A DNA stretch of 64,000 nucleotides from Campylobacterota bacterium. Lineage in GTDB: Bacteria > Bdellovibrionota > Bacteriovoracia > Bacteriovoracales > Bacteriovoracaceae. The position numbers were made by a program, and so were the translations under genes. The DNA lies in contig QNFX01000001.1 of NCBI GenBank assembly GCA_003650125.1, forward strand, positions 62,001-126,000, given 5' to 3'. Of this stretch, positions 1 through 64,000 are shown one piece after another (within the stretch, counting starts at the first letter, position 1; every line of letters begins with the position of its first letter). The notes beneath the pieces are model-generated. The model was not told the DNA's origin. It ran no database searches and worked only from the letters and a program-made list of their open reading frames with translations.

Positions 1-146
1 ACTGTTCCTGCCGCTCCTCCCGCCTGAAAGAAGTTTCGTGCAACTTCTTGGCCGGCACCAATCTCAGCAAAAGTACCATAGATAGTATCATCCAAATTTA
101 TTTGGAAGGCCTTTTGCTTGGAACTTAAATAGTGCGAGTTAGGCAT
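1..146 (-). CDS. Conserved protein of unknown function, 5' part only
   Basis: The gene is cut by the left edge; only its first 48 codons are in the window. The start ATG at 146 follows a good ribosome site (GAGGA). The visible peptide contains INLDDTIYGTFAEIGAGQEV and continues with a glycine- and alanine-rich stretch. From memory this N-terminus is typical of a widespread family of roughly 450-500 residues in Bacteroidota and other phyla that databases often mislabel as TonB-dependent receptor or nicotinate-nucleotide adenylyltransferase. No signal peptide is seen, so a cytoplasmic protein is likely. Function is unknown. It is divergent from the small gene at 240. Confidence 0.75.
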   Translation of the reverse strand, partial: MPNSHYLSSKQKAFQINLDDTIYGTFAEIGAGQEVARNFFQAGGAAGT

Positions 147-239
147 ATTAATCCTCTAAATTATTATTATTTAACTAATACTCTCTAATTATTTAACGGA
201 ATATTTCGAAAAGAAGTAAAAGCAAAAAGGGGTTAAATC

Positions 240-383
240 ATGGATTTTGGGATATTAGTGGCCGGAGTTTTAGTTCTTGGGGCCATTGGCCTTGCGATTG
301 CTAGTGAAAAACCTAAAAAGGCCCCCATTCCAGTAAAAAAAAAAGAGAATGAGAATAATGAAGATGAAGATCTAGCGGCTTAA
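240..383 (+). CDS. Small single-pass membrane protein, 47 aa
   Basis: Short reading frame with a purine-rich ribosome site (AAAAAGGGG) before the ATG. Residues 4-21 form one hydrophobic segment rich in Leu, Val, Gly and Ala, followed by a Lys/Pro linker and an acidic tail (ENENNEDEDL). It probably sits in the inner membrane with a short charged tail, but no family is recognised. The last codons overlap the end of the convergent hemB gene by 12 bases. Being short and without a known homologue, it could be spurious, but the ribosome site and clear transmembrane design support a real gene. Confidence 0.5.
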   Translation: MDFGILVAGVLVLGAIGLAIASEKPKKAPIPVKKKENENNEDEDLAA

Positions 384-1346
384 AAGTGCCATTTCCTTGG
401 CAAAATAAGTTAACACCATATCACAGCCTGCTCTTTTAAAACTCGTTAGCATTTCCACCATACATTTTTCTGAGTCAAGCCAGCCCTTTTCAGCGGCCGC
501 TTTAATCATGGCATACTCTCCACTCACGTTGTAAGCAGCTATGGGTAGATTGCTAGCTTCTCTAAGCTTTGCGATTATATCTAAATAGGGAAGGCCTGGT
601 TTAACCATTAAAATATCGGCCCCCTCTTTTTCATCTAGGAGTGCCTCTCTAATGGCCTCACGAGAATTAGAAAAGTCCATTTGATAGGTTTTTTTATCTC
701 CACTTTTAGGAGCTGAATCAAGTGCATCTCTAAAGGGCCCATAAAAACTGGAGGCATATTTAGAGGAATAACTCATGATGGAGACCCCTTGAAAACTCTC
801 CTGATCTAGGGCCGATCTTATAAAACCAACACGGCCATCCATCATATCCGATGGGCCTATAATATCTGATCCTGCTTGGGCCTGAGTAATCGCCATACTT
901 GCTAAAATCTCAAGAGTCTGATCATTAACGATCTCTCCTGTCTTGGGGTCAACAAAACCATCATGTCCATCACTTGAATAAGGGTCCATCGCCACATCGG
1001 TCATTACCATCATGTCTGGACAGGCATCTTTAATCGCCTTAATTGCCTGCGGATAAAGTCCATTAGGGTTGGTAGATTCTTTTGCCCAAGAATCTTTAAG
1101 CACTTCATCAATAGCAGGAAAAAGTGAAATACACTTTATCCCTAAATTGTGGAGTTCTTTAACCTCTTTCACTAGAATATCCACACTAAATCTAAACTGT
1201 CCTGGCATGGAACTAATAGGATCTTTTATGCCTGTGCCTCCAAGGACAAAAAGAGGGGCGATGAGATCATTTGCAGTTACGATATTCTCCCTGACAAGAG
1301 ATCTGATCGCTTCATTTTTACGGTTTCTTCGAGGTCTTATTTTCAT
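372..1346 (-). CDS. hemB: Delta-aminolevulinic acid dehydratase (porphobilinogen synthase)
   Basis: HemB condenses two 5-aminolevulinate molecules to porphobilinogen in cytoplasmic tetrapyrrole synthesis. The family start IRPRRNRKNEAIRSLVRE is present, as are the Schiff-base lysine region ADILMVKPGLPYLD and the YNVSGEYAM motif. The metal loop reads DVAMDPYSSDGHDGF: the three-cysteine zinc site of some HemBs is replaced by aspartates, the pattern of Mg-dependent enzymes such as that of Pseudomonas. At 324 aa from this ATG it has normal length. An in-frame ATG at 1388 adds 14 residues but lies inside the upstream sufE frame, and neither start has a strong ribosome site. It is probably co-transcribed with sufE; the haem demand of the cytochromes at 34-35 kb gives it a role. 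Confidence 0.96.
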   Translation of the reverse strand: MKIRPRRNRKNEAIRSLVRENIVTANDLIAPLFVLGGTGIKDPISSMPGQFRFSVDILVKEVKELHNLGIKCISLFPAIDEVLKDSWAKESTNPNGLYPQAIKAIKDACPDMMVMTDVAMDPYSSDGHDGFVDPKTGEIVNDQTLEILASMAITQAQAGSDIIGPSDMMDGRVGFIRSALDQESFQGVSIMSYSSKYASSFYGPFRDALDSAPKSGDKKTYQMDFSNSREAIREALLDEKEGADILMVKPGLPYLDIIAKLREASNLPIAAYNVSGEYAMIKAAAEKGWLDSEKCMVEMLTSFKRAGCDMVLTYFAKEMALLSR

Positions 1347-1359
1347 GAAAGGGATATTT

Positions 1360-1779
1360 CTACATTTGGGTCTTAAAGGCAATAGCATATAGTGAAATTT
1401 GCTTGAGCATGGCCGAAAGGCCGTTAGAACGGCTCATAGAGAGGTGTTCACGAAGTCCGATATCTTCTAAAAAAGTGGGCCTGGTAGCGAGAATTTCATC
1501 TGGAGAAGAGCCTGAATAGACATAAAGGAGTAGCGCCACCACTCCTCTCACAATAGCGGCATCACTATCTCCTTGAAAGTAGACAACACCATCTTTCATC
1601 TCAGCGTGAAACCAGACTTTTGACTGACATCCCTTTACCAGAAATTTATCTTCCTTATAGGAATCACCTAAATTATCGAGGGCCTTCCCTTTTTGAATAA
1701 TATGCTTATATTTATCTTCCCAGGAATCTATCTCTTTGAATTCATTGACCAAAGTATCTACTCTGCTGGAAATTTCCAT
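1360..1779 (-). CDS. sufE: SufE family cysteine-desulfurase sulfur acceptor
   Basis: A 139 aa protein matching SufE/CsdE, which accepts persulfide sulfur from a cysteine desulfurase and passes it to the Fe-S scaffold. The signature FLVKGCQSKVWF carries the acceptor cysteine near residue 51, and the region around DSDAAIVRGVVALLL is typical of the fold. The start ATG at 1779 has a strong AGGAG site. No sufS or sufBCD is in the window. It lies directly upstream of hemB with overlapping ends if the longer hemB start is used, so the two are probably one transcript. Confidence 0.93.
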   Translation of the reverse strand: MEISSRVDTLVNEFKEIDSWEDKYKHIIQKGKALDNLGDSYKEDKFLVKGCQSKVWFHAEMKDGVVYFQGDSDAAIVRGVVALLLYVYSGSSPDEILATRPTFLEDIGLREHLSMSRSNGLSAMLKQISLYAIAFKTQM

Positions 1780-1840
1780 AATTTGCTCCTAAATTTTTCA
1801 ATAATTATTATAACATTTTAGAGGCAACCGCAAGAAATCA

Positions 1841-2545
1841 CTATCTTTTAAGCTTCCAAAAAAAATGAATTAAATAGATAAAAGGTCGAATCATATTGGT
1901 AAGTATTGGGCCGAGTCTAGGATTTTTAAAAACTTGAACAAGTAAAATAGGTGAACTGCGATAATAGGCACGAACCATTTGTTTGCCGATAGTGCTCCTT
2001 TCAAGAAAACCTCGAAGACCACGCAAGTTCTCAGTAACCGGGTGATCTTCTCCATAGAGATAAGTGGCAATAAAACAATTCCCTTTTTTAGACTTTATAA
2101 TTTTATAGGCATCAGTGAAATCTTTGGTATTATTTGTTTTTCCGTTGGTAACATACCTTCTTAAAACTTCAGAATTTACATATTGAAATTTTTGTCCGTT
2201 GGAAAACAGAATAAACTTATCCAAGTATTTTTTAAACTCATCATACGTTTTTGGATTTCGATCATAAATTTTAACCATGTACCAGTAAACTTGACTAAGA
2301 AGAAACACCTCCGATAACTCTTCCTCTCTTAAGATACTTGGCATTAACTCCTTTTCATCAATATCATGATAGGCCGCCAGGATATGTAGATATTCATGGT
2401 AATTTTTAAGAGCGGTTTTGTAGTCCCCTATATTAGAATAACTTAACCCTTTTTTGAGAAAGGATAGACGGTTATAGTATATTTTGACGATGGCCTGACG
2501 AGTTCGATCGCCAATGTTTTTTGAATTAGTTTTTAGTTGTTCCAT
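1841..2545 (-). CDS. CFI-box-CTERM domain protein
   Basis: The C-terminal third contains KGNCFIATYLYG followed by VTENLRGLRGFLERS and VRAYYRSSP, which together are the CFI-box motif found at the end of many otherwise unrelated bacterial proteins. The function of that motif is not known. A hydrophobic stretch (PFIYLIHFFWKL) close to the C-terminus could anchor the protein. The N-terminal half looks helical, with a TPR-like stretch around GLSYSNIGDYKTALKNYHEY. I chose the ATG at 2545; a TTG at 2569 would add 8 residues. It follows the esterase gene at 2581 closely and is probably its operon partner. Confidence 0.75.
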   Translation of the reverse strand: MEQLKTNSKNIGDRTRQAIVKIYYNRLSFLKKGLSYSNIGDYKTALKNYHEYLHILAAYHDIDEKELMPSILREEELSEVFLLSQVYWYMVKIYDRNPKTYDEFKKYLDKFILFSNGQKFQYVNSEVLRRYVTNGKTNNTKDFTDAYKIIKSKKGNCFIATYLYGEDHPVTENLRGLRGFLERSTIGKQMVRAYYRSSPILLVQVFKNPRLGPILTNMIRPFIYLIHFFWKLKR

Positions 2546-2580
2546 GGCCTTTTTATCGGCAGGAAACAAAGAATGCTTAT

Positions 2581-3480
2581 TTAATTCTTTTTGAACTTAA
2601 GTAAATACCCAAGCAAGCGATTTAAATATTTCTTATTGAAAGTCATTAGGTGATCACCATCTTTGACAGACCAAAGCTTAACCGTGGCCCCTTTATCACA
2701 ATCGGTCCAAACTTTTTCGGTGGTGGTTAAAAAAGGAACTTTCATATTTAGAGGTTTTAAATCATTGAACGTTTGAGTGGTAATTTTTTCTTCAGAGCAA
2801 TTATTATGGGCCGCCCACTGCTCAGCTGTTTTCTCAGCACTAGGAAATTTCCCACTTCCTGGATATTTAATAAGAAAGTCTTTAGTTCCATGTATATGTA
2901 AAACGGGAATAGGTTCGACTCCCTTGCACTTAGAAAAATCATTCCAATTCACACCAGCAAAGGAGACCAAGCTAGCAATCTTATGTGGCATATCACAGGC
3001 CATTCGATAACTCATAAAGCCACCATTAGAGTGACCAAAAAGGTGGACTCTTTTTAGGTCTATTGAATACTCATCACTCATCCCTTCAATGACGTCACTT
3101 ATATATTCAACATCATCCACCTCTTGCTTACTGTAATTGCAGCAAAAATCAGTAGCATTCCAAAATCTAAGTCCTCCTGCTCCTTTCAACCCATCAGGAT
3201 TAATTAAAATAAACTGCATCTTAGTAGTAAAAGGTCTCAAATCAAAAAGAGTGTTTTGCATATTTGCGCTGCCACCAAAGCCATGCAAAGAAATTACTAA
3301 AGGATATTTCTTTTTTGGATTATAGTCTTCTGGCAAGTACACAATGGATTTCCCTCTTTTATTAACAAAATCAAAGTCATGCCAATAGGGGCCATTAAAT
3401 TTCTGTATCTTTTTTGCGAGAGAAATCCCGGGAAGAGTTATAGCTAATAATATAAAAGATATTAGTATTTTTAATTTCAT
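2581..3480 (-). CDS. Secreted PHB-depolymerase/LpqC-type esterase
   Basis: A 299 aa alpha/beta hydrolase with a clear signal peptide (MKLKILISFILLAITLPG, cleavage near SLA-KK). The nucleophile elbow is GHSNGG, the acid is probably the Asp in HGTKD, and the histidine is in KDGDHLM near the C-terminus. LHGFGG supplies the oxyanion hole. A CC pair at FCCNY and further cysteines suggest disulfides in the periplasm or medium. The closest families are poly(3-hydroxybutyrate) depolymerase-like and feruloyl esterase-like proteins, so the substrate is an ester but cannot be fixed from sequence. It sits upstream of the CFI-box gene. Confidence 0.85.
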   Translation of the reverse strand: MKLKILISFILLAITLPGISLAKKIQKFNGPYWHDFDFVNKRGKSIVYLPEDYNPKKKYPLVISLHGFGGSANMQNTLFDLRPFTTKMQFILINPDGLKGAGGLRFWNATDFCCNYSKQEVDDVEYISDVIEGMSDEYSIDLKRVHLFGHSNGGFMSYRMACDMPHKIASLVSFAGVNWNDFSKCKGVEPIPVLHIHGTKDFLIKYPGSGKFPSAEKTAEQWAAHNNCSEEKITTQTFNDLKPLNMKVPFLTTTEKVWTDCDKGATVKLWSVKDGDHLMTFNKKYLNRLLGYLLKFKKN

Positions 3481-3818
3481 AATTTAGTCCTATACCACCT
3501 TCTATAATAAAAAGGTTAGTTGATACTAATGTAGCAGTTCAAAATTTGTATTTTTTAAATTGACAATTACTTACACATTGTAACGAAGAAGAGTTTTCTT
3601 ACAGACTGTGCATTAAGTCAAAAAGGTGATTTCATTAGGCGCCGTGTCATGTCTTCTAAACTTATTTTTCAACGGCCGGCATACGCATTATAGGGGTTTT
3701 TTGTTTTCTCGATCCAAATTATCAGAAAGATAATTAGATGAGGCACCTGCATTTGAACTGCCCCAAGCTCAAAGAGATCATTAAATAATTTTCATGATCT
3801 CTTCAGTATCTTTTATTT
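3481..3818. other. Intergenic stretch without a supported gene
   Basis: 338 bases between the esterase start and the glycosyltransferase end. No reading frame longer than a few tens of codons with a ribosome site is seen. The left part should hold the promoter of the leftward esterase gene; an AT-rich tract around 3545-3560 is compatible. A short stretch TTTGAACTGCCCC near 3753 resembles the outer ends of some insertion sequences, but no matching inverted copy or transposase is present. The right end holds a hairpin, listed separately. Confidence 0.5.
3772..3803 (-). terminator. Hairpin after the glycosyltransferase gene
   Basis: AAGAGATCAT at 3772-3781 and ATGATCTCTT at 3794-3803 form a perfect 10-bp stem with a 12-base loop, 15 bases past the stop of the leftward glycosyltransferase gene. 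There is no T-run after the stem in that direction, so it is not a classic intrinsic terminator; it could stabilise the transcript end. Confidence 0.45.
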
Positions 3819-5000
3819 TTAAATATGCTCTAAGGTATTATATGTTTGAGAAGCTGGTCTTAAATTACTTCCTTTACCATCAATGATTTGATAATAAAAA
3901 GTCTCTGTCTGCTCTATTGATTCATCCATTTTATATCCACTGGCGATATCAATATATTTAGGCTTTGCATCTTTTAGAACCTCAGGATTTTCAATCAAGT
4001 AATCAATCTTTCTAGCAAGCTCAAGATGGTCACAATCGTTAAAAGAGAACTCTTCTGATAGAGCGAACTGTCCAGATGCACTAGTTTCATTAATTGAAAT
4101 TAAGGCCGGAAGCCCACAACCAATCGCTTCTAGTACTGCCATTCCTTCTAGCTCCACTTCTGAAGTGTGAACAAATAAATCTGCAGTATTGTATAGCTTT
4201 ATGAGATCTTCGTTACTAACAAATAAGAACTCTGCCGGATTAGGCAGTTTAGATCCCATCTCAATAAGTTTTTCTTTAAGTGGCCCATTTCCTGTCGCCA
4301 CCATTTGAATCTTATCTTTGTATTTAGAGCTAGCAATAGCATTTATTAAAACATGAAGTCTTTTTTCTCTAGCAAGTCTTCCCACCGCTAAAATGACAAA
4401 CTTGTCCTTATATTTGGCATCTTTTTCATAATCAACAGGCCTAAAATCATCTTTTAAACCATTTGAGATCACTACCGATTTTTTATTTAAATTAAATTTT
4501 TTCAATTCATTCTCAGCAAATTTAGACGGGCAAATAACCCCATCTGATTTATTGAAAAATTTTGAAATAAATAATTTATAAATTCCTCTAGAAAGGAATT
4601 TAGATCTGACTCTAATATTACGTAAAATATTTTCCGGCTGCATGTGAAATCCAGTTACTACTGGAACTCCCATTTTTTTTGCCAATTTCACGGAGCTTAT
4701 ACCTAGCCACCAAGGAAGTTGAACATGAACAAGATCAACTTGTTCAAAGAGCTCTCTTAGTACCTTAGTTCTAGGATATGCAAAAATATAACCCATCTTC
4801 TGCATTAATTTTTTAAAAAATGGGACATAGAAACCTGGTAAAACTACTCTACCGGACCTAGGATCCCCCGTAGTCACAATAGTAATCTCATGATCTTTTT
4901 TAAGAGCATCAATAAAACGATGAGCAGAATAGACGCCACCGGTCTTAATTCCATCGTAAGTATCAATAACATAGGCTATTTTTAGTTTTCTTTTTTTCAT
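3819..5000 (-). CDS. GT4 family glycosyltransferase
   Basis: A 393 aa GT-B fold retaining glycosyltransferase that transfers a sugar from an activated donor to a lipid or glycan acceptor at the inner membrane face. The N-terminal Rossmann half holds the acceptor-side motif TGGVYSAHRF. The donor half includes VILAVGRLAREKRLHVLI, ATGNGPLK and the EX7E motif EVELEGMAVLEAIGCGLP. It resembles the 1,2-diacylglycerol 3-glucosyltransferase or phosphatidylinositol mannosyltransferase branch, so a glycolipid product is a reasonable guess. The start has an AAGGATG site upstream. No other glycan genes lie nearby. Confidence 0.85.
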   Translation of the reverse strand: MKKRKLKIAYVIDTYDGIKTGGVYSAHRFIDALKKDHEITIVTTGDPRSGRVVLPGFYVPFFKKLMQKMGYIFAYPRTKVLRELFEQVDLVHVQLPWWLGISSVKLAKKMGVPVVTGFHMQPENILRNIRVRSKFLSRGIYKLFISKFFNKSDGVICPSKFAENELKKFNLNKKSVVISNGLKDDFRPVDYEKDAKYKDKFVILAVGRLAREKRLHVLINAIASSKYKDKIQMVATGNGPLKEKLIEMGSKLPNPAEFLFVSNEDLIKLYNTADLFVHTSEVELEGMAVLEAIGCGLPALISINETSASGQFALSEEFSFNDCDHLELARKIDYLIENPEVLKDAKPKYIDIASGYKMDESIEQTETFYYQIIDGKGSNLRPASQTYNTLEHI

Positions 5001-5093
5001 TGTATTTCATCCTTTAAATCAAAATAGAGAGACATTATTTCAAATGGCCTTGTGCAGCTTAACATAGCGCATAATTCCGGGTAAAGAGGATTA

Positions 5094-5789
5094 ATGAATC
5101 TCTACCATATTTTCATAGTGCTTATCATTGTGTCGCATAGCGCCATGACTCATGCTGTTAATATTAGGCAGGCACTAACTATCAAGGCGCTCAAAGGACA
5201 CAGGCCATTAGGATATAAGGCCGCGAGGAGGGTGCTCTTTGGAAAGATCTATTTACAAAAGACCTCTCAAGGCAGCTATATCCAAGATATCTATTGCCAA
5301 ATACACTTTACGAAAAAAGACGGTGTAGGCCCTTTTAAAATCCCTGATCACACCAAACTAAATACTGAGCATGCCTGGCCTAAAGCTAGATTTTCCAAAA
5401 AGTCCTCTTACTCTACGCAAAAAACAGACCTTTTCCACCTCTTCCCCACTGCTAATCAGGCCAACAGTTATCGTGGAGATTTACACTTTGGAGAAGTAAA
5501 ACAAGTAAAAAATTATATTCCAAACTGTCCTCTCTCAAATCAGGGAAAGTCAGTTTTCACACCACCAGAAAATATTAAGGGAGATTTGGCCAGGGCCTTA
5601 TTTTACTTCTCCATTAGGTATAATATTCCTATAACTAATCTAGAAGAGGCCCATTTAAGAAATTGGCACCTTTTAGACCCTGTGGATGATTTTGAAAGAG
5701 TAAAGAATGATTTGGTGGAAAAATACCAGGGAAATAGAAACCCTTTCATTGACCATCCAGAGATCGTAAATAAGCTAAAGGATTTTTAA
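5094..5789 (+). CDS. endA: Secreted endonuclease I (EndA family)
   Basis: A 231 aa protein with a signal peptide (hydrophobic residues 5-20, cleavage after about THA). It carries the endonuclease I core: NTEHAWPKARF with the catalytic histidine, then KTDLFHLFPTANQANSYRGD, in which an asparagine-rich segment binds the Mg ion. EndA enzymes cut DNA without sequence preference in the periplasm or outside the cell, supporting nutrient scavenging or DNA clearance. The cysteine in YCQIHF and another in PNCPLS may form a disulfide. AGAGGA precedes the ATG. Its stop overlaps the start of the next gene. Confidence 0.92.
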   Translation: MNLYHIFIVLIIVSHSAMTHAVNIRQALTIKALKGHRPLGYKAARRVLFGKIYLQKTSQGSYIQDIYCQIHFTKKDGVGPFKIPDHTKLNTEHAWPKARFSKKSSYSTQKTDLFHLFPTANQANSYRGDLHFGEVKQVKNYIPNCPLSNQGKSVFTPPENIKGDLARALFYFSIRYNIPITNLEEAHLRNWHLLDPVDDFERVKNDLVEKYQGNRNPFIDHPEIVNKLKDF

Positions 5790-6034
5790 TGATTCACTTA
5801 ATTTTTATTTTTCTTTTGCTTCAAATGTCGCCTGTCTTTGCAGGAAATAATTATCAAGTAGCAATCGAACAAAATATGATTTTCTTTTGTATGAAAAACA
5901 GAAAAAAACCTCAGTTTTTAAAAAGTGAGTTTTGTAAAAGCTATGCCCACAAAACATTATACCGCTGTCAAAGAGTTAGTAAGAAATCTTCTTACAAAAC
6001 TTTAAGATGCTTAAAAAAATCATTGAGAATTTAG
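5789..6034 (+). CDS. Small secreted cysteine-containing protein
   Basis: An 81 aa protein with a signal peptide (MIHLIFIFLLLQMSPVFA). The mature part, about 63 residues, is Lys/Arg-rich and has four cysteines (FFCMKN, EFCKSY, YRCQRV, LRCLKK), which suggests two disulfides in the periplasm. It is translationally coupled to endA through a TAATG overlap, so its product is made together with the nuclease; it could bind nucleic acid or inhibit the nuclease, but that is inference. No family recognised. Its tail overlaps the convergent gene at 6020 by 15 bases. Confidence 0.65.
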   Translation: MIHLIFIFLLLQMSPVFAGNNYQVAIEQNMIFFCMKNRKKPQFLKSEFCKSYAHKTLYRCQRVSKKSSYKTLRCLKKSLRI

Positions 6035-7660
6035 AATAATTAATCCACCGATATGCTTAAATTCTTCATCCGTTAAAGTTTTAAAGTCTAAACCCTCAAA
6101 ATCTCTTTTCAAACAACCTGTAAAATAAGGAATAAATCCATCTATTTGATTAAGGGCGAAAGACTTGGCAAAATCAGAGAATCCCTCTTTATCGACTACT
6201 AATTTGTTGGAAGAATTTAAAATATCCCCTAAAAACTTTCTGGCCTCATCTATTGTGATTCCAAGTCTATTTACATCTCCAGAGAAATGGCCAAGTTTAA
6301 AATTAGCAAAACAACTAATCAGCAACGACTCAAAGTCCATATCATCTGGGTTGTAATTCAAATAGTAAGCATCTTGAAGAGTGCCCGATTTATTTAACTT
6401 TTCGTAGACAGAAAAGAACTTCTCCATAAAAGGAAGGAGCTGACAAAACAAATCAGATCTCTCCTGCCAGTGATTATATGATTCGACTGTTGCTACATCT
6501 TTTTCTTCAAATTTAATCGTCTGAGAAAATGATTGATCGAGGAAGGAACTCCAAAAAGCGCCAAAAAATCCTTCTGTCTCTTCCATATTATTTTTTTTTA
6601 AGGACGCTTTTATTTTTCCCTGCACATCTTTAATTAAACTATTCCCAATTTTATATAAATCTTCAAATTCAAATCGATCAAAAATATTTTCCGAACTTCT
6701 GTTTATTTTTAAATAATCAAAGCCAAGATCTATCAATGCCCTGGTTTTCTTTCCTGTTCTGGCCATTGAGACAGAACCACTTTTTAAGGAGTTATTCAAA
6801 GTATGGGTCGCATTTATAAGTCTGATAAAATTAAATCTTAAAAATTCCCTACGTTTATCATCTTCAACTTTAGACAACTCATCTAAAAGGGCATCATTTT
6901 TTTCTCTAAAGGGAATAATAGAGTTCTTAGGCAATACCTGAGCTTTCCCTAAAATATCAATATTACCAGTATGCGCTGTTTTCTTATCTATAAAGTTATC
7001 AATAATTGGAATATCGGAATCTATTGATAAAGCATCAAAGTAATCGACAAACCCCAGGTCTCTCATGCGATTTTTTTTCCAATGATATTCTTCTTCAACC
7101 AGATGACTAAAAGATGTGGCAACATATTTAAATAAATGAGTATAGGCATTTTCCACACCTAAAGCAGAATATAGATCCTTAACTAACTCATGTACCTCTT
7201 CAATCTGTTCAAAATCTTCATGAAATTCAAACAAAAGAAGGTTATCTTCTGTTAAAAAATAATTATCATGATCCGGGTAAAGTGGCTCTTCAAGATCAAA
7301 GGTCCAAATATTAAGTTTAGACTTTAAATAAAGGCCAAATTCAGGGCCTTGTAAGAATTCATTTTTAATTTTTTCATTAGGGCAATTTCTATAAGACTGA
7401 ATCCAAAAGCTAAAAGATTCAAGGTCCAATCCATCCTTATCCCATAAGTCGATATCTAAGAACGCCTGTCTTTGATCAGCATCTAATTTTTCAAGATATA
7501 GTCCGACCTTTTCAGGAATCATGGTTTTAAATGCCATATATAAAGGCTGAACCGGAAGATAGGAAAGACTATTGTTATGTTGAACAAGCTTTTCGATTTC
7601 TTCAATCAATCCGTATTGCATGGATTCTTCTATCAAGGCGCCAAGAAAGTTATTTTTCAT
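6020..7660 (-). CDS. DUF6178-like protein of unknown function
   Basis: A protein of about 546 aa, without signal peptide or clear membrane segments. The segment LPVQPLYMAFK and then FLDIDLWDKDGLDLESFSFWI resembles the start of DUF6178 proteins known from deltaproteobacteria-like lineages; this assignment is from memory. The ATG at 7660 is preceded by AGGA with six bases spacing, so I prefer it to the upstream TTG at 7783, which would add 41 residues without a ribosome site. The middle is rich in acidic residues (EDFEQIEEVHELVKDLY). No catalytic motif is recognisable. Confidence 0.7.
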   Translation of the reverse strand: MKNNFLGALIEESMQYGLIEEIEKLVQHNNSLSYLPVQPLYMAFKTMIPEKVGLYLEKLDADQRQAFLDIDLWDKDGLDLESFSFWIQSYRNCPNEKIKNEFLQGPEFGLYLKSKLNIWTFDLEEPLYPDHDNYFLTEDNLLLFEFHEDFEQIEEVHELVKDLYSALGVENAYTHLFKYVATSFSHLVEEEYHWKKNRMRDLGFVDYFDALSIDSDIPIIDNFIDKKTAHTGNIDILGKAQVLPKNSIIPFREKNDALLDELSKVEDDKRREFLRFNFIRLINATHTLNNSLKSGSVSMARTGKKTRALIDLGFDYLKINRSSENIFDRFEFEDLYKIGNSLIKDVQGKIKASLKKNNMEETEGFFGAFWSSFLDQSFSQTIKFEEKDVATVESYNHWQERSDLFCQLLPFMEKFFSVYEKLNKSGTLQDAYYLNYNPDDMDFESLLISCFANFKLGHFSGDVNRLGITIDEARKFLGDILNSSNKLVVDKEGFSDFAKSFALNQIDGFIPYFTGCLKRDFEGLDFKTLTDEEFKHIGGLIILNSQ

Positions 7661-7940
7661 ACAGAATCCTATAGCAATAAATGGTAGCAATGGTCTAAGG
7701 CTGATTGCGTTATATGTAAATATTCCCAACAAATACAGAGAAAAAGAATATTTAACTGCCTCTTGATCTCCTAGCAACTCCAATCATTATTTTTATTTAG
7801 TTCTTCAAATATTTTTTTGCAGAAAATTATTTGTCACCCCCAAGTATTTCTACCGAAAAACACATAATTGACTGCTCCCACAAGTTTTATTTACAGCAAA
7901 TAATGCTTAATTAACCCTAAATTAAATCCGAATATAGCAT

Positions 7941-8750
7941 ATGGGTGAAAAAACTGCCAAAATAGAAAAAATGCAAACCAATAAAGTCGTCTCTGACAAA
8001 ATCAAAGAAAAAGTCGTGCAAATAAAGGCCGAACCTACAAAGGTTCAAAAGAAAGAGGTTCCCAAAGAGAAAGAGGTTCCCAAAGAGAAAGAGGACCTTA
8101 AAAAGAAAAAAACTCCGCACTACACTAAGGATGACCTGCAAATTCCTAGAAGGCTTTTTCATTTCCTTGGAGGATGCGCAATTGCTGTCTTATACTCAAG
8201 CTTTTTTAATCATTCCACCGCAGTCCACCTCTTAGGTTTTTCAGCTTGTATCTTTTTTATCTTTGAACATGCCAGATCGAAATATCCTGAATACAACGAA
8301 CAATTTAATAAAATAGCAGGGCCTTTTTTGCGTGCTGAAGAGCATCTTAGAGAATCCGCCCTACTTCCTTTTGTTATGGGGATACTTTTAGCTATTATTA
8401 CTTATCCTAAGACCGTTGCTATCGCTTCAATTTTTGTTTTAGCAGTTTCTGATCCTCTTGCGGCAATTGTTGGCATAAAACTCAAAGGAAAGAAAAACAA
8501 AGCGGGAAAAACTTTTGAAGGTTCCATGGCCTTTTTAGTTTCTTGTTTTATAGTTACTTTTCTAACCTTTTTAATTGCTGTTCCCTCTTTAGGTTTTGGA
8601 AAATTATTTTTATTATGTCTTCTCTCCTCTCTTCTAGTTACTGGATTTGAAAGATTGCCTATTAGAATTGATGACAACTTTCTTTTGCCGGTGTTTTCCG
8701 GTATCATTCTTTGGGCCTTATGCGGCCTCTTGGCCATCCCTTTAACATAA
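7941..8750 (+). CDS. SEC59/dolichol kinase-like membrane CTP-dependent lipid kinase
   Basis: A 269 aa membrane protein. Residues 1-60 are a very charged cytoplasmic tail with the repeat VPKEKE; from about residue 69 come the family motif RRLFHFLGG, then FVLAVSDPLAAIVG and KTFEGSMAFLVSC, which are hallmarks of the diacylglycerol/polyprenol kinase group (SEC59, phytol kinase VTE5) using CTP. About six membrane helices follow. The lipid substrate, such as a polyprenol or diacylglycerol, cannot be fixed. The ATG has no convincing ribosome site. The gene lies 44 bases upstream of the APC transporter gene, on the same strand. Confidence 0.85.
   Translation: MGEKTAKIEKMQTNKVVSDKIKEKVVQIKAEPTKVQKKEVPKEKEVPKEKEDLKKKKTPHYTKDDLQIPRRLFHFLGGCAIAVLYSSFFNHSTAVHLLGFSACIFFIFEHARSKYPEYNEQFNKIAGPFLRAEEHLRESALLPFVMGILLAIITYPKTVAIASIFVLAVSDPLAAIVGIKLKGKKNKAGKTFEGSMAFLVSCFIVTFLTFLIAVPSLGFGKLFLLCLLSSLLVTGFERLPIRIDDNFLLPVFSGIILWALCGLLAIPLT
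8051..8086 (+). repeat. Two 18-bp tandem repeats in the lipid kinase gene
   Basis: The unit GAAAGAGGTTCCCAAAGA occurs twice without mismatch, followed by a partial third copy. In frame it encodes the repeated hexapeptide of the charged tail. Such short identical units suggest recent slippage, so the tail length may vary between strains. Confidence 0.9.
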
Positions 8751-8794
8751 TTTGCAAAAAGATTTCTCTAAGGTAGTATTTACTTTGGAGAATT

Positions 8795-10978
8795 ATGCGC
8801 GAACTCGTAAGAACTTTAGGACTCCCCTCTGTTATTGCTATTAGTTTGAGTGCAATGCTTGGAAGTGGAATTTTTGTTCTTCCTGGTATCGCCTATGAAC
8901 AAACCGGCCCTTCCGCCTGGGTTTGTTATCTACTGGCCGCTATTTTTATTTTACCGGCAGTTCTATCTAAGGCCGAACTGGCCACGGCGATGCCTGCCTC
9001 AGGAGGCACCTACATTTATCTTGAAAGAACTTTTGGCCCTCTCGCCGGAACGATCTCAGGCCTTGGCCTTTTATGTACCCTACTTTTGAAATCCTCTTTT
9101 GCTCTTGTCGGTTTTGGTGCCTATTTATCTGTGCTAACTAATATTGATATCAAAGTGGTGGCAATTGCCCTTCTCGCTGTAATCTTGATTCTAAATTATG
9201 TAGGGGTTGGAAAAGTTAGCAAGGCCTTAATTGCTTTTGTAACCCTAACTATTGCTGGTCTAATTTATTTATCCATTAAGGCCTCATTTGTTTTTAAAAC
9301 AGAATATTTTGAACCTTTCATGACCAACGGCATGGAAGGATTGTTTTCAACTACCGCCTTAGTTTTTGTATCCTATGCAGGAGTTACAAATGCAGCGGCC
9401 CTGGCCGAGGAAGTTCATCATCCTGAAAAAAATCTTCCCTTAGGAATTTTAATTTCATTTTCTATTGTTACCGTGATTTATTGTGTAGTTAATTTTATCT
9501 TGGCAGGAAGTCTACCCGCTAATGAATTATCTGGAGACTTAAGATCTCTTACAACACTGGCCCAAACAGTTCAGGGAAAACCTTTAGGAATTATTTTTGC
9601 CTTATTAGGGGTTCTAACCATGGGCTCGATGGCCAATGCCGGTATTCTCGCTGCCTCTAGATTTCCTTTTGCGATGGCCCGAGATAACCTTCTCCCCTCA
9701 ATGCTTGGAAGACTTAATAAGAAATTCTTAACCCCATCAAGAAGTATACTGTTGTCGGGTATATTTGTTGGATTAGCTGTTTTATTTTTTAATATAACCA
9801 ATATTGCAAAACTCGCCAGTGCTTTTTTAATTTTTACTTTTATGCTGGAAAACATTTGTGTCATTGTCCTTAGAGAAACTAGAGTCCAGTGGTACAAACC
9901 TGTTTTTATCTCTCCTTTTTATCCTTTGATGCAAGTTTTTGGAATTATTGCCTGCCTAATTCTTTTGATTTCCTTAGGGTGGATTTCTTTGGCCGCAATT
10001 CTTTCCATTGCAATTCCCGGAATCATCATATTTTTTATGTATGGAAATAAAAGGGTTACTCGCAAAGGAGTTATTGGGATAAGGGGAAAAAGAAAAGATT
10101 TGATAGAACAGTCCAAGGTTAGTTTTATGACTGACTCAAACATCGCACCAATTGACCTGTCTTCTAAAATGGACATTTGTGTCTCATTAATTGGTAAAGA
10201 GATATCTCCTGAAACCTTAATAGAAATGGCCGCATCTCTTACTGGGGGACAAAAACTAGAAGTTGCTTTTTTAATTGAAATTCCTGAACAGACTGGAGTT
10301 AATGATCTCAGAGATGAATTTTCTACCGTCAAGTCTCTTAGAAGAAGAGTTCTGGCCATGGAAGAGCAAAAAAAGATACCTATTAAATTTGATGTGATTG
10401 TCTCTCACGATATTTTAAAAACCATTCATGAACTTAGTCGAAGACTTGATTGTCACTGGTTATTTATTGAGTGGGAAGGCAAAACAGGTAACGCTTTTAC
10501 CTTAAACAACCCCGTAATATGGCTTAGAGATCATCTCTCTTGTAATTTAGTTGTCTTTAGAGACTGTGGGGTAAGATATATCCGTAAAATTATGGTTTTA
10601 ATTCATGATTATGGTACGGAAGAAGTTATCATCAACTTGGCAGATCAAATAGCTGCTGTAAATAATGCCCATATCACTTTGGTTAGATATATCCACTCAA
10701 ATGAACAAGACAATATTGTTGAATCAGAAAAATTTATTCTTTCTAAATGTAAAGATTTTTGTAAATCCCCCACTGACATTAAAATCATCCGGGGTAAAAA
10801 TAAATTAGAAACAATTCTTTCAGCAACTGCCGATTTTGATTTATTGGTATTAGGGGATTTTAAGACCAATAATGTATATGAACAATTATTTGGATCATTT
10901 TACGATCGCATTATCTCTAAAGCTGCCTGTAATGTCTTGTGCACACAAAAATATGTCTATCACCAGACCCATTCTTAA
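8795..10978 (+). CDS. APC family amino acid permease with universal-stress domains
   Basis: A 727 aa protein. Residues 1-430 contain about twelve membrane helices and the APC start LGLPSVIAISLSAMLGSGIF, where the unwound GSGIF binds the amino acid backbone, plus AMPASGGTYIYLERTFGP. The last 300 residues are soluble and hold two UspA-like domains, the second running through IRKIMVLIHDYGTEEVI to DLLVLGDFKTNN. In such fusions the tail is thought to regulate transport. Substrate is unknown. GGAG precedes the ATG. The 3' end overlaps the longer possible start of the next gene. Confidence 0.92.
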   Translation: MRELVRTLGLPSVIAISLSAMLGSGIFVLPGIAYEQTGPSAWVCYLLAAIFILPAVLSKAELATAMPASGGTYIYLERTFGPLAGTISGLGLLCTLLLKSSFALVGFGAYLSVLTNIDIKVVAIALLAVILILNYVGVGKVSKALIAFVTLTIAGLIYLSIKASFVFKTEYFEPFMTNGMEGLFSTTALVFVSYAGVTNAAALAEEVHHPEKNLPLGILISFSIVTVIYCVVNFILAGSLPANELSGDLRSLTTLAQTVQGKPLGIIFALLGVLTMGSMANAGILAASRFPFAMARDNLLPSMLGRLNKKFLTPSRSILLSGIFVGLAVLFFNITNIAKLASAFLIFTFMLENICVIVLRETRVQWYKPVFISPFYPLMQVFGIIACLILLISLGWISLAAILSIAIPGIIIFFMYGNKRVTRKGVIGIRGKRKDLIEQSKVSFMTDSNIAPIDLSSKMDICVSLIGKEISPETLIEMAASLTGGQKLEVAFLIEIPEQTGVNDLRDEFSTVKSLRRRVLAMEEQKKIPIKFDVIVSHDILKTIHELSRRLDCHWLFIEWEGKTGNAFTLNNPVIWLRDHLSCNLVVFRDCGVRYIRKIMVLIHDYGTEEVIINLADQIAAVNNAHITLVRYIHSNEQDNIVESEKFILSKCKDFCKSPTDIKIIRGKNKLETILSATADFDLLVLGDFKTNNVYEQLFGSFYDRIISKAACNVLCTQKYVYHQTHS

Positions 10979-11016
10979 ATTTTAAAATCTTGCACTTAAA
11001 TGATATAAATACAGCT

Positions 11017-11661
11017 ATGAAAGAGAAAAGAACTAAAATAGATAGTTACCACCTGGTGGACTTTACTGAATATGGGCCTGATGATGCCAAGGAAACTATC
11101 CTCCTTCTTCATGGATATGGTGAGAAGGCCGAAACTATTTTTAGAAAACTTAGTTCAGTTCTACCTAGTGATGTTAAAATTATCTGCCCCAATGGCCCCT
11201 TTCCCATGCCAAAAAAGACTGATGAAGGATTTAAAATGTCCTACGCATGGTATTTCTTTGACCCAATAAGAGAACAGTTTTTTATCGATTATGACCTCCC
11301 TGCCACATTGCTACAAAAATTTATTAAGACGCAGGATCTCGACCAACTGCCCCTAACTATTATTGGGTATTCACAAGGTGGCTACCTTGCCCCCTTTGTT
11401 GGACAAAAACTTTCAAATACTACTCATGTAATAGGAATAAACTGTCGGTTTCGCTACGACATGATGAACAGTGAGATTAACTTTAGGTTAGACGCTATTC
11501 ATGGAGCTGCTGATAACCTTGTAGACCCTGTCAAGGCACATAAGTCTTTTAATATTCTAAGAAATAAAGGTATAAAAGGGGAGTTCCATATAATCGAAGG
11601 AGAAGGACACACCCTATCAAATCCGATTAAAAAATGTTTAGCAAAAATAATTGGTTCATAA
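11017..11661 (+). CDS. Alpha/beta hydrolase, phospholipase/carboxylesterase family
   Basis: A 214 aa cytoplasmic serine hydrolase like YpfH or the small carboxylesterase/acyl-protein thioesterase family. The elements are ILLLHGYGEKAETI (oxyanion loop), IIGYSQGGYLAPF (nucleophile serine), HGAADNLVD (aspartate) and GEGHTLSNPI (histidine). It lacks a signal peptide. I chose the ATG at 11017; an ATG at 10939 would overlap the previous gene by 40 bases and add an unlikely leader. It probably shares a transcript with the START-domain gene that begins five bases after its stop. Confidence 0.85.
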   Translation: MKEKRTKIDSYHLVDFTEYGPDDAKETILLLHGYGEKAETIFRKLSSVLPSDVKIICPNGPFPMPKKTDEGFKMSYAWYFFDPIREQFFIDYDLPATLLQKFIKTQDLDQLPLTIIGYSQGGYLAPFVGQKLSNTTHVIGINCRFRYDMMNSEINFRLDAIHGAADNLVDPVKAHKSFNILRNKGIKGEFHIIEGEGHTLSNPIKKCLAKIIGS

Positions 11662-11665
11662 ATTT

Positions 11666-12316
11666 ATGCTTAAAAAACTAATTTTGCTTATATTTATTCT
11701 AAATGCTCCATTGCTATTATCTAGTGATAAATGGAATTTAGTCTCAAAAGATCGAGGCATTTCCCTATATGAATTAAAAAATCCTCCTAAAGGTGGTATG
11801 CTTCCCTTCCGTGCGGAAAAGGTTATCAATCTGTCTCTTCGAAAACTTCTCTATATTTTAGTTGATTATAAAAATAAAAGTCAGTGGGCACCTAAACTTA
11901 AAAGTGTAACGATCCATAAAAAATTAGGAATAAGTCAGTTCTTATTTAGCGAATACTATGACGTCCCTTGGCCTTTTAATGACCGACAGTTTTTATTAAA
12001 GGGACAAGTTGTACTTGGAGGGGACTTTATTCATATAACCGCCCATTCAGTTAATGATAAAAAATTCTTTGAAAAAGATCATGTCAGAGCAGATGTTGAT
12101 ATGATTGATGTGAAACTCTACCCTATAACTAAAGAAAAAACTAAAATTGTATTTGAATTCCTCGGAAATATGGGGGGATATATTCCAGTCTTCGTCCAAA
12201 ATATAATTAGAAGAAGGTGGCCACATAGATTTATCGAAGCAATCGAGAAATATGCTAAAACCACCAAGAATCTGGCCTCCTCTGATTGGGAAGGCCTTAT
12301 GAAAAACTTTTTATAA
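11666..12316 (+). CDS. Secreted START-domain lipid-binding protein
   Basis: A 216 aa protein with a signal peptide (MLKKLILLIFILNAPLLL). The mature part fits the START/SRPBCC fold: an N-terminal DRGISLYELKN strand, LVDYKNKSQWAPKL, then VPWPFNDRQFLLKG, a phrase common to bacterial START proteins, and a long C-terminal helix. It probably carries a lipid in the periplasm or at the outer membrane. Its ATG at 11666 follows the esterase stop closely, which suggests coupled expression with a possible lipid hydrolase. It overlaps the convergent dnaA-like gene by 6 bases. Confidence 0.8.
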   Translation: MLKKLILLIFILNAPLLLSSDKWNLVSKDRGISLYELKNPPKGGMLPFRAEKVINLSLRKLLYILVDYKNKSQWAPKLKSVTIHKKLGISQFLFSEYYDVPWPFNDRQFLLKGQVVLGGDFIHITAHSVNDKKFFEKDHVRADVDMIDVKLYPITKEKTKIVFEFLGNMGGYIPVFVQNIIRRRWPHRFIEAIEKYAKTTKNLASSDWEGLMKNFL

Positions 12317-13399
12317 AAAAGTAAAAGGAAGTTTTTTATTCTTAACTCGCTTACAGGCACTACTGATCTCTTCCCCAAAAACAGCATCCACTTTAATTTT
12401 CGCCTCAATCTTAGCAACAGCATATAAAATCGAAGTGTGGTCTCTTTTAAACATTTGACCTATTTTAAAGAAGCTAAAGCCTAATCCTTTACTCATTAAA
12501 TACATGGATACATGCCGTGCTTGAATAAATCTTTTTTTCCGGGAATTAGAATAAATATTTTGAGAAACGATTTTAAATTTTGCACCAACACTGTCCACCA
12601 CTTCATGGGGAAATGATTTTTTAACTTGCGGGGCCTGGGTAATTTGTGAGGCCTTTAATTTTAACAGGGCCGATCTCAATGACCGACCATCATGATTTGA
12701 ATTCTTTAAAATAAATTGTAGCGATTTTTCTTCTAATGGTATGTTTTCTTCGCAGGCCTTTTGTTTAATATATTTTAAAGCAAGCTCTTCATCCATGGCA
12801 CCAAGTTCTTGGATCAAACCACCATTTAAACGGGAGTGAAACTTTGGAAAAACACCTGATATATCTTCAGGTGAAAAGTGGCCTGAGAGAATTATTTGTT
12901 TACCTTCAAAATTAAAATGATTGTAAATATGACAAAAATCGTTTTGAAAATCCTTAGAGAGGAAAGCATCTTCAATATCATCTAATAATAAGACATCTAC
13001 ATTTGCTACAAAGTCGCTTAAAAATTTTGCAAAGCCATGATTTTTACATTTTATTTGAAAATAATCTAAGAAGGCCTTGGCAGTTCCTAGATAAAGACCT
13101 TTCCGTCCTAGTAGTTCTTTATAAATCGCATGAAGAAGGTGAGTTTTTCCAAGGCCTGCCTTTCCCATAAAAAAAACTAAAGGGAATTCCTCTCCCGGTC
13201 TTTCAATTATTCTTTTGGCAATTTTTACTGCACACTGATTACTTGGACCTTCTAAAAAATTAGAAAATGATTTTTTTGAGCAAATTCCTAATGGTGGAAG
13301 GTCTACTTTTTTTTTCCTCTTTTTTTCTACCAGGCTAGAGGAAGAAATAAGAGGCCCATCAAGAAGCTCCAGTTGTATACTGGACGCGATATTCACCAT
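12311..13399 (-). CDS. DnaA-like AAA+ protein lacking the N-terminal domain
   Basis: A 362 aa protein. Walker A is GKAGLGKTHLLHAI, Walker B is VDVLLLDDIEDA, a degenerate box VII is FHSRLNGGLI, and sensor II lies in DGRSLRSALLKL. The C-terminal helix-turn-helix has IGQMFKRDHTSILYAVAKI, close to the DnaA signature RDHTTVLHA. Canonical DnaA is about 450-500 aa; the domain I/II region here is only about 40 residues and basic (KKRKKK). Neighbours are not dnaN or recF, so it is probably a paralogue rather than the main initiator, though that needs the rest of the genome. AAAGGACTT precedes the ATG. Confidence 0.85.
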   Translation of the reverse strand: MVNIASSIQLELLDGPLISSSSLVEKKRKKKVDLPPLGICSKKSFSNFLEGPSNQCAVKIAKRIIERPGEEFPLVFFMGKAGLGKTHLLHAIYKELLGRKGLYLGTAKAFLDYFQIKCKNHGFAKFLSDFVANVDVLLLDDIEDAFLSKDFQNDFCHIYNHFNFEGKQIILSGHFSPEDISGVFPKFHSRLNGGLIQELGAMDEELALKYIKQKACEENIPLEEKSLQFILKNSNHDGRSLRSALLKLKASQITQAPQVKKSFPHEVVDSVGAKFKIVSQNIYSNSRKKRFIQARHVSMYLMSKGLGFSFFKIGQMFKRDHTSILYAVAKIEAKIKVDAVFGEEISSACKRVKNKKLPFTFL

Positions 13400-13514
13400 A
13401 AGTCCTTTTATTTAAAGATTTTTAAAGTTTAATGCAAAAAATTAACAGGTCAATACAAGCGCACAGCAAAATAAAAAAAAAGACAAATAGTTATGATTAA
13501 GATAACTAAGACAC

Positions 13515-14666
13515 ATGATCCACAATTATTTGAATGTTAGAAAAAGAACGGAAGAGATAGTTCAGCCTCTAGAAATTGAGGATTTTACTGTACAACCAAT
13601 AAAAGATGTAAGTCCTCCCAAATGGCACCTAGGTCATACAACCTGGTTTTTTGAAACTTTTATTTTAAAAGAATTTAAAAAAAATTATAAATTTTATTCT
13701 ATAAAATTCCAGGAAATTTTTAATTCTTATTATAAAAGTGTTGGCCCTCATTGGGTGCAAGCAGACAGAGGTATTCTTTCAAGACCTACGGTGAGGCAAA
13801 TCATAGATTTTCGTCATCAAATTGACGAATATATGATCGAATTTTTAAACACAAATAATGATCCACAAGTAGATAAGATTCTAACTGTTGGCCTAGAGCA
13901 TGAAAAACAACACCAAGAACTTCTTTTAATGGATATTAAATATATTTTTGCTAGCAACTCTATTGAAATTGCCTATTCTGACACTGACCTACTAAATGAA
14001 TTACCAAATGTTGTTTTAGAATATATTCCTATTGCAGGAGGCCTCATTGAAGTAGGGGCCAATGAGAATGCTTTCTCCTATGACAATGAAAAACCTAGAC
14101 ACACAGTTTTTGTTGGCCCTTTTAAACTCGCTAATAGACCTGTTACCAACGGCGAGTATTTAAGTTTTATTAATGATGGAGGGTATGACAATCCTACTTT
14201 TTGGTTAAGTGATGGATGGGAATGTAAAGTTGTAAACATTTGGCAGGCACCTCTCTACTGGAAAAAAATTGATGATGAGTGGTATGAATTCACCTTCAAA
14301 GGTTGGGAAAAATTAAATCTTAAAAAACCTGTGACGCATATAAGCTTTTACGAGGCCGATGCATTTGCACTTTGGTCAGGCAAAAGGCTTCCCACCGAAT
14401 TTGAATGGGAGTGCTCAACTAATATGTATAATCACGCAGAAAATTTATGGGAATGGACCTCAAGTAGCTATCTTCCATACCCAAAATACCAAAGAGAAAA
14501 AGGCCCCTTTGGGGAATACAATGGGAAATTCATGTGTGGTCAAAAAGTTTTAAAAGGTGGGTCTTTTGGAACACCTAAAAATCATATCAGGGCCTCTTAT
14601 CGAAATTTTTATCATCCGGAAAAAAGATGGCAATTTAGTGGACTAAGATTGGCCGAAAACTTCTGA
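13515..14666 (+). CDS. EgtB-like DinB/FGE non-haem iron sulfoxide synthase
   Basis: A 383 aa protein with the EgtB arrangement: an N-terminal DinB-type helical bundle with PPKWHLGHTTWFFE and GLEHEKQHQELLLMD supplying the three iron-binding histidines, then a C-terminal formylglycine-generating-enzyme-like fold (GGLIEVGAN to GGSFGTPKNHIRASYRN and FSGLRLAENF). EgtB couples a thiol to trimethylhistidine in ergothioneine synthesis. No egtD methyltransferase is adjacent, so the true substrate is open. It is divergent from the dnaA-like gene with 115 bases between. The ribosome site is weak. Confidence 0.85.
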   Translation: MIHNYLNVRKRTEEIVQPLEIEDFTVQPIKDVSPPKWHLGHTTWFFETFILKEFKKNYKFYSIKFQEIFNSYYKSVGPHWVQADRGILSRPTVRQIIDFRHQIDEYMIEFLNTNNDPQVDKILTVGLEHEKQHQELLLMDIKYIFASNSIEIAYSDTDLLNELPNVVLEYIPIAGGLIEVGANENAFSYDNEKPRHTVFVGPFKLANRPVTNGEYLSFINDGGYDNPTFWLSDGWECKVVNIWQAPLYWKKIDDEWYEFTFKGWEKLNLKKPVTHISFYEADAFALWSGKRLPTEFEWECSTNMYNHAENLWEWTSSSYLPYPKYQREKGPFGEYNGKFMCGQKVLKGGSFGTPKNHIRASYRNFYHPEKRWQFSGLRLAENF

Positions 14667-14764
14667 TCAATTATTTTTTTTTTATCATCTTTCCTGCTTG
14701 GAATTTAAGTAAGAATCTTGTTACAATTAAGTTAAGTAGCTTTTTAAAATCAAGGTTGATATTT

Positions 14765-15052
14765 GTGAGTACAGCCCATCAGGAAAAGAAAATAAGATGT
14801 TTTGTAATTGCAGATGATTATCGGTGGCATTTCCTGACTGATTCTATTGATGAATTTGAAGCAAAGGCCAAAAGCTACCTAGATCTAATGAATTCTTCAG
14901 GCAAGGAAAATCAATATTATTTCAAAAATATTTTTCTAACCAGAGATGAATACGTAGATATTTTAAAAAATATAATGTACCACTCACGAAAAATTTCAAA
15001 ATCAACTCCTAACACTAAAAAAGATGGCCCTCAACTCTATATCGTAGATTGA
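14765..15052 (+). CDS. Small protein of unknown function
   Basis: A 95 aa product if the GTG at 14765 is used (AAGG nine bases upstream); a TTG at 14756 is the alternative. The sequence is soluble and mixed in charge, with IRCFVIADDYRWHF near the start and an Asp-Tyr helical stretch later. No signal peptide, membrane segment or known motif. It ends in a TGATG overlap with the next gene, so it is translated in step with the isoaspartyl methyltransferase. No function suggested. Confidence 0.6.
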   Translation: MSTAHQEKKIRCFVIADDYRWHFLTDSIDEFEAKAKSYLDLMNSSGKENQYYFKNIFLTRDEYVDILKNIMYHSRKISKSTPNTKKDGPQLYIVD

Positions 15053-15726
15053 TGAAAATCCTAATCCTTTTTCTTTTTCCATTTGTGGCCTTTGCTGAAA
15101 TGGAGATACAACGACAGCAAATGATTGAGGTTATTAAAGACTATGGCGTCAAAAATAAAAGTCTTATAAAAGTAATGAATAAAATACCTCGGCATTTATT
15201 CGTTCCCAGTCACTTAAAATCCAAGTCTTACTCAAATAGACCTTTACCTATTGGTTTAGGGCAAACTATTTCGCAGCCATTTATCGTGGCCTATATGACC
15301 AATCAATTAAAGGTTAATAAAAACCACCGAGTTTTAGAAATTGGAACTGGTTCAGGTTATCAGGCCGCAGTTCTTGGGGAATTAGTTAAAGAAGTTTTCA
15401 CCATTGAAATTGTTACGGGACTATGCATAAGGTCTCGGAAGTTGCTAAAAAAATTAAACTATAAAAATATTAAGGTTTATTGTGGTGATGGTTATAATGG
15501 ATGGCCTAAGTATGCACCTTTTGACCGTATCATTTTGACTGCTGCTCCACCGCATATCCCCCAACTCTTGATTGATCAATTGGCCCTAAATGGCTTACTA
15601 ATTGCCCCAGTCGGTGTTGGCCATCAACAAATCATCAAAATTACCAAAGATGCCAAAGGGAAAACAAATAGAAGTAAACTCTTGCCTGTCCGTTTTGTTC
15701 CCATGACTGGTAAAGCACAAGATTAA
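15052..15726 (+). CDS. pcm: Protein-L-isoaspartate O-methyltransferase, exported
   Basis: A 224 aa protein that methylates L-isoaspartyl residues in damaged proteins using S-adenosylmethionine. Motif I is RVLEIGTGSGYQAAVL; the family hallmark FVPSHLKSKSYSNRPLPIGLGQTISQP is broken here only by common substitutions, and DRIILTAAPPHIP is motif II. Unusually for a housekeeping enzyme it begins with a signal peptide (MKILILFLFPFVAFA), implying a periplasmic location; such exported PCMTs are known in some Gram-negative bacteria. It is coupled to the preceding gene by a TGATG overlap. Confidence 0.9.
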   Translation: MKILILFLFPFVAFAEMEIQRQQMIEVIKDYGVKNKSLIKVMNKIPRHLFVPSHLKSKSYSNRPLPIGLGQTISQPFIVAYMTNQLKVNKNHRVLEIGTGSGYQAAVLGELVKEVFTIEIVTGLCIRSRKLLKKLNYKNIKVYCGDGYNGWPKYAPFDRIILTAAPPHIPQLLIDQLALNGLLIAPVGVGHQQIIKITKDAKGKTNRSKLLPVRFVPMTGKAQD

Positions 15727-15798
15727 CTAATTTTCATCATATCAATTAGAGCATTTTCACTTTATCTATATTCTCAAACTATTTTAATGGAAGATTCA

Positions 15799-15921
15799 AT
15801 GCCTTCAGTAGTAAAAAATCTAATTATAGCAATCGCAGTGTTTTCTATATTTCTTGGGGCCCCTAAATTTGAAGATGAAATAACCGTAGAAGGTCCTGAG
15901 ATAGTAACGGACACGAAATAA
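15799..15921 (+). CDS. Small membrane protein, 40 aa
   Basis: Starts at the ATG at 15799 with GGAAGA seven bases upstream. The N-terminal hydrophobic segment NLIIAIAVFSIFLGAP is followed by an acidic tail (FEDEITVEGPEIVTDTK). It could be a membrane peptide or a small exported protein. No family is recognised. Its stop codon lies within the hairpin that separates it from the convergent gene at 15922. Short length lowers confidence. Confidence 0.45.
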   Translation: MPSVVKNLIIAIAVFSIFLGAPKFEDEITVEGPEIVTDTK

Positions 15922-15940
15922 CTATTTCTTGTCCGCGTTT
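15908..15940 (+). terminator. Intrinsic terminator between convergent small genes
   Basis: CGGACA (15908-15913) pairs with TGTCCG (15930-15935) and GAAATA with TATTTC inside it, with one mismatch between the two blocks. A GTTTTT run follows on the plus strand. The hairpin spans the stop codons of both convergent genes (15919-15924). Confidence 0.8.
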
Positions 15941-16227
15941 TTCATCCTCATTTTTCGAAGTCCTATATCTTTTAAACTTTCTCTTGCTATTTCTAATTGA
16001 TCATCTAGTCTGACTCGCAAATCAGGGTCTAAAATAGAAGGGCCAGTTCCTTTTTCTAAATAATATAAAGCAGTAAAAATAGCGTCTGTAGCATTGACCA
16101 ACGAACTAAGATCCTTCTTTTCCGCCATGCCTCTTTTTTTACTCAAAAAACAAAATAAGGAATAATTAATCACACCACTGATTACGATGATAATCGTGCC
16201 AAAAAGGACTTTTTCCTTCAATTTCAT
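15922..16227 (-). CDS. Small membrane-anchored protein of unknown function
   Basis: A 101 aa protein with one hydrophobic N-terminal segment (VLFGTIIIVISGVINYSLF), followed by a charged, probably helical cytoplasmic or periplasmic part (DDQLEIARESLKDIGLRKMR). No known motif. A purine-rich region precedes the ATG. It is divergent from the rhomboid gene across 46 bases and converges on the 40 aa gene. It could be a small accessory membrane protein; function is unknown. Confidence 0.6.
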   Translation of the reverse strand: MKLKEKVLFGTIIIVISGVINYSLFCFLSKKRGMAEKKDLSSLVNATDAIFTALYYLEKGTGPSILDPDLRVRLDDQLEIARESLKDIGLRKMRMKNADKK

Positions 16228-16273
16228 TACTTCACCCCTTTATAAACTAACTCTTAAGAGATATCTTAACTAA

Positions 16274-17188
16274 ATGTTTGCTATTGGGGAAATAAAAGAT
16301 AAAAAATTGGCGTTAAACTTAGGAAACCACCTAACTAAAAAGGGTGTTACCAATAGAGTAATATTTAATCCTGATAAGGATAATTATCTATTACTCGTAT
16401 TGGAAGAAAAAGATGTTCCTTTGGCCATGGATTATTATAGATCGACACTCGGAATCCCAAAGCCTATAGAAATTGACCCCATGTGGGAAAAAGTACAAAC
16501 CTTACCCATGGGAAGACTCACTCTAACTTTCATCATAATATCAGTATTTATTTTCATTCTCTCGCTCATTCCTGGGGGCAAAACTTATTTAAATGACCTC
16601 TATTTTTCTAATGATAAGATGGCATTCATGAAGGAAATATCTCAAGGACAATATTGGCGTCTATGGACTCCAATATTCCTGCACTTTAGTTTTTTGCACA
16701 TAATTTTTAATATGCTTTGGCTTAAGGACTTGGGTAAACTATTTGAAAATAGCAAAGGTCCTGTTTTATTTTTTATTTTCGTTTTAGTTACTGGTCTGCT
16801 TTCAAACTTTGCACAATACTTAACTCTCGGTCCTTCCTTTGGAGGAATGTCTGGAGTGGTCTTTGGTCTTTTAGGTTATGTGTGGATGAATAAAACATTT
16901 AATCCCAATTCTGCCTTTGGAATGCCTAAAGCAGATGTTATTTTAATGGCCATCTGGTTCGTGCTTTGTACCGTTGGGATTATTGGAAACATTGCCAATC
17001 TGGCCCATGCAGTAGGCCTCTCCGCTGGGATGACCTATGGAATTTATAGTGGTTGCAAAGACTATAAATGGAACCTTACAAAAGGTTTTCTCTTCATTTC
17101 ACTCTCCCTGGGAATTACCTTAGTAACCTTTGGTGTAGAATACTTAAAATTTGGAAAAAAGCTTTACTTCTTTAACTTCATTGGATAG
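16274..17188 (+). CDS. Rhomboid family intramembrane serine protease
   Basis: A 304 aa protein with the GlpG layout. Residues 1-70 form a soluble cytoplasmic domain, followed by about seven membrane helices. The catalytic serine is in GGMSGVVFG (about residue 193) and the histidine in NLAHAVGLSAG (about residue 244). WRLWTPIFLHFSFLHIIFNM contains the conserved WR loop and the helix 2 HxxxN motif. Rhomboids cut transmembrane segments of other proteins; the substrate is unknown. It precedes the M18 aminopeptidase gene by 25 bases, so the two are probably co-transcribed. Confidence 0.93.
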   Translation: MFAIGEIKDKKLALNLGNHLTKKGVTNRVIFNPDKDNYLLLVLEEKDVPLAMDYYRSTLGIPKPIEIDPMWEKVQTLPMGRLTLTFIIISVFIFILSLIPGGKTYLNDLYFSNDKMAFMKEISQGQYWRLWTPIFLHFSFLHIIFNMLWLKDLGKLFENSKGPVLFFIFVLVTGLLSNFAQYLTLGPSFGGMSGVVFGLLGYVWMNKTFNPNSAFGMPKADVILMAIWFVLCTVGIIGNIANLAHAVGLSAGMTYGIYSGCKDYKWNLTKGFLFISLSLGITLVTFGVEYLKFGKKLYFFNFIG

Positions 17189-17213
17189 TGCATTATAATA
17201 GTGAGGATAAAAT

Positions 17214-18491
17214 ATGACCCAGAAAACATTTCTTAAAGACTTCTTAAAATTCATCTATAGCTCCCCTACTCCCTTTCACGCCGTTTCCAACATGGAAAAG
17301 ATTCTTAGAGCTAAGGGATATACATCTCTTGAAGAAAGTGGAAACTGGAAGCTAAAAAAAGGTGAAAAATACTACGTTATTAAAAATGATCGCTCTATTG
17401 TGGCCTTTACCTACAATAATCCAACTGATGGTTTCAGAATGATTGGGGCGCATACAGATAGTCCTTGTCTTAAAGTAAAACCAAATCCTGACAAAGAATT
17501 TAAAAACTATGGTCAACTTGGAGTTGAAGTCTATGGCGGAGTTTTATTAAACCCCTGGTTTGACCGTGATCTCTCCCTTGCGGGGAAAGTTTCCTACTTA
17601 GATAACCTGGGAAAAATAAAATCTAAACTTTTAAATTTTCAAAGACCTGTGGCGACCGTTCCATCACTGGCCATTCATCTAGATAAAAATGCTAATGAGA
17701 ACAGAACGATTAACAAACAAAAAGATATTCCGCCGCTTATAGGACAATTCAAGAAAGGAATAACATTTAAAGATCTTCTCCTTAAAGAATTAAAAAAACA
17801 AAAGAAAGCAGCAGGAATAAAAAAGATTTTAGATTATGAAATGCTTTTTTATGACACTCAAGAACCATCTCTTATAGGGCTTAATGAAGAATTTTTAACC
17901 AGTGCTAGATTAGACAACTTACTAAGTTGCTATGTCGGACTCATGGGCCTTATTGGAAGTAGCAAAAAATATAATGCCCTCTTAGTTTGTTCGGACCATG
18001 AGGAAGTGGGTTCTGAATCAAATGTTGGTGCCGGAGGGCCATTTTTAAAACATATTCTTGAACGTATTTATGGCAGTGATTTCTCTAAAATGATGGCAAA
18101 ATCATTTATGATCTCTGCAGACAATGCTCATGGAATTCATCCCAATTATAGTGACAAACACGATGATTCTCATGGCCCTATAATCAATAACGGCCCCGTA
18201 ATTAAAATTAATGCCAATCAAAGATATGCCACCGATAGTGAAACCTCTGCTATTTTTGCTCACCTATGTGACAAGGCCAAGGTGCCCTACCAAAAATTTG
18301 TAGTCAGATCGGATATGCGTTGTGGCTCAACTATTGGGCCTATCACCTCTACTTTAATTGGTGTAAAAACCATTGATATCGGAGTTCCTCAATTTGCCAT
18401 GCACTCTATAAGAGAAATGGCCGGAACTGATGATGTTTGGTATCTCTACAAGGCCTTTTTACAATTTTTTAAGGAAACTAAGGCGATTTAA
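17214..18491 (+). CDS. apeB: M18 family metallo-aminopeptidase
   Basis: A 425 aa cytoplasmic zinc aminopeptidase that removes acidic or other N-terminal residues from peptides. Motifs seen: MIGAHTDSPCLKVKP (first metal ligand), TSARLDNLLSC (bridging aspartate), CSDHEEVGSESNVGAGG (catalytic glutamates), DNAHGIHPNYSDKHD and the C-terminal MHSIREMAGTDD with a metal histidine. Length is typical. A GAGGATAA stretch precedes the ATG. The end overlaps the convergent thioesterase gene by 14 bases. Confidence 0.93.
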   Translation: MTQKTFLKDFLKFIYSSPTPFHAVSNMEKILRAKGYTSLEESGNWKLKKGEKYYVIKNDRSIVAFTYNNPTDGFRMIGAHTDSPCLKVKPNPDKEFKNYGQLGVEVYGGVLLNPWFDRDLSLAGKVSYLDNLGKIKSKLLNFQRPVATVPSLAIHLDKNANENRTINKQKDIPPLIGQFKKGITFKDLLLKELKKQKKAAGIKKILDYEMLFYDTQEPSLIGLNEEFLTSARLDNLLSCYVGLMGLIGSSKKYNALLVCSDHEEVGSESNVGAGGPFLKHILERIYGSDFSKMMAKSFMISADNAHGIHPNYSDKHDDSHGPIINNGPVIKINANQRYATDSETSAIFAHLCDKAKVPYQKFVVRSDMRCGSTIGPITSTLIGVKTIDIGVPQFAMHSIREMAGTDDVWYLYKAFLQFFKETKAI

Positions 18492-18858
18492 CAGGCCTTG
18501 GTTTTCTTTGGTCATTTAAGGCCACATAAATAAAAGTTCCTTCTGTTACCTTAAAATGTTTAAAATCTCGATGAACCCAGGCCTCGATTTTAAAGGTCAT
18601 GGATGTCTTTCCAATTTTTATCAGATCGACAAAACAACTTAGGGCATCTCCAACTTTTACTGGTAAATGGAACGTCATCCCATTTACATGGACCGTTGCC
18701 GCTCTTCCACGGCAAAGATCGGTGGCCACAACTCCCCCTGCAATATCCATTTGGGACAAAACCCAACCACCAAAGATATCCCCATTGGGATTAGTGTCTG
18801 CGGGCATGGCCAAAGTCCGAGTAGTTAACTCACCTTTGGGTATCTCCACTTTATTCAT
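18478..18858 (-). CDS. yciA: YciA-type acyl-CoA thioesterase
   Basis: A 126 aa hotdog-fold thioesterase that hydrolyses a range of acyl-CoAs. The motif PADTNPNGDIFGGWVLSQMDIAGG carries the catalytic aspartate and the HotDog helix, and the strand VHVNGMTFHLPVKVGD follows. AAAGGAAGTG precedes the ATG. It is the last gene of the leftward cluster that begins with the ABC exporter, separated from the preceding small gene by a strong hairpin. Confidence 0.92.
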   Translation of the reverse strand: MNKVEIPKGELTTRTLAMPADTNPNGDIFGGWVLSQMDIAGGVVATDLCRGRAATVHVNGMTFHLPVKVGDALSCFVDLIKIGKTSMTFKIEAWVHRDFKHFKVTEGTFIYVALNDQRKPRPVKSP

Positions 18859-18896
18859 TTAACACTTCCTTTTTCTTTTAATTATAACGAGGAATT

Positions 18897-18917
18897 GGCC
18901 ATCCTTAAAGGATGGCC
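18897..18917 (-). terminator. Hairpin at the end of the 67 aa gene
   Basis: GGCCATCCT (18897-18905) and AGGATGGCC (18909-18917) make a perfect 9-bp stem around a 3-base loop that includes the stop codon of the leftward small gene. There is no long T-run in that direction, so it may attenuate rather than fully stop transcription into yciA. Confidence 0.6.
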
Positions 18918-19108
18918 TCATCGTCTTCTTGCAAAAGATTTTGGGTTACTTGAACAAAATTATCCGGATACCCTAACATTAATTTAGAAAAAATTTCAGG
19001 ATTTCGCTCTAGCGCCTTGGCCATCGTTGCTTGAATTTCATCATCCATAACACCGCCTGAAAGTACTAAGGCCATCGTAAAGGCCCAAAATTTATTTCTT
19101 TTTCTCAT
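18905..19108 (-). CDS. Small exported protein of unknown function
   Basis: A 67 aa protein starting at the ATG at 19108, which has GGGGGAAG just upstream; a TTG at 19123 is less likely. A short signal-like stretch (FWAFTMALVLSGGVM) is followed by an acidic helix containing ATMAKALERNPEIFSKLMLG and ending in LLQEDDEAIL. No family is recognised. It lies 86 bases downstream of the response-regulator gene, same strand, and may be made under its control. Confidence 0.55.
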   Translation of the reverse strand: MRKRNKFWAFTMALVLSGGVMDDEIQATMAKALERNPEIFSKLMLGYPDNFVQVTQNLLQEDDEAIL

Positions 19109-19194
19109 GGCTTCCCCCTTCAATGAGTTCTCACTGATAGAATTCCATAAATGAATGTCAACTGTGTCAGGTGAATGAAAAAGGTTTGAAAAGA

Positions 19195-19863
19195 TTAAAA
19201 CTCTTTGAAACGATAGCCAATTCCTCTTATTGTTTCAAAATACTCATCAGAGGTCTTTTGTCTGAGCTGTAAAATATGGGTATCAACAGTTCTTGTGGAA
19301 GGATAGGTTTCATATCCCCAGATTTTATTTAATAATTCTTCTCGGGTAAAAGGTTTCCCTGGAGTCTCTGCAAGCAAAACCAATAACTCATACTCAAGTT
19401 TTGTCAGTTCTAATTTCTTTCCAAGATAAGTTACTTCTCTTTTTCCTTTATTAACCGAGATATCTCCAATATTGATAATATCTTTAAGCTCACTACTAAA
19501 ATTATTTTTTTCTCTCAATTGAACTCTTATTCGGGCGATTAGCTCTCTGGGTTCAAAAGGTTTAGTTAAGTAATCATTTGCTCCAGACTCAAGACCTATA
19601 ACCTTGTCTATAAGTTCAGTTCGAGCAGTTAACATTAATACTGGCAAGTGATTTCCTTTTTGTCGTATTTCCTTTAAATAATCTAGACCTTGTCCATCAG
19701 GAAGCATCCAATCTAAAATGACGATTTTAAAATCTTTTAAATTTTGTTCTTTGGCATCTTTAATCGTAGGGCAAAGTTTAACACTGTAACGTTCTCCCTT
19801 AAGATATTTTTCTAGTGATAACCCTAGATTTTCATCATCTTCTATTAATAAAATATCATTCAT
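19195..19863 (-). CDS. OmpR/PhoB-family response regulator
   Basis: A 222 aa transcription factor: a receiver domain (LIEDDENLG acidic pair, phosphoacceptor Asp in ILDWMLPDGQG at about residue 51, the Lys in YLTKPFEPREL) and a winged-helix DNA-binding domain (FTREELLNKIWGYETYPSTRTVDTHI). It is the partner of the sensor kinase immediately upstream, whose stop shares the TAATG overlap with this start. Its target genes are not visible, but the ABC exporter upstream is an obvious candidate. Confidence 0.94.
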   Translation of the reverse strand: MNDILLIEDDENLGLSLEKYLKGERYSVKLCPTIKDAKEQNLKDFKIVILDWMLPDGQGLDYLKEIRQKGNHLPVLMLTARTELIDKVIGLESGANDYLTKPFEPRELIARIRVQLREKNNFSSELKDIINIGDISVNKGKREVTYLGKKLELTKLEYELLVLLAETPGKPFTREELLNKIWGYETYPSTRTVDTHILQLRQKTSDEYFETIRGIGYRFKEF

Positions 19864-21428
19864 TAACTTATCTCCTTGTCCTTGAACGGTATTATTAAGG
19901 TAAATCTGGTTGGGTCAGTATTAAAAGTTAAATCCCCCCCCATCTCCTTCATAATTTTAAATACAATATTGAGCCCTAGGCCGGTACCTGAACTTTTATT
20001 GCCCTTTACAAATTCGGTTCTCATTTCCCCTATTGATTTAAATTGGCAATCTCCAGAGTCCGTTATAGTGATTTTAATATTTTTAGGGGCCTTTTCCACA
20101 GAAATAATTATTGGTTTTTCTCCGTGGGCCAAGGCATTTTCTAAAAGATTTTTTAAAGCAATACCAATCCAATATGTATCCAGACAAAAACTAACATCCT
20201 CAACAAGTGGAACAAACTCGACCTCATCTTTATAATTTTCAAGTTGCATATAAAGATAGTCATTAAAAGAAGGTATTCTAAAGAATTTGCAATCAACCAA
20301 TTTATTTTTTTTATTTAGTTTAAGGTAGTTCCTACTTGTTTCTGTTAATCTTTGAAGTCGGTGAACATCAGCTGCAACTCTTAAAAACGATTCTTGTAAA
20401 TTTGGTGCCAAATCTGCAAATGATTTTTTAATCTCTTCTACTTGTAAAATGAGGCTCGAAATGGGGGTTCTAAATTCATGGGTTAAAACCTGAAGTGCTA
20501 ATTTCTTCCTCTCTTGCTCCAAATTCTGACCTTTAATTTTGGCATATAAGAGCCAGACAACAAGTATTATAATTAAAATACTACAGACAAAAAAGATGAT
20601 GGTAGTTTTACTAGTCATTTCCAATTTATGAATTAAGGAATACTCCCAACAAACTTCACCATCAACTAAAAAGCATTCTCTCCCAAACTTATAAGGTCTA
20701 ATCGTATAATCAGTACTATTTAAAAACTTTTTAAAATCAGAAATAAGGTATATCCGATACTCTAACCCATTAGTAAAAATAAACTTATTGCGGGCCAAAA
20801 AATACTTCTTGGATAATATGGTTGATTTCCTCTCGGCCAGAGAGCTTAAAGATTCATCATTTAATCCTCTAAAGATTTCATAGGGCCTTATAAAATTTAT
20901 AAATTTTAAAAGTTTTAATTCGGTGATATGGAAGAATCTAATATTTTCCCGAATCCAAGTCTCGTCATTAAATGGTTTTCTACCTAACTTATAGGCCAGA
21001 TAAGCATAAGAGTTGCCAGATTCATGTAAAAATGGAGGGCTTCGAAAAAAGTTCTCTGGTAACGATGAGCTTAGCTCACATCTAAACTCCTCCCAAAAAC
21101 GAGGCTTAGGGCCTTTTAATGCTTGGATAAAAGTTGAAATATTTAAAAAGCAATCTTTATCTGATGAATAGATATTACTTTTTAAATTGCTACTACCTGG
21201 ATTCATTTTAGGACTGAGCAGTTTTAGATAATTTCTGCCAGGATAGAGAGAATCTAAATTTATTTCTCCAATGGGCGCCACTTCATTTTGAAACCCTTCT
21301 TTAATCAAAGTAATATTTTGCAGATCAGATTCACTGGGCTTATAAGAGCCCTTTAGATACAAGGCAAAATAGCCCGCTATAAAGGCCATAAAAATTGCGG
21401 AAAAGATTAGAGTTAAATAAGGTCTCAT
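19863..21428 (-). CDS. Sensor histidine kinase with large periplasmic domain
   Basis: A 521 aa kinase. Helix 1 (residues 4-25) and helix 2 (about 275-298) flank a periplasmic domain of about 250 residues with two cysteine pairs (DCFLN with FRCELS, and RECFLV with EVCWEYS). The kinase core has the phosphoacceptor His317 in LTHEFRTP, N box NLLENALAHGEKP and G2 box GTGLGLNIVFK. The periplasmic part resembles the DUF3404 domain of the Vibrio VxrA (WigK) kinase, which monitors cell-wall stress; this is from memory and needs a domain search. It is preceded by an ABC exporter and translationally coupled to the regulator. Confidence 0.92.
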   Translation of the reverse strand: MRPYLTLIFSAIFMAFIAGYFALYLKGSYKPSESDLQNITLIKEGFQNEVAPIGEINLDSLYPGRNYLKLLSPKMNPGSSNLKSNIYSSDKDCFLNISTFIQALKGPKPRFWEEFRCELSSSLPENFFRSPPFLHESGNSYAYLAYKLGRKPFNDETWIRENIRFFHITELKLLKFINFIRPYEIFRGLNDESLSSLAERKSTILSKKYFLARNKFIFTNGLEYRIYLISDFKKFLNSTDYTIRPYKFGRECFLVDGEVCWEYSLIHKLEMTSKTTIIFFVCSILIIILVVWLLYAKIKGQNLEQERKKLALQVLTHEFRTPISSLILQVEEIKKSFADLAPNLQESFLRVAADVHRLQRLTETSRNYLKLNKKNKLVDCKFFRIPSFNDYLYMQLENYKDEVEFVPLVEDVSFCLDTYWIGIALKNLLENALAHGEKPIIISVEKAPKNIKITITDSGDCQFKSIGEMRTEFVKGNKSSGTGLGLNIVFKIMKEMGGDLTFNTDPTRFTLIIPFKDKEIS

Positions 21429-21529
21429 CTTGATATAACTTACATTCTATTTAGGGGTTATTTGTCAACATCTCGTCAGGAGTAAGTAAGATTTTTACTC
21501 CCTACAGTATGGTAACTATCTGAAATAGC

Positions 21530-22345
21530 TTAGGTCTCTCTTTTTCGAAGAGCAAGGAGCAGAAGAACAAAGATGGCCCCAAGAGTTAATCCTAAATGAA
21601 GAATCTCCCACCCAATTGACACATATAGATCTCTTCCCATAGCAATATCAGTGGCCATACCATTTATGATCCCTATATGCGGCAAGATAAAATGGAGCAT
21701 TAAACCAACTGACTTAAAAAAAGATAAATCATTAAATAGATATTCCGTTCCCAAATCACCATAACTTGAATTACTTGAGCTGATTAAAAGAACCAAAACA
21801 AAAGTAGTAATTAAAGCAGAAATTTTGGGTAAAAAAAGTGAAATTAGAACCGTCAAAGTTACAGAAGTTACGATTAAAATAAAGTTAGGTGCCAGAGATA
21901 AGAATAACCCTGGATCAATAAACACCTGACCTTCCGAACTAAAAGCGAAAACACTTAAGGCCAGTAAGATAGATAAAAGATAATAGAGTAAAACGATGAT
22001 AGAAGTTCCAAATATTCGAGATAAGAGATATTCAATCCGTTTAACTGGAAAGCTTAATATCTGACCATAGACCCCTTCATTTAAGTCACTTTTCACACAA
22101 TTAACTCCCATAATGATGGCGAGAAAAATATTCCATGAATTAATAATATAATAGAAGATATAAAGTTTTTTGTTGGCCAAGGTAGCATCAAGCAAAATTC
22201 CCGGAATTTGACCGATGTAATCCATCACTACATTTACAAGCAGAATTACAGCTACCGTTAAGATGAAGAGAAAAATTAGAAATCTATTTCTCCATTCCTT
22301 GGCCATTGTATTTTCTAAAATTACATATATTTTATTCCAATTCAT
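21530..22345 (-). CDS. ABC-2 type exporter permease
   Basis: A 271 aa protein with six predicted membrane helices and the ABC-2 pattern: an N-terminal cytoplasmic helix (ILENTMAKEWRNRFLIFLF), a long first periplasmic loop, and SDLNEGVYGQILSFPVKRIEYLLSR, which is the coupling region next to helix 2. It pairs with the ATPase three bases upstream. The permease has the NosY-like length, but nothing else links it to copper. Substrate unknown; the adjacent kinase/regulator pair suggests a stress-induced export function. Confidence 0.85.
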   Translation of the reverse strand: MNWNKIYVILENTMAKEWRNRFLIFLFILTVAVILLVNVVMDYIGQIPGILLDATLANKKLYIFYYIINSWNIFLAIIMGVNCVKSDLNEGVYGQILSFPVKRIEYLLSRIFGTSIIVLLYYLLSILLALSVFAFSSEGQVFIDPGLFLSLAPNFILIVTSVTLTVLISLFLPKISALITTFVLVLLISSSNSSYGDLGTEYLFNDLSFFKSVGLMLHFILPHIGIINGMATDIAMGRDLYVSIGWEILHLGLTLGAIFVLLLLALRKRET

Positions 22346-22348
22346 TTA

Positions 22349-23050
22349 TTAACTCTTTATTTTTTCATAGAAAAAGTCTTCCAAACTTGCATCCCCTGCT
22401 AGTTCAGTTATTTTACCTTCAACGACTAACTCACCTTTATTTAAAATGGCCATCTGATCACAGATTTGTTCCACTTCAGACAGAATATGGGAGTTGATTA
22501 ATAATGTTTTCCCCTCCACTTGTAGTCCTCTTAAAATTTCTTTTAAATCTTTGATCCCAATGGGATCCAGTCCGGTAAAAGGTTCATCTAAAAGTAAAAG
22601 ATCATTATCTCCCATCAACATACAAGCGATTCCAAGTCTTTGCATTTGGCCTTTCGAGAGGGTTTTAACTTTTCTCTGTTGCAGTTCTGTTATTTTCGTT
22701 TTTAAAACAACGGCCTCGATCTGCTCAGCAAGGCCCTTGTTAATTCCTTTCATCTTGCCATAAAAGATTAAAACTCCCTCAACTGTGTAATAGTCAAAAA
22801 AGGTAAATTTCTCTGGCAAATAGCCTATTCCCTTTCGAGATTTTTCACTTAAGGAAGATATTCCGTTAATCGTTATTTCACCACTATCAACCGGAGTTAA
22901 ATCTAAAAGTGCCTTCAAAAAAGTAGTTTTACCTGCTCCGTTAGGTCCTAATAGGGCAAATGAAGATCCTTTGGGTATACCTAAAGAAAAATCCTTTAGA
23001 GCATAAGTGGAACCATAATATTTATTGATATTTTTAGCTTCTATAATCAT
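22349..23050 (-). CDS. ABC transporter ATP-binding protein
   Basis: A 233 aa ATPase with Walker A GPNGAGKTTFLKALL, Q loop, signature LSKGQMQRLGIA and Walker B DLLLLDEPFTGLDP, ending in a short C-terminal tail after INSHILSEVEQI. It energises the permease encoded next. It is the first gene of the leftward cluster that continues through kinase, regulator and a small protein to yciA; there are only short gaps (3 bases before the permease, about 100 before the kinase). Confidence 0.93.
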   Translation of the reverse strand: MIIEAKNINKYYGSTYALKDFSLGIPKGSSFALLGPNGAGKTTFLKALLDLTPVDSGEITINGISSLSEKSRKGIGYLPEKFTFFDYYTVEGVLIFYGKMKGINKGLAEQIEAVVLKTKITELQQRKVKTLSKGQMQRLGIACMLMGDNDLLLLDEPFTGLDPIGIKDLKEILRGLQVEGKTLLINSHILSEVEQICDQMAILNKGELVVEGKITELAGDASLEDFFYEKIKS

Positions 23051-23109
23051 AAGTTTTTGAATTTTCTCAGTTTAAAGTATTTTAGTCAATTTTGTTTTAT
23101 AATACCTTT

Positions 23110-23307
23110 ATGGCCTTAAATGTTAAACGTCTTTTTCCATTGGATCATCCGGAAGTCACTAACCAGCTAGTTGCTTATAAGACTCGTGAAGTTAATGGGG
23201 AGGATGGCAATAAGTATCTTAAAGAGGAGTTTACTGGCCCCTACGAAGAAAACGAACAGCATTATATCAGCTGCGATATCTTTAAGAAAAAACTCGACAT
23301 CATCTAG
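23110..23307 (+). CDS. Small soluble protein of unknown function
   Basis: A 65 aa protein from the ATG at 23110 (an ATG at 23092 is in frame but less likely). It is charged and has no signal or membrane segment; a single cysteine lies in HYISCDIF. It begins just after the divergent ABC ATPase and ends 42 bases before the YyaL-like gene on the same strand. No family is recognised. Confidence 0.55.
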   Translation: MALNVKRLFPLDHPEVTNQLVAYKTREVNGEDGNKYLKEEFTGPYEENEQHYISCDIFKKKLDII

Positions 23308-23349
23308 CCTCTCTTTTTAAAATTCTCACATATCTAACAAGGAACGACA

Positions 23350-25368
23350 TTGAAACTGCTCCCATTGTTTCTGATCTTATTATTTTCATGCACAAAAGAA
23401 GTAAACTTTGAGCAAAATAATTTAAAAGGGGAAAAAAGCCCATATCTCCTACAGCATCAACATAACCCAGTGTGGTGGCAACCATGGTCTGAGAAGGTCT
23501 TTGAATATGCAAAGAAAAATAACAAGCTAGTTTTTATCTCCATTGGCTATTCCACCTGTCATTGGTGTCATGTCATGGAAAAGGAATCTTTTGAAACAGA
23601 AGAGGTTGCCAGAGTATTAAATAAATATTTTATCTCCATTAAGCTTGATCGTGAAGAGCGACCTGATGTGGATAATATCTATATGAAGGCACTCCATATG
23701 ATGGGACGAAGAGGGGGATGGCCCATGTCCATGTTTTTAACCCCTGATAAAAATCCTATTTGGGGCGGAACTTATTTTCCCAAGAAGAGGTTCATAGATA
23801 TTTTAAGAAGTCTTGGAACCCAATGGGAAAAAGATCCTAAAAACTTTTATGATTCCTCAAAGAGAGTCAGTGATATTCTCTCAAAAAAAATACCCCGTAA
23901 GAAAAGTGAAAAAATACCTAAGGATATTTTAATCGAAGCTACTAAAGCAATGCTCGCCAACTTTGATAAAACTTACGGTGGCTTTGGAACGGCCCCAAAA
24001 TTCCCCCCTAAAATGCGCCTTCGGTTTTTAATGCGAACAACTCCAAGTTCAAATGCCATTGATAAAACTCTAGCTTCCATGTTTAAAGGTGGGATGTATG
24101 ACCATATCGGTGGGGGCTTCGCCCGTTATTCGGTGGATAAAAAATGGCTTATTCCACACTTTGAAAAAATGCTTTATGATAATGCTTCCTTGGCAAAAGT
24201 TTATTTAGAAGCATATCAACTGAAAAAAAATGAACTCTATAAAAATATTGCCAAAGAAATCCTAGATTATATTCTCAGGGAGATGACCTCTCCTAAAGGT
24301 TACTTTTTCTCGGCCACAGATGCGGACTCAGAAGGAGAAGAAGGTAAGTTTTATGTCTGGAAAGAGGGTGAATTAAAAAAGATTCTAACCTCTGAGGAAT
24401 TTAAGACCATCAAAAAGATATATGGAGTCAATACCAGTGGGAACTTTGAACACAATACAAATAATTTGAACCTTCTTAATCACCAGAATCTCGAAGACGT
24501 TTTTTCTCCTAAGCTTTTAAAGATTAGGAAAAAAATATATAATATAAGAAAAGAAAGAATCCCCCCCATTACTGATGACAAGGCCATCACCTCTTGGAAT
24601 GGACTTATGATTGGGGCCCTATCCATGGGTTACCAGGTTTTAAAAGATGAAAGATATTTAAAAGCGGCAATGAGTGCTGCCAACTTCATAAAACATAAGT
24701 TGGATACTAAAGAACTCTTTCATACTTACCGCGAAGGTACCGTTAAAATTGAGGCCTTTTTAAGCGACTATGCCTATCTGATAGAAGGACTACTCCACCT
24801 ATATGAAGCAAGCTTTGATCCTGTGATCCTTAAATGGGCAATGGATCTACAAAAAAGACAAGATATAAACCTCTGGTCAAAGGAAGGATATTTCTTTGCC
24901 CCTAAAAGTTCTGAGCTAATCACCCGCTCTATAGATTTCTCTGATAATGCCCGGCCAAACCCCAATGGAGTGTCTCTTTTAAATCTTTTAAAGTTCTATG
25001 ATTATACTTTTGAACAAAGCTATATAAATAAGGCAAAAAATCTAATGAAAATCATGGCCCCCATGGCAAAAAGACACCCATCGAGCTATTCTCAGGTTTT
25101 AATCGGGTTTGACTATTATTTAAAAAAGTCTAAAGAAATCGCCATTGTAGGAGATCTTGATGATCCTCTAACCAAAAAGTTTATCGAATACTTAAGAGAT
25201 AATTTCTTTCCCAATAAAGTTGTCGCTGTAAAAAAAGGTGTGGCCGGCATCCCTCTACTAGAAGAAAAAGTTAAAATTGATGGAAAAACAACTGCCTACG
25301 TCTGTGAAAATAGAATCTGCAAACTTCCCACTAATGATTTTAATACCTTCCAAAAACTTCTTAAATAA
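23350..25368 (+). CDS. YyaL/DUF255 thioredoxin-fold lipoprotein
   Basis: A 672 aa protein of the YyaL/SPATA20 family: an N-terminal thioredoxin-like domain with [18 protein letters not shown] (CHWC active site) and [13 protein letters not shown], then a helical toroid like that of glycoside hydrolases. It begins at a TTG with AAGGA upstream. The first residues form a lipoprotein signal ([14 protein letters not shown], lipobox LFSC), so unlike most relatives it is exported and lipid-anchored. The family's substrate is unknown; suggested roles include redox handling or sugar modification. Confidence 0.9.
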
Positions 25369-25430
25369 ATTTCATTTAGGGAGAAAATAAAAAAAAATCG
25401 TAAGTGATATAATACAGAATAGAGGTTTTT

Positions 25431-25751
25431 ATGAAACAGATATTTTTAATATCATCTCTTATTTTTGGACTAAGCTTAACTGCTAGTGCTGAAGACCTTG
25501 ATAGTATTGGAGCAGATAAAATCCGACCTCCAGCTTGGGTTTGTTTGTCCTACAACTATAACAACGGTAAATTTTATACCGGAAAAGGGTTTCGCCGTAA
25601 TCAGGCAAGGCAAAGGTCACTGAGAAAATGTCGTAGAATATTTTTCGGTGGCAATGTTGATGACTTCTTTGTTCCAATAGGACGTAGAAGGATTTGTAGT
25701 CCTCCAAAATGCTTTAGATGGGGTAGGTTTCAAAGAGTCCCATTTAATTAA
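25431..25751 (+). CDS. Small secreted basic protein with four cysteines
   Basis: A 106 aa protein with a clear signal peptide (MKQIFLISSLIFGLSLTASA) and GAGG before the start. The mature part of about 86 residues is Arg-rich and contains four cysteines (WVCLSY, RKCRRI, RICSPP, PKCFRW), likely two disulfides. The motif RRNQARQRSLRKCRR suggests nucleic-acid or membrane contact, but no family is recognised. It overlaps the end of the convergent lipB gene by 8 bases. Confidence 0.65.
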   Translation: MKQIFLISSLIFGLSLTASAEDLDSIGADKIRPPAWVCLSYNYNNGKFYTGKGFRRNQARQRSLRKCRRIFFGGNVDDFFVPIGRRRICSPPKCFRWGRFQRVPFN

Positions 25752-26463
25752 AAAGAGGTGATTGTAGCAGCTTTTCTTTAAATGCGTGGTGGAAAGTTTT
25801 AAAGGTTTCCTCATGGGAAGTTATGCTCTCCAATTCCACGTAAGTTGACCCTGGTAATCCACAGGGGTTGATTAGTTCTAGTGATTTTTTCATTCGCGGG
25901 TCTTGTAAGATATTCAAGGCCATTCCGTGGTAAGTTACAAAATGAGATACAGCAAGCCCTATGGAGGCCAGTTTTTTATCCCCATGCCATAAACCAAGCA
26001 TTTTTTCTGTGTATGACAGATTCTCTATTTTAAAATAATCTTTTAAAACATCAGTGGTGATTTCTAAAATTCCATTCATCACTTTATAGACATCTTTGCC
26101 TGATCTATTGAGATTAATTATAGGATATAAAACCCATTGTCCTGGGTAGTGGAAGGTCAGTCCCCCTCCCCTTTTAATTTCATGCAAAGGAATATCAAGT
26201 CTTTCTTTTAATCTTGGATCAAAATCGATGAGACTAGTAAAGCTTGGATCTTTAGACTTTTGTAGTCCCCTACCCAGAGTTAGACAATGAGGGTGGGAGC
26301 AAAAAATAAAAATAGATAATTTCGGATTTTGCCGAACTAGCTCTAATGCGGCCTTTTGAAATTCATGAGCTTCTAAATAGTCCCAGTCCCACTTCTCAAT
26401 GAAGGCGATATCTTCTCCCACTAATTTGAGATCTTTTTTTACCAGCTCTATACTAGTTTCCAT
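25744..26463 (-). CDS. lipB: Octanoyl-[ACP]:protein N-octanoyltransferase
   Basis: A 239 aa enzyme that transfers octanoate from acyl carrier protein to the lipoyl domains of dehydrogenases and the glycine cleavage H protein. Family motifs are RGGGLTFHYPGQWVLYPIIN, the lysine in KLASIGLAVSHFVTYHGMALN and the active-site cysteine in NPCGLPGSTYVEL. Length is normal. Its start overlaps the end of lipA by 11 bases, so both steps of lipoate assembly are co-translated. Confidence 0.96.
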   Translation of the reverse strand: METSIELVKKDLKLVGEDIAFIEKWDWDYLEAHEFQKAALELVRQNPKLSIFIFCSHPHCLTLGRGLQKSKDPSFTSLIDFDPRLKERLDIPLHEIKRGGGLTFHYPGQWVLYPIINLNRSGKDVYKVMNGILEITTDVLKDYFKIENLSYTEKMLGLWHGDKKLASIGLAVSHFVTYHGMALNILQDPRMKKSLELINPCGLPGSTYVELESITSHEETFKTFHHAFKEKLLQSPLFN

Positions 26464-27409
26464 TTTGATCTCGCAAATATTTCAAAAAATCGGAGGCCTT
26501 ATAAGAGCTTCGAACTAAAGGCCCAGAAGCGACAAATTTAAATCCCATATCAAGAGCGATACTTTTTAACTCGTCAAATTCTTGTGGTTTATAATACCTC
26601 TCAACTTTTAAATGTCTCTGGGTAGGTCTTAGGTATTGGCCAAAAGTTATAATATCCACATTTACTTTTCGAAGGTCTTGGAGACATTCTCTAATTTCTT
26701 CCATGGTTTCCCCAAGACCTACCATGAGTGATGTTTTGGTAGAGATATGAGGATAATTTTTTTTATAGAAATCCAGACAGTTTAAAGACTTCTCGTATCC
26801 GGCCCTTCGATCACGAACTTTGTGAGTTAACCTTTTAACCGTTTCAATATTTTGAGCGATCACTAAGGGATTACTTTGCGCCAGAGTATGCATATGCTCG
26901 GGAATACCATCAAAATCAGGAACTAAAACTTCCACCATGGTGGAAGGATGTTTTTCACCAATTTTTCTTACGATGGAGGCAAAGTGGCCACTACCAAAAT
27001 CGAGAAGATCATCTCGGTCCACGGAAGTAATGACTAAATATTCTAAATTCATTGTGGAGGCCATCTCATGCGCCTTTTCAATTTCCTGGGAATTAATCAA
27101 ACCTTTCGGATTTCCTGTATCCACATGACAAAATTTACAGGCCCTAGTACACGTTCCCCCAAGGATCATCATGGTGGCAGTCTTGGCCTCCCAGCACTCG
27201 GCGATATTGGGACATGAGGCCTCTTCACAGACAGTAAATAATCCCTTTTTGCGTAAGTTGGCCTTAATTTCCTTATAGTTATCACTGGTAGGTATTTTTA
27301 CTTTGAGCCATTCAGGTTTTCGGGTTAGGCCATCGGGTCTTTTAAAGACTCTATTTTGTCGCCTTTTGGTGATATCTTCCCGTGCCTTTTGATAGTCGTA
27401 CATCGTCAT
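26453..27409 (-). CDS. lipA: Lipoyl synthase (radical SAM)
   Basis: A 318 aa radical-SAM enzyme that inserts two sulfur atoms into protein-bound octanoyl groups. The auxiliary cluster cysteines are in FTVCEEASCPNIAECWE, the SAM cluster is GGTCTRACKFCHVDTG, and the C-terminal SSYKASDF carries the conserved serine ligand of the auxiliary cluster. Start choice is between two nearby ATGs (27409 and 27403), neither with a clear ribosome site. Together with lipB it supplies lipoyl groups. Confidence 0.97.
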   Translation of the reverse strand: MTMYDYQKAREDITKRRQNRVFKRPDGLTRKPEWLKVKIPTSDNYKEIKANLRKKGLFTVCEEASCPNIAECWEAKTATMMILGGTCTRACKFCHVDTGNPKGLINSQEIEKAHEMASTMNLEYLVITSVDRDDLLDFGSGHFASIVRKIGEKHPSTMVEVLVPDFDGIPEHMHTLAQSNPLVIAQNIETVKRLTHKVRDRRAGYEKSLNCLDFYKKNYPHISTKTSLMVGLGETMEEIRECLQDLRKVNVDIITFGQYLRPTQRHLKVERYYKPQEFDELKSIALDMGFKFVASGPLVRSSYKASDFLKYLRDQNGN

Positions 27410-27490
27410 AAGAGGACAATAAACATCATTTCAAAGGATTTGTCACCGCTTCGACTCTATGCTAGATTTCCCCCTCTAAAAGGAATCAAT

Positions 27491-28264
27491 ATGGCCATTA
27501 TTTGCGGAATAGATCTAGAAGGAATTAACCAAAGCCTAGAACTTGATGGAGTAAATCTAAGTACCGACAGAGTAATTGAAATAGGTGCTGCTCTTTGGGA
27601 TTTTGATCTGGAAACGCCTGTAAAAGTTCTCTCAGAACTTATAGATGAGCCAGACCACCTGCCAATTACTGAATTCGTCTCTGATCTTACAGGTATTACT
27701 GATGATATGCTGGAACAGTGGGGCGCTAAAAAAGATCAAATTAAAAATACTCTCCTCTCCCTAAAAAATATGATGGAGAAGGCCGACTATATGATGGCCC
27801 ACAATGGTGACCAATACGACAAGCCCATGATTGGTGCTATGTTCAACCGTTTTGGAATTCCTATGCCAGATCTTTTATGGATCGACTCAATTAGAGATAT
27901 CGAATTTCCAAGAAAAATAAAAGTTAGAGCTCTATCTCAGCTTGAACACGCTCATGGTTTTGTAAATCCATTTCCTCACCGTGCTCTTAGTGATGTCTTT
28001 TCTATGCTAAAGATTGCTTCCCATTATAATCTAGATCGCATGGTTGAGCTGGCCAAGTCTCCTTTAATTACCATTCAGGCGAAACTACCAACTCCTAATT
28101 GGAAAGATCCTATTCAAATGAAACAGTTCAATGCAGAAAAACACAAAGTTTCTCGTGCCAAATTTAAATGGAACCCTAATAACAAAACTTGGACTAAAAT
28201 AGTCCACCAGATTCGTCTCGATGAAGGTAAGATCAGTTTTGATTTTGAGTGGGCGCTGAAATAG
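27491..28264 (+). CDS. DEDDh 3'-5' exonuclease, DnaQ-like
   Basis: A 257 aa protein whose first 175 residues are an exonuclease fold: GIDLEG (first Asp and Glu), MAHNGDQYDKPM (third acidic site) and HRALSDVFSM (His and final Asp). The ATG at 27491 is preceded by AGGA; an upstream frame start at 27356 lies in the divergent lipA promoter and is rejected. The last 80 residues look like a small extra domain (FKWNPNNKTWTKIVHQIR). It could trim single-strand DNA or RNA; not a polymerase proofreading subunit by context. Confidence 0.85.
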   Translation: MAIICGIDLEGINQSLELDGVNLSTDRVIEIGAALWDFDLETPVKVLSELIDEPDHLPITEFVSDLTGITDDMLEQWGAKKDQIKNTLLSLKNMMEKADYMMAHNGDQYDKPMIGAMFNRFGIPMPDLLWIDSIRDIEFPRKIKVRALSQLEHAHGFVNPFPHRALSDVFSMLKIASHYNLDRMVELAKSPLITIQAKLPTPNWKDPIQMKQFNAEKHKVSRAKFKWNPNNKTWTKIVHQIRLDEGKISFDFEWALK

Positions 28265-28324
28265 TTAGTCAATAAGATCCCTTACTGTTATTTTTAAATT
28301 ATAACTTTTTAAGGGAAAGAATCC

Positions 28325-31300
28325 TTGGATCGAATAACTCGTTTTTTAACTGAACGTCCATTAATGGTAAACTTATTAATGATCACGGTCCTCTTACTGG
28401 GTTTTAAAACCGTCATCGGTATTAAAAAGGAGGGTTTCCCCTCTATATCCAAAAATATAATTTCAATTCAGACTTTTTACCCTGGTGCTTCCGCAAGAGA
28501 TGTCGAGATTAATGTCACGATGACCATTGAAGAGGAGTTGGAAAAAGTCGCCAACTTAAAAGAAGTTCTCTCCACCTCCTCGGAAGGAATGTCCATCATA
28601 ACCATTGTTGCCGATGATGACGTAGATGATGCTCAATTTAAACAGATCTATGATGATGTAGGAGAAAAGCTGGCAAGCATTTCCAACCTTCCCAGCGGGG
28701 TAGACGGTAAACCTTCCTATCGACAATGGACCTCTGATGAAATGCCAGTCTTAGAGATTGCCATCAGTGGTGATTATAAAAAACTTCGAAAATTCATCCC
28801 TTATTTATACACCGAAATAAAAAGAATTTCCGGAGTATCGGAAGTTGTGAAAGTTGGTTTCCCTGATGAGGAATATCAAATTGTCGTCGACATGGAGAAG
28901 GCCAAAAAGAACTATTTAGACCTCCAGTCTATTGCCAACACTTTAAAGGCCAGAAATATTGAAGGATCCGGTGGGACCCTTGAATCTTATATCGGTGAGA
29001 AAAAGATTGTCGCCTATAATAAGTATAAAAGCTTAGACGAAGTTTTAGACACTAACCTTCGCAGGACCTATACCGGCTCGGGCGTCAGGCTTAAAGATAT
29101 TGCTGAAATTAAAAGAGTTCCCGAAAATTTAAATTTAACAGTACGAAATTCCGGCAAACGTGGAGTTTCTCTCATGGTTAAGAAGAAAGGAAATTCTGAT
29201 CTTTTAAATACTCTTGATAAAATACATTCCTTTTTAAACAATGTTTCTGTCCCCGTCGGGATAAAAGTCATTACCTTAAATGATCAATCCAAATTTACCC
29301 GCAATCGCTTAAAACTTCTGACCTCTAATGCTCTAATGGGGATCGCCTTGGTTGTTGTTTTACTGACTTTAATCTTAGGGAGAAGGACTGCTTTTTGGAC
29401 CGCTTTTAGCATTCCCTTTTCAATCTTAGGAATGTTTATCTTCCTACCTGGAATGGACTTGACCTTAAACGCCATGACCTTGGGAGGAATGGTTTTAGTT
29501 TTAGGTATTTTAGTTGATGATGCCATAATTTTGTCTGAATCTGTTGATCGAGCGAAAGAAGAGGGGCACTCTGGTGCTGATGCCGTGGTTCTGGCCGTAA
29601 AACAAGTTTGGAAACCAATCCTTGGAGCCTCACTTACTACCATGGTTGCCTTTTGGCCTCTAAGTCAATTAGGTGGCCTGCCCGGAAAATTTATTTGGAT
29701 AATCCCTGTAATTGTCGCCTTATCTTTGGTGGCCTCTCTGATTGACACCTTTTTTGTTCTTCCAGTTCATTTAATGCATGGAAAAACAGTAGAGAAAAAA
29801 GAGAAAAGGTTTGTAAAAAAATTAGAGAAGATGCATAAAAACTCTTTAGATTTTTTAAAAAATTATAGATACGTGGTTCTTTTTACTTTCATTATGCTCT
29901 TGGCCTCTGCCGGATTTATTGCAAAAAACTATGTCAAAACAGATCCCTTTCCCCAAGATTCGGCCGAGGGTTTTACCATTCAACTCACACTCCCTGCAGG
30001 AACTAGTCTGGAGCTGGCCCAAGATCAGATAAAAGTAATAGAAAAAGAGATCTCGGCCTTACCGCCGGCGGAGTTAGACGGTTTTAGTGTGCGTATTGGA
30101 ACTCATGCTCAAGATACAACCATTGAAAGAGGCACAGACCCACACTTGGCCATCATCTTTATTTATCTAAAAACTTATATTGAAAGGACTCGAACGGCCC
30201 AAGAAATTTCAAGCTCCCTAAGGGAAAAAATACTTCCTTTTCTAAAAGATAAAAAAATTGAGGCGCTCTTTGAACTTACCCGAGTTGGCCCTCCCCTAGG
30301 ACGAGCGTTTGAAATTCGCGTCGCCTCTGAGGAAGATCGGCCCAGAACTGCCAAAGTGGAAGAGATCAAAAGCTACCTGAGAACAGTTAAAGGAGTACTC
30401 GAAATAGAGGATGATAACATCCCGGGAAAAATAGAGCTGGATCTCAAATTAAATTTTGATAAGCTGGCCGAGATGGGGGGAACTGTTGCTGGTGCACTTT
30501 CCACTATTCGCATTGCCTTTGATGGCCAAGTGGTAACTGATATAATTGAACATAATGTCCCTATTGACTTTCGTTTGCGACTAAACAGGAAGGGAAGAAG
30601 TGATCGAGATTTTGTAAACAGTCTTTCCCTTATCAATAAAAAAGGATATCTCATAAATTTTGATCATTTTTCAACTTTTGAGGAGAAGGATTCACAATCG
30701 GAAATTTTTCATGTTAATAATCGCAGGACCACAACCATTTTCGGACAGTTAGATAAAGATATAATCTCTCCCGGCAAGCTTATGGATCTAGTGAAGGAAA
30801 ATTTTCCTAGTAGTTATCAAGTTCCCATAAGCTATTCAGGTGAGCCTGTTGAAAATGAAAAAATATTTGGCAATATGAAATTGGCCTTTATTACCGCTAT
30901 AATAGGGATTTTTCTAGTCATCGCCATTATTTTAAACTCTATTTCCAAGCCATTTATCGTGTTATCCGCCATCCCTTTTGCGGTGGTAGGAATTATCTAT
31001 ACGGTATTTGCTTTTTCCATGCCTCTTTCCATCTTTATCATGATGGGGGTGGTGGGACTTTCTGGCATTGTCGTCAATGATAGTTTGGTAATGGTTCACA
31101 CCATTGATAGAATCATCGGTGAAAAAGGTTTTAGTACAAATGCCGTTATTGAAGGGGCAGTGAGAAGACTAAGACCTGTTCTTTTAACAACTTTTACTAC
31201 CGTGATGGGGCTTCTTCCTACAGGCTATGCCATTGGAGGATATGATCCTTTTATCGCCCCCATGTGTTTGGCCATGGCCTATGGACTTTTATTTGCGACC

Positions 31301-31381
31301 CTAATAACTTTAATACTTATTCCTATGCTCTATCTGATCTTAATTGATATTAAAAACTTTGGCGCGTCCAAACTATCTTAG
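28325..31381 (+). CDS. RND superfamily efflux transporter inner-membrane subunit
   Basis: A 1018 aa AcrB/CusA-like proton-driven pump with twelve predicted helices and two large periplasmic loops. The N-terminal helix (about 14-31), the central proton-relay GILVDDAIILSES in helix 4 and the second-half VGLSGIVVNDSLVMVHTID are all present. It starts at a TTG with AAGGGAAAG upstream. No membrane-fusion protein or TolC-type channel is adjacent, so it may work with partners elsewhere, or belong to the group of single-subunit RND exporters. Its end overlaps nosL by 9 bases on the other strand. Confidence 0.93.
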   Translation: MDRITRFLTERPLMVNLLMITVLLLGFKTVIGIKKEGFPSISKNIISIQTFYPGASARDVEINVTMTIEEELEKVANLKEVLSTSSEGMSIITIVADDDVDDAQFKQIYDDVGEKLASISNLPSGVDGKPSYRQWTSDEMPVLEIAISGDYKKLRKFIPYLYTEIKRISGVSEVVKVGFPDEEYQIVVDMEKAKKNYLDLQSIANTLKARNIEGSGGTLESYIGEKKIVAYNKYKSLDEVLDTNLRRTYTGSGVRLKDIAEIKRVPENLNLTVRNSGKRGVSLMVKKKGNSDLLNTLDKIHSFLNNVSVPVGIKVITLNDQSKFTRNRLKLLTSNALMGIALVVVLLTLILGRRTAFWTAFSIPFSILGMFIFLPGMDLTLNAMTLGGMVLVLGILVDDAIILSESVDRAKEEGHSGADAVVLAVKQVWKPILGASLTTMVAFWPLSQLGGLPGKFIWIIPVIVALSLVASLIDTFFVLPVHLMHGKTVEKKEKRFVKKLEKMHKNSLDFLKNYRYVVLFTFIMLLASAGFIAKNYVKTDPFPQDSAEGFTIQLTLPAGTSLELAQDQIKVIEKEISALPPAELDGFSVRIGTHAQDTTIERGTDPHLAIIFIYLKTYIERTRTAQEISSSLREKILPFLKDKKIEALFELTRVGPPLGRAFEIRVASEEDRPRTAKVEEIKSYLRTVKGVLEIEDDNIPGKIELDLKLNFDKLAEMGGTVAGALSTIRIAFDGQVVTDIIEHNVPIDFRLRLNRKGRSDRDFVNSLSLINKKGYLINFDHFSTFEEKDSQSEIFHVNNRRTTTIFGQLDKDIISPGKLMDLVKENFPSSYQVPISYSGEPVENEKIFGNMKLAFITAIIGIFLVIAIILNSISKPFIVLSAIPFAVVGIIYTVFAFSMPLSIFIMMGVVGLSGIVVNDSLVMVHTIDRIIGEKGFSTNAVIEGAVRRLRPVLLTTFTTVMGLLPTGYAIGGYDPFIAPMCLAMAYGLLFATLITLILIPMLYLILIDIKNFGASKLS

Positions 31382-31795
31382 TGGACGATTGACCTTATAA
31401 ACTTTTAGTAGGGTTTCAAAGGTTATGCTTTCTTTAGTGCGGGTAGGAATGGCGATATATCCATAATTCATAGGAGTTGAGGCCTGAGCTTTAATCCAAA
31501 AAGAGGTCTTGGCATCCAACCACTCTGGCCTTTCAAAATTTTTAATATAGTATTTTTCAATTTTAATATTGGGATTGGTTTCGGCCCAATCAAGAGCACA
31601 GCCAAAATCATCAAACTTGTATACGTTGAAATGATCGTCGATAAGTTCAGCTGCGAAGCGCTCATCGCTAATAATCATATGACAATGGACGCAAGTATCC
31701 CGATCGAGAGTAATTTCAACCGGCCTCAAGCTTTTGCCATTGGTGCAAGACAAAAGAAACAGCATCATTAGGCATGAAGATATTTTAAAAGTCAT
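31373..31795 (-). CDS. nosL: NosL copper-chaperone lipoprotein
   Basis: A 140 aa lipoprotein (signal MTFKISSCLMMLFLLSC, lipobox LLSC) of the NosL family, which delivers Cu(I) to maturing nitrous oxide reductase. The metal motif is RDTCVHCHMIISDERFAAEL. The following KFDDFGCALDW is also typical. It is transcribed away from nosZ with about 147 bases between, a region containing an Fnr-like palindrome, so both could answer to one regulator. Confidence 0.9.
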   Translation of the reverse strand: MTFKISSCLMMLFLLSCTNGKSLRPVEITLDRDTCVHCHMIISDERFAAELIDDHFNVYKFDDFGCALDWAETNPNIKIEKYYIKNFERPEWLDAKTSFWIKAQASTPMNYGYIAIPTRTKESITFETLLKVYKVNRPLR

Positions 31796-31849
31796 GTGAT
31801 ACAACTACCTTCAATCTTTTTAATTTGCAAAAGGTAAAACACCTGTTTT

Positions 31850-31863
31850 ATGATATTTATCAT
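31850..31863. promoter_or_regulatory. Fnr/Dnr-like palindrome between nosL and nosZ
   Basis: ATGATATTTATCAT is a perfect inverted repeat with four spacer bases (TGAT-N4-ATCA core), the pattern bound by the Crp/Fnr family (Fnr consensus TTGAT-N4-ATCAA). It is 80-93 bases before the nosZ start; a weak -10 such as TATATG near 31890-31895 would place the site close to -41, the position for activation. A similar palindrome is found at 42815. Regulator identity is inference. Confidence 0.6.
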
Positions 31864-31942
31864 CTTTTTTCTATAAACACTGTGTCTCTTATATGCGAAA
31901 ATGTTTTTTTCAAAAATTACTAAAAACTCCCTGGAGGTAAAT

Positions 31943-33877
31943 GTGCTCAATTTTATTTTGAGAAAGAGGCAATTAGGTCTTGCGTTACTTGTTAGTTTGT
32001 TGGCCTTTTCTGGCTCAGCAGAAACCTTAAAAGAAGTTGCTAAAAAAAGAGGTCTAACTGACAAAGATTTGTTGGCCGCAGCTAAAACTTATACTCCTTC
32101 AGGAAAAAAGGATGAGTATCTTGTCTTTTCTTCAGGGGGCCAGGCGGGGCAACTAATTGTTTATGGTGTTCCATCCATGCGTCTTTTAAAATATATCGGA
32201 GTTTTTACACCTGAGCCATGGTCTGGTTACGGATATGGCGAAGTCGAAGGTATGCATAGACTTAAAGAGGGAATGATTCGAGGAACCAAGATTACTTGGG
32301 GAGACACTCACCATCCCGCTCTTTCGGAAACAAATGGTGATTATGACGGCCAGTTTGTTTTTATTAATGACAAGGCAAACCCGAGGGTCGCGGTAATTGA
32401 TTTAAAGACATTTGAAACGGTTCAAATTGTTGTCAATCCTATTTTTAAATCAGAGCATGGAAGTTCCGTGGTAACTCCAAATACAGAATATGCCATGGAA
32501 GCCGCTCAATATCCTGCGCCGTATTCTAATAAGTATGTTGCTCTAACCCAGAAAAATTTTAATGAAATATATCGTGGTGGAATAACCTATTGGAAATTTA
32601 ATCGAGAAAAAGGCCGCTTAATGCCTAAGCAGTCCTTTACTGTTGAACTACCACCGTACATGCAAGACATTACTGATGCTGGTAAATTGATAAGTGATGG
32701 CTGGAGTTTTACCAATTCAATCAACACTGAAAGATATATTGGTGGATTTGGTAATGGTAACACTCATTTAAAACATAAACTGGCCAATGAAGCGGGTATG
32801 TCAGCGAAAGATACGGACTACATGCATATAGTTAATTGGAGAAAAGCTGAAAAGTTATTTAAGGCCGGAAAATTTAAAAAGATTAACGGACACGCTGTTA
32901 TTTCAATGAAAGATATGGTTAAGGCCAATGCCTTATTTCTTCTTCCAGAATCAAAAAGTCCTCATGGTTGTGATGTTAGTCCAGATGGCCGATATATTAT
33001 CGTAGCAGGAAAGCTCGATACTCACGCAACAGTTTACGACTTCAAAAAAATTAAAAGGTTAATCGATAAAAAGGATTTTGCGGGAAAAGATCCCTACGGT
33101 ATTCCAATCTTGGATATGCAAAAATCTATTCACAAGCAAGTTCAACTGGGACTTGGGCCACTTCACTCACAGTTTGATAAGGAAAAAGGAATTGTTTACA
33201 CCTCCTTATATGTAGATTCCGCTGTTGCCCGTTGGGATTACTTAAAAGGAAAGCTTTTAGAGAAACTTCCTATTCATTACAATATTGGACATTTGGTTAC
33301 CGCCGAAGGTGATACGGTAAATCCTGATGGGAAATATCTCATTGCTTTAAATAAGCTAGCTATTGATAGGTTTAATCAGGTTGGGCCGTTGCATCCGCAA
33401 AATCATCAATTAATTGATATTAAAGGTAAAAAACCCATGTCACTTTTGTATGATATGCCTCTTCCGCTTGGGGAACCACATTATGCTCAAATGATTAAGG
33501 CCGATAAATTAAAACCTGTAATTCGCTACAAAAAACGAAGCTTTAAAAACTATGTAAGACCTGGAAAAGAAAGAGTTGAGAGAAAAGGAAATAAGGTAAC
33601 AATCCACTCAACTGCAATTCGAAGTCACTATAGTCCGGAAGTTATTAGTATTAAAAAGGGAGATCACGTTACTTGGCATATTACCAACGTTGAAAGAGCG
33701 CAGGATCAGACTCATGGATTTACCGTTGATACTTACAACTTACATGCCAGTATTGAACCAGGTGAAACAGTTACTTTAAAATTTGTTGCTACCAAATCTG
33801 GGGTTTTCCCATTTTATTGTACAGAATTTTGCTCGGCCCTTCACTTAGAAATGTCTGGGTATCTGTTAGTTAAATAA
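31943..33877 (+). CDS. nosZ: Nitrous oxide reductase, Sec-dependent clade II
   Basis: A 644 aa periplasmic enzyme that reduces N2O to N2. The GTG at 31943 follows GGAGG. The signal is of Sec type (hydrophobic core LGLALLVSLLAFSGSA) and lacks a twin-arginine motif, which defines clade II. The seven-bladed propeller holds the CuZ histidines (GDTHHPA near residue 124, SEHGSSV, SPHGCD, GPLHSQF, NIGHL). The C-terminal cupredoxin domain has the CuA set FYCTEFCSALHLEMSG. It heads the rightward nos arm and has no fused C-terminal haem domain, unlike the epsilonproteobacterial form. Confidence 0.97.
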   Translation: MLNFILRKRQLGLALLVSLLAFSGSAETLKEVAKKRGLTDKDLLAAAKTYTPSGKKDEYLVFSSGGQAGQLIVYGVPSMRLLKYIGVFTPEPWSGYGYGEVEGMHRLKEGMIRGTKITWGDTHHPALSETNGDYDGQFVFINDKANPRVAVIDLKTFETVQIVVNPIFKSEHGSSVVTPNTEYAMEAAQYPAPYSNKYVALTQKNFNEIYRGGITYWKFNREKGRLMPKQSFTVELPPYMQDITDAGKLISDGWSFTNSINTERYIGGFGNGNTHLKHKLANEAGMSAKDTDYMHIVNWRKAEKLFKAGKFKKINGHAVISMKDMVKANALFLLPESKSPHGCDVSPDGRYIIVAGKLDTHATVYDFKKIKRLIDKKDFAGKDPYGIPILDMQKSIHKQVQLGLGPLHSQFDKEKGIVYTSLYVDSAVARWDYLKGKLLEKLPIHYNIGHLVTAEGDTVNPDGKYLIALNKLAIDRFNQVGPLHPQNHQLIDIKGKKPMSLLYDMPLPLGEPHYAQMIKADKLKPVIRYKKRSFKNYVRPGKERVERKGNKVTIHSTAIRSHYSPEVISIKKGDHVTWHITNVERAQDQTHGFTVDTYNLHASIEPGETVTLKFVATKSGVFPFYCTEFCSALHLEMSGYLLVK

Positions 33878-33895
33878 TTTAAAAGGAGATTAAAG

Positions 33896-34414
33896 ATGAA
33901 AAAATTCGTAAATATTTTTGCCCTGATCTTTTGTTTTATGTTTTCTGGTTTTGCCATGGCAAAAGATGCCAGTGATGAAATCAAATACTTAAAAAAAGTT
34001 CAAGTAAATGATGAAACGATCGTTACAATTGCGGGAGTTATTAATTATGTTTGTCCAAAATTAGTAAAAAATGCCTCAAAACTTTGTAACAAAAAAGATC
34101 CCGTTGGTAGTGCCGTTGCTTTTCAAAAACAATTACTGGGAAAAGGAACCATCGAAGACCTTGATGATCTAGATGATGATGACCTTAAAAAGACATTGAA
34201 GAAAAGAAAGATTCTTCATAAAGAAGGGGCCATGCAATTTTATGATGCCGTTGAGCAATTTAAAAAGCATTTTGCTCCCAGAAAAAAGGCCAAGGCATTT
34301 GCCCTTAAAAGCAAATGGAAAGAGGCTTCTTTACATGAAGAAATGGCCTGGCAATATTTAGTTAAATGTGCCAGTCGTGGAATTTTTGCTAAAAAAATGG
34401 TTGATGGAGAATAA
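33896..34414 (+). CDS. Secreted protein of unknown function in the nos operon
   Basis: A 172 aa protein with a signal peptide (cleavage after about FAMA). The mature part is highly charged: it has an acidic patch DLDDLDDDDLKK and a basic tract FKKHFAPRKKAKAF. Two cysteines (YVCPKL, KLCNKK) lie 15 residues apart and a third is near the end (VKCASR). No haem (CxxCH) motif. It lies 18 bases after nosZ and is followed by two cytochromes, so a maturation or electron-transfer role is plausible but inferred. Confidence 0.75.
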   Translation: MKKFVNIFALIFCFMFSGFAMAKDASDEIKYLKKVQVNDETIVTIAGVINYVCPKLVKNASKLCNKKDPVGSAVAFQKQLLGKGTIEDLDDLDDDDLKKTLKKRKILHKEGAMQFYDAVEQFKKHFAPRKKAKAFALKSKWKEASLHEEMAWQYLVKCASRGIFAKKMVDGE

Positions 34415-34416
34415 CC

Positions 34417-34827
34417 GTGCTTAAATTATTAGTTTTATTTTTTACGACTACGGCCTTATTGCCATCGTCTGCTGTAAAAGCGGCCGATGGTAAATCCTTG
34501 TATCGATCCCTAACTTGCATCGCTTGCCACGGAAAAGAAGGACGGGGAAAAGTTAGGCGAAGAGATAGAATTAATAAGAAAACGGGTAAATACAAGTATC
34601 GCAAAGGGGATCCCATGAGTGGATTTAAAGATTACCCAAAGCTTTCTTGTCAGCATGCAAAATACTTGGTTGCCCAAATGAACGACATCTTTAGTGGTGC
34701 TCGCAAAGGCGGAAAAACCAAGGCCATGCATGGTGTTCGCGATATGGTTTTAAGTACGGCAAAACCAGGTGACTTTGAAGCAATCGCCGACTATCTATCA
34801 AAAGTACGTCCTTGCGGACAGGAGTAA
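34417..34827 (+). CDS. Mono-haem c-type cytochrome (NosC-like)
   Basis: A 136 aa periplasmic cytochrome starting at a GTG two bases after the previous stop. The signal peptide ends near VKAA; one haem site is SLTCIACHGKEGRGK and the likely axial methionine is in KAMHGVRDM. An extra basic insert (KVRRRDRINKKTGKYKYRKG) follows the haem motif. Clade II nos clusters commonly include such a mono-haem plus a di-haem cytochrome to pass electrons to NosZ, as in Wolinella; the assignment rests on this context. Confidence 0.88.
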   Translation: MLKLLVLFFTTTALLPSSAVKAADGKSLYRSLTCIACHGKEGRGKVRRRDRINKKTGKYKYRKGDPMSGFKDYPKLSCQHAKYLVAQMNDIFSGARKGGKTKAMHGVRDMVLSTAKPGDFEAIADYLSKVRPCGQE

Positions 34828-34829
34828 TA

Positions 34830-35531
34830 ATGAGTTTTAAAAAATTATCTATTTTTATTTTATTTTTTAGTTTTTCAGCTTTTTCTGATAGCCCAAAAGA
34901 CTTCAAAGGCGCTTGGGGTACAAAAGAAAAAGAGGCCTTAGATGCCTTAAAGCTTAAAGGAAATCTAAAACGGGGTTTTACTATTTATGATGAAATCTGT
35001 GCCAATTGTCACCAGCCTGAAGGATGGGGAGATCCCGCTGGGAACTTTCCCCAACTTGCCGGGCAACACTCAACTGTAGTTATTAAGCAGATTGCTGATA
35101 TTCGCGCGGGAAATAGAGATAATCCCACCATGTATCCATTTGCCAATCCTACGGCCCTAAAAGAACAAACCGATGACCTTTTTGACGAGCCTATAAGTGG
35201 CGCCCAGACCTTGGCCGATGTTGCCGCTTATATTCAAACCTTAAAGATGAGCATGAAAACTAAAAAGGGTGATGGTAAGGACTTAAAGCATGGTGCAAAG
35301 CTCTACAAGAATAATTGTGTAAAATGTCATGGTGATCACGGAGAAGGAATGGCAGATAAATATTATCCTGTTATAGCCTCGCAAAATTATGACTACCTAA
35401 TGAGACAGTTTAAATGGATTAAAGCGGGAAAAAGAAGAAATGCCAATCCTGACATGATCAAACAAATTAAAGGTTTTAGTGAGAAAGATATGAAGGCGGT
35501 ATTAGATTATGTTTCAAGGCAAAAGAAATAA
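34830..35531 (+). CDS. Di-haem c-type cytochrome (NosC-like)
   Basis: A 233 aa periplasmic protein with signal peptide (LSIFILFFSFSAFS) and two cytochrome c domains: EICANCHQPEGWGDPAG and NNCVKCHGDHGEGMAD. Each domain has its own likely methionine axial ligand (NPTMYPFANP and, in the second, NPDMIKQI). The overall layout resembles cytochrome c4. The start at 34830 lies just after the previous stop. It probably relays electrons from the quinol oxidation side to NosZ. Confidence 0.88.
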   Translation: MSFKKLSIFILFFSFSAFSDSPKDFKGAWGTKEKEALDALKLKGNLKRGFTIYDEICANCHQPEGWGDPAGNFPQLAGQHSTVVIKQIADIRAGNRDNPTMYPFANPTALKEQTDDLFDEPISGAQTLADVAAYIQTLKMSMKTKKGDGKDLKHGAKLYKNNCVKCHGDHGEGMADKYYPVIASQNYDYLMRQFKWIKAGKRRNANPDMIKQIKGFSEKDMKAVLDYVSRQKK

Positions 35532-36343
35532 TGCAAATTAAATCAAGACTGTTAATCAGTAAAATCTTGGTAATACTGGCCATCGCTCTATACTGCGGGA
35601 CTTATCTACTAGGGCCAATGTTTGCCTATATGGACCCTATTACTGATGAGGTGGAGTTTGACGAAGATAATTTATCTTTTCAACCGCTACCTTTTTTAGT
35701 TGAAAAAGGGACTGAAACCAGACCGAGCCCGCAAGATATTAAAAAATATATAGGCCCTACTCAATTTGAGTATTTCCCGGAGGGAATATGGGGCTATGTA
35801 ATTGGTTACCATACCATGCCCATTTGGCGAGTCTCATTGGAGGCCCCACAATATCCTAAGGCCTCATACCCTCAGGGAATTCCTGTTTATTTCACCTTAA
35901 CCGATTTTCGCGGCAAGGTCGTAGAGATGAATGTTATCAATCACTACATCGGTATGGATCCAATGGATATAGGAGCTTTCAAAATGCGCCAATTAGCGCC
36001 CTTCTTGGTTTTGATTGCAGTTTTGTGTCTAATAATTTCTCTTTTTTATGAGGGTAAAGGATGGTGGATCTTAACCTTGGCACCAGCAACATTCCCTTGG
36101 GTTTACATGGGAACTTATATCTATTGGCTGTACTGGTTTGGACATAATTTACATCCTTATGGGGCCTTTACCATTAAACCATTTATGCCAACGGTTCTTG
36201 GAACAGGAAAAGTGGCCCAGTTTCACACTTACTCATATCCCGCAGCTGGCTTTTACTTTTTGTTTATTGCTTTTTTATTTTTAGTACTAGCGACCCTGAT
36301 AAAAAGAAGAGCATTAAAAGAAAAATCCGTTGCTCTAATATGA
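35531..36343 (+). CDS. NosB-like inner-membrane protein, copy 1
   Basis: A 270 aa protein with one N-terminal helix (about 8-28), a periplasmic region of about 120 residues, and three C-terminal helices. The periplasmic region holds VIGYHTMPIWRVSLE and VYFTLTDFRGKVVEMNVINH, with NHYIGMDPMD just before helix 2. Its position between the cytochromes and nosD matches nosB, a membrane protein restricted to clade II clusters whose role is unknown. A clear paralogue is encoded at 39109-39846. The start overlaps the cytochrome stop (TAATG). Confidence 0.78.
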   Translation: MQIKSRLLISKILVILAIALYCGTYLLGPMFAYMDPITDEVEFDEDNLSFQPLPFLVEKGTETRPSPQDIKKYIGPTQFEYFPEGIWGYVIGYHTMPIWRVSLEAPQYPKASYPQGIPVYFTLTDFRGKVVEMNVINHYIGMDPMDIGAFKMRQLAPFLVLIAVLCLIISLFYEGKGWWILTLAPATFPWVYMGTYIYWLYWFGHNLHPYGAFTIKPFMPTVLGTGKVAQFHTYSYPAAGFYFLFIAFLFLVLATLIKRRALKEKSVALI

Positions 36344-37635
36344 AACCTTTTCTCATTTTAATTTTGCTTGGTTTTTCTTTTCAGGCAAGTTGTAAAACAC
36401 TTCAAAAACTTATTGACTCTACAGCTATTGGCGGCACCTTGCTTTTAAGTGGTGTCTATAAAGAGCGAGTAGTGGTGAATAAATCAATTACCATCGATGG
36501 ACAAAATAAGACGACCATTGATGGGCTTGGAAAAAATAGTGTTATTTCTATAACCGCAGATAATGTGACAATAAAAAACTTAAAAATCACAAACTCTGGG
36601 AATAGCCATGACCAAATCGATTCAGCTATTTTTGTAACCTCGTCATATAATAAGATTACTCACAATGTTATTTACAACACGCTTTTTGGGATAAACTTCA
36701 AGGAGGCCCACCATAACAGAGTTACCCATAATGATATTTCTTCAAAAAAACATACTCTTGGAATGCGAGGAGATGGAATAAAGGTTTGGGCATCTAATAA
36801 TAATCTTTTCGAGAGTAATGTCATTCACGATTCCCGTGACATGGTTTTATGGTATTCCGATAATAATACTGTCTTAAATAATACTGGTTGGAACAATCGC
36901 TACTCTTTGCACTTTATGTATGCCGGGAATAATCTTGTCAGGGGAAATAAATACAAAAATAGCGCAGTTGGAATATTTTTAATGTATTCTCATCACACAG
37001 TTTTAGAAAGCAACGAGCTTAGTTTTTCTACCGGTGGCACCGGCATGGGGATTGGTGTAAAAGAAGTCGATCACATGACCATAAAAAACAATAAAATCGT
37101 TTATAACAGCACCGGTATTTATCTTGATCAATCACCTTACAAACCAGATGCATATAATCTTATTGTGGGCAATACCATCGCCTTTAATAAATCTGGCGTT
37201 GTGATTCATAGCACGATAAAAAATAATGTTTTTAGAGGTAATGCTTTTTTAGATAACTTAGAAGATGTTATTGTTCACTCAAATGGGACGGCAAATGATA
37301 ACTTTTGGTCCGGAAATTTCTGGTCAGCTTACGAGGGGCTTGATCGAAACCGTGATGGATATGGTGATCGTCCCTTTATAAATAAACGCTATATTGATCA
37401 GATATGGATTAATGACAAATGGGGGAAGTTTTTCTTTGGTTCCCCAGTTTTAAGTCTACTTAATCTGCTTGCAAAGATTGCTCCGCTTTCAGAACCAATT
37501 TTGATTTTAAAAGATGAAAAACCAATATTTTCAAAAAACTCTACCCTACGCCTTTCTATTGAAAATATAACACTAAGGCGTAGTGACATTGAAATAGATG
37601 AAGAGATTGAAGAAGAAGATGCTGAGGGTATATAG
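36340..37635 (+). CDS. nosD: NosD periplasmic copper-insertion protein
   Basis: A 431 aa exported protein with right-handed parallel beta-helix (CASH) repeats, for example NNNLFESNVIHDSRDMVLWY and NNTVLNNTGWNNRYSLHFMY. The NosD C-terminal signature NFWSAYEGLDRNRDGYGD is present. NosD works with the ABC transporter NosFY to assemble the CuZ site of NosZ. It ends in a very acidic tail (IDEEIEEEDAEG). The start overlaps the preceding stop by four bases. Confidence 0.94.
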   Translation: MKPFLILILLGFSFQASCKTLQKLIDSTAIGGTLLLSGVYKERVVVNKSITIDGQNKTTIDGLGKNSVISITADNVTIKNLKITNSGNSHDQIDSAIFVTSSYNKITHNVIYNTLFGINFKEAHHNRVTHNDISSKKHTLGMRGDGIKVWASNNNLFESNVIHDSRDMVLWYSDNNTVLNNTGWNNRYSLHFMYAGNNLVRGNKYKNSAVGIFLMYSHHTVLESNELSFSTGGTGMGIGVKEVDHMTIKNNKIVYNSTGIYLDQSPYKPDAYNLIVGNTIAFNKSGVVIHSTIKNNVFRGNAFLDNLEDVIVHSNGTANDNFWSGNFWSAYEGLDRNRDGYGDRPFINKRYIDQIWINDKWGKFFFGSPVLSLLNLLAKIAPLSEPILILKDEKPIFSKNSTLRLSIENITLRRSDIEIDEEIEEEDAEGI

Positions 37636-38288
37636 TGATTTCAATTAAAAATGTAGGAAAAAAATTTGGCAAGGCCAAAATATTAAATAATTGCTCACTA
37701 TCTTTTAAAGATGGTGATCGAGTGGCAATCGTTGGCGGCAATGGTGCGGGAAAGACAACCCTTCTTCGTTGCCTTTTAGGCCACTATATTTACAGCGGGA
37801 AAATTACAGTATTTGGTATGGACGCCAGAAAAAAGAGAGAGGAAGTTTTGCAAAAAGTTGGTTTTGTACCGCAACTTCCCCCACCTATTCAAATGACCAT
37901 TAGCGAACTTATTAATTTCTCCATTGCCATAACAGACGATTTATCTAAAGAAGATATTTACAGTGTCGCCAAAGATTTACATTTTGATATTGGAGGTAAT
38001 CTTTCAAAACCTTTTTCAAAATTATCAGGTGGGATGAAGCAAAAGATGTTAATAGCACTAGCACTTGCTAAAAAACCAAGTCTTCTCGTTTTAGACGAGC
38101 CGGCGGCAAATTTAGATCCCTACGGTAGAGAAATATTTTTTAAAAGAATAGCTAAGATCCCCAAAGAAACTATTGTCATTTTAACCAGTCATAGGATTAA
38201 AGAAGTTCATGATTTAGTTAATAGAGTCGTGGAAATGGATTGTGGGCATATTGTGAAACAGGTTCGGATGGAAGGTGGTGAAGAGTGA
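37635..38288 (+). CDS. nosF: NosF ABC transporter ATPase
   Basis: A 217 aa ATPase starting at a GTG that overlaps the nosD stop. Walker A is GGNGAGKTTLLRCLLG, the signature is KLSGGMKQKMLIALALAKKP, Walker B is LLVLDEPAANLDP. It powers NosY; together they assist NosD in maturing the copper centre. It is slightly shorter than the about 300 aa NosF of denitrifiers, which is usual in clade II clusters. Confidence 0.92.
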   Translation: MISIKNVGKKFGKAKILNNCSLSFKDGDRVAIVGGNGAGKTTLLRCLLGHYIYSGKITVFGMDARKKREEVLQKVGFVPQLPPPIQMTISELINFSIAITDDLSKEDIYSVAKDLHFDIGGNLSKPFSKLSGGMKQKMLIALALAKKPSLLVLDEPAANLDPYGREIFFKRIAKIPKETIVILTSHRIKEVHDLVNRVVEMDCGHIVKQVRMEGGEE

Positions 38289-39112
38289 AGCGTTTAACAT
38301 CTGTAATATATTCTGAAATGAGAGAGTCCATGAGGGCAAAGTGGTTTCTCCTTTATAGTTTGGTTTTTGGCGGGGCCATAATACTACTTTTTTCTTTTGG
38401 TATTACAGAATCTCAAGTACTCGGATTTGCCGGTGTCGACCGGGTTTTAATCGTTTATATCCAACTGTGTATAGTAATTCTTCCTATTTTTATTTTGATT
38501 TCAACTGTTCGCTCGGTAGTTGGAGATAAAGAAACTTCTGTCTTGGAGTACTTTTTGTCTATGCCAGTTTCTTTGTTCTCATATTTTTGGGGGAAGTTTT
38601 TAGGTAAACTGCTTGTGGTCTTTATTCCTACAATGTTTGCTTTTTTGGCCGCACTCCTTTGGGGTCTGGTGAAAGATTTACACGTTTCTTGGCCTATCGT
38701 TGGCTACTATATTGCGCTTTTATTTTCTATCGTTATATGTTTTTTGGGCCTTGGAATGTTTATTTCAAGTATTGCAAAAAAAGTAGAGTGGGCACTGGGC
38801 CTGGCCTTTTTATCGTGGCTGACCTTGTTGCTTTTTATCGATGTTATAATGATAGGGCTCATGTTAAAACATCAAATTGAAGAATCCATAATTATTGGAA
38901 TAACCCTTTTAAATCCTCTTCAAGTTTTTAGAGTGGCCTCGATCATTCTTTTTGACCCACAAGGCAGTATTCTTGGGCCTTCATCATTTGTTATTTTGGA
39001 TTTTTTCGGACGGGAAAATTTTCTTTTATTTTCTCTTGCCTACCCTGTCCTTATTGGACTTGTGCTGGCCACTTCTGGTTATTATCTCTTTAAAAAAGGT
39101 GATTTGGTTTAG
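38285..39112 (+). CDS. nosY: NosY ABC transporter permease
   Basis: A 275 aa protein with six predicted helices. The cytoplasmic coupling helix contains RSVVGDKETSVLEYFLSMPVSL, as in other NosY proteins. The GTG start overlaps the nosF stop, so both are co-translated. It is the last gene of the rightward arm and overlaps the end of the convergent NosB-like copy 2 by four bases. Confidence 0.92.
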   Translation: MKRLTSVIYSEMRESMRAKWFLLYSLVFGGAIILLFSFGITESQVLGFAGVDRVLIVYIQLCIVILPIFILISTVRSVVGDKETSVLEYFLSMPVSLFSYFWGKFLGKLLVVFIPTMFAFLAALLWGLVKDLHVSWPIVGYYIALLFSIVICFLGLGMFISSIAKKVEWALGLAFLSWLTLLLFIDVIMIGLMLKHQIEESIIIGITLLNPLQVFRVASIILFDPQGSILGPSSFVILDFFGRENFLLFSLAYPVLIGLVLATSGYYLFKKGDLV

Positions 39113-39846
39113 CGCTTTTGTCTTCTTAAAAAGATAGAGCTACCCATTAAAATTAGCTGCAATAAAAACAAGTAAAAACCAATTCCAGGGTATCCGGTTA
39201 ACTCAACATTTTTAAGCTTTACCGTTCCAAATATTAAAGGATTGAAGGAGTCCAACTTATACACAGCATGTTCGCTAAAGGTAGAGCTAAATTGCATGCC
39301 AACAAGTAATGCTATTACTGGAATATAAATGATCATAAGGGATGGGACCAAGCCTATCATCCAATCATATTTACCTCTTCGAAAAATATAAATCAAAAGA
39401 AGGATAGTAAAAAATAAAAAGATAAAAGGTATCATTTTTCTAATACCAGGAGCAATCGTTTCAAGCGGGGCCAGCCCAACATAGTGATTTAGAACATTAA
39501 TTTCCGCTACGGCGCCCTTTAAATCCGTTAGGCAAAAATAAAGTTTCGCTCCCTCTGGCATTTGAACCATCTTAAGGTCAAACTGCCAAAAAGGAAGGGT
39601 ATGAAATCCGATGAGGTAGGCCTTAATTCCTCTTGGGATGTAATAGTAGAGCTTATCACCGAGGGCCTCCTTGACTACGCCCTTGGTTGGAACAGATTCG
39701 ATACCTTCTGGAATAAGAAAGGAAAAAGGTTGAAAAGTGCGGTTACTTTCTTCGTCGTTGCCAAGATAAGTTAAGGTATTTCCGAGAAAATAGGTCGCTA
39801 GAAAGAGGAGCAGAGAAATGATGGCAAATACTTTACTTAGTTTCAT
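39109..39846 (-). CDS. NosB-like inner-membrane protein, copy 2
   Basis: A 245 aa paralogue of the protein at 35531: it shares FQPFSFLIPEGIES with FQPLPFLVEKGTET, LIGFHTLPFWQFDL with VIGYHTMPIWRVSL, LYFCLTDLKGAVAEINVLNH with VYFTLTDFRGKVVEMNVINH, and NHYVGLAP with NHYIGMDP. The same plan applies: one N-terminal helix, a periplasmic region and three C-terminal helices. It is the last gene of the leftward nosG-nosH arm, with four bases of overlap to nosH. Its function is unknown; the conserved histidine and glycine residues could bind copper or contact a partner, which is inference. Confidence 0.78.
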   Translation of the reverse strand: MKLSKVFAIISLLLFLATYFLGNTLTYLGNDEESNRTFQPFSFLIPEGIESVPTKGVVKEALGDKLYYYIPRGIKAYLIGFHTLPFWQFDLKMVQMPEGAKLYFCLTDLKGAVAEINVLNHYVGLAPLETIAPGIRKMIPFIFLFFTILLLIYIFRRGKYDWMIGLVPSLMIIYIPVIALLVGMQFSSTFSEHAVYKLDSFNPLIFGTVKLKNVELTGYPGIGFYLFLLQLILMGSSIFLRRQKR

Positions 39847-40697
39847 ATTAACTTATCAAGATATTTAATTTCAAATCCAAGGGCGGCATCATTGCAAGCG
39901 TCGACACAAAGTCCACAGCGGGTACATTCTCCGGAGTCCACATATTCGACAATACCTTTATTTACCGCATCTATTAAAACAAAGGGTACTACGCAGACTT
40001 TTTGACATTCTTTGCAATTGGTACAATTTTCTGGTTTCCATTTTATTTTAACCGGTGAGAACTTTCCTAAAATAATATAAGGAACGGCAACGGGGCATAG
40101 ATACCGACACCACCCTCTTTTACTTATAAGAATCTCAAGACCCAACATAGAAGCAATAAAGAAAAGGGCAACACTAGGGCCAAAAACGATTGCTCTAGAT
40201 AGTCCACCTACGGGGTTAAAAATTTCAAAACCGGTATATCCTGTGATTAGTGATAAAAATAAACTCACAAAGAAAAAATAGTACTTAGTTTCTCGTCCAT
40301 AGGTTTGATTGCCTAGTTTTATAAGGCCATGCTTCCTAACAAACTTATGAAAAAACCCTGCTATTTCTGAAAGAAGTCCGTAAGGACAAACCCAGGCGCA
40401 AAAGGATCTTCCCCCAATTAATAGATATAAAAAACCAATAGTTAAAAGACCAATAATTAAATTCGTTTTGACAATTTTACTGGCCAGCATGACTTGAAAA
40501 GAAGCGTAAGGGTCGGCAAGATGTAATCCTAAAAATCTTGAAGCACTTAAAGTTCCCTCAAGGATTTGTATATCAAAATAATAAGAGGCAAAAAAGAAGA
40601 AGTTAATACCGACAACGGTACTCCAGCGCAGGACTCTCCATTTGTAGGGATATTTATTTTCGTCAATCGAGACAGCTCTAAGTCCTGGACCTTTCAT
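39843..40697 (-). CDS. nosH: NosH/NapH-type membrane ferredoxin quinol oxidoreductase subunit
   Basis: A 284 aa protein with about five membrane helices and the NapH pattern: CAWVCPYGLLSE and CRYLCPVAVPY on cytoplasmic loops, then two [4Fe-4S] clusters, CTNCKECQKVCVVP and CTRCGLCVDAC. It is thought to take electrons from menaquinol and pass them to NosG and on to the periplasm. AAGGAAAAAG precedes the ATG at 40697; a longer frame to 40757 overlaps nosG and is rejected. It overlaps the nosG stop by four bases. Confidence 0.9.
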   Translation of the reverse strand: MKGPGLRAVSIDENKYPYKWRVLRWSTVVGINFFFFASYYFDIQILEGTLSASRFLGLHLADPYASFQVMLASKIVKTNLIIGLLTIGFLYLLIGGRSFCAWVCPYGLLSEIAGFFHKFVRKHGLIKLGNQTYGRETKYYFFFVSLFLSLITGYTGFEIFNPVGGLSRAIVFGPSVALFFIASMLGLEILISKRGWCRYLCPVAVPYIILGKFSPVKIKWKPENCTNCKECQKVCVVPFVLIDAVNKGIVEYVDSGECTRCGLCVDACNDAALGFEIKYLDKLI

Positions 40698-41557
40698 ACT
40701 TTTTCCTTGTACGTGAGTCTTGGAATAATCGTAATACAAGAATCTTCTGTAGGGCATTCCATTTCACATACACCACATCCAACGCAGCTTTCTTGAAAAA
40801 CTGGAATATGTGCAGCTGATGTCTTTGAAAAAACAATCGGTTTTTCTTCTTTGATTGGGCATTTGTCTAAACATATTCGACAAGAGGTTTCTGCCTGCTT
40901 AGAATTTTTAACCAGATCTTTAAACCAATTAAAGTCTGACTCACTTTGCATTTGAGAAGAAACCAATTTAGCATTAACTTCATTTATATCTGAGAGTTTT
41001 TCAATATTAAATTTTTCCAGCAAAGCCTTTTTTTCAAGGTCATCCATCCTAGGTAAAAATTCTGAAATGATCTTTATCCGATCTTCTTTTGTTTTTAAGT
41101 TTTCAAGGCCAAAAACAATATCGTTAACGGATTTTGTCGCTAAACAAGTTTTAGGAGATCTTAATACCGCCAGACCCATTTCTGCTTCTTTACCCTCTGT
41201 TATATCGTGATCGAGAGCTCCTGTGGGGCAGGCCAAGACACAAGGAAGTCCCTTACATAAAAGACAGGCACCTTCTCTAGGCGTAAGATAAGGAGTTCCA
41301 ATGGCAAAACCTTTACTTAGGCCAGCGAGATCTAAAATTTGGGGAGGACAGACCTGAACACATTGTCCACATTTAATACAAGAAGCTAAAAAAGTCGATT
41401 CATCAAGTGCCCCCGGAGGACGTAGTAATTCGGTATCATCGGCCCTAAATACATACTGGCTGGCCCCTCCGACAGTGATTGTGCCGGCAACAAAACTTAA
41501 GGTTGATCCTTTTAAAAAGCTTCGCCTTGATAGAGGTGATTTTTTCTTTTTATTCAT
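40694..41557 (-). CDS. nosG: NosG/NapG-type periplasmic polyferredoxin
   Basis: A 287 aa protein with a twin-arginine signal (SRRSFLKGS) and four [4Fe-4S] cluster motifs: CIKCGQCVQVCPP, CLLCKGLPCVLACP, CRICLDKCP and CVGCGVCEMECP. It is the NapG-like partner of NosH that moves electrons from the quinol-oxidising complex to periplasmic cytochromes. The ATG at 41557 is chosen; an ATG at 41584 is in frame. A helical insert (about residues 150-200) separates the second and third clusters. Confidence 0.9.
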   Translation of the reverse strand: MNKKKKSPLSRRSFLKGSTLSFVAGTITVGGASQYVFRADDTELLRPPGALDESTFLASCIKCGQCVQVCPPQILDLAGLSKGFAIGTPYLTPREGACLLCKGLPCVLACPTGALDHDITEGKEAEMGLAVLRSPKTCLATKSVNDIVFGLENLKTKEDRIKIISEFLPRMDDLEKKALLEKFNIEKLSDINEVNAKLVSSQMQSESDFNWFKDLVKNSKQAETSCRICLDKCPIKEEKPIVFSKTSAAHIPVFQESCVGCGVCEMECPTEDSCITIIPRLTYKEKV

Positions 41558-41638
41558 ATTTTTCTTAATAACTTTATACATCATATTGAATAAAAACTAA
41601 AGAAATCACCTGGAAACAAAAATGTTTCTATTAAGTAT

Positions 41639-42775
41639 TTATTTTTTAAATAGTACATAGGTGTATTTAAATAGATAAATAACAAAACCTAGCGTCCAAA
41701 AACCGGAGGCCCAATGCAAAGAATTCCAATAATATTCTGGGACTAAAAGCGGAATTAAAACCCGTGTAAGGGCGCCTATATTTACACATATAAAAGCGGC
41801 CTGATCCCAACCATCTGCCATCATCTTAAGAGAACTATGTCCTCTTGTTACCCGTACCATCATGCCAATAGAAAAGACCCCAAGAGCTCCCGTAGCAAGA
41901 GCGTGAAGGGAAAGTTGAGAGTAGTCTAAATCTGGATAAATAGTTGTAAGTAAATAAAGCAACAGACCCAAATTCACCCATAAAAATCCTGAATGCAAAA
42001 TGGCCAGCATCGGTTCTTTTAACGCTTGAAATGGTTTCCAAAAATAAAAACGGATAAGGTTGCTAAAAATGGCCAAAAATAAAATAGTGGCCGTAACAAA
42101 ACTTGGAACTATTTCTCCAACGAGAAAGATCAAAAGAATATGGGATCCGAGAGAAAGATAATGGGCCCAAGCAGGCTCCTTTATCTCAATTTGTAATTTA
42201 ACTTTGGAAAAAAAAGGAACCAACCTACCTGAAAAGATCACAATCAATAAAACAATTGAAAATATCCCCCCGTGTATTCCCATCCGATAGAGAAGGTCAT
42301 GGGAACTAAAATCGCCAACTAAAAGAAAAAATTTAAAGAGAAAAAACAAAAATAAAATAGGAATAACCGCTTTGAAATTCTTGGAATTCCCCCTGAGTAT
42401 GTGACCCATAAAAAATAAAAAAAGGAGGGAAAATAAAGCACTCGTACCCAATGCAACTGAGATAGGCACTGGGAGTAAATAAAAAATCCTTTCTAGCATC
42501 CAAAGCGCCATTAAAGAAAATAGCCTGTATCCAGTAAAAGGGTCTTTTTTAGTCCATACGGCACTAGCGGTGAATAAAAATCCGGCCAGAAGTGAGCTGG
42601 TGAACCCAAAAATCATCTCGTGTGCGTGCCAAACAAGATTTGTAGAAAACAAGGTTTCTAAATCTAAATGTCCTGTAAAAATAGATACCCAAAGAGTAGG
42701 GATGGCCACCGCCATAATTGCGGTAAAAAAGAAAAATGGCCTAAAGGGGGCCGATAAAAAAGCCGATTTTGTCAT
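41639..42775 (-). CDS. NnrS-like NO-related membrane protein
   Basis: A 378 aa protein with about twelve helices and the family motif SAPFRPFFFFTAI at the start, then HAHEMIFGFTSSLLAGFLFTAS. NnrS proteins bind haem and copper and protect cells against nitric oxide; they are regulated with denitrification genes. The gene is the first of a leftward run (nnrS, nosG, nosH, NosB-like) and is divergent from the PFOR gene. The ATG has no strong ribosome site. Confidence 0.85.
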   Translation of the reverse strand: MTKSAFLSAPFRPFFFFTAIMAVAIPTLWVSIFTGHLDLETLFSTNLVWHAHEMIFGFTSSLLAGFLFTASAVWTKKDPFTGYRLFSLMALWMLERIFYLLPVPISVALGTSALFSLLFLFFMGHILRGNSKNFKAVIPILFLFFLFKFFLLVGDFSSHDLLYRMGIHGGIFSIVLLIVIFSGRLVPFFSKVKLQIEIKEPAWAHYLSLGSHILLIFLVGEIVPSFVTATILFLAIFSNLIRFYFWKPFQALKEPMLAILHSGFLWVNLGLLLYLLTTIYPDLDYSQLSLHALATGALGVFSIGMMVRVTRGHSSLKMMADGWDQAAFICVNIGALTRVLIPLLVPEYYWNSLHWASGFWTLGFVIYLFKYTYVLFKK

Positions 42776-42814
42776 AAGTTATTAGTTAATTGCCCTATAG
42801 TAATTTCATTTACC

Positions 42815-42828
42815 ATGACCCATGTCAT
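42815..42828. promoter_or_regulatory. Fnr/Dnr-like palindrome between nnrS and the PFOR gene
   Basis: ATGACCCATGTCAT is a perfect inverted repeat with TGAC-N4-GTCA half sites, like the Dnr/Nnr form of the Crp/Fnr box. It lies 40 bases from the nnrS start and 76-89 bases from the PFOR start. A third half-like element (GGTCAT) follows at 42832-42837. Its partner is the palindrome at 31850, which has the same ATGA-N6-TCAT frame. Confidence 0.6.
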
Positions 42829-42903
42829 AAAGGTCATTTTTTAGAAGAATTTTAATCTTATATAACATAATATTTGAAAAAGTTGTTTATGAGGAGAATG
42901 TAA

Positions 42904-45900
42904 ATGAAACGACCAAAATATCCAGGTCACCGTGTAACAATCAATGGAAATCAATTAGTTGCTCTTACGGAAGCGAGAATTGCGGACTGCGGTGTCTTTT
43001 ACCCCATTACCCCGAGTACCGAGATGGGGGAATATTTTGAACTATCAGTGTCACAGGGAACCCAAACAGTTTGGGGAGATCAGGTTAAGGCCATCGAGGC
43101 CGAAGGTGAACATGCCGCTCAAGGTGGTGCCACTGCCATTTCTGTTACTGGAAAAAGGGTGGCGAATTTCACTTCAGGACAAGGAATTGTCTATGCCCTG
43201 GAACAATATTTTCATGCTCCAGGAAAGCTTTCCACCATGGTTTTAAATGTGGGAGCGAGGGCACTTACTAAACATGCCCTTAATGTTCATTGTGGCCATG
43301 ATGATATTATGAGTGCCTTAAATACTGGTTGGACCATGCTTATGGCCAAAGACGCTCAACAGGCCGTCGATCAATCTATAATCTCTCGAAAAGTTGCCGA
43401 GCTTACTTTAACCCCGGTAATGAATATTCAAGATGGATTTTTAACTACGCATTTAGAGCGAACTTTCCGTGTTCCAGAATCAGAACTTTTAAGAGATTAC
43501 TTGGGACATCCGGAAGACACTATTGATTGCCCCACTAAAGGACAAAAAGAATTATTTGGTAAAAAACGAAGAAGAATTCCCAAGATGTATAGTCTCAACA
43601 CTCCAATTCTTTTAGGTTCAGTTCAAAATCAAGAACACTATATGACTGGAGTTATTGCTAGACGAACTGAATTTGTCGAAGACATTCTTAGCATCCTCGA
43701 AAGATGTTATAAGGAATTTGCGGAACTTACCGGTAGAGAGTATGGACTAATTTCAAAATACAACTGTGAAAAGGCCGATACGGTATTTTTAACTCTTGGT
43801 TCAAGTGCTGAAAATATAGAACCTGCGATCGATTATATCAAAGAGAAACATAACGATGAAATTGGCATCATCCATTTAAATTGCATCAGACCTTTCCCCG
43901 AAAAAGCGATAATTGAAGCTTTAAAGGGAAAGAAAAATGTCATTATATTAGAGCGAACTGATGAGCCTCATGCCGGGTCTAATCCCCTCGCCAGAGATGT
44001 TAGAACTGCCTTATCTAAGGCCTTGGAAAAATCTTATCCTGATCTTCCCCAAATAGATGAAAAAGATATGCCTAGAATTTTTGAAGGGGTTTATGGACTC
44101 GGTTCAAGAGATTTTAGACCGGAGCATGTTTTAGGTGCCTATGAATATGTGAGAGGAAAAATTTCTCGACAAGATGGAAAAAAAGCGTCCGATGGATCTA
44201 GCTTTTTCTACCTCGGGGTTAATCATGACTATGCAATTATCTCGAAAGATCAACCTAGCCTTCTACCTGAAAGTGCTATTGCCGTGCGGATTCACTCCAT
44301 CGGGGGATGGGGGGCCATTACAACGGGAAAAAACATGGCCGAGATTTTAGGGAATTTGGCCAAAGTTTCCAAACATAAAAAAAGTGAGGATGATCCAGTC
44401 ATTCATATCAGTGCTAATCCAAAATATGGATCAGAAAAAAAGGGTGCACCTACCAATTACTTTTTAGTAGTCGCTAGAGACAGAGTTAGGGTTAATTGCG
44501 ATCTTCATCATGTGGATGTAGTCCTTTGTTGTGATCCTAAAATATTCACCCACACCAACCCCCTCTTTGGACTTCGACCTGGTGGATCTTTTATCTGGGA
44601 GTCCAACAAGAGTGAAAAAGAAGTCTGGGAGCGCATACCTCCAAAATATCGAAAACAAATTATCGACAACGATATAAAAATTTATACTCTTAATGGTTTT
44701 GAAATCGCCAAGGCAGCGACTTCAAATGAATCTTTACAAACCAGAATGCAGGGAAATAGTTTTCTTGGAGCATTTTTTAAAGTTTCACCTTTTTTAGATG
44801 ATCATGGGATTGATCCAAAACACTATCAAGAAACTGTTCAAAAACAATACGAAAAGAAGTTTGGTAAATTTGGTGAGGATGTTGTTGCCTCAAATATGAT
44901 GGTTATGGAAAAAGGGTATTCAAACATCAAAGAAATTAAATTTGGTGAGTTAGGTGCCGATGATCACTCCCCTCTTATAGGACATATTCTAAAACCTCTC
45001 AATTTTGATAGTACTCCAACCACGACAGAATCAAGTTCTTGCCCAGTATTTTCTTACGATGAATATAAAGAACAATTTTTAACTGGAGATATAAATAACC
45101 AAAAGGCCACAGCGCTCACTTCCACGGGAATAATGCCCTCAGGAACCGGTGCCCAAATGTCTAAGTATGTCTCAAGAATAAAAGTTCCCATAATTGATCC
45201 TTATAAATGTACTCAATGCATGGCCTGTATTGATGTCTGTCCAGATACCGCACTTCCAAATACCGCCCAAAGTGTTGATACGATTTTAACCAAGATATTT
45301 AAAGGTTATGTTACAGATGCCTCTGATCAAAAAGTCTTAGTAGGTATGGTAAAAGAAATGAGTTCCACCGTTCGTGATGGAATGAATCTGGCGATAAGTG
45401 AGAAAAATATCGTTCCATTTAATACCCTTCTTTTTAAAGAACTAGAAAGCAGTGGTGTAAAAGAAAATACCCTGACTGAAATCCGAAGTATCATTGATGA
45501 CCTTCCTTTAGGTTATGGTAAAGCTCGTGCCATCTATCAAGGAATCGAAAAAAAGAACCCTGGTGAAGGGGGACTCTTTACTATTTTTGTTAGTGATCTC
45601 TGTAAAGGATGTGCTGAATGTGTTGATGCCTGTGGTGATCATGAGGCCTTAACCATGGTAGAGGAAGATGTAGATCTTAGAGGCAAACACCTCACAGCTA
45701 GTTCATTTTTTGATACTCTCCCACGTACTCCAAAAAAATACCTAGGACTCTTTGACTCCGATAATATTGAAAACTCTAGAGCTGCTATTCTCCATAACCA
45801 TTTGATGATTCAAGATTACTATAAGTCTTTTGCTTCAGGTGATGGGGCCTGTGCTGGTTGTGGAGAAAAATCTGTTTTAAGAGGTGTGGTCACCATGACC

Positions 45901-47484
45901 GAGGCCTTAATGAGACCGCTTTGGGATCATAAAATAAAAAGAGTTTTAGCGCTGGCCGAAGCAATAGAGCTCAATGGCCTGCACGCTTTAAACAAAATTA
46001 AAGAAAAAAGTGAAGAGTCATATGAAAACATCAAAATTAGTATTCTTCACCTCATTATGGGATTTGGTGGCGAAGATCTTACCGAAACGGAAAAAAGAAT
46101 TGAAAATGAGTTTAAAGGTGAAGATAAGGACCTTATCGATGCTCTTATCCTTGTTTTAAAAACGGATGCTACCAATCATGAAAGGCCCTCCATTATAAAT
46201 GGTGAACACCAGGGAATGACTGTAATGGGAATGGCCGCCTCAACTGGCTGCAATACCGTTTATGGTTCTACCCATCCTTCTAACCCACACCTTTACCCTT
46301 GGATGAACTCACTTTTCCAAGATGGTGCTACGGTTGGTTGGCTTGTGGCCGAAAGCTTTATGATGGATCATGCTAGAAGATCTATTATCCCTGAGAGAAT
46401 CTCCAACATGATCTTAGATGGAATATCTGATTTTAACTCAGATAAATACTTAAAGTTGGCACACCTTGATGATTCGAATATGACCGATAAAGAGATTTTA
46501 GAACTCCCAAAAGTTTGGTGTATCGGAGGAGATGGTGCTTTTGGAGACATCGGATTTCAAAATGTCTCTAAGGTAGTCCTACAAAACAGACCAAATGTGC
46601 AACTTCTTATGCTTGATACCCAAGTGTATTCAAATACGGGGGGACAAAACTCTGATAGCTCCATCATGCCTGGTGGGTTTGATATGAACCAATACGGAAA
46701 ATACCATGAAGGAAAACTAACAGAAAGAAAAGAACTTGCACAAATTTTCACAAATGGACACGGTTCTCCTTATGTGGCCTGTGTCTCTATGGCCAATTCA
46801 GCAAAATATTTTAAGGCGGTTTTAGATGGACTTCTCTACCGAGGAACGGCCTTTATTCAATCCTTCACTTCTTGTCAGCCAGAGCATGGAGTCCCCGATG
46901 ATATGAGCCAAAAGCAAGCGCTAAGAATTCGAGATTCCAGGGGGGTTCCAGAGTTTACTTATAACCCTGCTTTGGGTGAAGCTGATTTTGAGGCCTTTGA
47001 TTTAAAATCTAATCCTCGCTATCAAAGAGACTGGCAAGTTAAAAAAGATGCTGACAAAAATGAATATGATTTTGATGTTGTCCAGTGGGCCTTCACAGAA
47101 GGAAGATTTAGAAAACATTTTTTCAAACTAAAACCAGAAGGTGAAAAAGTTTCTTTAAAAGAAATCCTATTAAGAATTACGCAAAATGATGTGACCCATA
47201 GAAGATATCTTGACCCCGGACATCGAAGTTTTACTCCCTTAAAAGGTGTCTATGTCGATATAGTTGATGGCAATGGCAAAAGAAAGAGAATGGGAATATC
47301 TCGACATTTAGTCCTCTTTTCTGTGGAAAGAAGAAAAAATTGGCGACGGCTTCAGTCAAAAATGGGTATCAAAAATAAAGATTACGAGACACAAAAGATA
47401 CTACTTAAAAAGATTGATGAGGGTGAAGAAAAACTCGCAGATATCTCCAAAGTGTACAAAAAAATACTCGCAGAAATGACTTAA
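42904..47484 (+). CDS. nifJ: Pyruvate:ferredoxin/flavodoxin oxidoreductase, extended form
   Basis: A 1526 aa enzyme that oxidises pyruvate (or a related 2-oxo acid) with CoA to acetyl-CoA, CO2 and low-potential electrons. In order: the N-terminal domain with FYPITPSTEMGEYFE, a transketolase-C-type domain, the gamma domain (IGGWGAITTGKNMAE), a ferredoxin domain with CTQCMACIDVCP (about residue 769) and CKGCAECVDACG (about residue 900), and the thiamine-diphosphate domain with GACAGCGEKS (about 982) and GDGAFGDIGFQNVSKV (about 1210). Classic forms have about 1170-1230 residues: the excess lies between the two clusters and inside the last domain. GAGGAG precedes the ATG. Confidence 0.9.
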   Translation: MKRPKYPGHRVTINGNQLVALTEARIADCGVFYPITPSTEMGEYFELSVSQGTQTVWGDQVKAIEAEGEHAAQGGATAISVTGKRVANFTSGQGIVYALEQYFHAPGKLSTMVLNVGARALTKHALNVHCGHDDIMSALNTGWTMLMAKDAQQAVDQSIISRKVAELTLTPVMNIQDGFLTTHLERTFRVPESELLRDYLGHPEDTIDCPTKGQKELFGKKRRRIPKMYSLNTPILLGSVQNQEHYMTGVIARRTEFVEDILSILERCYKEFAELTGREYGLISKYNCEKADTVFLTLGSSAENIEPAIDYIKEKHNDEIGIIHLNCIRPFPEKAIIEALKGKKNVIILERTDEPHAGSNPLARDVRTALSKALEKSYPDLPQIDEKDMPRIFEGVYGLGSRDFRPEHVLGAYEYVRGKISRQDGKKASDGSSFFYLGVNHDYAIISKDQPSLLPESAIAVRIHSIGGWGAITTGKNMAEILGNLAKVSKHKKSEDDPVIHISANPKYGSEKKGAPTNYFLVVARDRVRVNCDLHHVDVVLCCDPKIFTHTNPLFGLRPGGSFIWESNKSEKEVWERIPPKYRKQIIDNDIKIYTLNGFEIAKAATSNESLQTRMQGNSFLGAFFKVSPFLDDHGIDPKHYQETVQKQYEKKFGKFGEDVVASNMMVMEKGYSNIKEIKFGELGADDHSPLIGHILKPLNFDSTPTTTESSSCPVFSYDEYKEQFLTGDINNQKATALTSTGIMPSGTGAQMSKYVSRIKVPIIDPYKCTQCMACIDVCPDTALPNTAQSVDTILTKIFKGYVTDASDQKVLVGMVKEMSSTVRDGMNLAISEKNIVPFNTLLFKELESSGVKENTLTEIRSIIDDLPLGYGKARAIYQGIEKKNPGEGGLFTIFVSDLCKGCAECVDACGDHEALTMVEEDVDLRGKHLTASSFFDTLPRTPKKYLGLFDSDNIENSRAAILHNHLMIQDYYKSFASGDGACAGCGEKSVLRGVVTMTEALMRPLWDHKIKRVLALAEAIELNGLHALNKIKEKSEESYENIKISILHLIMGFGGEDLTETEKRIENEFKGEDKDLIDALILVLKTDATNHERPSIINGEHQGMTVMGMAASTGCNTVYGSTHPSNPHLYPWMNSLFQDGATVGWLVAESFMMDHARRSIIPERISNMILDGISDFNSDKYLKLAHLDDSNMTDKEILELPKVWCIGGDGAFGDIGFQNVSKVVLQNRPNVQLLMLDTQVYSNTGGQNSDSSIMPGGFDMNQYGKYHEGKLTERKELAQIFTNGHGSPYVACVSMANSAKYFKAVLDGLLYRGTAFIQSFTSCQPEHGVPDDMSQKQALRIRDSRGVPEFTYNPALGEADFEAFDLKSNPRYQRDWQVKKDADKNEYDFDVVQWAFTEGRFRKHFFKLKPEGEKVSLKEILLRITQNDVTHRRYLDPGHRSFTPLKGVYVDIVDGNGKRKRMGISRHLVLFSVERRKNWRRLQSKMGIKNKDYETQKILLKKIDEGEEKLADISKVYKKILAEMT

Positions 47485-47516
47485 ACCTCTCCCCCACTTA
47501 GGAGAGGTTTATTTTC
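47483..47516 (+). terminator. Intrinsic terminator after the PFOR gene
   Basis: AAACCTCTCC (47483-47492) pairs perfectly with GGAGAGGTTT (47501-47510) around an 8-base loop, followed by ATTTTCT. It also lies just behind the end of the convergent gene at 47516, so it may act in both directions. Confidence 0.85.
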
Positions 47517-48076
47517 TAGTACTGTGAGTATTGCTCACTACAAAAGTACCTGTTGTCACCTGCCTGTGCGTTCATGTTATTTCTCATATCAGCACAAAGG
47601 TCATACCCAGTATTACAAGCGTATTGTCCGAAACTCTCTACAACTTTATTGGTTTTTAAGTCCACTAGATAATAATTGCAGCTATCTTGATAACTATATC
47701 TGTGGAGATAACCATTGTTGCAATACCAAGAATATCCGTTGTTGTAGAAACTTCCATTATAGCAGTTATTGTTATATCTCACCCATCTATTCAAATAGAT
47801 GTACCTGTAGGGAAGCCAGTTATAAAATCCTCTATTTCCGTAAAATCTTCTACTTGTTCTGAATCCTCTGTAAGGTCTATGTCTGCTAGAACGATAGCGT
47901 CTTCCACCTCTTCCGCCTCCGCGATAACGGCGTCCACCACCTCGATATCCTCTGCCACGCCTTTTTTCCAGGTCTACACCTTCTTTATCAACTCCAGAGA
48001 CTAAGTCGGTATTTGCCGGAGTCGTAGGTGTGTACAAAAGGGCCAGTGTAAATAGTGAAGTTAATATTTTCTTCAT
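47516..48076 (-). CDS. Secreted Arg/Gly/Tyr-rich protein
   Basis: A 186 aa protein from the ATG at 48076 with a signal peptide (MKKILTSLFTLALLYTPTTPA). Residues 40-80 are an RGG-type tract (RRGRGYRGGGRRYRGGGRGG and following), and the rest is rich in Tyr and Asn, with six cysteines (NNCYNG, WYCNNG, DSCNYY, YACNTG, DLCADM, YFCSEQ). The composition suggests a structural or surface-binding protein, with disulfides in the C-terminal half. It lies on the opposite strand to the PFOR gene; no family is recognised. Confidence 0.7.
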   Translation of the reverse strand: MKKILTSLFTLALLYTPTTPANTDLVSGVDKEGVDLEKRRGRGYRGGGRRYRGGGRGGRRYRSSRHRPYRGFRTSRRFYGNRGFYNWLPYRYIYLNRWVRYNNNCYNGSFYNNGYSWYCNNGYLHRYSYQDSCNYYLVDLKTNKVVESFGQYACNTGYDLCADMRNNMNAQAGDNRYFCSEQYSQY

Positions 48077-48200
48077 GTTACTTTCCCTGTTAAATATTAT
48101 TATACGCCTGAATCGGTCGGTTAAGGGGCTTACATTAGAATTAAATAATAAAAATAGACACTTAGAAAAAATGGCCGTGGGGGAAATAAACAAAATTTAT

Positions 48201-48602
48201 TTAAGCAGCTACAGATATCTCGTCGTCAAAGCGTTGAACTGCTTTGATAGTGGCACTAAAGAGCATATGTTCGAGGTCACTTTTATCGATATAGGCCTGA
48301 ATTAAATCTAGATATTCTTCACTTAAAAAAGGAAGCTCTCCTTCTTTGCTAACTAAAATAACAGGATAAGCTCCACCTACATGATGAGATAGTTCTATCC
48401 CATTCATCTCTGGCATGATGACATCACTAATTATTGCATCTAGCTTATGATTACCGTTTTTCTTGAGCCATAGGACAGCTTCTTTTCCATTATTTGCATA
48501 GGAAACATCCACGCCTTTTTGCTCAAAGATTTGACCCATTTTTTTTAGATCAATTTCATCATCATCAACGATTAAAACTTTTTTTAAGGGAGTTTCTATC
48601 AT
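48201..48602 (-). CDS. Stand-alone CheY-like receiver protein
   Basis: A 133 aa single receiver domain: acidic pocket LIVDDDEIDLKK, phosphoacceptor in AIISDVIMPEMNGIEL, conserved Ser in LVSKEGEL, and Lys in YIDKSDL. No output domain. It would carry a phosphoryl signal to a partner protein; no kinase is next to it. The spacing to the secreted gene downstream (124 bases) is large, so it may be transcribed alone. Confidence 0.88.
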   Translation of the reverse strand: MIETPLKKVLIVDDDEIDLKKMGQIFEQKGVDVSYANNGKEAVLWLKKNGNHKLDAIISDVIMPEMNGIELSHHVGGAYPVILVSKEGELPFLSEEYLDLIQAYIDKSDLEHMLFSATIKAVQRFDDEISVAA

Positions 48603-48725
48603 GGCCTCCCTCCTTTGTTGTTGCTATTGACACATTATACCCCAATTTAAGGCCTTAAAACCTCTCTTTTTAAAGTCAAGAAATTCAGGATTTCTAACTC
48701 ATTAAAAAAAGGATAAACTTTAATT

Positions 48726-49898
48726 ATGCTGAATTTCTTTATTTTACTCATAACTCTAATTTTAATAATTCCAGCGATTACATACTTTATCGTCAGACTC
48801 TGGGAGCTCTATCAAGACAACCATCCTCCCAAATACTTGGCCCCCAGACCTCCAAGAGAATCATATAAATTTCTTAAGCTAAGAAAAGGGCCCAAACTAG
48901 GAACTAAATTATGGCTCAAAAAAATGGGAACTCTTGGTATAAAACTAAAAGATGAAAAAGTTAAGCAAATCTTATTTGTCCATGGAACTTTTGTAGGTAA
49001 TGACCCCTATGATATTATTCGTCTAGTAGAAGAGCTCATCCCTTTTATTCCATCATCAGTAAAAAAAGATATCGGGAACTGGTTTAGAAAAAAAATTAAA
49101 AACCTAAATAACCTTATTCTCAAAGACTCTGGACACTTTAGTGATGATTATATTGAAACACTAAAAAAAGTATTTCCCCGTGATATTAATATTTGTAATT
49201 TTGTCTGGTCATCAGGAAATCATCATATGGCGCGAATTCGGGGTACCTTAAAACTCATTAATACACTTATTAATTTGGATATAAAAAATCATGATCGAAT
49301 TTTACTCATAGGCCATAGTCATGGAGGCCAACTTTTTTCTCTCTTAAGTCTAATGCTTGGAGATTCCCAGCTTCGAAAAAGCATACTTTCACTTTTACCA
49401 GACCCTGAAGATGCTTTCTCCTATGAGCAAAAATTCAAACAAATAGTAAATATAAAGTTTGACTTTGTCACCATGGGAACACCACCGAGATATATCTGGG
49501 ACTTAAAGTCCAATCAAAGACTAGTTAATTTTTTAAATCATCGGGGAAATATCCCCATGGCGGGAAGAATATCAGGATTTCTTTTTACCAGAGATGGCGA
49601 TTACCTTCAACAATACGGAGTCAGTGGCTCAGATACCTACTCAACCATGGGCCCAGACCGAAAAAAAAATAAAGAGCTCGAAAATATCTTGGGAATTGGG
49701 GCCAGTATCCCTGGTTGGCTTAAAGAAGTGAGAAGGAGAAAAAGAGTTCCTGATTTTGGTTTCAGCCTACTAATTAATTACAAAGACCAAAGTATTTTCC
49801 CTAATTTCATAAACTCTCATTTGGGTCATGGAATCTATACAAGAAAAAAGATGATGTTTTTTACTTTCTTTCAAATAAATAAGAATCTTTATCCTTAA
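48726..49898 (+). CDS. Membrane-anchored alpha/beta hydrolase-like protein
   Basis: A 390 aa protein with an N-terminal helix (residues 2-25) and a soluble hydrolase fold. The nucleophile elbow is LLIGHSHGGQLFS, and ILFVHGTFVGNDP gives the oxyanion loop. Other catalytic residues cannot be assigned with confidence (HLGHGIY near the C-terminus holds two candidate histidines). It is probably anchored to the inner membrane with the catalytic part on either side. No family function. Converges on lgt with four bases of overlap. Confidence 0.7.
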   Translation: MLNFFILLITLILIIPAITYFIVRLWELYQDNHPPKYLAPRPPRESYKFLKLRKGPKLGTKLWLKKMGTLGIKLKDEKVKQILFVHGTFVGNDPYDIIRLVEELIPFIPSSVKKDIGNWFRKKIKNLNNLILKDSGHFSDDYIETLKKVFPRDINICNFVWSSGNHHMARIRGTLKLINTLINLDIKNHDRILLIGHSHGGQLFSLLSLMLGDSQLRKSILSLLPDPEDAFSYEQKFKQIVNIKFDFVTMGTPPRYIWDLKSNQRLVNFLNHRGNIPMAGRISGFLFTRDGDYLQQYGVSGSDTYSTMGPDRKKNKELENILGIGASIPGWLKEVRRRKRVPDFGFSLLINYKDQSIFPNFINSHLGHGIYTRKKMMFFTFFQINKNLYP

Positions 49899-50968
49899 TG
49901 AATTTTCTTTCTATTTAAATAAATTAGTACAATCACCCCTAAAGCAATAAAGGGGATACTTAAATACTGTCCCATAAGCAAAAAGGAGTCATTTGCGATA
50001 GACTGACTTTGCTTTACCTTAAAATATTCCATTACAAACCTGGCGGAAGCAAAAAGGATATTAGCAATAGCGAAATAGGAACCTGCCTTAAGAGAATCTC
50101 GTTTTTTATTCCATATCAAAAACATAACCAAGCATAAAGAAAAGTAAGAAAGAGATTCATAGAGTTGAACAGGATGCCTAGCAACTGCAGATAATCCTCC
50201 GGCCGGGTTTCCAAAGATTACGGCCCAGGGAACATCAGTAGCGTGGCCAATAATTTCTTGATTGAAAAAATTCCCGATTCTAATCATTCCCAGTGCCAGA
50301 CCTATGGTTATCGTGATGCAATCAAGAATCCTCCAAAAAGAAAAACCAGGGATTACTTTTTTTACTTTCCGATAAAATAAATACCAAGCAAGGAATATAC
50401 CTATGATCCCCCCATGACTGGCCAGTCCCCCTTCATGAAGCATAGGAATTTCGAGAAGGTGGTTTTTATAATAAGGCCAATCGTAAAAAAACACATGAAA
50501 AAGCCTAGAACCGATAAGAGAACAAACTACACTTAACATTAAAACATGATTAACTAAGTCCTTGGTAATTTCATAAACTGAGGCCGGAGAGCCCTTTAAA
50601 TGTTGATCAAGAATGGGGATATTTCTTTCCGGATTATCACTTATGAATTTATTTAAATGAACTTTAATAGATTTTTTAAGTGAATCAGGGATTATCTTAC
50701 TCTTAAGTTTAGAAAAATTCTCCCTACCAATAACTTTTTTAACCACTTCATCCTTTTTGTGATCTTTAAAAAATTTAATGATTAATGGCCAATCTTTAAG
50801 ATTATTAAAGTTGAACTTAAAAAGAGGAATTGCCATGCGATAAAAGACATGATTGGTTAAAAAATAGCTAAAGAGAAATCCTAAAAAGAAACATAGACCA
50901 TAATAAGCAATGGGCCGATCTAAATAGGGAATAGTAAAAATAAACTTATCTGGATTCCAATTAATCAT
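49895..50968 (-). CDS. lgt: Prolipoprotein diacylglyceryl transferase with an insert
   Basis: A 357 aa integral membrane enzyme that transfers diacylglycerol from phosphatidylglycerol to the lipobox cysteine of prolipoproteins. Signature motifs: HEGGLASHGGIIGI, and GMIRIGNFFNQEIIGHATDVPWAV. Typical length is 260-300 aa: residues 48-132 are an extra charged region (LIIKFFKDHKKDEVVKKVIG and following) between helix 1 and helix 2. The window encodes lipoproteins (NosL, the YyaL-like protein) that need Lgt. Confidence 0.92.
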   Translation of the reverse strand: MINWNPDKFIFTIPYLDRPIAYYGLCFFLGFLFSYFLTNHVFYRMAIPLFKFNFNNLKDWPLIIKFFKDHKKDEVVKKVIGRENFSKLKSKIIPDSLKKSIKVHLNKFISDNPERNIPILDQHLKGSPASVYEITKDLVNHVLMLSVVCSLIGSRLFHVFFYDWPYYKNHLLEIPMLHEGGLASHGGIIGIFLAWYLFYRKVKKVIPGFSFWRILDCITITIGLALGMIRIGNFFNQEIIGHATDVPWAVIFGNPAGGLSAVARHPVQLYESLSYFSLCLVMFLIWNKKRDSLKAGSYFAIANILFASARFVMEYFKVKQSQSIANDSFLLMGQYLSIPFIALGVIVLIYLNRKKIH

Positions 50969-51001
50969 AATATTAATATTTTAAGGCAATATTTTATATA
51001 A

Positions 51002-52384
51002 TCAATAAGAAACTGATGGAAGCCAGGTAACAATTCCGGGAAAAAGAAATACTATGCCTAGGGCCAAAAGCTGAAGCATGACAAAAGGAATAACACCTTT
51101 ATAAATATGAATTAACTTCACTTCTTTTGGTGCAACCCCCTTTAAATAAAAGATCGCAAAACCCACCGGTGGAGTTAAAAAGCTTGTCTGCAAGGTTATG
51201 GCCACCAAAAGGGTAAACCAAATCAATGACCCATTTTCGAGTAAAGCAAGACTTGCGTTAGAGAACTCCATAGCACTTATAATAGGTGCCACTAGAGGGA
51301 GAATAATCAAGGTGATTTCAATCCAGTCGAGAAAAAACCCCAACACAAATACCATAAAGAGAATTGTTAAAATCACTCCATAATTACCAAAAGGAATTGC
51401 TGTTAAAAGCTTTTCTATAAACTCATCTCCTCCGAGTTCGCGAAGAACTAATGAAAAACAAGATGCTGCGATGAAGATGGCCATTATAAAAGCTGTAGTA
51501 TTCATCGTTTGGTAAAGAACTTCTTTAAGTATTTTTAGAGTGAGTTTTTTATTATAAGCAGCAAGAATGGTGGCACCGAGCGCTCCAATACCCGAGGCTT
51601 CGGTAGGTGTGGCAATTCCGGCAAAGATCGACCCAAGAACTGAAAGTATTAAAATTACCGGAGGCAGGACGGATTTAAAAACATCCCAGAGCACATCTAG
51701 AGAGAGGGGTTTTCTCTTTGGATGAAGAGGCGCCTTGTGGGGATGAAGGAGTCCAATTATTACAATGTAGAGAAAGTAGAGAATTGACAGGAGTATTCCC
51801 GGAAATACCGCACCCATAAATAGATCACCTACAGAAATTGATAGTTGATCGGCCATCACCACGAGCATAATAGAGGGGGGAATAAGAATACCTAAAGTTC
51901 CTGCGGAGCAAATTGTACCAACTGCAAGTTCTTTGGAGTATTTTTGCTCAAGCATAGAAGGAAGGGCGAGCATACCAAGTAGAACAACTGACGCTCCAAT
52001 GATTCCGGTTGAAGCTGCAAGGAGTACCCCAATAGCAGTTACAGTGATCGCAAGACCCCCGCGAAGCCTGCCAAAAAGATTTTGCATGGATAGCATTAAT
52101 TTTCTAGCAACATCAGAGCGATCAAGCATAAGCCCCATATAAATAAACATGGGAAGAGCAACTAAAACCCAATTGCTCATTATTTTAAAAAGCCGGTTAA
52201 CCATTAGTCCTAAAGTTAAAAAATCAAGGCCTGTGATAGTATCGAGGTATTGATCAGAGAGATACCCTACTCCCGTAAACAAAACTCCCGTGCCTGCCAG
52301 TACGTATGCCACGGGAATTCCCGTAAAGAGAAGGACAATGAAGGTCAAAAACATTATGATGACTAAATATTCGTTAACTTCCAC
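51002..52384 (-). CDS. TRAP transporter large membrane subunit (DctM)
   Basis: A 460 aa protein with about twelve helices and DctM motifs, e.g. ALPMFIYMGLMLDRSDVA, IIGASVVLLGMLALPSML, GTLGILIPPSIMLVV and TPTEASGIGALGATILA. It forms the Na+-driven channel of a TRAP transporter. Its start overlaps dctQ by 11 bases. The system is likely a TakP-type one for 2-oxo acids or lactate, judged by the binding protein. DctM is the last gene of the operon. Confidence 0.93.
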   Translation of the reverse strand: MEVNEYLVIIMFLTFIVLLFTGIPVAYVLAGTGVLFTGVGYLSDQYLDTITGLDFLTLGLMVNRLFKIMSNWVLVALPMFIYMGLMLDRSDVARKLMLSMQNLFGRLRGGLAITVTAIGVLLAASTGIIGASVVLLGMLALPSMLEQKYSKELAVGTICSAGTLGILIPPSIMLVVMADQLSISVGDLFMGAVFPGILLSILYFLYIVIIGLLHPHKAPLHPKRKPLSLDVLWDVFKSVLPPVILILSVLGSIFAGIATPTEASGIGALGATILAAYNKKLTLKILKEVLYQTMNTTAFIMAIFIAASCFSLVLRELGGDEFIEKLLTAIPFGNYGVILTILFMVFVLGFFLDWIEITLIILPLVAPIISAMEFSNASLALLENGSLIWFTLLVAITLQTSFLTPPVGFAIFYLKGVAPKEVKLIHIYKGVIPFVMLQLLALGIVFLFPGIVTWLPSVSY

Positions 52385-52853
52385 GTTTAATCACCTTAAT
52401 ATTTTTTAAAACATTTAAAAAACCTGATAATAAAAAGAGGATCATAGATATTGGCATAAATGATTTTATGACCCATCTATAGGACAGACCTGCGGGAGAG
52501 ATAGATCTCTCCATGCGAGAAAAGGAATCTCCAACAAAATCTAGAGAATGGTAAAAAACGATTAATAAAAATGGAAATAATAAAAAAATATATCCAAAGA
52601 TTTCAATTATAGCGTTAGTTTTACGAGAAAAATGATGAGAAATCACATCAACTTTAACATGAGCGCGATTAAGTTCAGCAAATGAAAGTCCGGTAAGTAT
52701 TAATATTGCAAAAAAATGCCACTGAAGTTCTTCTAGCCCAACCATGCCTTGATTAAGGCCATAGCGTAGGAGCACTTGTATGATAATGGTGCCCATTAAA
52801 AGAAATGAACTCCAGGAAAATACCTTTAATATCCTTTTTAAGACTTTTTCCAT
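52374..52853 (-). CDS. TRAP transporter small membrane subunit (DctQ)
   Basis: A 159 aa protein with four helices and the DctQ patterns RYGLNQGMVGLEELQWHFFA and LSFAELNRAHVKVDVI. It forms the membrane complex with DctM. There is no gap between the DctP stop and its start, and it overlaps DctM by 11 bases, so all three are made from one transcript. Confidence 0.9.
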   Translation of the reverse strand: MEKVLKRILKVFSWSSFLLMGTIIIQVLLRYGLNQGMVGLEELQWHFFAILILTGLSFAELNRAHVKVDVISHHFSRKTNAIIEIFGYIFLLFPFLLIVFYHSLDFVGDSFSRMERSISPAGLSYRWVIKSFMPISMILFLLSGFLNVLKNIKVIKRGS

Positions 52854-53906
52854 TTATTTTTCCATTCTAGGAAGAAAGGCGTGGTTTTTCCAAATTTCAT
52901 AATCTTTTCTAAAGCTGGAAAGGTCGGCATATACCTTTTTAAAAAAGGCATCTTTTTCAGATAATTCGTCGGCCACTTCATCCCATGCTTTTTTAAAAAT
53001 TTTAAGCATTTTAGAGTCCCATTTCATCAGGTGAACATTGTACTTATCCCTAAATCGTTTCATGGCAGAAAATTGTAATGCCTCCCCCTCAGCAATGGAT
53101 CTGGTAGTTGCATCATTACAGGCCATGGAAATTAGCGTCTGCTGCCATCGTTTCATCTTATTCCACTTATTTTTATTTATAAGTAACTCATAGATCGTCG
53201 CTTGCTGATGCCAACCAGGATAGTAGTTATATTTGGCGATTTTATAAAAACCAAGTTTTTCATCAATTGCGGGCATAGAATATTCTGTCGCATCAATTAC
53301 TTTTTTCTCTAAAGCGGGAAATATCTCTCCTCCAGGAATAAGAGATGGCGAGGCCTTAAGTTTTTTCAGCACTTCCCCTCCAAGTCCATAAAATCTAATC
53401 TTCAGGCCTTTTAGATCTTCTTTTGAATTAATTGGTTTAATAAACCAACCTGAGGTTTCAGGTGCCATCACCCCACAAGGGATCACCTTCACATTGTAAC
53501 CATTGCTGTCATACATCTCTTGATAAAGTTTTTCTCCATTACCAAACTTCATCCATGCCAGGTACTCTCCAACTTCAGGCCCAAAGGGAACTGAACTAAA
53601 AAGAGGGGCCGCGGTAATTTTTCCCTGCCAATAACCAGATACGGAATATCCTGCATCAACTTTCCCCGTCGAAACAGCATCTAAAATTTCAAAGGGAGGA
53701 ACAAGTTTTCCTGGCTCATATAATTTAATTATTATTTTTTTCTCGCTCGCTGCTTCAACTCTTTCTTTTACATACTTAATAGTAGTTCCAAGTCCGGGAA
53801 GATTTGAATTAAAAGCGATTGGTGTTTTGAGTAATAATTTTTTGCTTGCTAAGGCAAAACTCGGAGTCAACAATACTAAGGATAAAAAAAGGTTAATTTT
53901 TTTCAT
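52854..53906 (-). CDS. TRAP transporter solute-binding protein, TakP-like
   Basis: A 350 aa periplasmic protein with a signal peptide (MKKINLFLSLVLLTPSFALA). It resembles the alpha-keto-acid/lactate TRAP receptors: SGYWQGKITAAPLFSSVPFG, ETSGWFIKPINSKEDLKGLKIR (with the conserved arginine that holds the substrate carboxylate) and WQQTLISMACNDATTRS. Pyruvate or lactate import would suit the PFOR in this window; this is inference. Its 5' side faces the outer-membrane protein gene. Confidence 0.87.
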   Translation of the reverse strand: MKKINLFLSLVLLTPSFALASKKLLLKTPIAFNSNLPGLGTTIKYVKERVEAASEKKIIIKLYEPGKLVPPFEILDAVSTGKVDAGYSVSGYWQGKITAAPLFSSVPFGPEVGEYLAWMKFGNGEKLYQEMYDSNGYNVKVIPCGVMAPETSGWFIKPINSKEDLKGLKIRFYGLGGEVLKKLKASPSLIPGGEIFPALEKKVIDATEYSMPAIDEKLGFYKIAKYNYYPGWHQQATIYELLINKNKWNKMKRWQQTLISMACNDATTRSIAEGEALQFSAMKRFRDKYNVHLMKWDSKMLKIFKKAWDEVADELSEKDAFFKKVYADLSSFRKDYEIWKNHAFLPRMEK

Positions 53907-53954
53907 TAGGTAATCCTGGTGATTTTTTTCCCTTTTTTACTTTAAACGATGCCA

Positions 53955-53974
53955 AGGAGCAAGAAAGAGCTCCT
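53955..53974 (+). other. Small hairpin in the leader of the barrel gene
   Basis: AGGAGC (53955-53960) and GCTCCT (53969-53974) form a 6-bp stem with an 8-base loop, 24 bases before the start of the outer-membrane protein gene. It may affect translation or be chance. Confidence 0.3.
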
Positions 53975-53997
53975 GACTAAATGCAAAAGAGTCGCGA

Positions 53998-55242
53998 ATG
54001 AATGTAATTACGTTAATATTGGCCATTTTTTTTATCCCCAGTGCCTTTGGGATTGTTCAATATCCCTATTTATACCCCATCGGAGATGTTGAATCTTTAA
54101 TGTCCAATACGGGAGTAGGACTTAGAAAAAGTCGTGGAGGGGCAGCTTACAATCCGGCATCATTATCAAGACTCACAGGAGCTGATATCTCCGCCAGTGC
54201 TAGTACTTATAATGTTATGGATTCAAAGACTAGTACAGCTGAAGGCCTAAAGTCTTTTAAAGGATTTGCTCCTATACCCAACATGGTTTTTTCTGGGACT
54301 CAATTTAGTTGGGGATACGGGGCCTTAACAGCTCTAGTACCCACTAATATTGAAGTCAGCACTCGTTATGAAATATGGATTCCTGAAGAAAACACCTACG
54401 GAAATCTTATTTTTACCGACAAAGTGGAAGAACTCATACTTGGTTTATCTGCGGGTATTCCCTTAAATGATAATTGGGCGATAGGTATGAACCTTTATGC
54501 CCATGTCTATGGTGAATCTTCAACCGAAGGATTAATTTTTTTAGAAGACGATGCTCCTGTTAAGGGGGGGGCCCGGAATAGACAATTAAAAAATTCCGTC
54601 TATTCTTTGCAGCCTATAATTGGAGTTCACCACTCTCCTTGGAATGAGTTTTTTTGGGGACTCAGGATTCAATTCCCCACAATTAAAATTACCGGGTCTG
54701 GAACCATTTACGAGGAATGCCTTTTCGCAAGTAAATATTGTAAGGATTTTGATAATAATGGTAGTCCTGATTATGATCAAAAAGAAACCGAATATGATAC
54801 CGATTATCAGGTTCCTTTTGATTTTGTCCTGGGTTTTAATTTTAAACCTTGGAAAAACCATCGTTTCTTGCTTGATCTAGGTTATCAACTCGCTACCGAG
54901 TTTGAAAAATTCCCAGGACTAGTCGAATATGACGTTAAAACTAAAAACCAAGGACGAGGTAGCTTTGGATATTGGTGGAATATTAATGAACAATATTCGC
55001 TTCTCGTAGGACTAAAGTGGAATCCTTCTCCTAAAATAGAAAACGACATCCCCTCCTCTCTTCCCCCTATTAACTTCTTTGGTGGTTCTTTGGGGATTTA
55101 TAAGGAAGGGAAAGTTACCACTACAGGAGTTGGGTTTTATTATTATAAATCAAGAACTGATCATAAAATGTGGGGTGAGGTGGATGACCCAAGCCGGGTA
55201 ATTCTTTGGGGACTAATTCTTACTTCAGGTATTAGATTTTAG
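53998..55242 (+). CDS. FadL-like outer-membrane beta-barrel protein
   Basis: A 414 aa protein with a signal peptide (cleavage after about SAFG) and an alternating hydrophobic strand pattern to a C-terminal aromatic (TSGIRF), the mark of outer-membrane barrels. The N-terminal part has AAYNPASLSRLTGADISASA, typical of the OmpP1/FadL transport family. It could admit hydrophobic or acidic substrates. It is divergent from the TRAP operon with 91 bases between, so the two systems could be functionally linked. An Asp-rich loop (KDFDNNGSPDYDQ) may bind calcium. Confidence 0.75.
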   Translation: MNVITLILAIFFIPSAFGIVQYPYLYPIGDVESLMSNTGVGLRKSRGGAAYNPASLSRLTGADISASASTYNVMDSKTSTAEGLKSFKGFAPIPNMVFSGTQFSWGYGALTALVPTNIEVSTRYEIWIPEENTYGNLIFTDKVEELILGLSAGIPLNDNWAIGMNLYAHVYGESSTEGLIFLEDDAPVKGGARNRQLKNSVYSLQPIIGVHHSPWNEFFWGLRIQFPTIKITGSGTIYEECLFASKYCKDFDNNGSPDYDQKETEYDTDYQVPFDFVLGFNFKPWKNHRFLLDLGYQLATEFEKFPGLVEYDVKTKNQGRGSFGYWWNINEQYSLLVGLKWNPSPKIENDIPSSLPPINFFGGSLGIYKEGKVTTTGVGFYYYKSRTDHKMWGEVDDPSRVILWGLILTSGIRF

Positions 55243-55568
55243 AGATAAAAATTTACGTTAGTACTCCAATTAAAACTATCTACATTTTCCGTGGTCACCT
55301 CATAGTCACCTATAGAGTCATCAGTGTTTACTTCTTCTAGCTTTTCAATCTTAGCGTCCCAATCATTAATAGCTTTACCGCTCTTTATAAAATCTACCAT
55401 TTCCTGAATCACCGCATCTTCTCCCTCGAGCATAAAATCAACTTCATTTTTACTAGGAAGATTAGTCGCTCCGGCCTTAAGGCCTCGCTTCATCGCGCCA
55501 CGCATAATCGTTTGACGAAACATCACCCCTTGAACTTTTCCCAACGCTTTAAAATATCTACAGGCCAT
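55239..55568 (-). CDS. Acylphosphatase-like protein
   Basis: A 109 aa protein with the acylphosphatase signature GKVQGVMFRQTIMRGAMKRG (catalytic Arg in MFRQ) and then TNLPSKNEVDFMLEGE with the conserved Asn. Acylphosphatases hydrolyse carboxyl-phosphate bonds of small molecules. It is slightly longer than usual by a C-terminal extension (YEVTTENVDSFNWSTNVNFY). It converges on the barrel gene with four bases of overlap and is divergent from the prp operon. Confidence 0.87.
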   Translation of the reverse strand: MACRYFKALGKVQGVMFRQTIMRGAMKRGLKAGATNLPSKNEVDFMLEGEDAVIQEMVDFIKSGKAINDWDAKIEKLEEVNTDDSIGDYEVTTENVDSFNWSTNVNFYL

Positions 55569-55693
55569 AAAAAATCTCCCTTAGAAGAAATTCTAAATCA
55601 CTCAATGTTTTGCGTCAAACTATACAAATCAGTTAGAAATAGGCATAATCCGAGGGCTTTAAATTCAAAAATTAGTGTCAAAGGAAGTACCCA

Positions 55694-57202
55694 ATGAAAA
55701 ATCACTTGGTAAGGGTTTATCCATCAAAAGAACCTTTAAAAAAAGAAGATCAGCTTGCCTATAAACTGGCGATGCTCGCAAATGATCCAGTAGATATTGA
55801 TAGCGATGTTACTGATATGATCATCAACCGAATTATAGATAATGCCTCCGTGGCCATTGCCGCGACCAATAGAAGGCCGGTTGCAAATGCTAGATCTCAA
55901 GCACTTTGCCATCCAAGAGAGGGTGGGGCCAATGTTTTTGGGATGCCACTAAATGAAACATTCTCACCTGAGTGGGCCGCATGGGCCAACGGAACTGCCG
56001 TTAGAGAGCTGGATTTTCACGATACTTTTCTCGCTGCCGATTACTCTCACCCAGGAGATAATATTCCAGCACTTCTTGCTGTTGCTCAAACCAAAGGAAA
56101 ATCTGGAGCTGATCTAATTAAAGGTCTCGCTACCGCTTATGAAATTCAAGTAAACCTCGTTAAAGGAATATGTTTGCATGAGCATAAAAAAGATCACATC
56201 GCTCACCTAGGTATTTCAGTCGCCGGAGGACTGGGAACCATGCTTGGCCTTCCCACTGATGTTATTTTTCAGGCAATGCAACAGGCACTTCATGTGACCT
56301 TTGCAACTAGACAATCAAGAAAAGGAGAAATCTCCTCTTGGAAAGCATACGCCCCCGCCTTTGCCGGTAAAATGGGAATTGAATCCGTTGACCGTGCCAT
56401 GAGAGGAGAAGGTGCTCCATCTCCAATCTATGAAGGAGAAGATTCAGTTATCTCTTATATGCTTGGTGGAAAAGATGCCAAGTATGAGGTTCCTCTGCCA
56501 GAGATTGGAGAGGCCAAAAGAGCTATTTTAGATACCTATACCAAAGAGCACTCTGCAGAATATCAATCACAAGCACTAATTGATCTTGCTTTTGATATGG
56601 GAAAAAAGATTGAAAATTTTGATGATGTAAAATCTATAGTTATTCACACCAGTCACCATACACATTACGTAATTGGTACGGGTGCCAATGATCCACAAAA
56701 GATGGATCCCAATGCAAGTAGAGAAACCCTTGATCACTCAATTATGTATATCTTTGCAGTGGCACTTCAAGACGGTTCTTGGCACCATGTTGATAGCTAC
56801 GCTCCAGAAAGAGCAAAAAGAGAAGATACTGTTAAGTTATGGCACAAGATCTCAACTCTTGAAGATCCCAAGTGGACACAGAGATATCACGATCAAGATC
56901 CTAAGAGAAAAGCTTTTGGAGCAAGAGTTGTCATTACCATGAAAGATGGAACTGTAATTGACGCCGAAAAAGCACTTGCTAATGCTCACCCAGATGGAGC
57001 AAGACCATTTACCAGACCTGAATATATAAATAAGTTTAGAACTCTAACTTCGGGAATTATCTCTAAAGAAGAGTGTGAAAGATTTCTAAACTTGGTACAA
57101 AACCTTCCTAAACTATCCAGTGATGAGCTCTATGGATTAAACGTAACTGTTGATGCCATCGAACTGCTCTGTAACAAAAGAGACGATCGGGGGATTTTCT
57201 AA
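55694..57202 (+). CDS. prpD: 2-Methylcitrate dehydratase, MmgE/PrpD family
   Basis: A 502 aa enzyme that dehydrates 2-methylcitrate to 2-methyl-cis-aconitate in the propionate-degrading methylcitrate cycle. Family motifs: [20 protein letters not shown] and [23 protein letters not shown] precedes the ATG at 55694. First gene of an operon with prpB and prpC; the stop overlaps the prpB start (TAATG). Confidence 0.93.
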
Positions 57203-58101
57203 TGCTATTTGGAAAAAAAAATGGGACTGAAAAAAGACAAGATCTAAGAGAGAAACTAGCTAGCGGAAAACTTTTAAGATTTCCTGGTTCCTGGTCACCA
57301 CTTGTTTCAATGTTGATTGAACAAAAAGGCTTTGACGGAGTTTATATCTCTGGTGCCGTTCTCTCTAATGACCTAGGCATTCCAGATATTGGAATGACAA
57401 CTCTAACAGAGGTGTCCCAAAGAGGGAGACAAATTGCCAGAACTACTGAGCTTCCCTCCATTATCGATATTGATACCGGTTTTGGAGAACCAATGAGTGT
57501 AGTTCGAACGGTTCAAGAGCTAGAAGAACTAGGGATTTGCGGAGCACATCTTGAAGATCAAGTTAATCCTAAAAGATGCGGACATCTCGATCATAAACAA
57601 CTTGTTGATACCGAAACCATGTGTAAAAAAATCAAAGCTGCCGCAAAAGGAAGAAAAGATGACAACTTTGTAGTCATTGCAAGAACTGACTCCCGTGCAT
57701 CGGAAGGTCTAGAAGCTGCAATCTCTAGAGCAAAAGCTTATGTGGATGCCGGGGCGGATATGATTTTCCCCGAGGCCATGCAAGATGAAAAAGAGTTTGA
57801 ACGCTTTAGAAAAGAAATTAAAGTTCCCCTACTCGCTAATATGACTGAATTTGGGAAATCAAAAATTCTCGACTACGAAACCCTCTCTAATCTTGGCTAC
57901 AACATAGTTATCTATCCTGTAACCACTTTAAGACTGGCCATGAAAGCTGTTGAAGATGGCCTTGACTATATTATGAAAAGTGGCTCTCAAGAAGGCATTT
58001 TAGACAAAATGCAACATAGAAAAAGGTTATATGAAATTCTTCATTACGAAGATTATAACCAATTTGATAAAGATATTTTTAACTTTAATTTAGAAGGATA
58101 A
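57202..58101 (+). CDS. prpB: Methylisocitrate lyase
   Basis: A 299 aa enzyme of the isocitrate lyase/PEP mutase superfamily that cleaves 2-methylisocitrate into pyruvate and succinate. It shows VYISGAVLSNDLGIPD, IDIDTGFGEP and the hallmark loop NPKRCGHLDHKQLV with the catalytic cysteine. The PFOR in this window could use the pyruvate. Overlaps prpD; four-base gap to prpC. Confidence 0.95.
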   Translation: MLFGKKNGTEKRQDLREKLASGKLLRFPGSWSPLVSMLIEQKGFDGVYISGAVLSNDLGIPDIGMTTLTEVSQRGRQIARTTELPSIIDIDTGFGEPMSVVRTVQELEELGICGAHLEDQVNPKRCGHLDHKQLVDTETMCKKIKAAAKGRKDDNFVVIARTDSRASEGLEAAISRAKAYVDAGADMIFPEAMQDEKEFERFRKEIKVPLLANMTEFGKSKILDYETLSNLGYNIVIYPVTTLRLAMKAVEDGLDYIMKSGSQEGILDKMQHRKRLYEILHYEDYNQFDKDIFNFNLEG

Positions 58102-58105
58102 AAAA

Positions 58106-59242
58106 ATGGAAGAAAAAGTTGTCAACGTAAAACCTGGACTTGAAGGAGTGGTCGCTGATACCACAACGATTTCTAAAGTAATGCCAGAAATCAACTCACT
58201 GGTTTACCGAGGATATCCTGTTCAAGATCTTGCTGAAACTTGTAACTTTGAAGAAGTTGCCTATCTATTATGGAATGGTGAACTTCCTACCATGGCAAAG
58301 CTAAATGCTTTTGTGGCCAAAGAAAGATCCATGAGATCTATAAGTGATGACCTTAAGGCCGTGATCAAAAAATTCCCAAAAAATGCCCACCCCATGGATA
58401 CCATTAGAACCGGTGTTAGTTTCTTGGGTATGGAAGATGAAAGGGTTTGGAATAATGACCCTGAAACCAACATGGACAAATCTATCAGGCTTATGGCCGC
58501 AATCCCAACCATCATTGCTGCCGATTACCGAGCAAGAAATGAAAAAGATATAATTGATGCCCGAGACGATCTAAGTTTTTCTGAAAACTTTTTCTATATG
58601 TGTTTTGGTGAGATCCCAAAGCAAGAGATTGTTAAGGCCTTTGATGTATCTTTAATTTTATATGCAGAACATGGCTTTAATGCTTCAACCTTTACGGGAA
58701 GAGTCATTACTTCCACCACTTCAGATATTTACAGTGCTGTATGTGGTGCCATTGGCGCTTTAAAAGGCCCTCTTCATGGCGGGGCCAATGAACAAGTTAT
58801 GCATGTACTCAAAGAAATTGATGACCCTGCTATTGCAAAAAAATGGATGTTAAAGGCGCTTGAAGACAAAAGAAAAGTAATGGGATTTGGCCATAGAGTT
58901 TATAGAAAAGGTGACTCTAGAGTTCCCACCATGAAAAAATACGCCAATCTATTGGCCGATCTATTAGGTGAAACCAAGTGGAGAGATATCTCACAAGTCC
59001 TAGAAGATACCATGGTAGAAAAAAAGGGAATTCATCCAAATTTAGATTTCCCCGCAGGCCCTGCTTATTATTTAATGGGTTTTGATATTGATATGTTCAC
59101 ACCTATTTTTGTTATGGCCCGTATTACTGGTTGGACAGCTCACATCATGGAGCAAACTGCACATAATCGAATCATAAGACCTCTATGCCAATACATCGGT
59201 CCCGGTGAACGAAAAATCATACCACTGGCCGAGAGAGCGTAA
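58106..59242 (+). CDS. prpC: 2-Methylcitrate synthase
   Basis: A 378 aa citrate-synthase family enzyme that joins propionyl-CoA and oxaloacetate. Key residues sit in GPLHGGANEQVMHVL and GFGHRVYRKGDSR (active-site histidines) and LDFPAGPAYYLMGFDIDMFTPIFV (catalytic Asp). Its place after prpD-prpB supports the methylcitrate role over the citric acid cycle. No regulator gene (PrpR) is adjacent. Ends 12 bases before the convergent Sel1 gene. Confidence 0.93.
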   Translation: MEEKVVNVKPGLEGVVADTTTISKVMPEINSLVYRGYPVQDLAETCNFEEVAYLLWNGELPTMAKLNAFVAKERSMRSISDDLKAVIKKFPKNAHPMDTIRTGVSFLGMEDERVWNNDPETNMDKSIRLMAAIPTIIAADYRARNEKDIIDARDDLSFSENFFYMCFGEIPKQEIVKAFDVSLILYAEHGFNASTFTGRVITSTTSDIYSAVCGAIGALKGPLHGGANEQVMHVLKEIDDPAIAKKWMLKALEDKRKVMGFGHRVYRKGDSRVPTMKKYANLLADLLGETKWRDISQVLEDTMVEKKGIHPNLDFPAGPAYYLMGFDIDMFTPIFVMARITGWTAHIMEQTAHNRIIRPLCQYIGPGERKIIPLAERA

Positions 59243-59254
59243 TATCTAAGTCTC

Positions 59255-60571
59255 TTAGAGAGATTTTAAATAGGTACAGGCCTTGGTAAATCCTCTTTCA
59301 CAGGATCTTCGAAGCAAATTTTTTCCCATAGAAATTTGATTGGAGCTAAGGGCATGTTTTCCCCATTTAAAGCAGGAGCTCTCTATGCCAAGTTGGCAGG
59401 AATACATTTGATAAGAGAGCTTTAACTCCTTATTTTTTTGAAAAAATATTTCTAATTCAAGGCATGAAGAGACATTCCCTAAATCACACCCTTTTTTGTA
59501 AAAAGAAATAGAACTTTCCTGATATTTTTCTTTTAAAAAAAGCCCTAAATTAAAACAACCATCTCCAAGTCCAAGCTCGCAAGACCTATTCAAAAATTTA
59601 ACTGCTTTTTGATAATTTTTTTCCGCTAATTCATCCAATCCTCGATATAGACAAATTTGATTATCCCCCAAAAGACAGGCCTGATGTAAAAAGGAGCTAT
59701 CTATCCCCCAACCCTTTTTACTTAAAAGCTCATACGTTTTACGACAACCTTCGCTGTAATCCATAAGACAGGAGTTATAAAATGACTTCAAGGCCTGATT
59801 TTCATTTTTTTGTTGATAGTTCCATTCACCTAGAAAAAGACATCCTCTCGCATTTCCTAGGTGACATGATTTTAAAAATTTATTTTTTGCTAAATTGTTT
59901 TTTTGAAAACGAAGCAAACTTATCCCTAAGAATAAACAGGCATCTGAATTGTCTTTTTTGCAGGCCCTGCGAAATAAAGTTAAAGCAGCGCTTTCCTCTT
60001 TTAAAATATAATTACCTATACCACCTAAAAAACAGGCCTTGATTATTCCATCTTCACAAGCATACTCTAAAGGAACTATAGATTTTAAAAACTGTCCCAT
60101 ATCAAAATAATATTGACCAATTTTCAAACAATTTGTTCTTTTTTCGGGAGTACAAATGAGTGTTTTTCCCTGATGATTATTAATTAGTTTAAAAAAACTC
60201 CGCATTTCCACTACTAATTTCTCATTAGTAATTTCAGTATCCCCATCTTCTTTCCTATATTTTATAGCATTGCAATCCTTCCTAAATATAGAAGCAATAG
60301 CAAAGGACTCTTGGGCCGCACCTAACCGGCGACTGCATTGATGAAAAACTTTAGCATTTTTGTGAATTCCTTCACATTTATCATACAGTTTTTCTAGCGC
60401 GATCCCTCGCGCCTTGGTTTGTGCCTTTTTCAGATCAATATCAACAGAATGACCCTTAAACCAAAACCATTCTGTCTCTTGATAAAAGCTTGGTGCCAAA
60501 GCGAGAGTATCACAAGCTTCCTGCCCATAAAGAGAAAGCGGAATGAGAAATAAAAGAATGATCTTATTCAA
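59255..60571 (-). CDS. Secreted cysteine-rich Sel1-repeat protein (Hcp-like)
   Basis: A 438 aa protein with a signal peptide (MNKIILLFLIPLSLYG) and about nine Sel1-type repeats in residues 150-435. Each repeat has a pair of cysteines eight residues apart (ACEDGIIKAC, ACKKDNSDAC, SCHLGNARGC, SCELGLGDGC, GCDLGNVSSC, SCERGFTKAC), the arrangement of the disulfide-linked Helicobacter Hcp proteins. Such proteins act outside the cytoplasm as binding scaffolds. Its start overlaps the upstream lectin-like gene by 8 bases. Confidence 0.8.
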   Translation of the reverse strand: MNKIILLFLIPLSLYGQEACDTLALAPSFYQETEWFWFKGHSVDIDLKKAQTKARGIALEKLYDKCEGIHKNAKVFHQCSRRLGAAQESFAIASIFRKDCNAIKYRKEDGDTEITNEKLVVEMRSFFKLINNHQGKTLICTPEKRTNCLKIGQYYFDMGQFLKSIVPLEYACEDGIIKACFLGGIGNYILKEESAALTLFRRACKKDNSDACLFLGISLLRFQKNNLAKNKFLKSCHLGNARGCLFLGEWNYQQKNENQALKSFYNSCLMDYSEGCRKTYELLSKKGWGIDSSFLHQACLLGDNQICLYRGLDELAEKNYQKAVKFLNRSCELGLGDGCFNLGLFLKEKYQESSISFYKKGCDLGNVSSCLELEIFFQKNKELKLSYQMYSCQLGIESSCFKWGKHALSSNQISMGKNLLRRSCERGFTKACTYLKSL

Positions 60572-61085
60572 TGGGGACTTCTTTTAATTTAGTAATATCC
60601 CATTTTTGAGAAATACTATCTGAGCATTTATTCAGGATAAGAATAAATTTATCCTCCTCCTTCTCTACATCCAAACACTTTTCCTCAGCATCATTAAAAA
60701 AAGTTACGTTTTCTGTTTTCTGGTTAAGATGACGATTAAAAATAAAATCACTGGGATTATTTTTATGTATCCCAATAGTTGGCCTACCGCCTTTTTCAGG
60801 TCTTGAAGTTTTAAAAAATCCTGTTATCCAGGGCCAAATACCCTTTTCTACTTCTCTACCCGTTCGATTGATAATATACCAATTTTTAGCGCCACTGCTG
60901 ATGGTGGCCTGACCACTAGTATCATCATAGGATATCTCCCATTTATCTTTCCCATCACATTCAAGCAGGTCTAAATAAGTATTTTTTATTTTTATACAAC
61001 GACTATATTTTTTAGATTTAATCTCGTAATGAATAGTTGAAAAGGCCGAAAAAGACCAGAAAATGGTCAATAGAATAATCTTCAT
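60564..61085 (-). CDS. Secreted ricin B-like domain protein
   Basis: A 173 aa protein with a signal peptide (MKIILLTIFWSFSAFS). The mature part shows beta-trefoil hints: a QxW-like SQKWDI near the C-terminus preceded by EEKCLDVEKEEDKFILILNK, matching the CLDV...KC pattern of ricin-type lectin repeats; the first half has DGKDKWEISYDD. It probably binds carbohydrate or another surface ligand. It is co-transcribed with the Sel1 gene and follows queH. Confidence 0.65.
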   Translation of the reverse strand: MKIILLTIFWSFSAFSTIHYEIKSKKYSRCIKIKNTYLDLLECDGKDKWEISYDDTSGQATISSGAKNWYIINRTGREVEKGIWPWITGFFKTSRPEKGGRPTIGIHKNNPSDFIFNRHLNQKTENVTFFNDAEEKCLDVEKEEDKFILILNKCSDSISQKWDITKLKEVPIE

Positions 61086-61112
61086 GAAGCACTCCTTTGC
61101 TTACTTTTAATT

Positions 61113-61781
61113 TTAAGAGATTTTATTCTCTCCTTCAATTTTTTCCTCGTAGAAAGTCTCTCCTATTTCAATTTTTTCTCGGCCTGTTTTGATTCGCCAT
61201 TCATTGCTATCCCGTAGCGAGTAGACACAACCACAATACATTTGCTGATAGAACTCTTCTCGTTTAGCAATTTCATACATTCTGGCGGAACCACCTTTTT
61301 TACGCCAATTATAATCCCAATAGGATATCCCGGGATAATGAGAGGCCGCCTTGGCCCCACAATCGTTAATTTGCTCCATATTTTTCCAACGGCTAATCCC
61401 AAGACTGGAAGAAATTAGAGAAAAGCCATTTTCAAAGGCATAAAGAGCTGTCCTTTCAAAGCGCATATCAAAGCACATAGTGCATCTCTTCCCTCTTTCA
61501 GGCTCAAACTCCATGCCTTTGGCCCGATCAAACCAATTTTCTACGTCATAATCAGCATCAATAAAGGGAATTTCCATTTTTTCGCAGTAATGGATGTTCT
61601 CATTTTTGCGGATTTCATACTCTTTTTTGGGATGAATATTGGGGTTATAGAAAAAGACAGTAAGGTCAATCCCAGATTCCACCATTGCTTCCATCATTTC
61701 ACCTGCGCATGGCGCGCAGCAGCTATGCAAAAGTAGTTTTTTTTCTCCATTTGGAGGCATAATTTCGGGTCTTTCACTCAT
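61113..61781 (-). CDS. queH: Epoxyqueuosine reductase QueH
   Basis: A 222 aa enzyme that reduces epoxyqueuosine to queuosine in tRNA, the non-QueG type. The cysteine motifs [16 protein letters not shown] and [17 protein letters not shown] are the family's metal-binding residues, and [21 protein letters not shown] follows. No other queuosine genes are nearby. It opens the leftward run with the two secreted-protein genes (27-base gap). Confidence 0.95.
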
Positions 61782-61904
61782 GTTTTATTCTTAGCAATAA
61801 AAAATTGGATTTGTCTAAATTTTTGACCTAAATCCCCTTGAAGTAAGGCCTTAAATATTCCAATATTAGCGGTTTAAATTAACCATTTTATAGAGGTATT
61901 TACT

Positions 61905-62978
61905 GTGACAAATTATATAGATGATTTCAATCCTCTGGGAATTATTGCTATCGATCATCTCGAATTCACCTGTGATACTTTAGATACCAAAACTAAAGAT
62001 CTTTTTTATACCTTCGGCTTTGAAAAAACTTATGAAAATAAGGGGAATAAATCTGAACTCTTTTCCCAAGGCCAGGTTAAATTTCTTTTAAATGCAAGTC
62101 AAAATTCTCACTCCCGAGAATATTTTAATAAACATGGTGAAGGCGTTTCTAAAATGTCTTTTCTTGTTCAAGACTGTGATCATGCCATAAAAACTGCCGA
62201 GCACCGTGGAGCTGAAGTCATTCACGGAGTAGAAACCATCAAATCAGAACATGGCGAATATAAAATTGCCCAAATCAAAGGCTTTGGCGATGTAGTTAAT
62301 GAATTTGTCCAAAGTCCAAAAAGGCATTACTTTAGGCCTGAATATACTGACGTAGGAAATGATCCTAAAAATAATCCACTTGTTAATCGCGTAGCAAGAA
62401 TTGATCACCTAACCAATAATGTTCCAAAAGGTGAAATGGAAAAGTGGGTTCAATTTTATAAAGACGTCTATGGCTTTGTTGAAACTAGATATTTTGATAT
62501 TCAAGGTGAGAAAACCGGCCTTAAATCAAAAGTTGTTCAGCTCAAAAATAACGCTGTAATTATTCCTATCAATGAACCAGATACAGATAACTCTAAATCA
62601 CAAATTCAAGAATTCTTAGAACTTCACAAAGGCGCTGGTGTCCAACATATTGCTTTAACTTGTGGCGATATAATGAGTACCGTCGGGGATCTTAAAGATC
62701 GCGATATTCACTTCCTCGATATTCCTAATACCTATTATGATGATATTCCAGGAAGAAATTTCACAATAACAGAAGATATTAATAAGCTTAAAGATTTAAG
62801 TCTTTTAGTTGATGGAGATCCTGAGGGATATCTGCTACAAATTTTCACCGAAACATATGTCGGCCCTTTATTTTTCGAATTCATTCAAAGAAAAAAACAT
62901 ATGGGCTTTGGGGAAGGAAATTTTCAGGCGCTATTTGATGCAATTGAAAGAGATCAAAAAAAACGCGGATATTTATAA
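61905..62978 (+). CDS. hppD: 4-Hydroxyphenylpyruvate dioxygenase
   Basis: A 357 aa non-haem iron enzyme that converts 4-hydroxyphenylpyruvate to homogentisate in tyrosine breakdown. It has two VOC domains; the iron ligands are the histidines in VARIDHLTNNV and GAGVQHIALTCGDI and the glutamate in LLQIFTETYVGP. It begins at a GTG with GAGGT upstream. With the EthD-like and hydratase genes it forms a short operon. Confidence 0.93.
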   Translation: MTNYIDDFNPLGIIAIDHLEFTCDTLDTKTKDLFYTFGFEKTYENKGNKSELFSQGQVKFLLNASQNSHSREYFNKHGEGVSKMSFLVQDCDHAIKTAEHRGAEVIHGVETIKSEHGEYKIAQIKGFGDVVNEFVQSPKRHYFRPEYTDVGNDPKNNPLVNRVARIDHLTNNVPKGEMEKWVQFYKDVYGFVETRYFDIQGEKTGLKSKVVQLKNNAVIIPINEPDTDNSKSQIQEFLELHKGAGVQHIALTCGDIMSTVGDLKDRDIHFLDIPNTYYDDIPGRNFTITEDINKLKDLSLLVDGDPEGYLLQIFTETYVGPLFFEFIQRKKHMGFGEGNFQALFDAIERDQKKRGYL

Positions 62979-62993
62979 ATAAAAGGAAATAAA

Positions 62994-63299
62994 ATGCACA
63001 AACTAGTTGTAACTTACAAAAACCCAGAAGATCCTGAATCATTTGATAAATACTATCAAGAAGTTCACACTCCACTGGCCCACAAAGTTCCAGGACTTAA
63101 AGAACTCAGAGTTAATAAAATATTTGGAACACCTGCAGGGGCCTCAGATATTTATTTAATTGCTGAAATGTGTTTTGAAGATAAAGATGCTTTTAAAAAT
63201 GCAATGAAATCAAGTGAGATGATGGACTGTGGAAAAGATCTAGATAACTTTGCTAAAGGTTTAGCAAACCTCTTTTTTGCTGTGGAACATACGGCATAG
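62994..63299 (+). CDS. EthD family protein
   Basis: A 101 aa ferredoxin-like-fold protein of the EthD group (KYYQEVHTPLAHKVPGL, a typical start), related to proteins accompanying aromatic and ether breakdown. An AAAAGGAAATAAA stretch precedes the ATG, 15 bases after the hppD stop. It could isomerise or bind an intermediate of the pathway; this is inference. Confidence 0.8.
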   Translation: MHKLVVTYKNPEDPESFDKYYQEVHTPLAHKVPGLKELRVNKIFGTPAGASDIYLIAEMCFEDKDAFKNAMKSSEMMDCGKDLDNFAKGLANLFFAVEHTA

Positions 63300-63308
63300 G
63301 AGACACGA

Positions 63309-64000
63309 TGGAAAATATTCTAGTTGAACACCCCTATAGAGATAACCCTCAGATAGCGCTGGTAAAATTAAATCGGCCAAAAGTATTAAATGCGCTAAAT
63401 ACCCATTTAATGCAAGAGCTGGTTGAGGCCTTCTTTAAGCTGGAGGATAACCCTGAAGTTAGAGTTATCATTTTAACCGGTAATGATCGGGCATTTGCTG
63501 CGGGAGCAGATATTGCTCAAATGGTGGAAGATAATCCTATTGACCAAATCAATCAAAAAAGATTTAGATCTTGGCAGCAACTCTCCTTGATTACCAAACC
63601 TATAATTGCGGCGGTAAATGGCTTTGCCCTCGGCGGAGGCTGTGAGCTTGCCATGAGTTGTGACTTTATCATTGCGGGAGAAAATGCAAAATTCGGTCAA
63701 CCCGAAATTAGTATAGGGACCACACCAGGAGCTGGGGGTACGCAAAGACTCACCAGAGCTATTGGGAAATCTAAGGCCATGTTTATGATTTTAACTGGTG
63801 AGATGATGAGTGCCTATGAAGCAGAAAAAAATGGACTAGTTGCTAAAGTAGTACCTGAATCGGCACTACTCCAAGAATCCTATGAAGCAGCAAAAAAGAT
63901 TGCAAACAAAGCTCCAGTAGCAGTTAAGCTTGCCAAAGAATCCGTTAATAAGGCCTTTGAAATGTCACTGAGAGATGCCGTTGATTTTGAAAGAAGAAAC
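63309..64000 (+). CDS. Enoyl-CoA hydratase/isomerase family protein, 3' truncated
   Basis: The first 230 codons are visible; the gene runs past the right edge. AGGAG precedes the ATG. Crotonase motifs: RAFAAGADIAQM (oxyanion hole), ALGGGCELAMSCDFI (first glutamate) and FGQPEISIGTTPGAGGTQRL (second glutamate). It hydrates enoyl-CoAs in fatty-acid or amino-acid breakdown. It follows the EthD gene by 9 bases and belongs to the hppD cluster. Confidence 0.93.

Follow-up and report, generated by a model that had tools for sequence, protein, structure and literature searches.

Clade II nitrous oxide reductase clusters of the Wolinella type contain the gene nosB. According to the papers citing the work (PMC9697520, PMC11102522), W. 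succinogenes, the one organism tested, needs nosB for N2O respiration. LNHYIGM and YGHN were published as the signatures of NosB (PMC9697520), and four or six membrane helices were given as a criterion (PMC11388526). NosGH was described for Wolinella as a menaquinol dehydrogenase module resembling NapGH (PMC3475470). Here, a cluster with two nosB-derived genes, named nosB1 and nosB2, was analysed. A paper on these genes or on any duplicated nosB was not found in the literature searched, most subscription papers being outside the search.

Composition of the nos cluster

The window, i.e. the whole 64 kb stretch of DNA analysed, contains a clade II nos cluster around nosB1 and nosB2 (Table 1). 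The host bacterium, which is kin of marine predatory bacteria, probably has the capacity for N2O respiration. On the plus strand the genes are arranged as nosZ-X172-cyc1-cyc2-nosB1-nosD-nosF-nosY, with nosL on the minus strand. The second arm, on the minus strand, has the order nnrS-nosG-nosH-nosB2, and nosG and nosH overlap by ATGA. An earlier note had placed two nosB-like reading frames at 35531-36343 and 39109-39846, and both were found there. It had also assigned the copies to the ends of both arms. This holds for nosB2, whose start overlaps the nosH stop and which is thus the last gene of its run. In contrast, the gene order places nosB1 within its arm.

Table 1 Features of the nos cluster (positions in the window)
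Feature	Position	Strand	Evidence or remark
nosL	31373..31804	-	PF05573, E 1.4e-4, slightly under cut-off
Crp/Fnr-type palindrome ATGATATTTATCAT, 5' of nosZ	31850..31863	+	
nosZ, clade II Sec-dependent nitrous-oxide reductase	31901..33877	+	TIGR04246, 836.9 bits vs cut-off 625
X172, conserved protein of long-form nos clusters, 172 aa	33896..34414	+	
cyc1, monohaem cytochrome c, NosC-like position	34417..34827	+	PF00034, E 1.5e-8
cyc2, dihaem cytochrome c, immediately 5' of nosB1	34830..35531	+	PF00034 x2, E 1.9e-19
nosB1, orthodox long-subfamily NosB	35531..36343	+	270 aa, four predicted membrane helices
NosB1 signature 1, NHYIGM, residues 137-142	35939..35956	+	(near-)invariant in surveyed NosB set
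NosB1 signature 2, WLYWFGHNL, residues 199-207	36125..36151	+	conserved in surveyed set
nosD	36340..37635	+	TIGR04247, 362.7 bits
nosF, ABC ATPase	37635..38288	+	profile and place between nosD and nosY
nosY, ABC permease	38285..39112	+	3' end shares 4 nt with 3' end of nosB2
nosB2, fast-diverged paralogue of long NosB subfamily	39109..39846	-	245 aa, four predicted membrane helices
Place of signature 2 in NosB2, now VGMQFSSTF	39277..39303	-	alignment; motif lost
NosB2 signature 1, altered to NHYVGL, residues 120-125	39472..39489	-	sequence and alignment
ATGA overlap, nosH stop/nosB2 start	39843..39846	-	sequence; putative translational coupling
nosH, NapH-like ferredoxin-type membrane protein	39843..40697	-	TIGR02163, E 1.1e-75
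nosG, NapG-like ferredoxin-type protein	40694..41584	-	NF007012 E 1.1e-45, TIGR00397 E 1.5e-41, both under curated cut-offs
nnrS, first gene of nnrS-nosG-nosH-nosB2	41639..42775	-	PF05940, E 1.4e-78
Crp/Fnr-type palindrome ATGACCCATGTCAT, 5' of nnrS-nosG-nosH-nosB2	42815..42828	-	

The X172 protein, encoded between nosZ and the cytochrome genes, contains cysteine and is predicted to be secreted. It was present in every long-form nos cluster covering that region, with about 42-68% identity, and matched no Pfam family. One match to a cytochrome bc-type cytochrome b was detected in the host genome, so that the cytochromes may also be reached by a bc route.

Exact ATGAYNNNNRTCAT palindromes occur only twice in the 64 kb, before nosZ and before nnrS-nosG-nosH-nosB2. 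The pattern was written after both promoter sites had been seen, and two matches were reached in 5/100 shuffles. The core TGAY-N4-RTCA was also located near the nosL-nosZ junction in the relatives L048 and L044. Canonical FNR sites (TTGA-N6-TCAA) were not enriched, and none was found at the nos promoters. A large gene resembling pyruvate:ferredoxin oxidoreductase (42904-47484) is divergent from nnrS, and a Crp/Fnr-like palindrome lies in the intergenic region common to both.

Two paralogous proteins of the NosB family

Both published signatures were identified in NosB1. The first, in the form [LI]NHYIGM, reads INHYIGM (residues 136-142), and the second appears as WFGHN, with an F in place of Y that was found in other NosBs too. 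The gene lies directly 5' of nosD in a cluster whose nosZ exceeds the TIGR04246 cut-off, and the predicted model of the protein (pLDDT 84.8) has four helices. NosB1 belongs to a long subfamily of about 270 aa, compared with about 190 aa for the short form, with ~65 added residues after helix 1. No model of Pfam or NCBIfam covers NosB; hence, a family name could not be taken from these databases. Relative rates were counted for 11 nos proteins of the host against those of a Bacteriovoracaceae relative; NosB1 and its orthologue were even, with 8 vs 9 unique changes. NosB1 is best read as an ordinary NosB and as the working copy of this genome, doing the essential NosB job.

NosB2 aligned with NosB1 along the full length (BLASTP, 33% identity, 53% positives, E 6e-48), in agreement with the earlier note, which had regarded the two as clear paralogues. 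The motifs FQP, G[YF]HT, LTD[FL][RK]G and NHY[IV]G, which it had listed as common, are present in both proteins. The common helix plan was likewise seen in both predicted models: each has four membrane helices, the first two of which are separated by a large domain. Tree building with 32 proteins placed NosB2 inside the long NosB clade (100/100) with an end branch of 3.4, compared with a median of 0.53. Together with the two signatures of NosB1, this agrees with the proposed membership of both proteins in the NosB family. Alignment and tree thus support true paralogues, NosB by descent, derived from a duplication. The AU test spoke weakly against an origin of NosB2 by recent duplication of NosB1 alone, i.e. 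as its sister (p 0.034), and rejected none of the alternative placements tried within the long clade. The exact place of NosB2 in this clade is left loose, because its branch is too long. Its identity to the long-form NosBs of SAR324-type clusters is only 28-38%.

The divergence also concerns the signatures. In NosB2 the first stretch is LNHYVGL, with V and L in place of I140 and M142 (NosB1 numbering here and below). At the second, FSST stands instead of YGHN, and W199, G204, H205 and L207 are gone. Since signature 2 is missing, the protein was filed as a NosB-derived paralogue and not as a NosB. Among the family-wide positions, P97, W99, Q107, G116, N137, H138, Y139 and G141 are retained; besides the four residues lost at signature 2, A105, P106, Y108 and M142 are replaced.

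Of the four common motifs only NHYxG is family-wide, and FQP and LTD are confined to the long subfamily. The histidine of GxHT varies even among NosB1 orthologues (GYKT, GYWT, GYRT, GYQT, GART). Since these residues vary, GxHT/LTD was discarded as a metal site, and the conserved His/Asp site suggested previously fails for both motifs. The conserved histidines of the family are located in NHYIGM and [YF]GHN, of which NosB2 retains the first only. With the motif list corrected in this way, the family-conserved candidates for mutation are H138 and H205 of NosB1, and also M142, Y108 and W199; the histidine of GxHT and the aspartate of LTD are not among them.

In the predicted models, both based on shallow alignments of 12 rows, the domain between helices 1 and 2 is a beta domain. 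The NosB2 model reached a pLDDT of 75.2, with the second loop poorly determined. Judging by the number of helices and by the basic termini, this domain and both signatures would be periplasmic. A Foldseek search of the PDB with NosB1 gave claudin-fold proteins, or complexes with them, for all 50 matches listed (TARPs, claudins, GARLH, DUOXA1); the E-values of 0.04 to 0.46 are not significant, and the TM-score on the target was up to 0.56. The matches of NosB2 were mostly of the claudin-fold class too, with lower scores. Sequence evidence for a claudin relationship was not obtained from Pfam or NCBIfam, and a sequence search of the PDB gave nothing usable. The likeness of the predicted folds weakly supports a role as an auxiliary subunit.

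Distribution in other genomes

Genomes were surveyed by phylum, and NosB was found in 19/369 (host genome included), 12/52, 15/294 and 2/4, i.e. in 48 genomes in total. Three of the 48 carry two copies, namely the host genome, G355 and G602. In G355 each copy adjoins its own nosZ, and in G602 the copies are on two contigs. Two NosBs in one cluster were seen only in the host genome, and no NosB2 was detected in any other genome of the survey. It is known from this one genome, a draft assembly.

All NosB relatives in 18 other genomes of the host phylum are located in or adjoining nos genes. The long form was identified in 12/52 genomes of the SAR324 group and in two further Bdellovibrionota genomes, with one NosB each and mostly the same neighbours. 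The closest orthologues of NosB1 were found in two MAGs, one of Bacteriovoracaceae (70%) and one of Bdellovibrionaceae (64%). The nearest relative shares the two-arm layout, inverted nosGH arm included, and its nosY and nosH ends are 2 bp apart; the second NosB is therefore absent there without trace. Draft genomes may miss genes elsewhere, but this junction is complete. The earlier note had suggested that each arm needs its own NosB. This is unsupported, because NosB2 is absent from the other surveyed genomes including this relative, and all of the long-form SAR324 genomes (12/12) have one NosB each. As one NosB suffices in close relatives, the second copy appears to be a local specialisation rather than a general requirement. 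A division of labour between NosB1 and NosB2 inside this one genome is possible.

One other member of the host genus was found to have no nosZ. NosB relatives were not detected on viral contigs, and plasmids carried short-form NosBs only. A ‘hypothetical protein’ of Thermomicrobium roseum, encoded between nosZ and nosD, was recognized as a NosB relative. In four loci from one genus of the host family (L027, L028, L029, L030) two tandem nosZ-like genes occur, with 32-36% and 51-53% identity to the host NosZ, and nosB stands at the distal end of the cluster, after nosY. NosB-NosL fusions with a single reading frame over both parts are encoded in other members of the phylum (L033, L036, L041). 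In L043 a nosZ-like gene (19481-20764) on the same strand as nosH was observed about 2.7 kb downstream of it, past the usual end of the cluster.

Possible role of NosB2 and comparison with known systems

The explanation we prefer, tentatively and with somewhat less than even confidence, is that NosB1 is the working NosB and that NosB2 would belong to the NosGH quinol-dehydrogenase arm as a specialised accessory subunit. NosB2 would have arisen by lineage-specific duplication of a long-form NosB and is now last in the nnrS-nosG-nosH run. In it the predicted fold and part of signature 1 are preserved, and signature 2 and its loop are gone. As a non-redox subunit it may dock on or stabilise the NosGH menaquinol-dehydrogenase module, with NosH as its putative partner. 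It could thereby help to present NosGH to the periplasmic cytochromes, and NosB1 would serve NosZ. In favour of this explanation are the homology and the long branch of NosB2 beside the even rate of NosB1, the overlap of the nosB2 start with the nosH stop, the signs of constraint on NosB2, the uneven rate of NosH, the two palindromes and, weakly, the claudin-type fold. It counts against this explanation that NosB2 comes from a single draft genome and that NosB in general may have a role in copper supply and not in electron transfer. In an extended form, which we consider unlikely, NosB2 was neofunctionalised as a dedicated NosGH subunit co-adapting with NosH. The loss of [YF]GHN would then separate a NosZ-side from a NosGH-side part, and the NosB family would be a claudin-like auxiliary and not a redox carrier. 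NosH alone of the 11 nos proteins was uneven in the relative-rate count (20 vs 6, p 0.009 uncorrected, about 0.10 corrected for 11 tests). Its changes are scattered along the protein; thus, the count gives no more than a hint of co-adaptation with NosB2.

NosB2 might instead pair with NosB1 in a heteromer, in which NosB1 provides the full signature set and NosB2 a structural half with signature 1 only. The two copies agree in fold class and in the long domain, NosB2 retains N137, H138, Y139 and G141 and has lost W199, G204 and H205, and a similar palindrome precedes both arms. A new partner might be expected to alter the rate of NosB1, which is unchanged in this lineage (8 vs 9), and one NosB suffices in the relatives; we regard the heteromer as unlikely. 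Decay of a duplicate that is still open by chance would be consistent with the very long branch of NosB2, with the loss of half of the invariant positions and with its occurrence in one genome only. However, neutral decay would normally have broken the frame, and the overlaps at both ends of nosB2 are tidy. The frame of 245 codons is intact despite the extreme divergence; for 244 random codons of the same base composition, the probability of containing no stop is 3e-7. Furthermore, NosB2 retained 35/73 columns invariant in the other long NosBs, compared with 42/197 variable ones (Fisher p 3e-5), and within the core retention was higher in the first half (17/28) than in the second (13/39). The intact frame and the preferential retention of conserved columns indicate that NosB2 has been under constraint, so that a relic is decidedly unlikely.

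Two further explanations start from the surrounding genes. Five SAR324 loci have, immediately after nosH, a gene for a membrane-anchored CXXCH protein of about 220 aa (L043 16819-17487, L046 9205-9891, L047 16381-17043, L049 16257-16937, L050 16214-16870), and no match to this protein was found in the host genome. NosB2 could have replaced it, anchoring a soluble cytochrome without carrying haem itself, and NosB-NosC2 fusions are mentioned in the literature (PMC11409646). We consider this quite improbable, as nosH of L048 is followed neither by such a gene nor by nosB2, and the CXXCH protein matches, weakly, a sensor-type Tll0287-like haem domain and may be regulatory. A general division of labour between the two arms would give each copy one of two tasks: NosB1 would act at NosZ, in copper insertion or in electron delivery, and NosB2 would take the remaining task in the NosGH arm. 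It would fit the operon membership of each copy. As a general rule it is contradicted by the single NosB of every long-form SAR324 cluster and by the relative with the same two arms, one NosB and no space for a second, and it appears very improbable.

Compared with the Wolinella-type clade II NosB, NosB1 is alike in its position between nosZ and nosD, in both published signatures, by which the two were compared, and in its four helices; it differs by the ~65 residues added after helix 1. NosB2 shares the fold plan and NHYxG, but is without signature 2, adjoins nosGH and is an extra copy. A natural paralogue that lacks one of two signatures and is coupled to nosH offers a handle for telling NosZ-side residues from those on the side of electron delivery. 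With the long-form NosBs of SAR324 (L043, L045-L047, L049, L050, L070-L075) NosB1 is orthologous at 45-63% identity, and with those of the Bdellovibrionota relatives L044 and L048 it shares 64-70%. The SAR324 clusters have a similar gene order around nosB with X172 and two cytochromes, and the long domain is present in NosB2 too; in contrast to the host cluster, theirs contain a single NosB. The NosB-NosL and NosB-NosC2 fusions of the literature show NosB tied to partners in copper supply or electron transfer, whereas NosB2 is encoded separately and at full length by a gene coupled to nosH.
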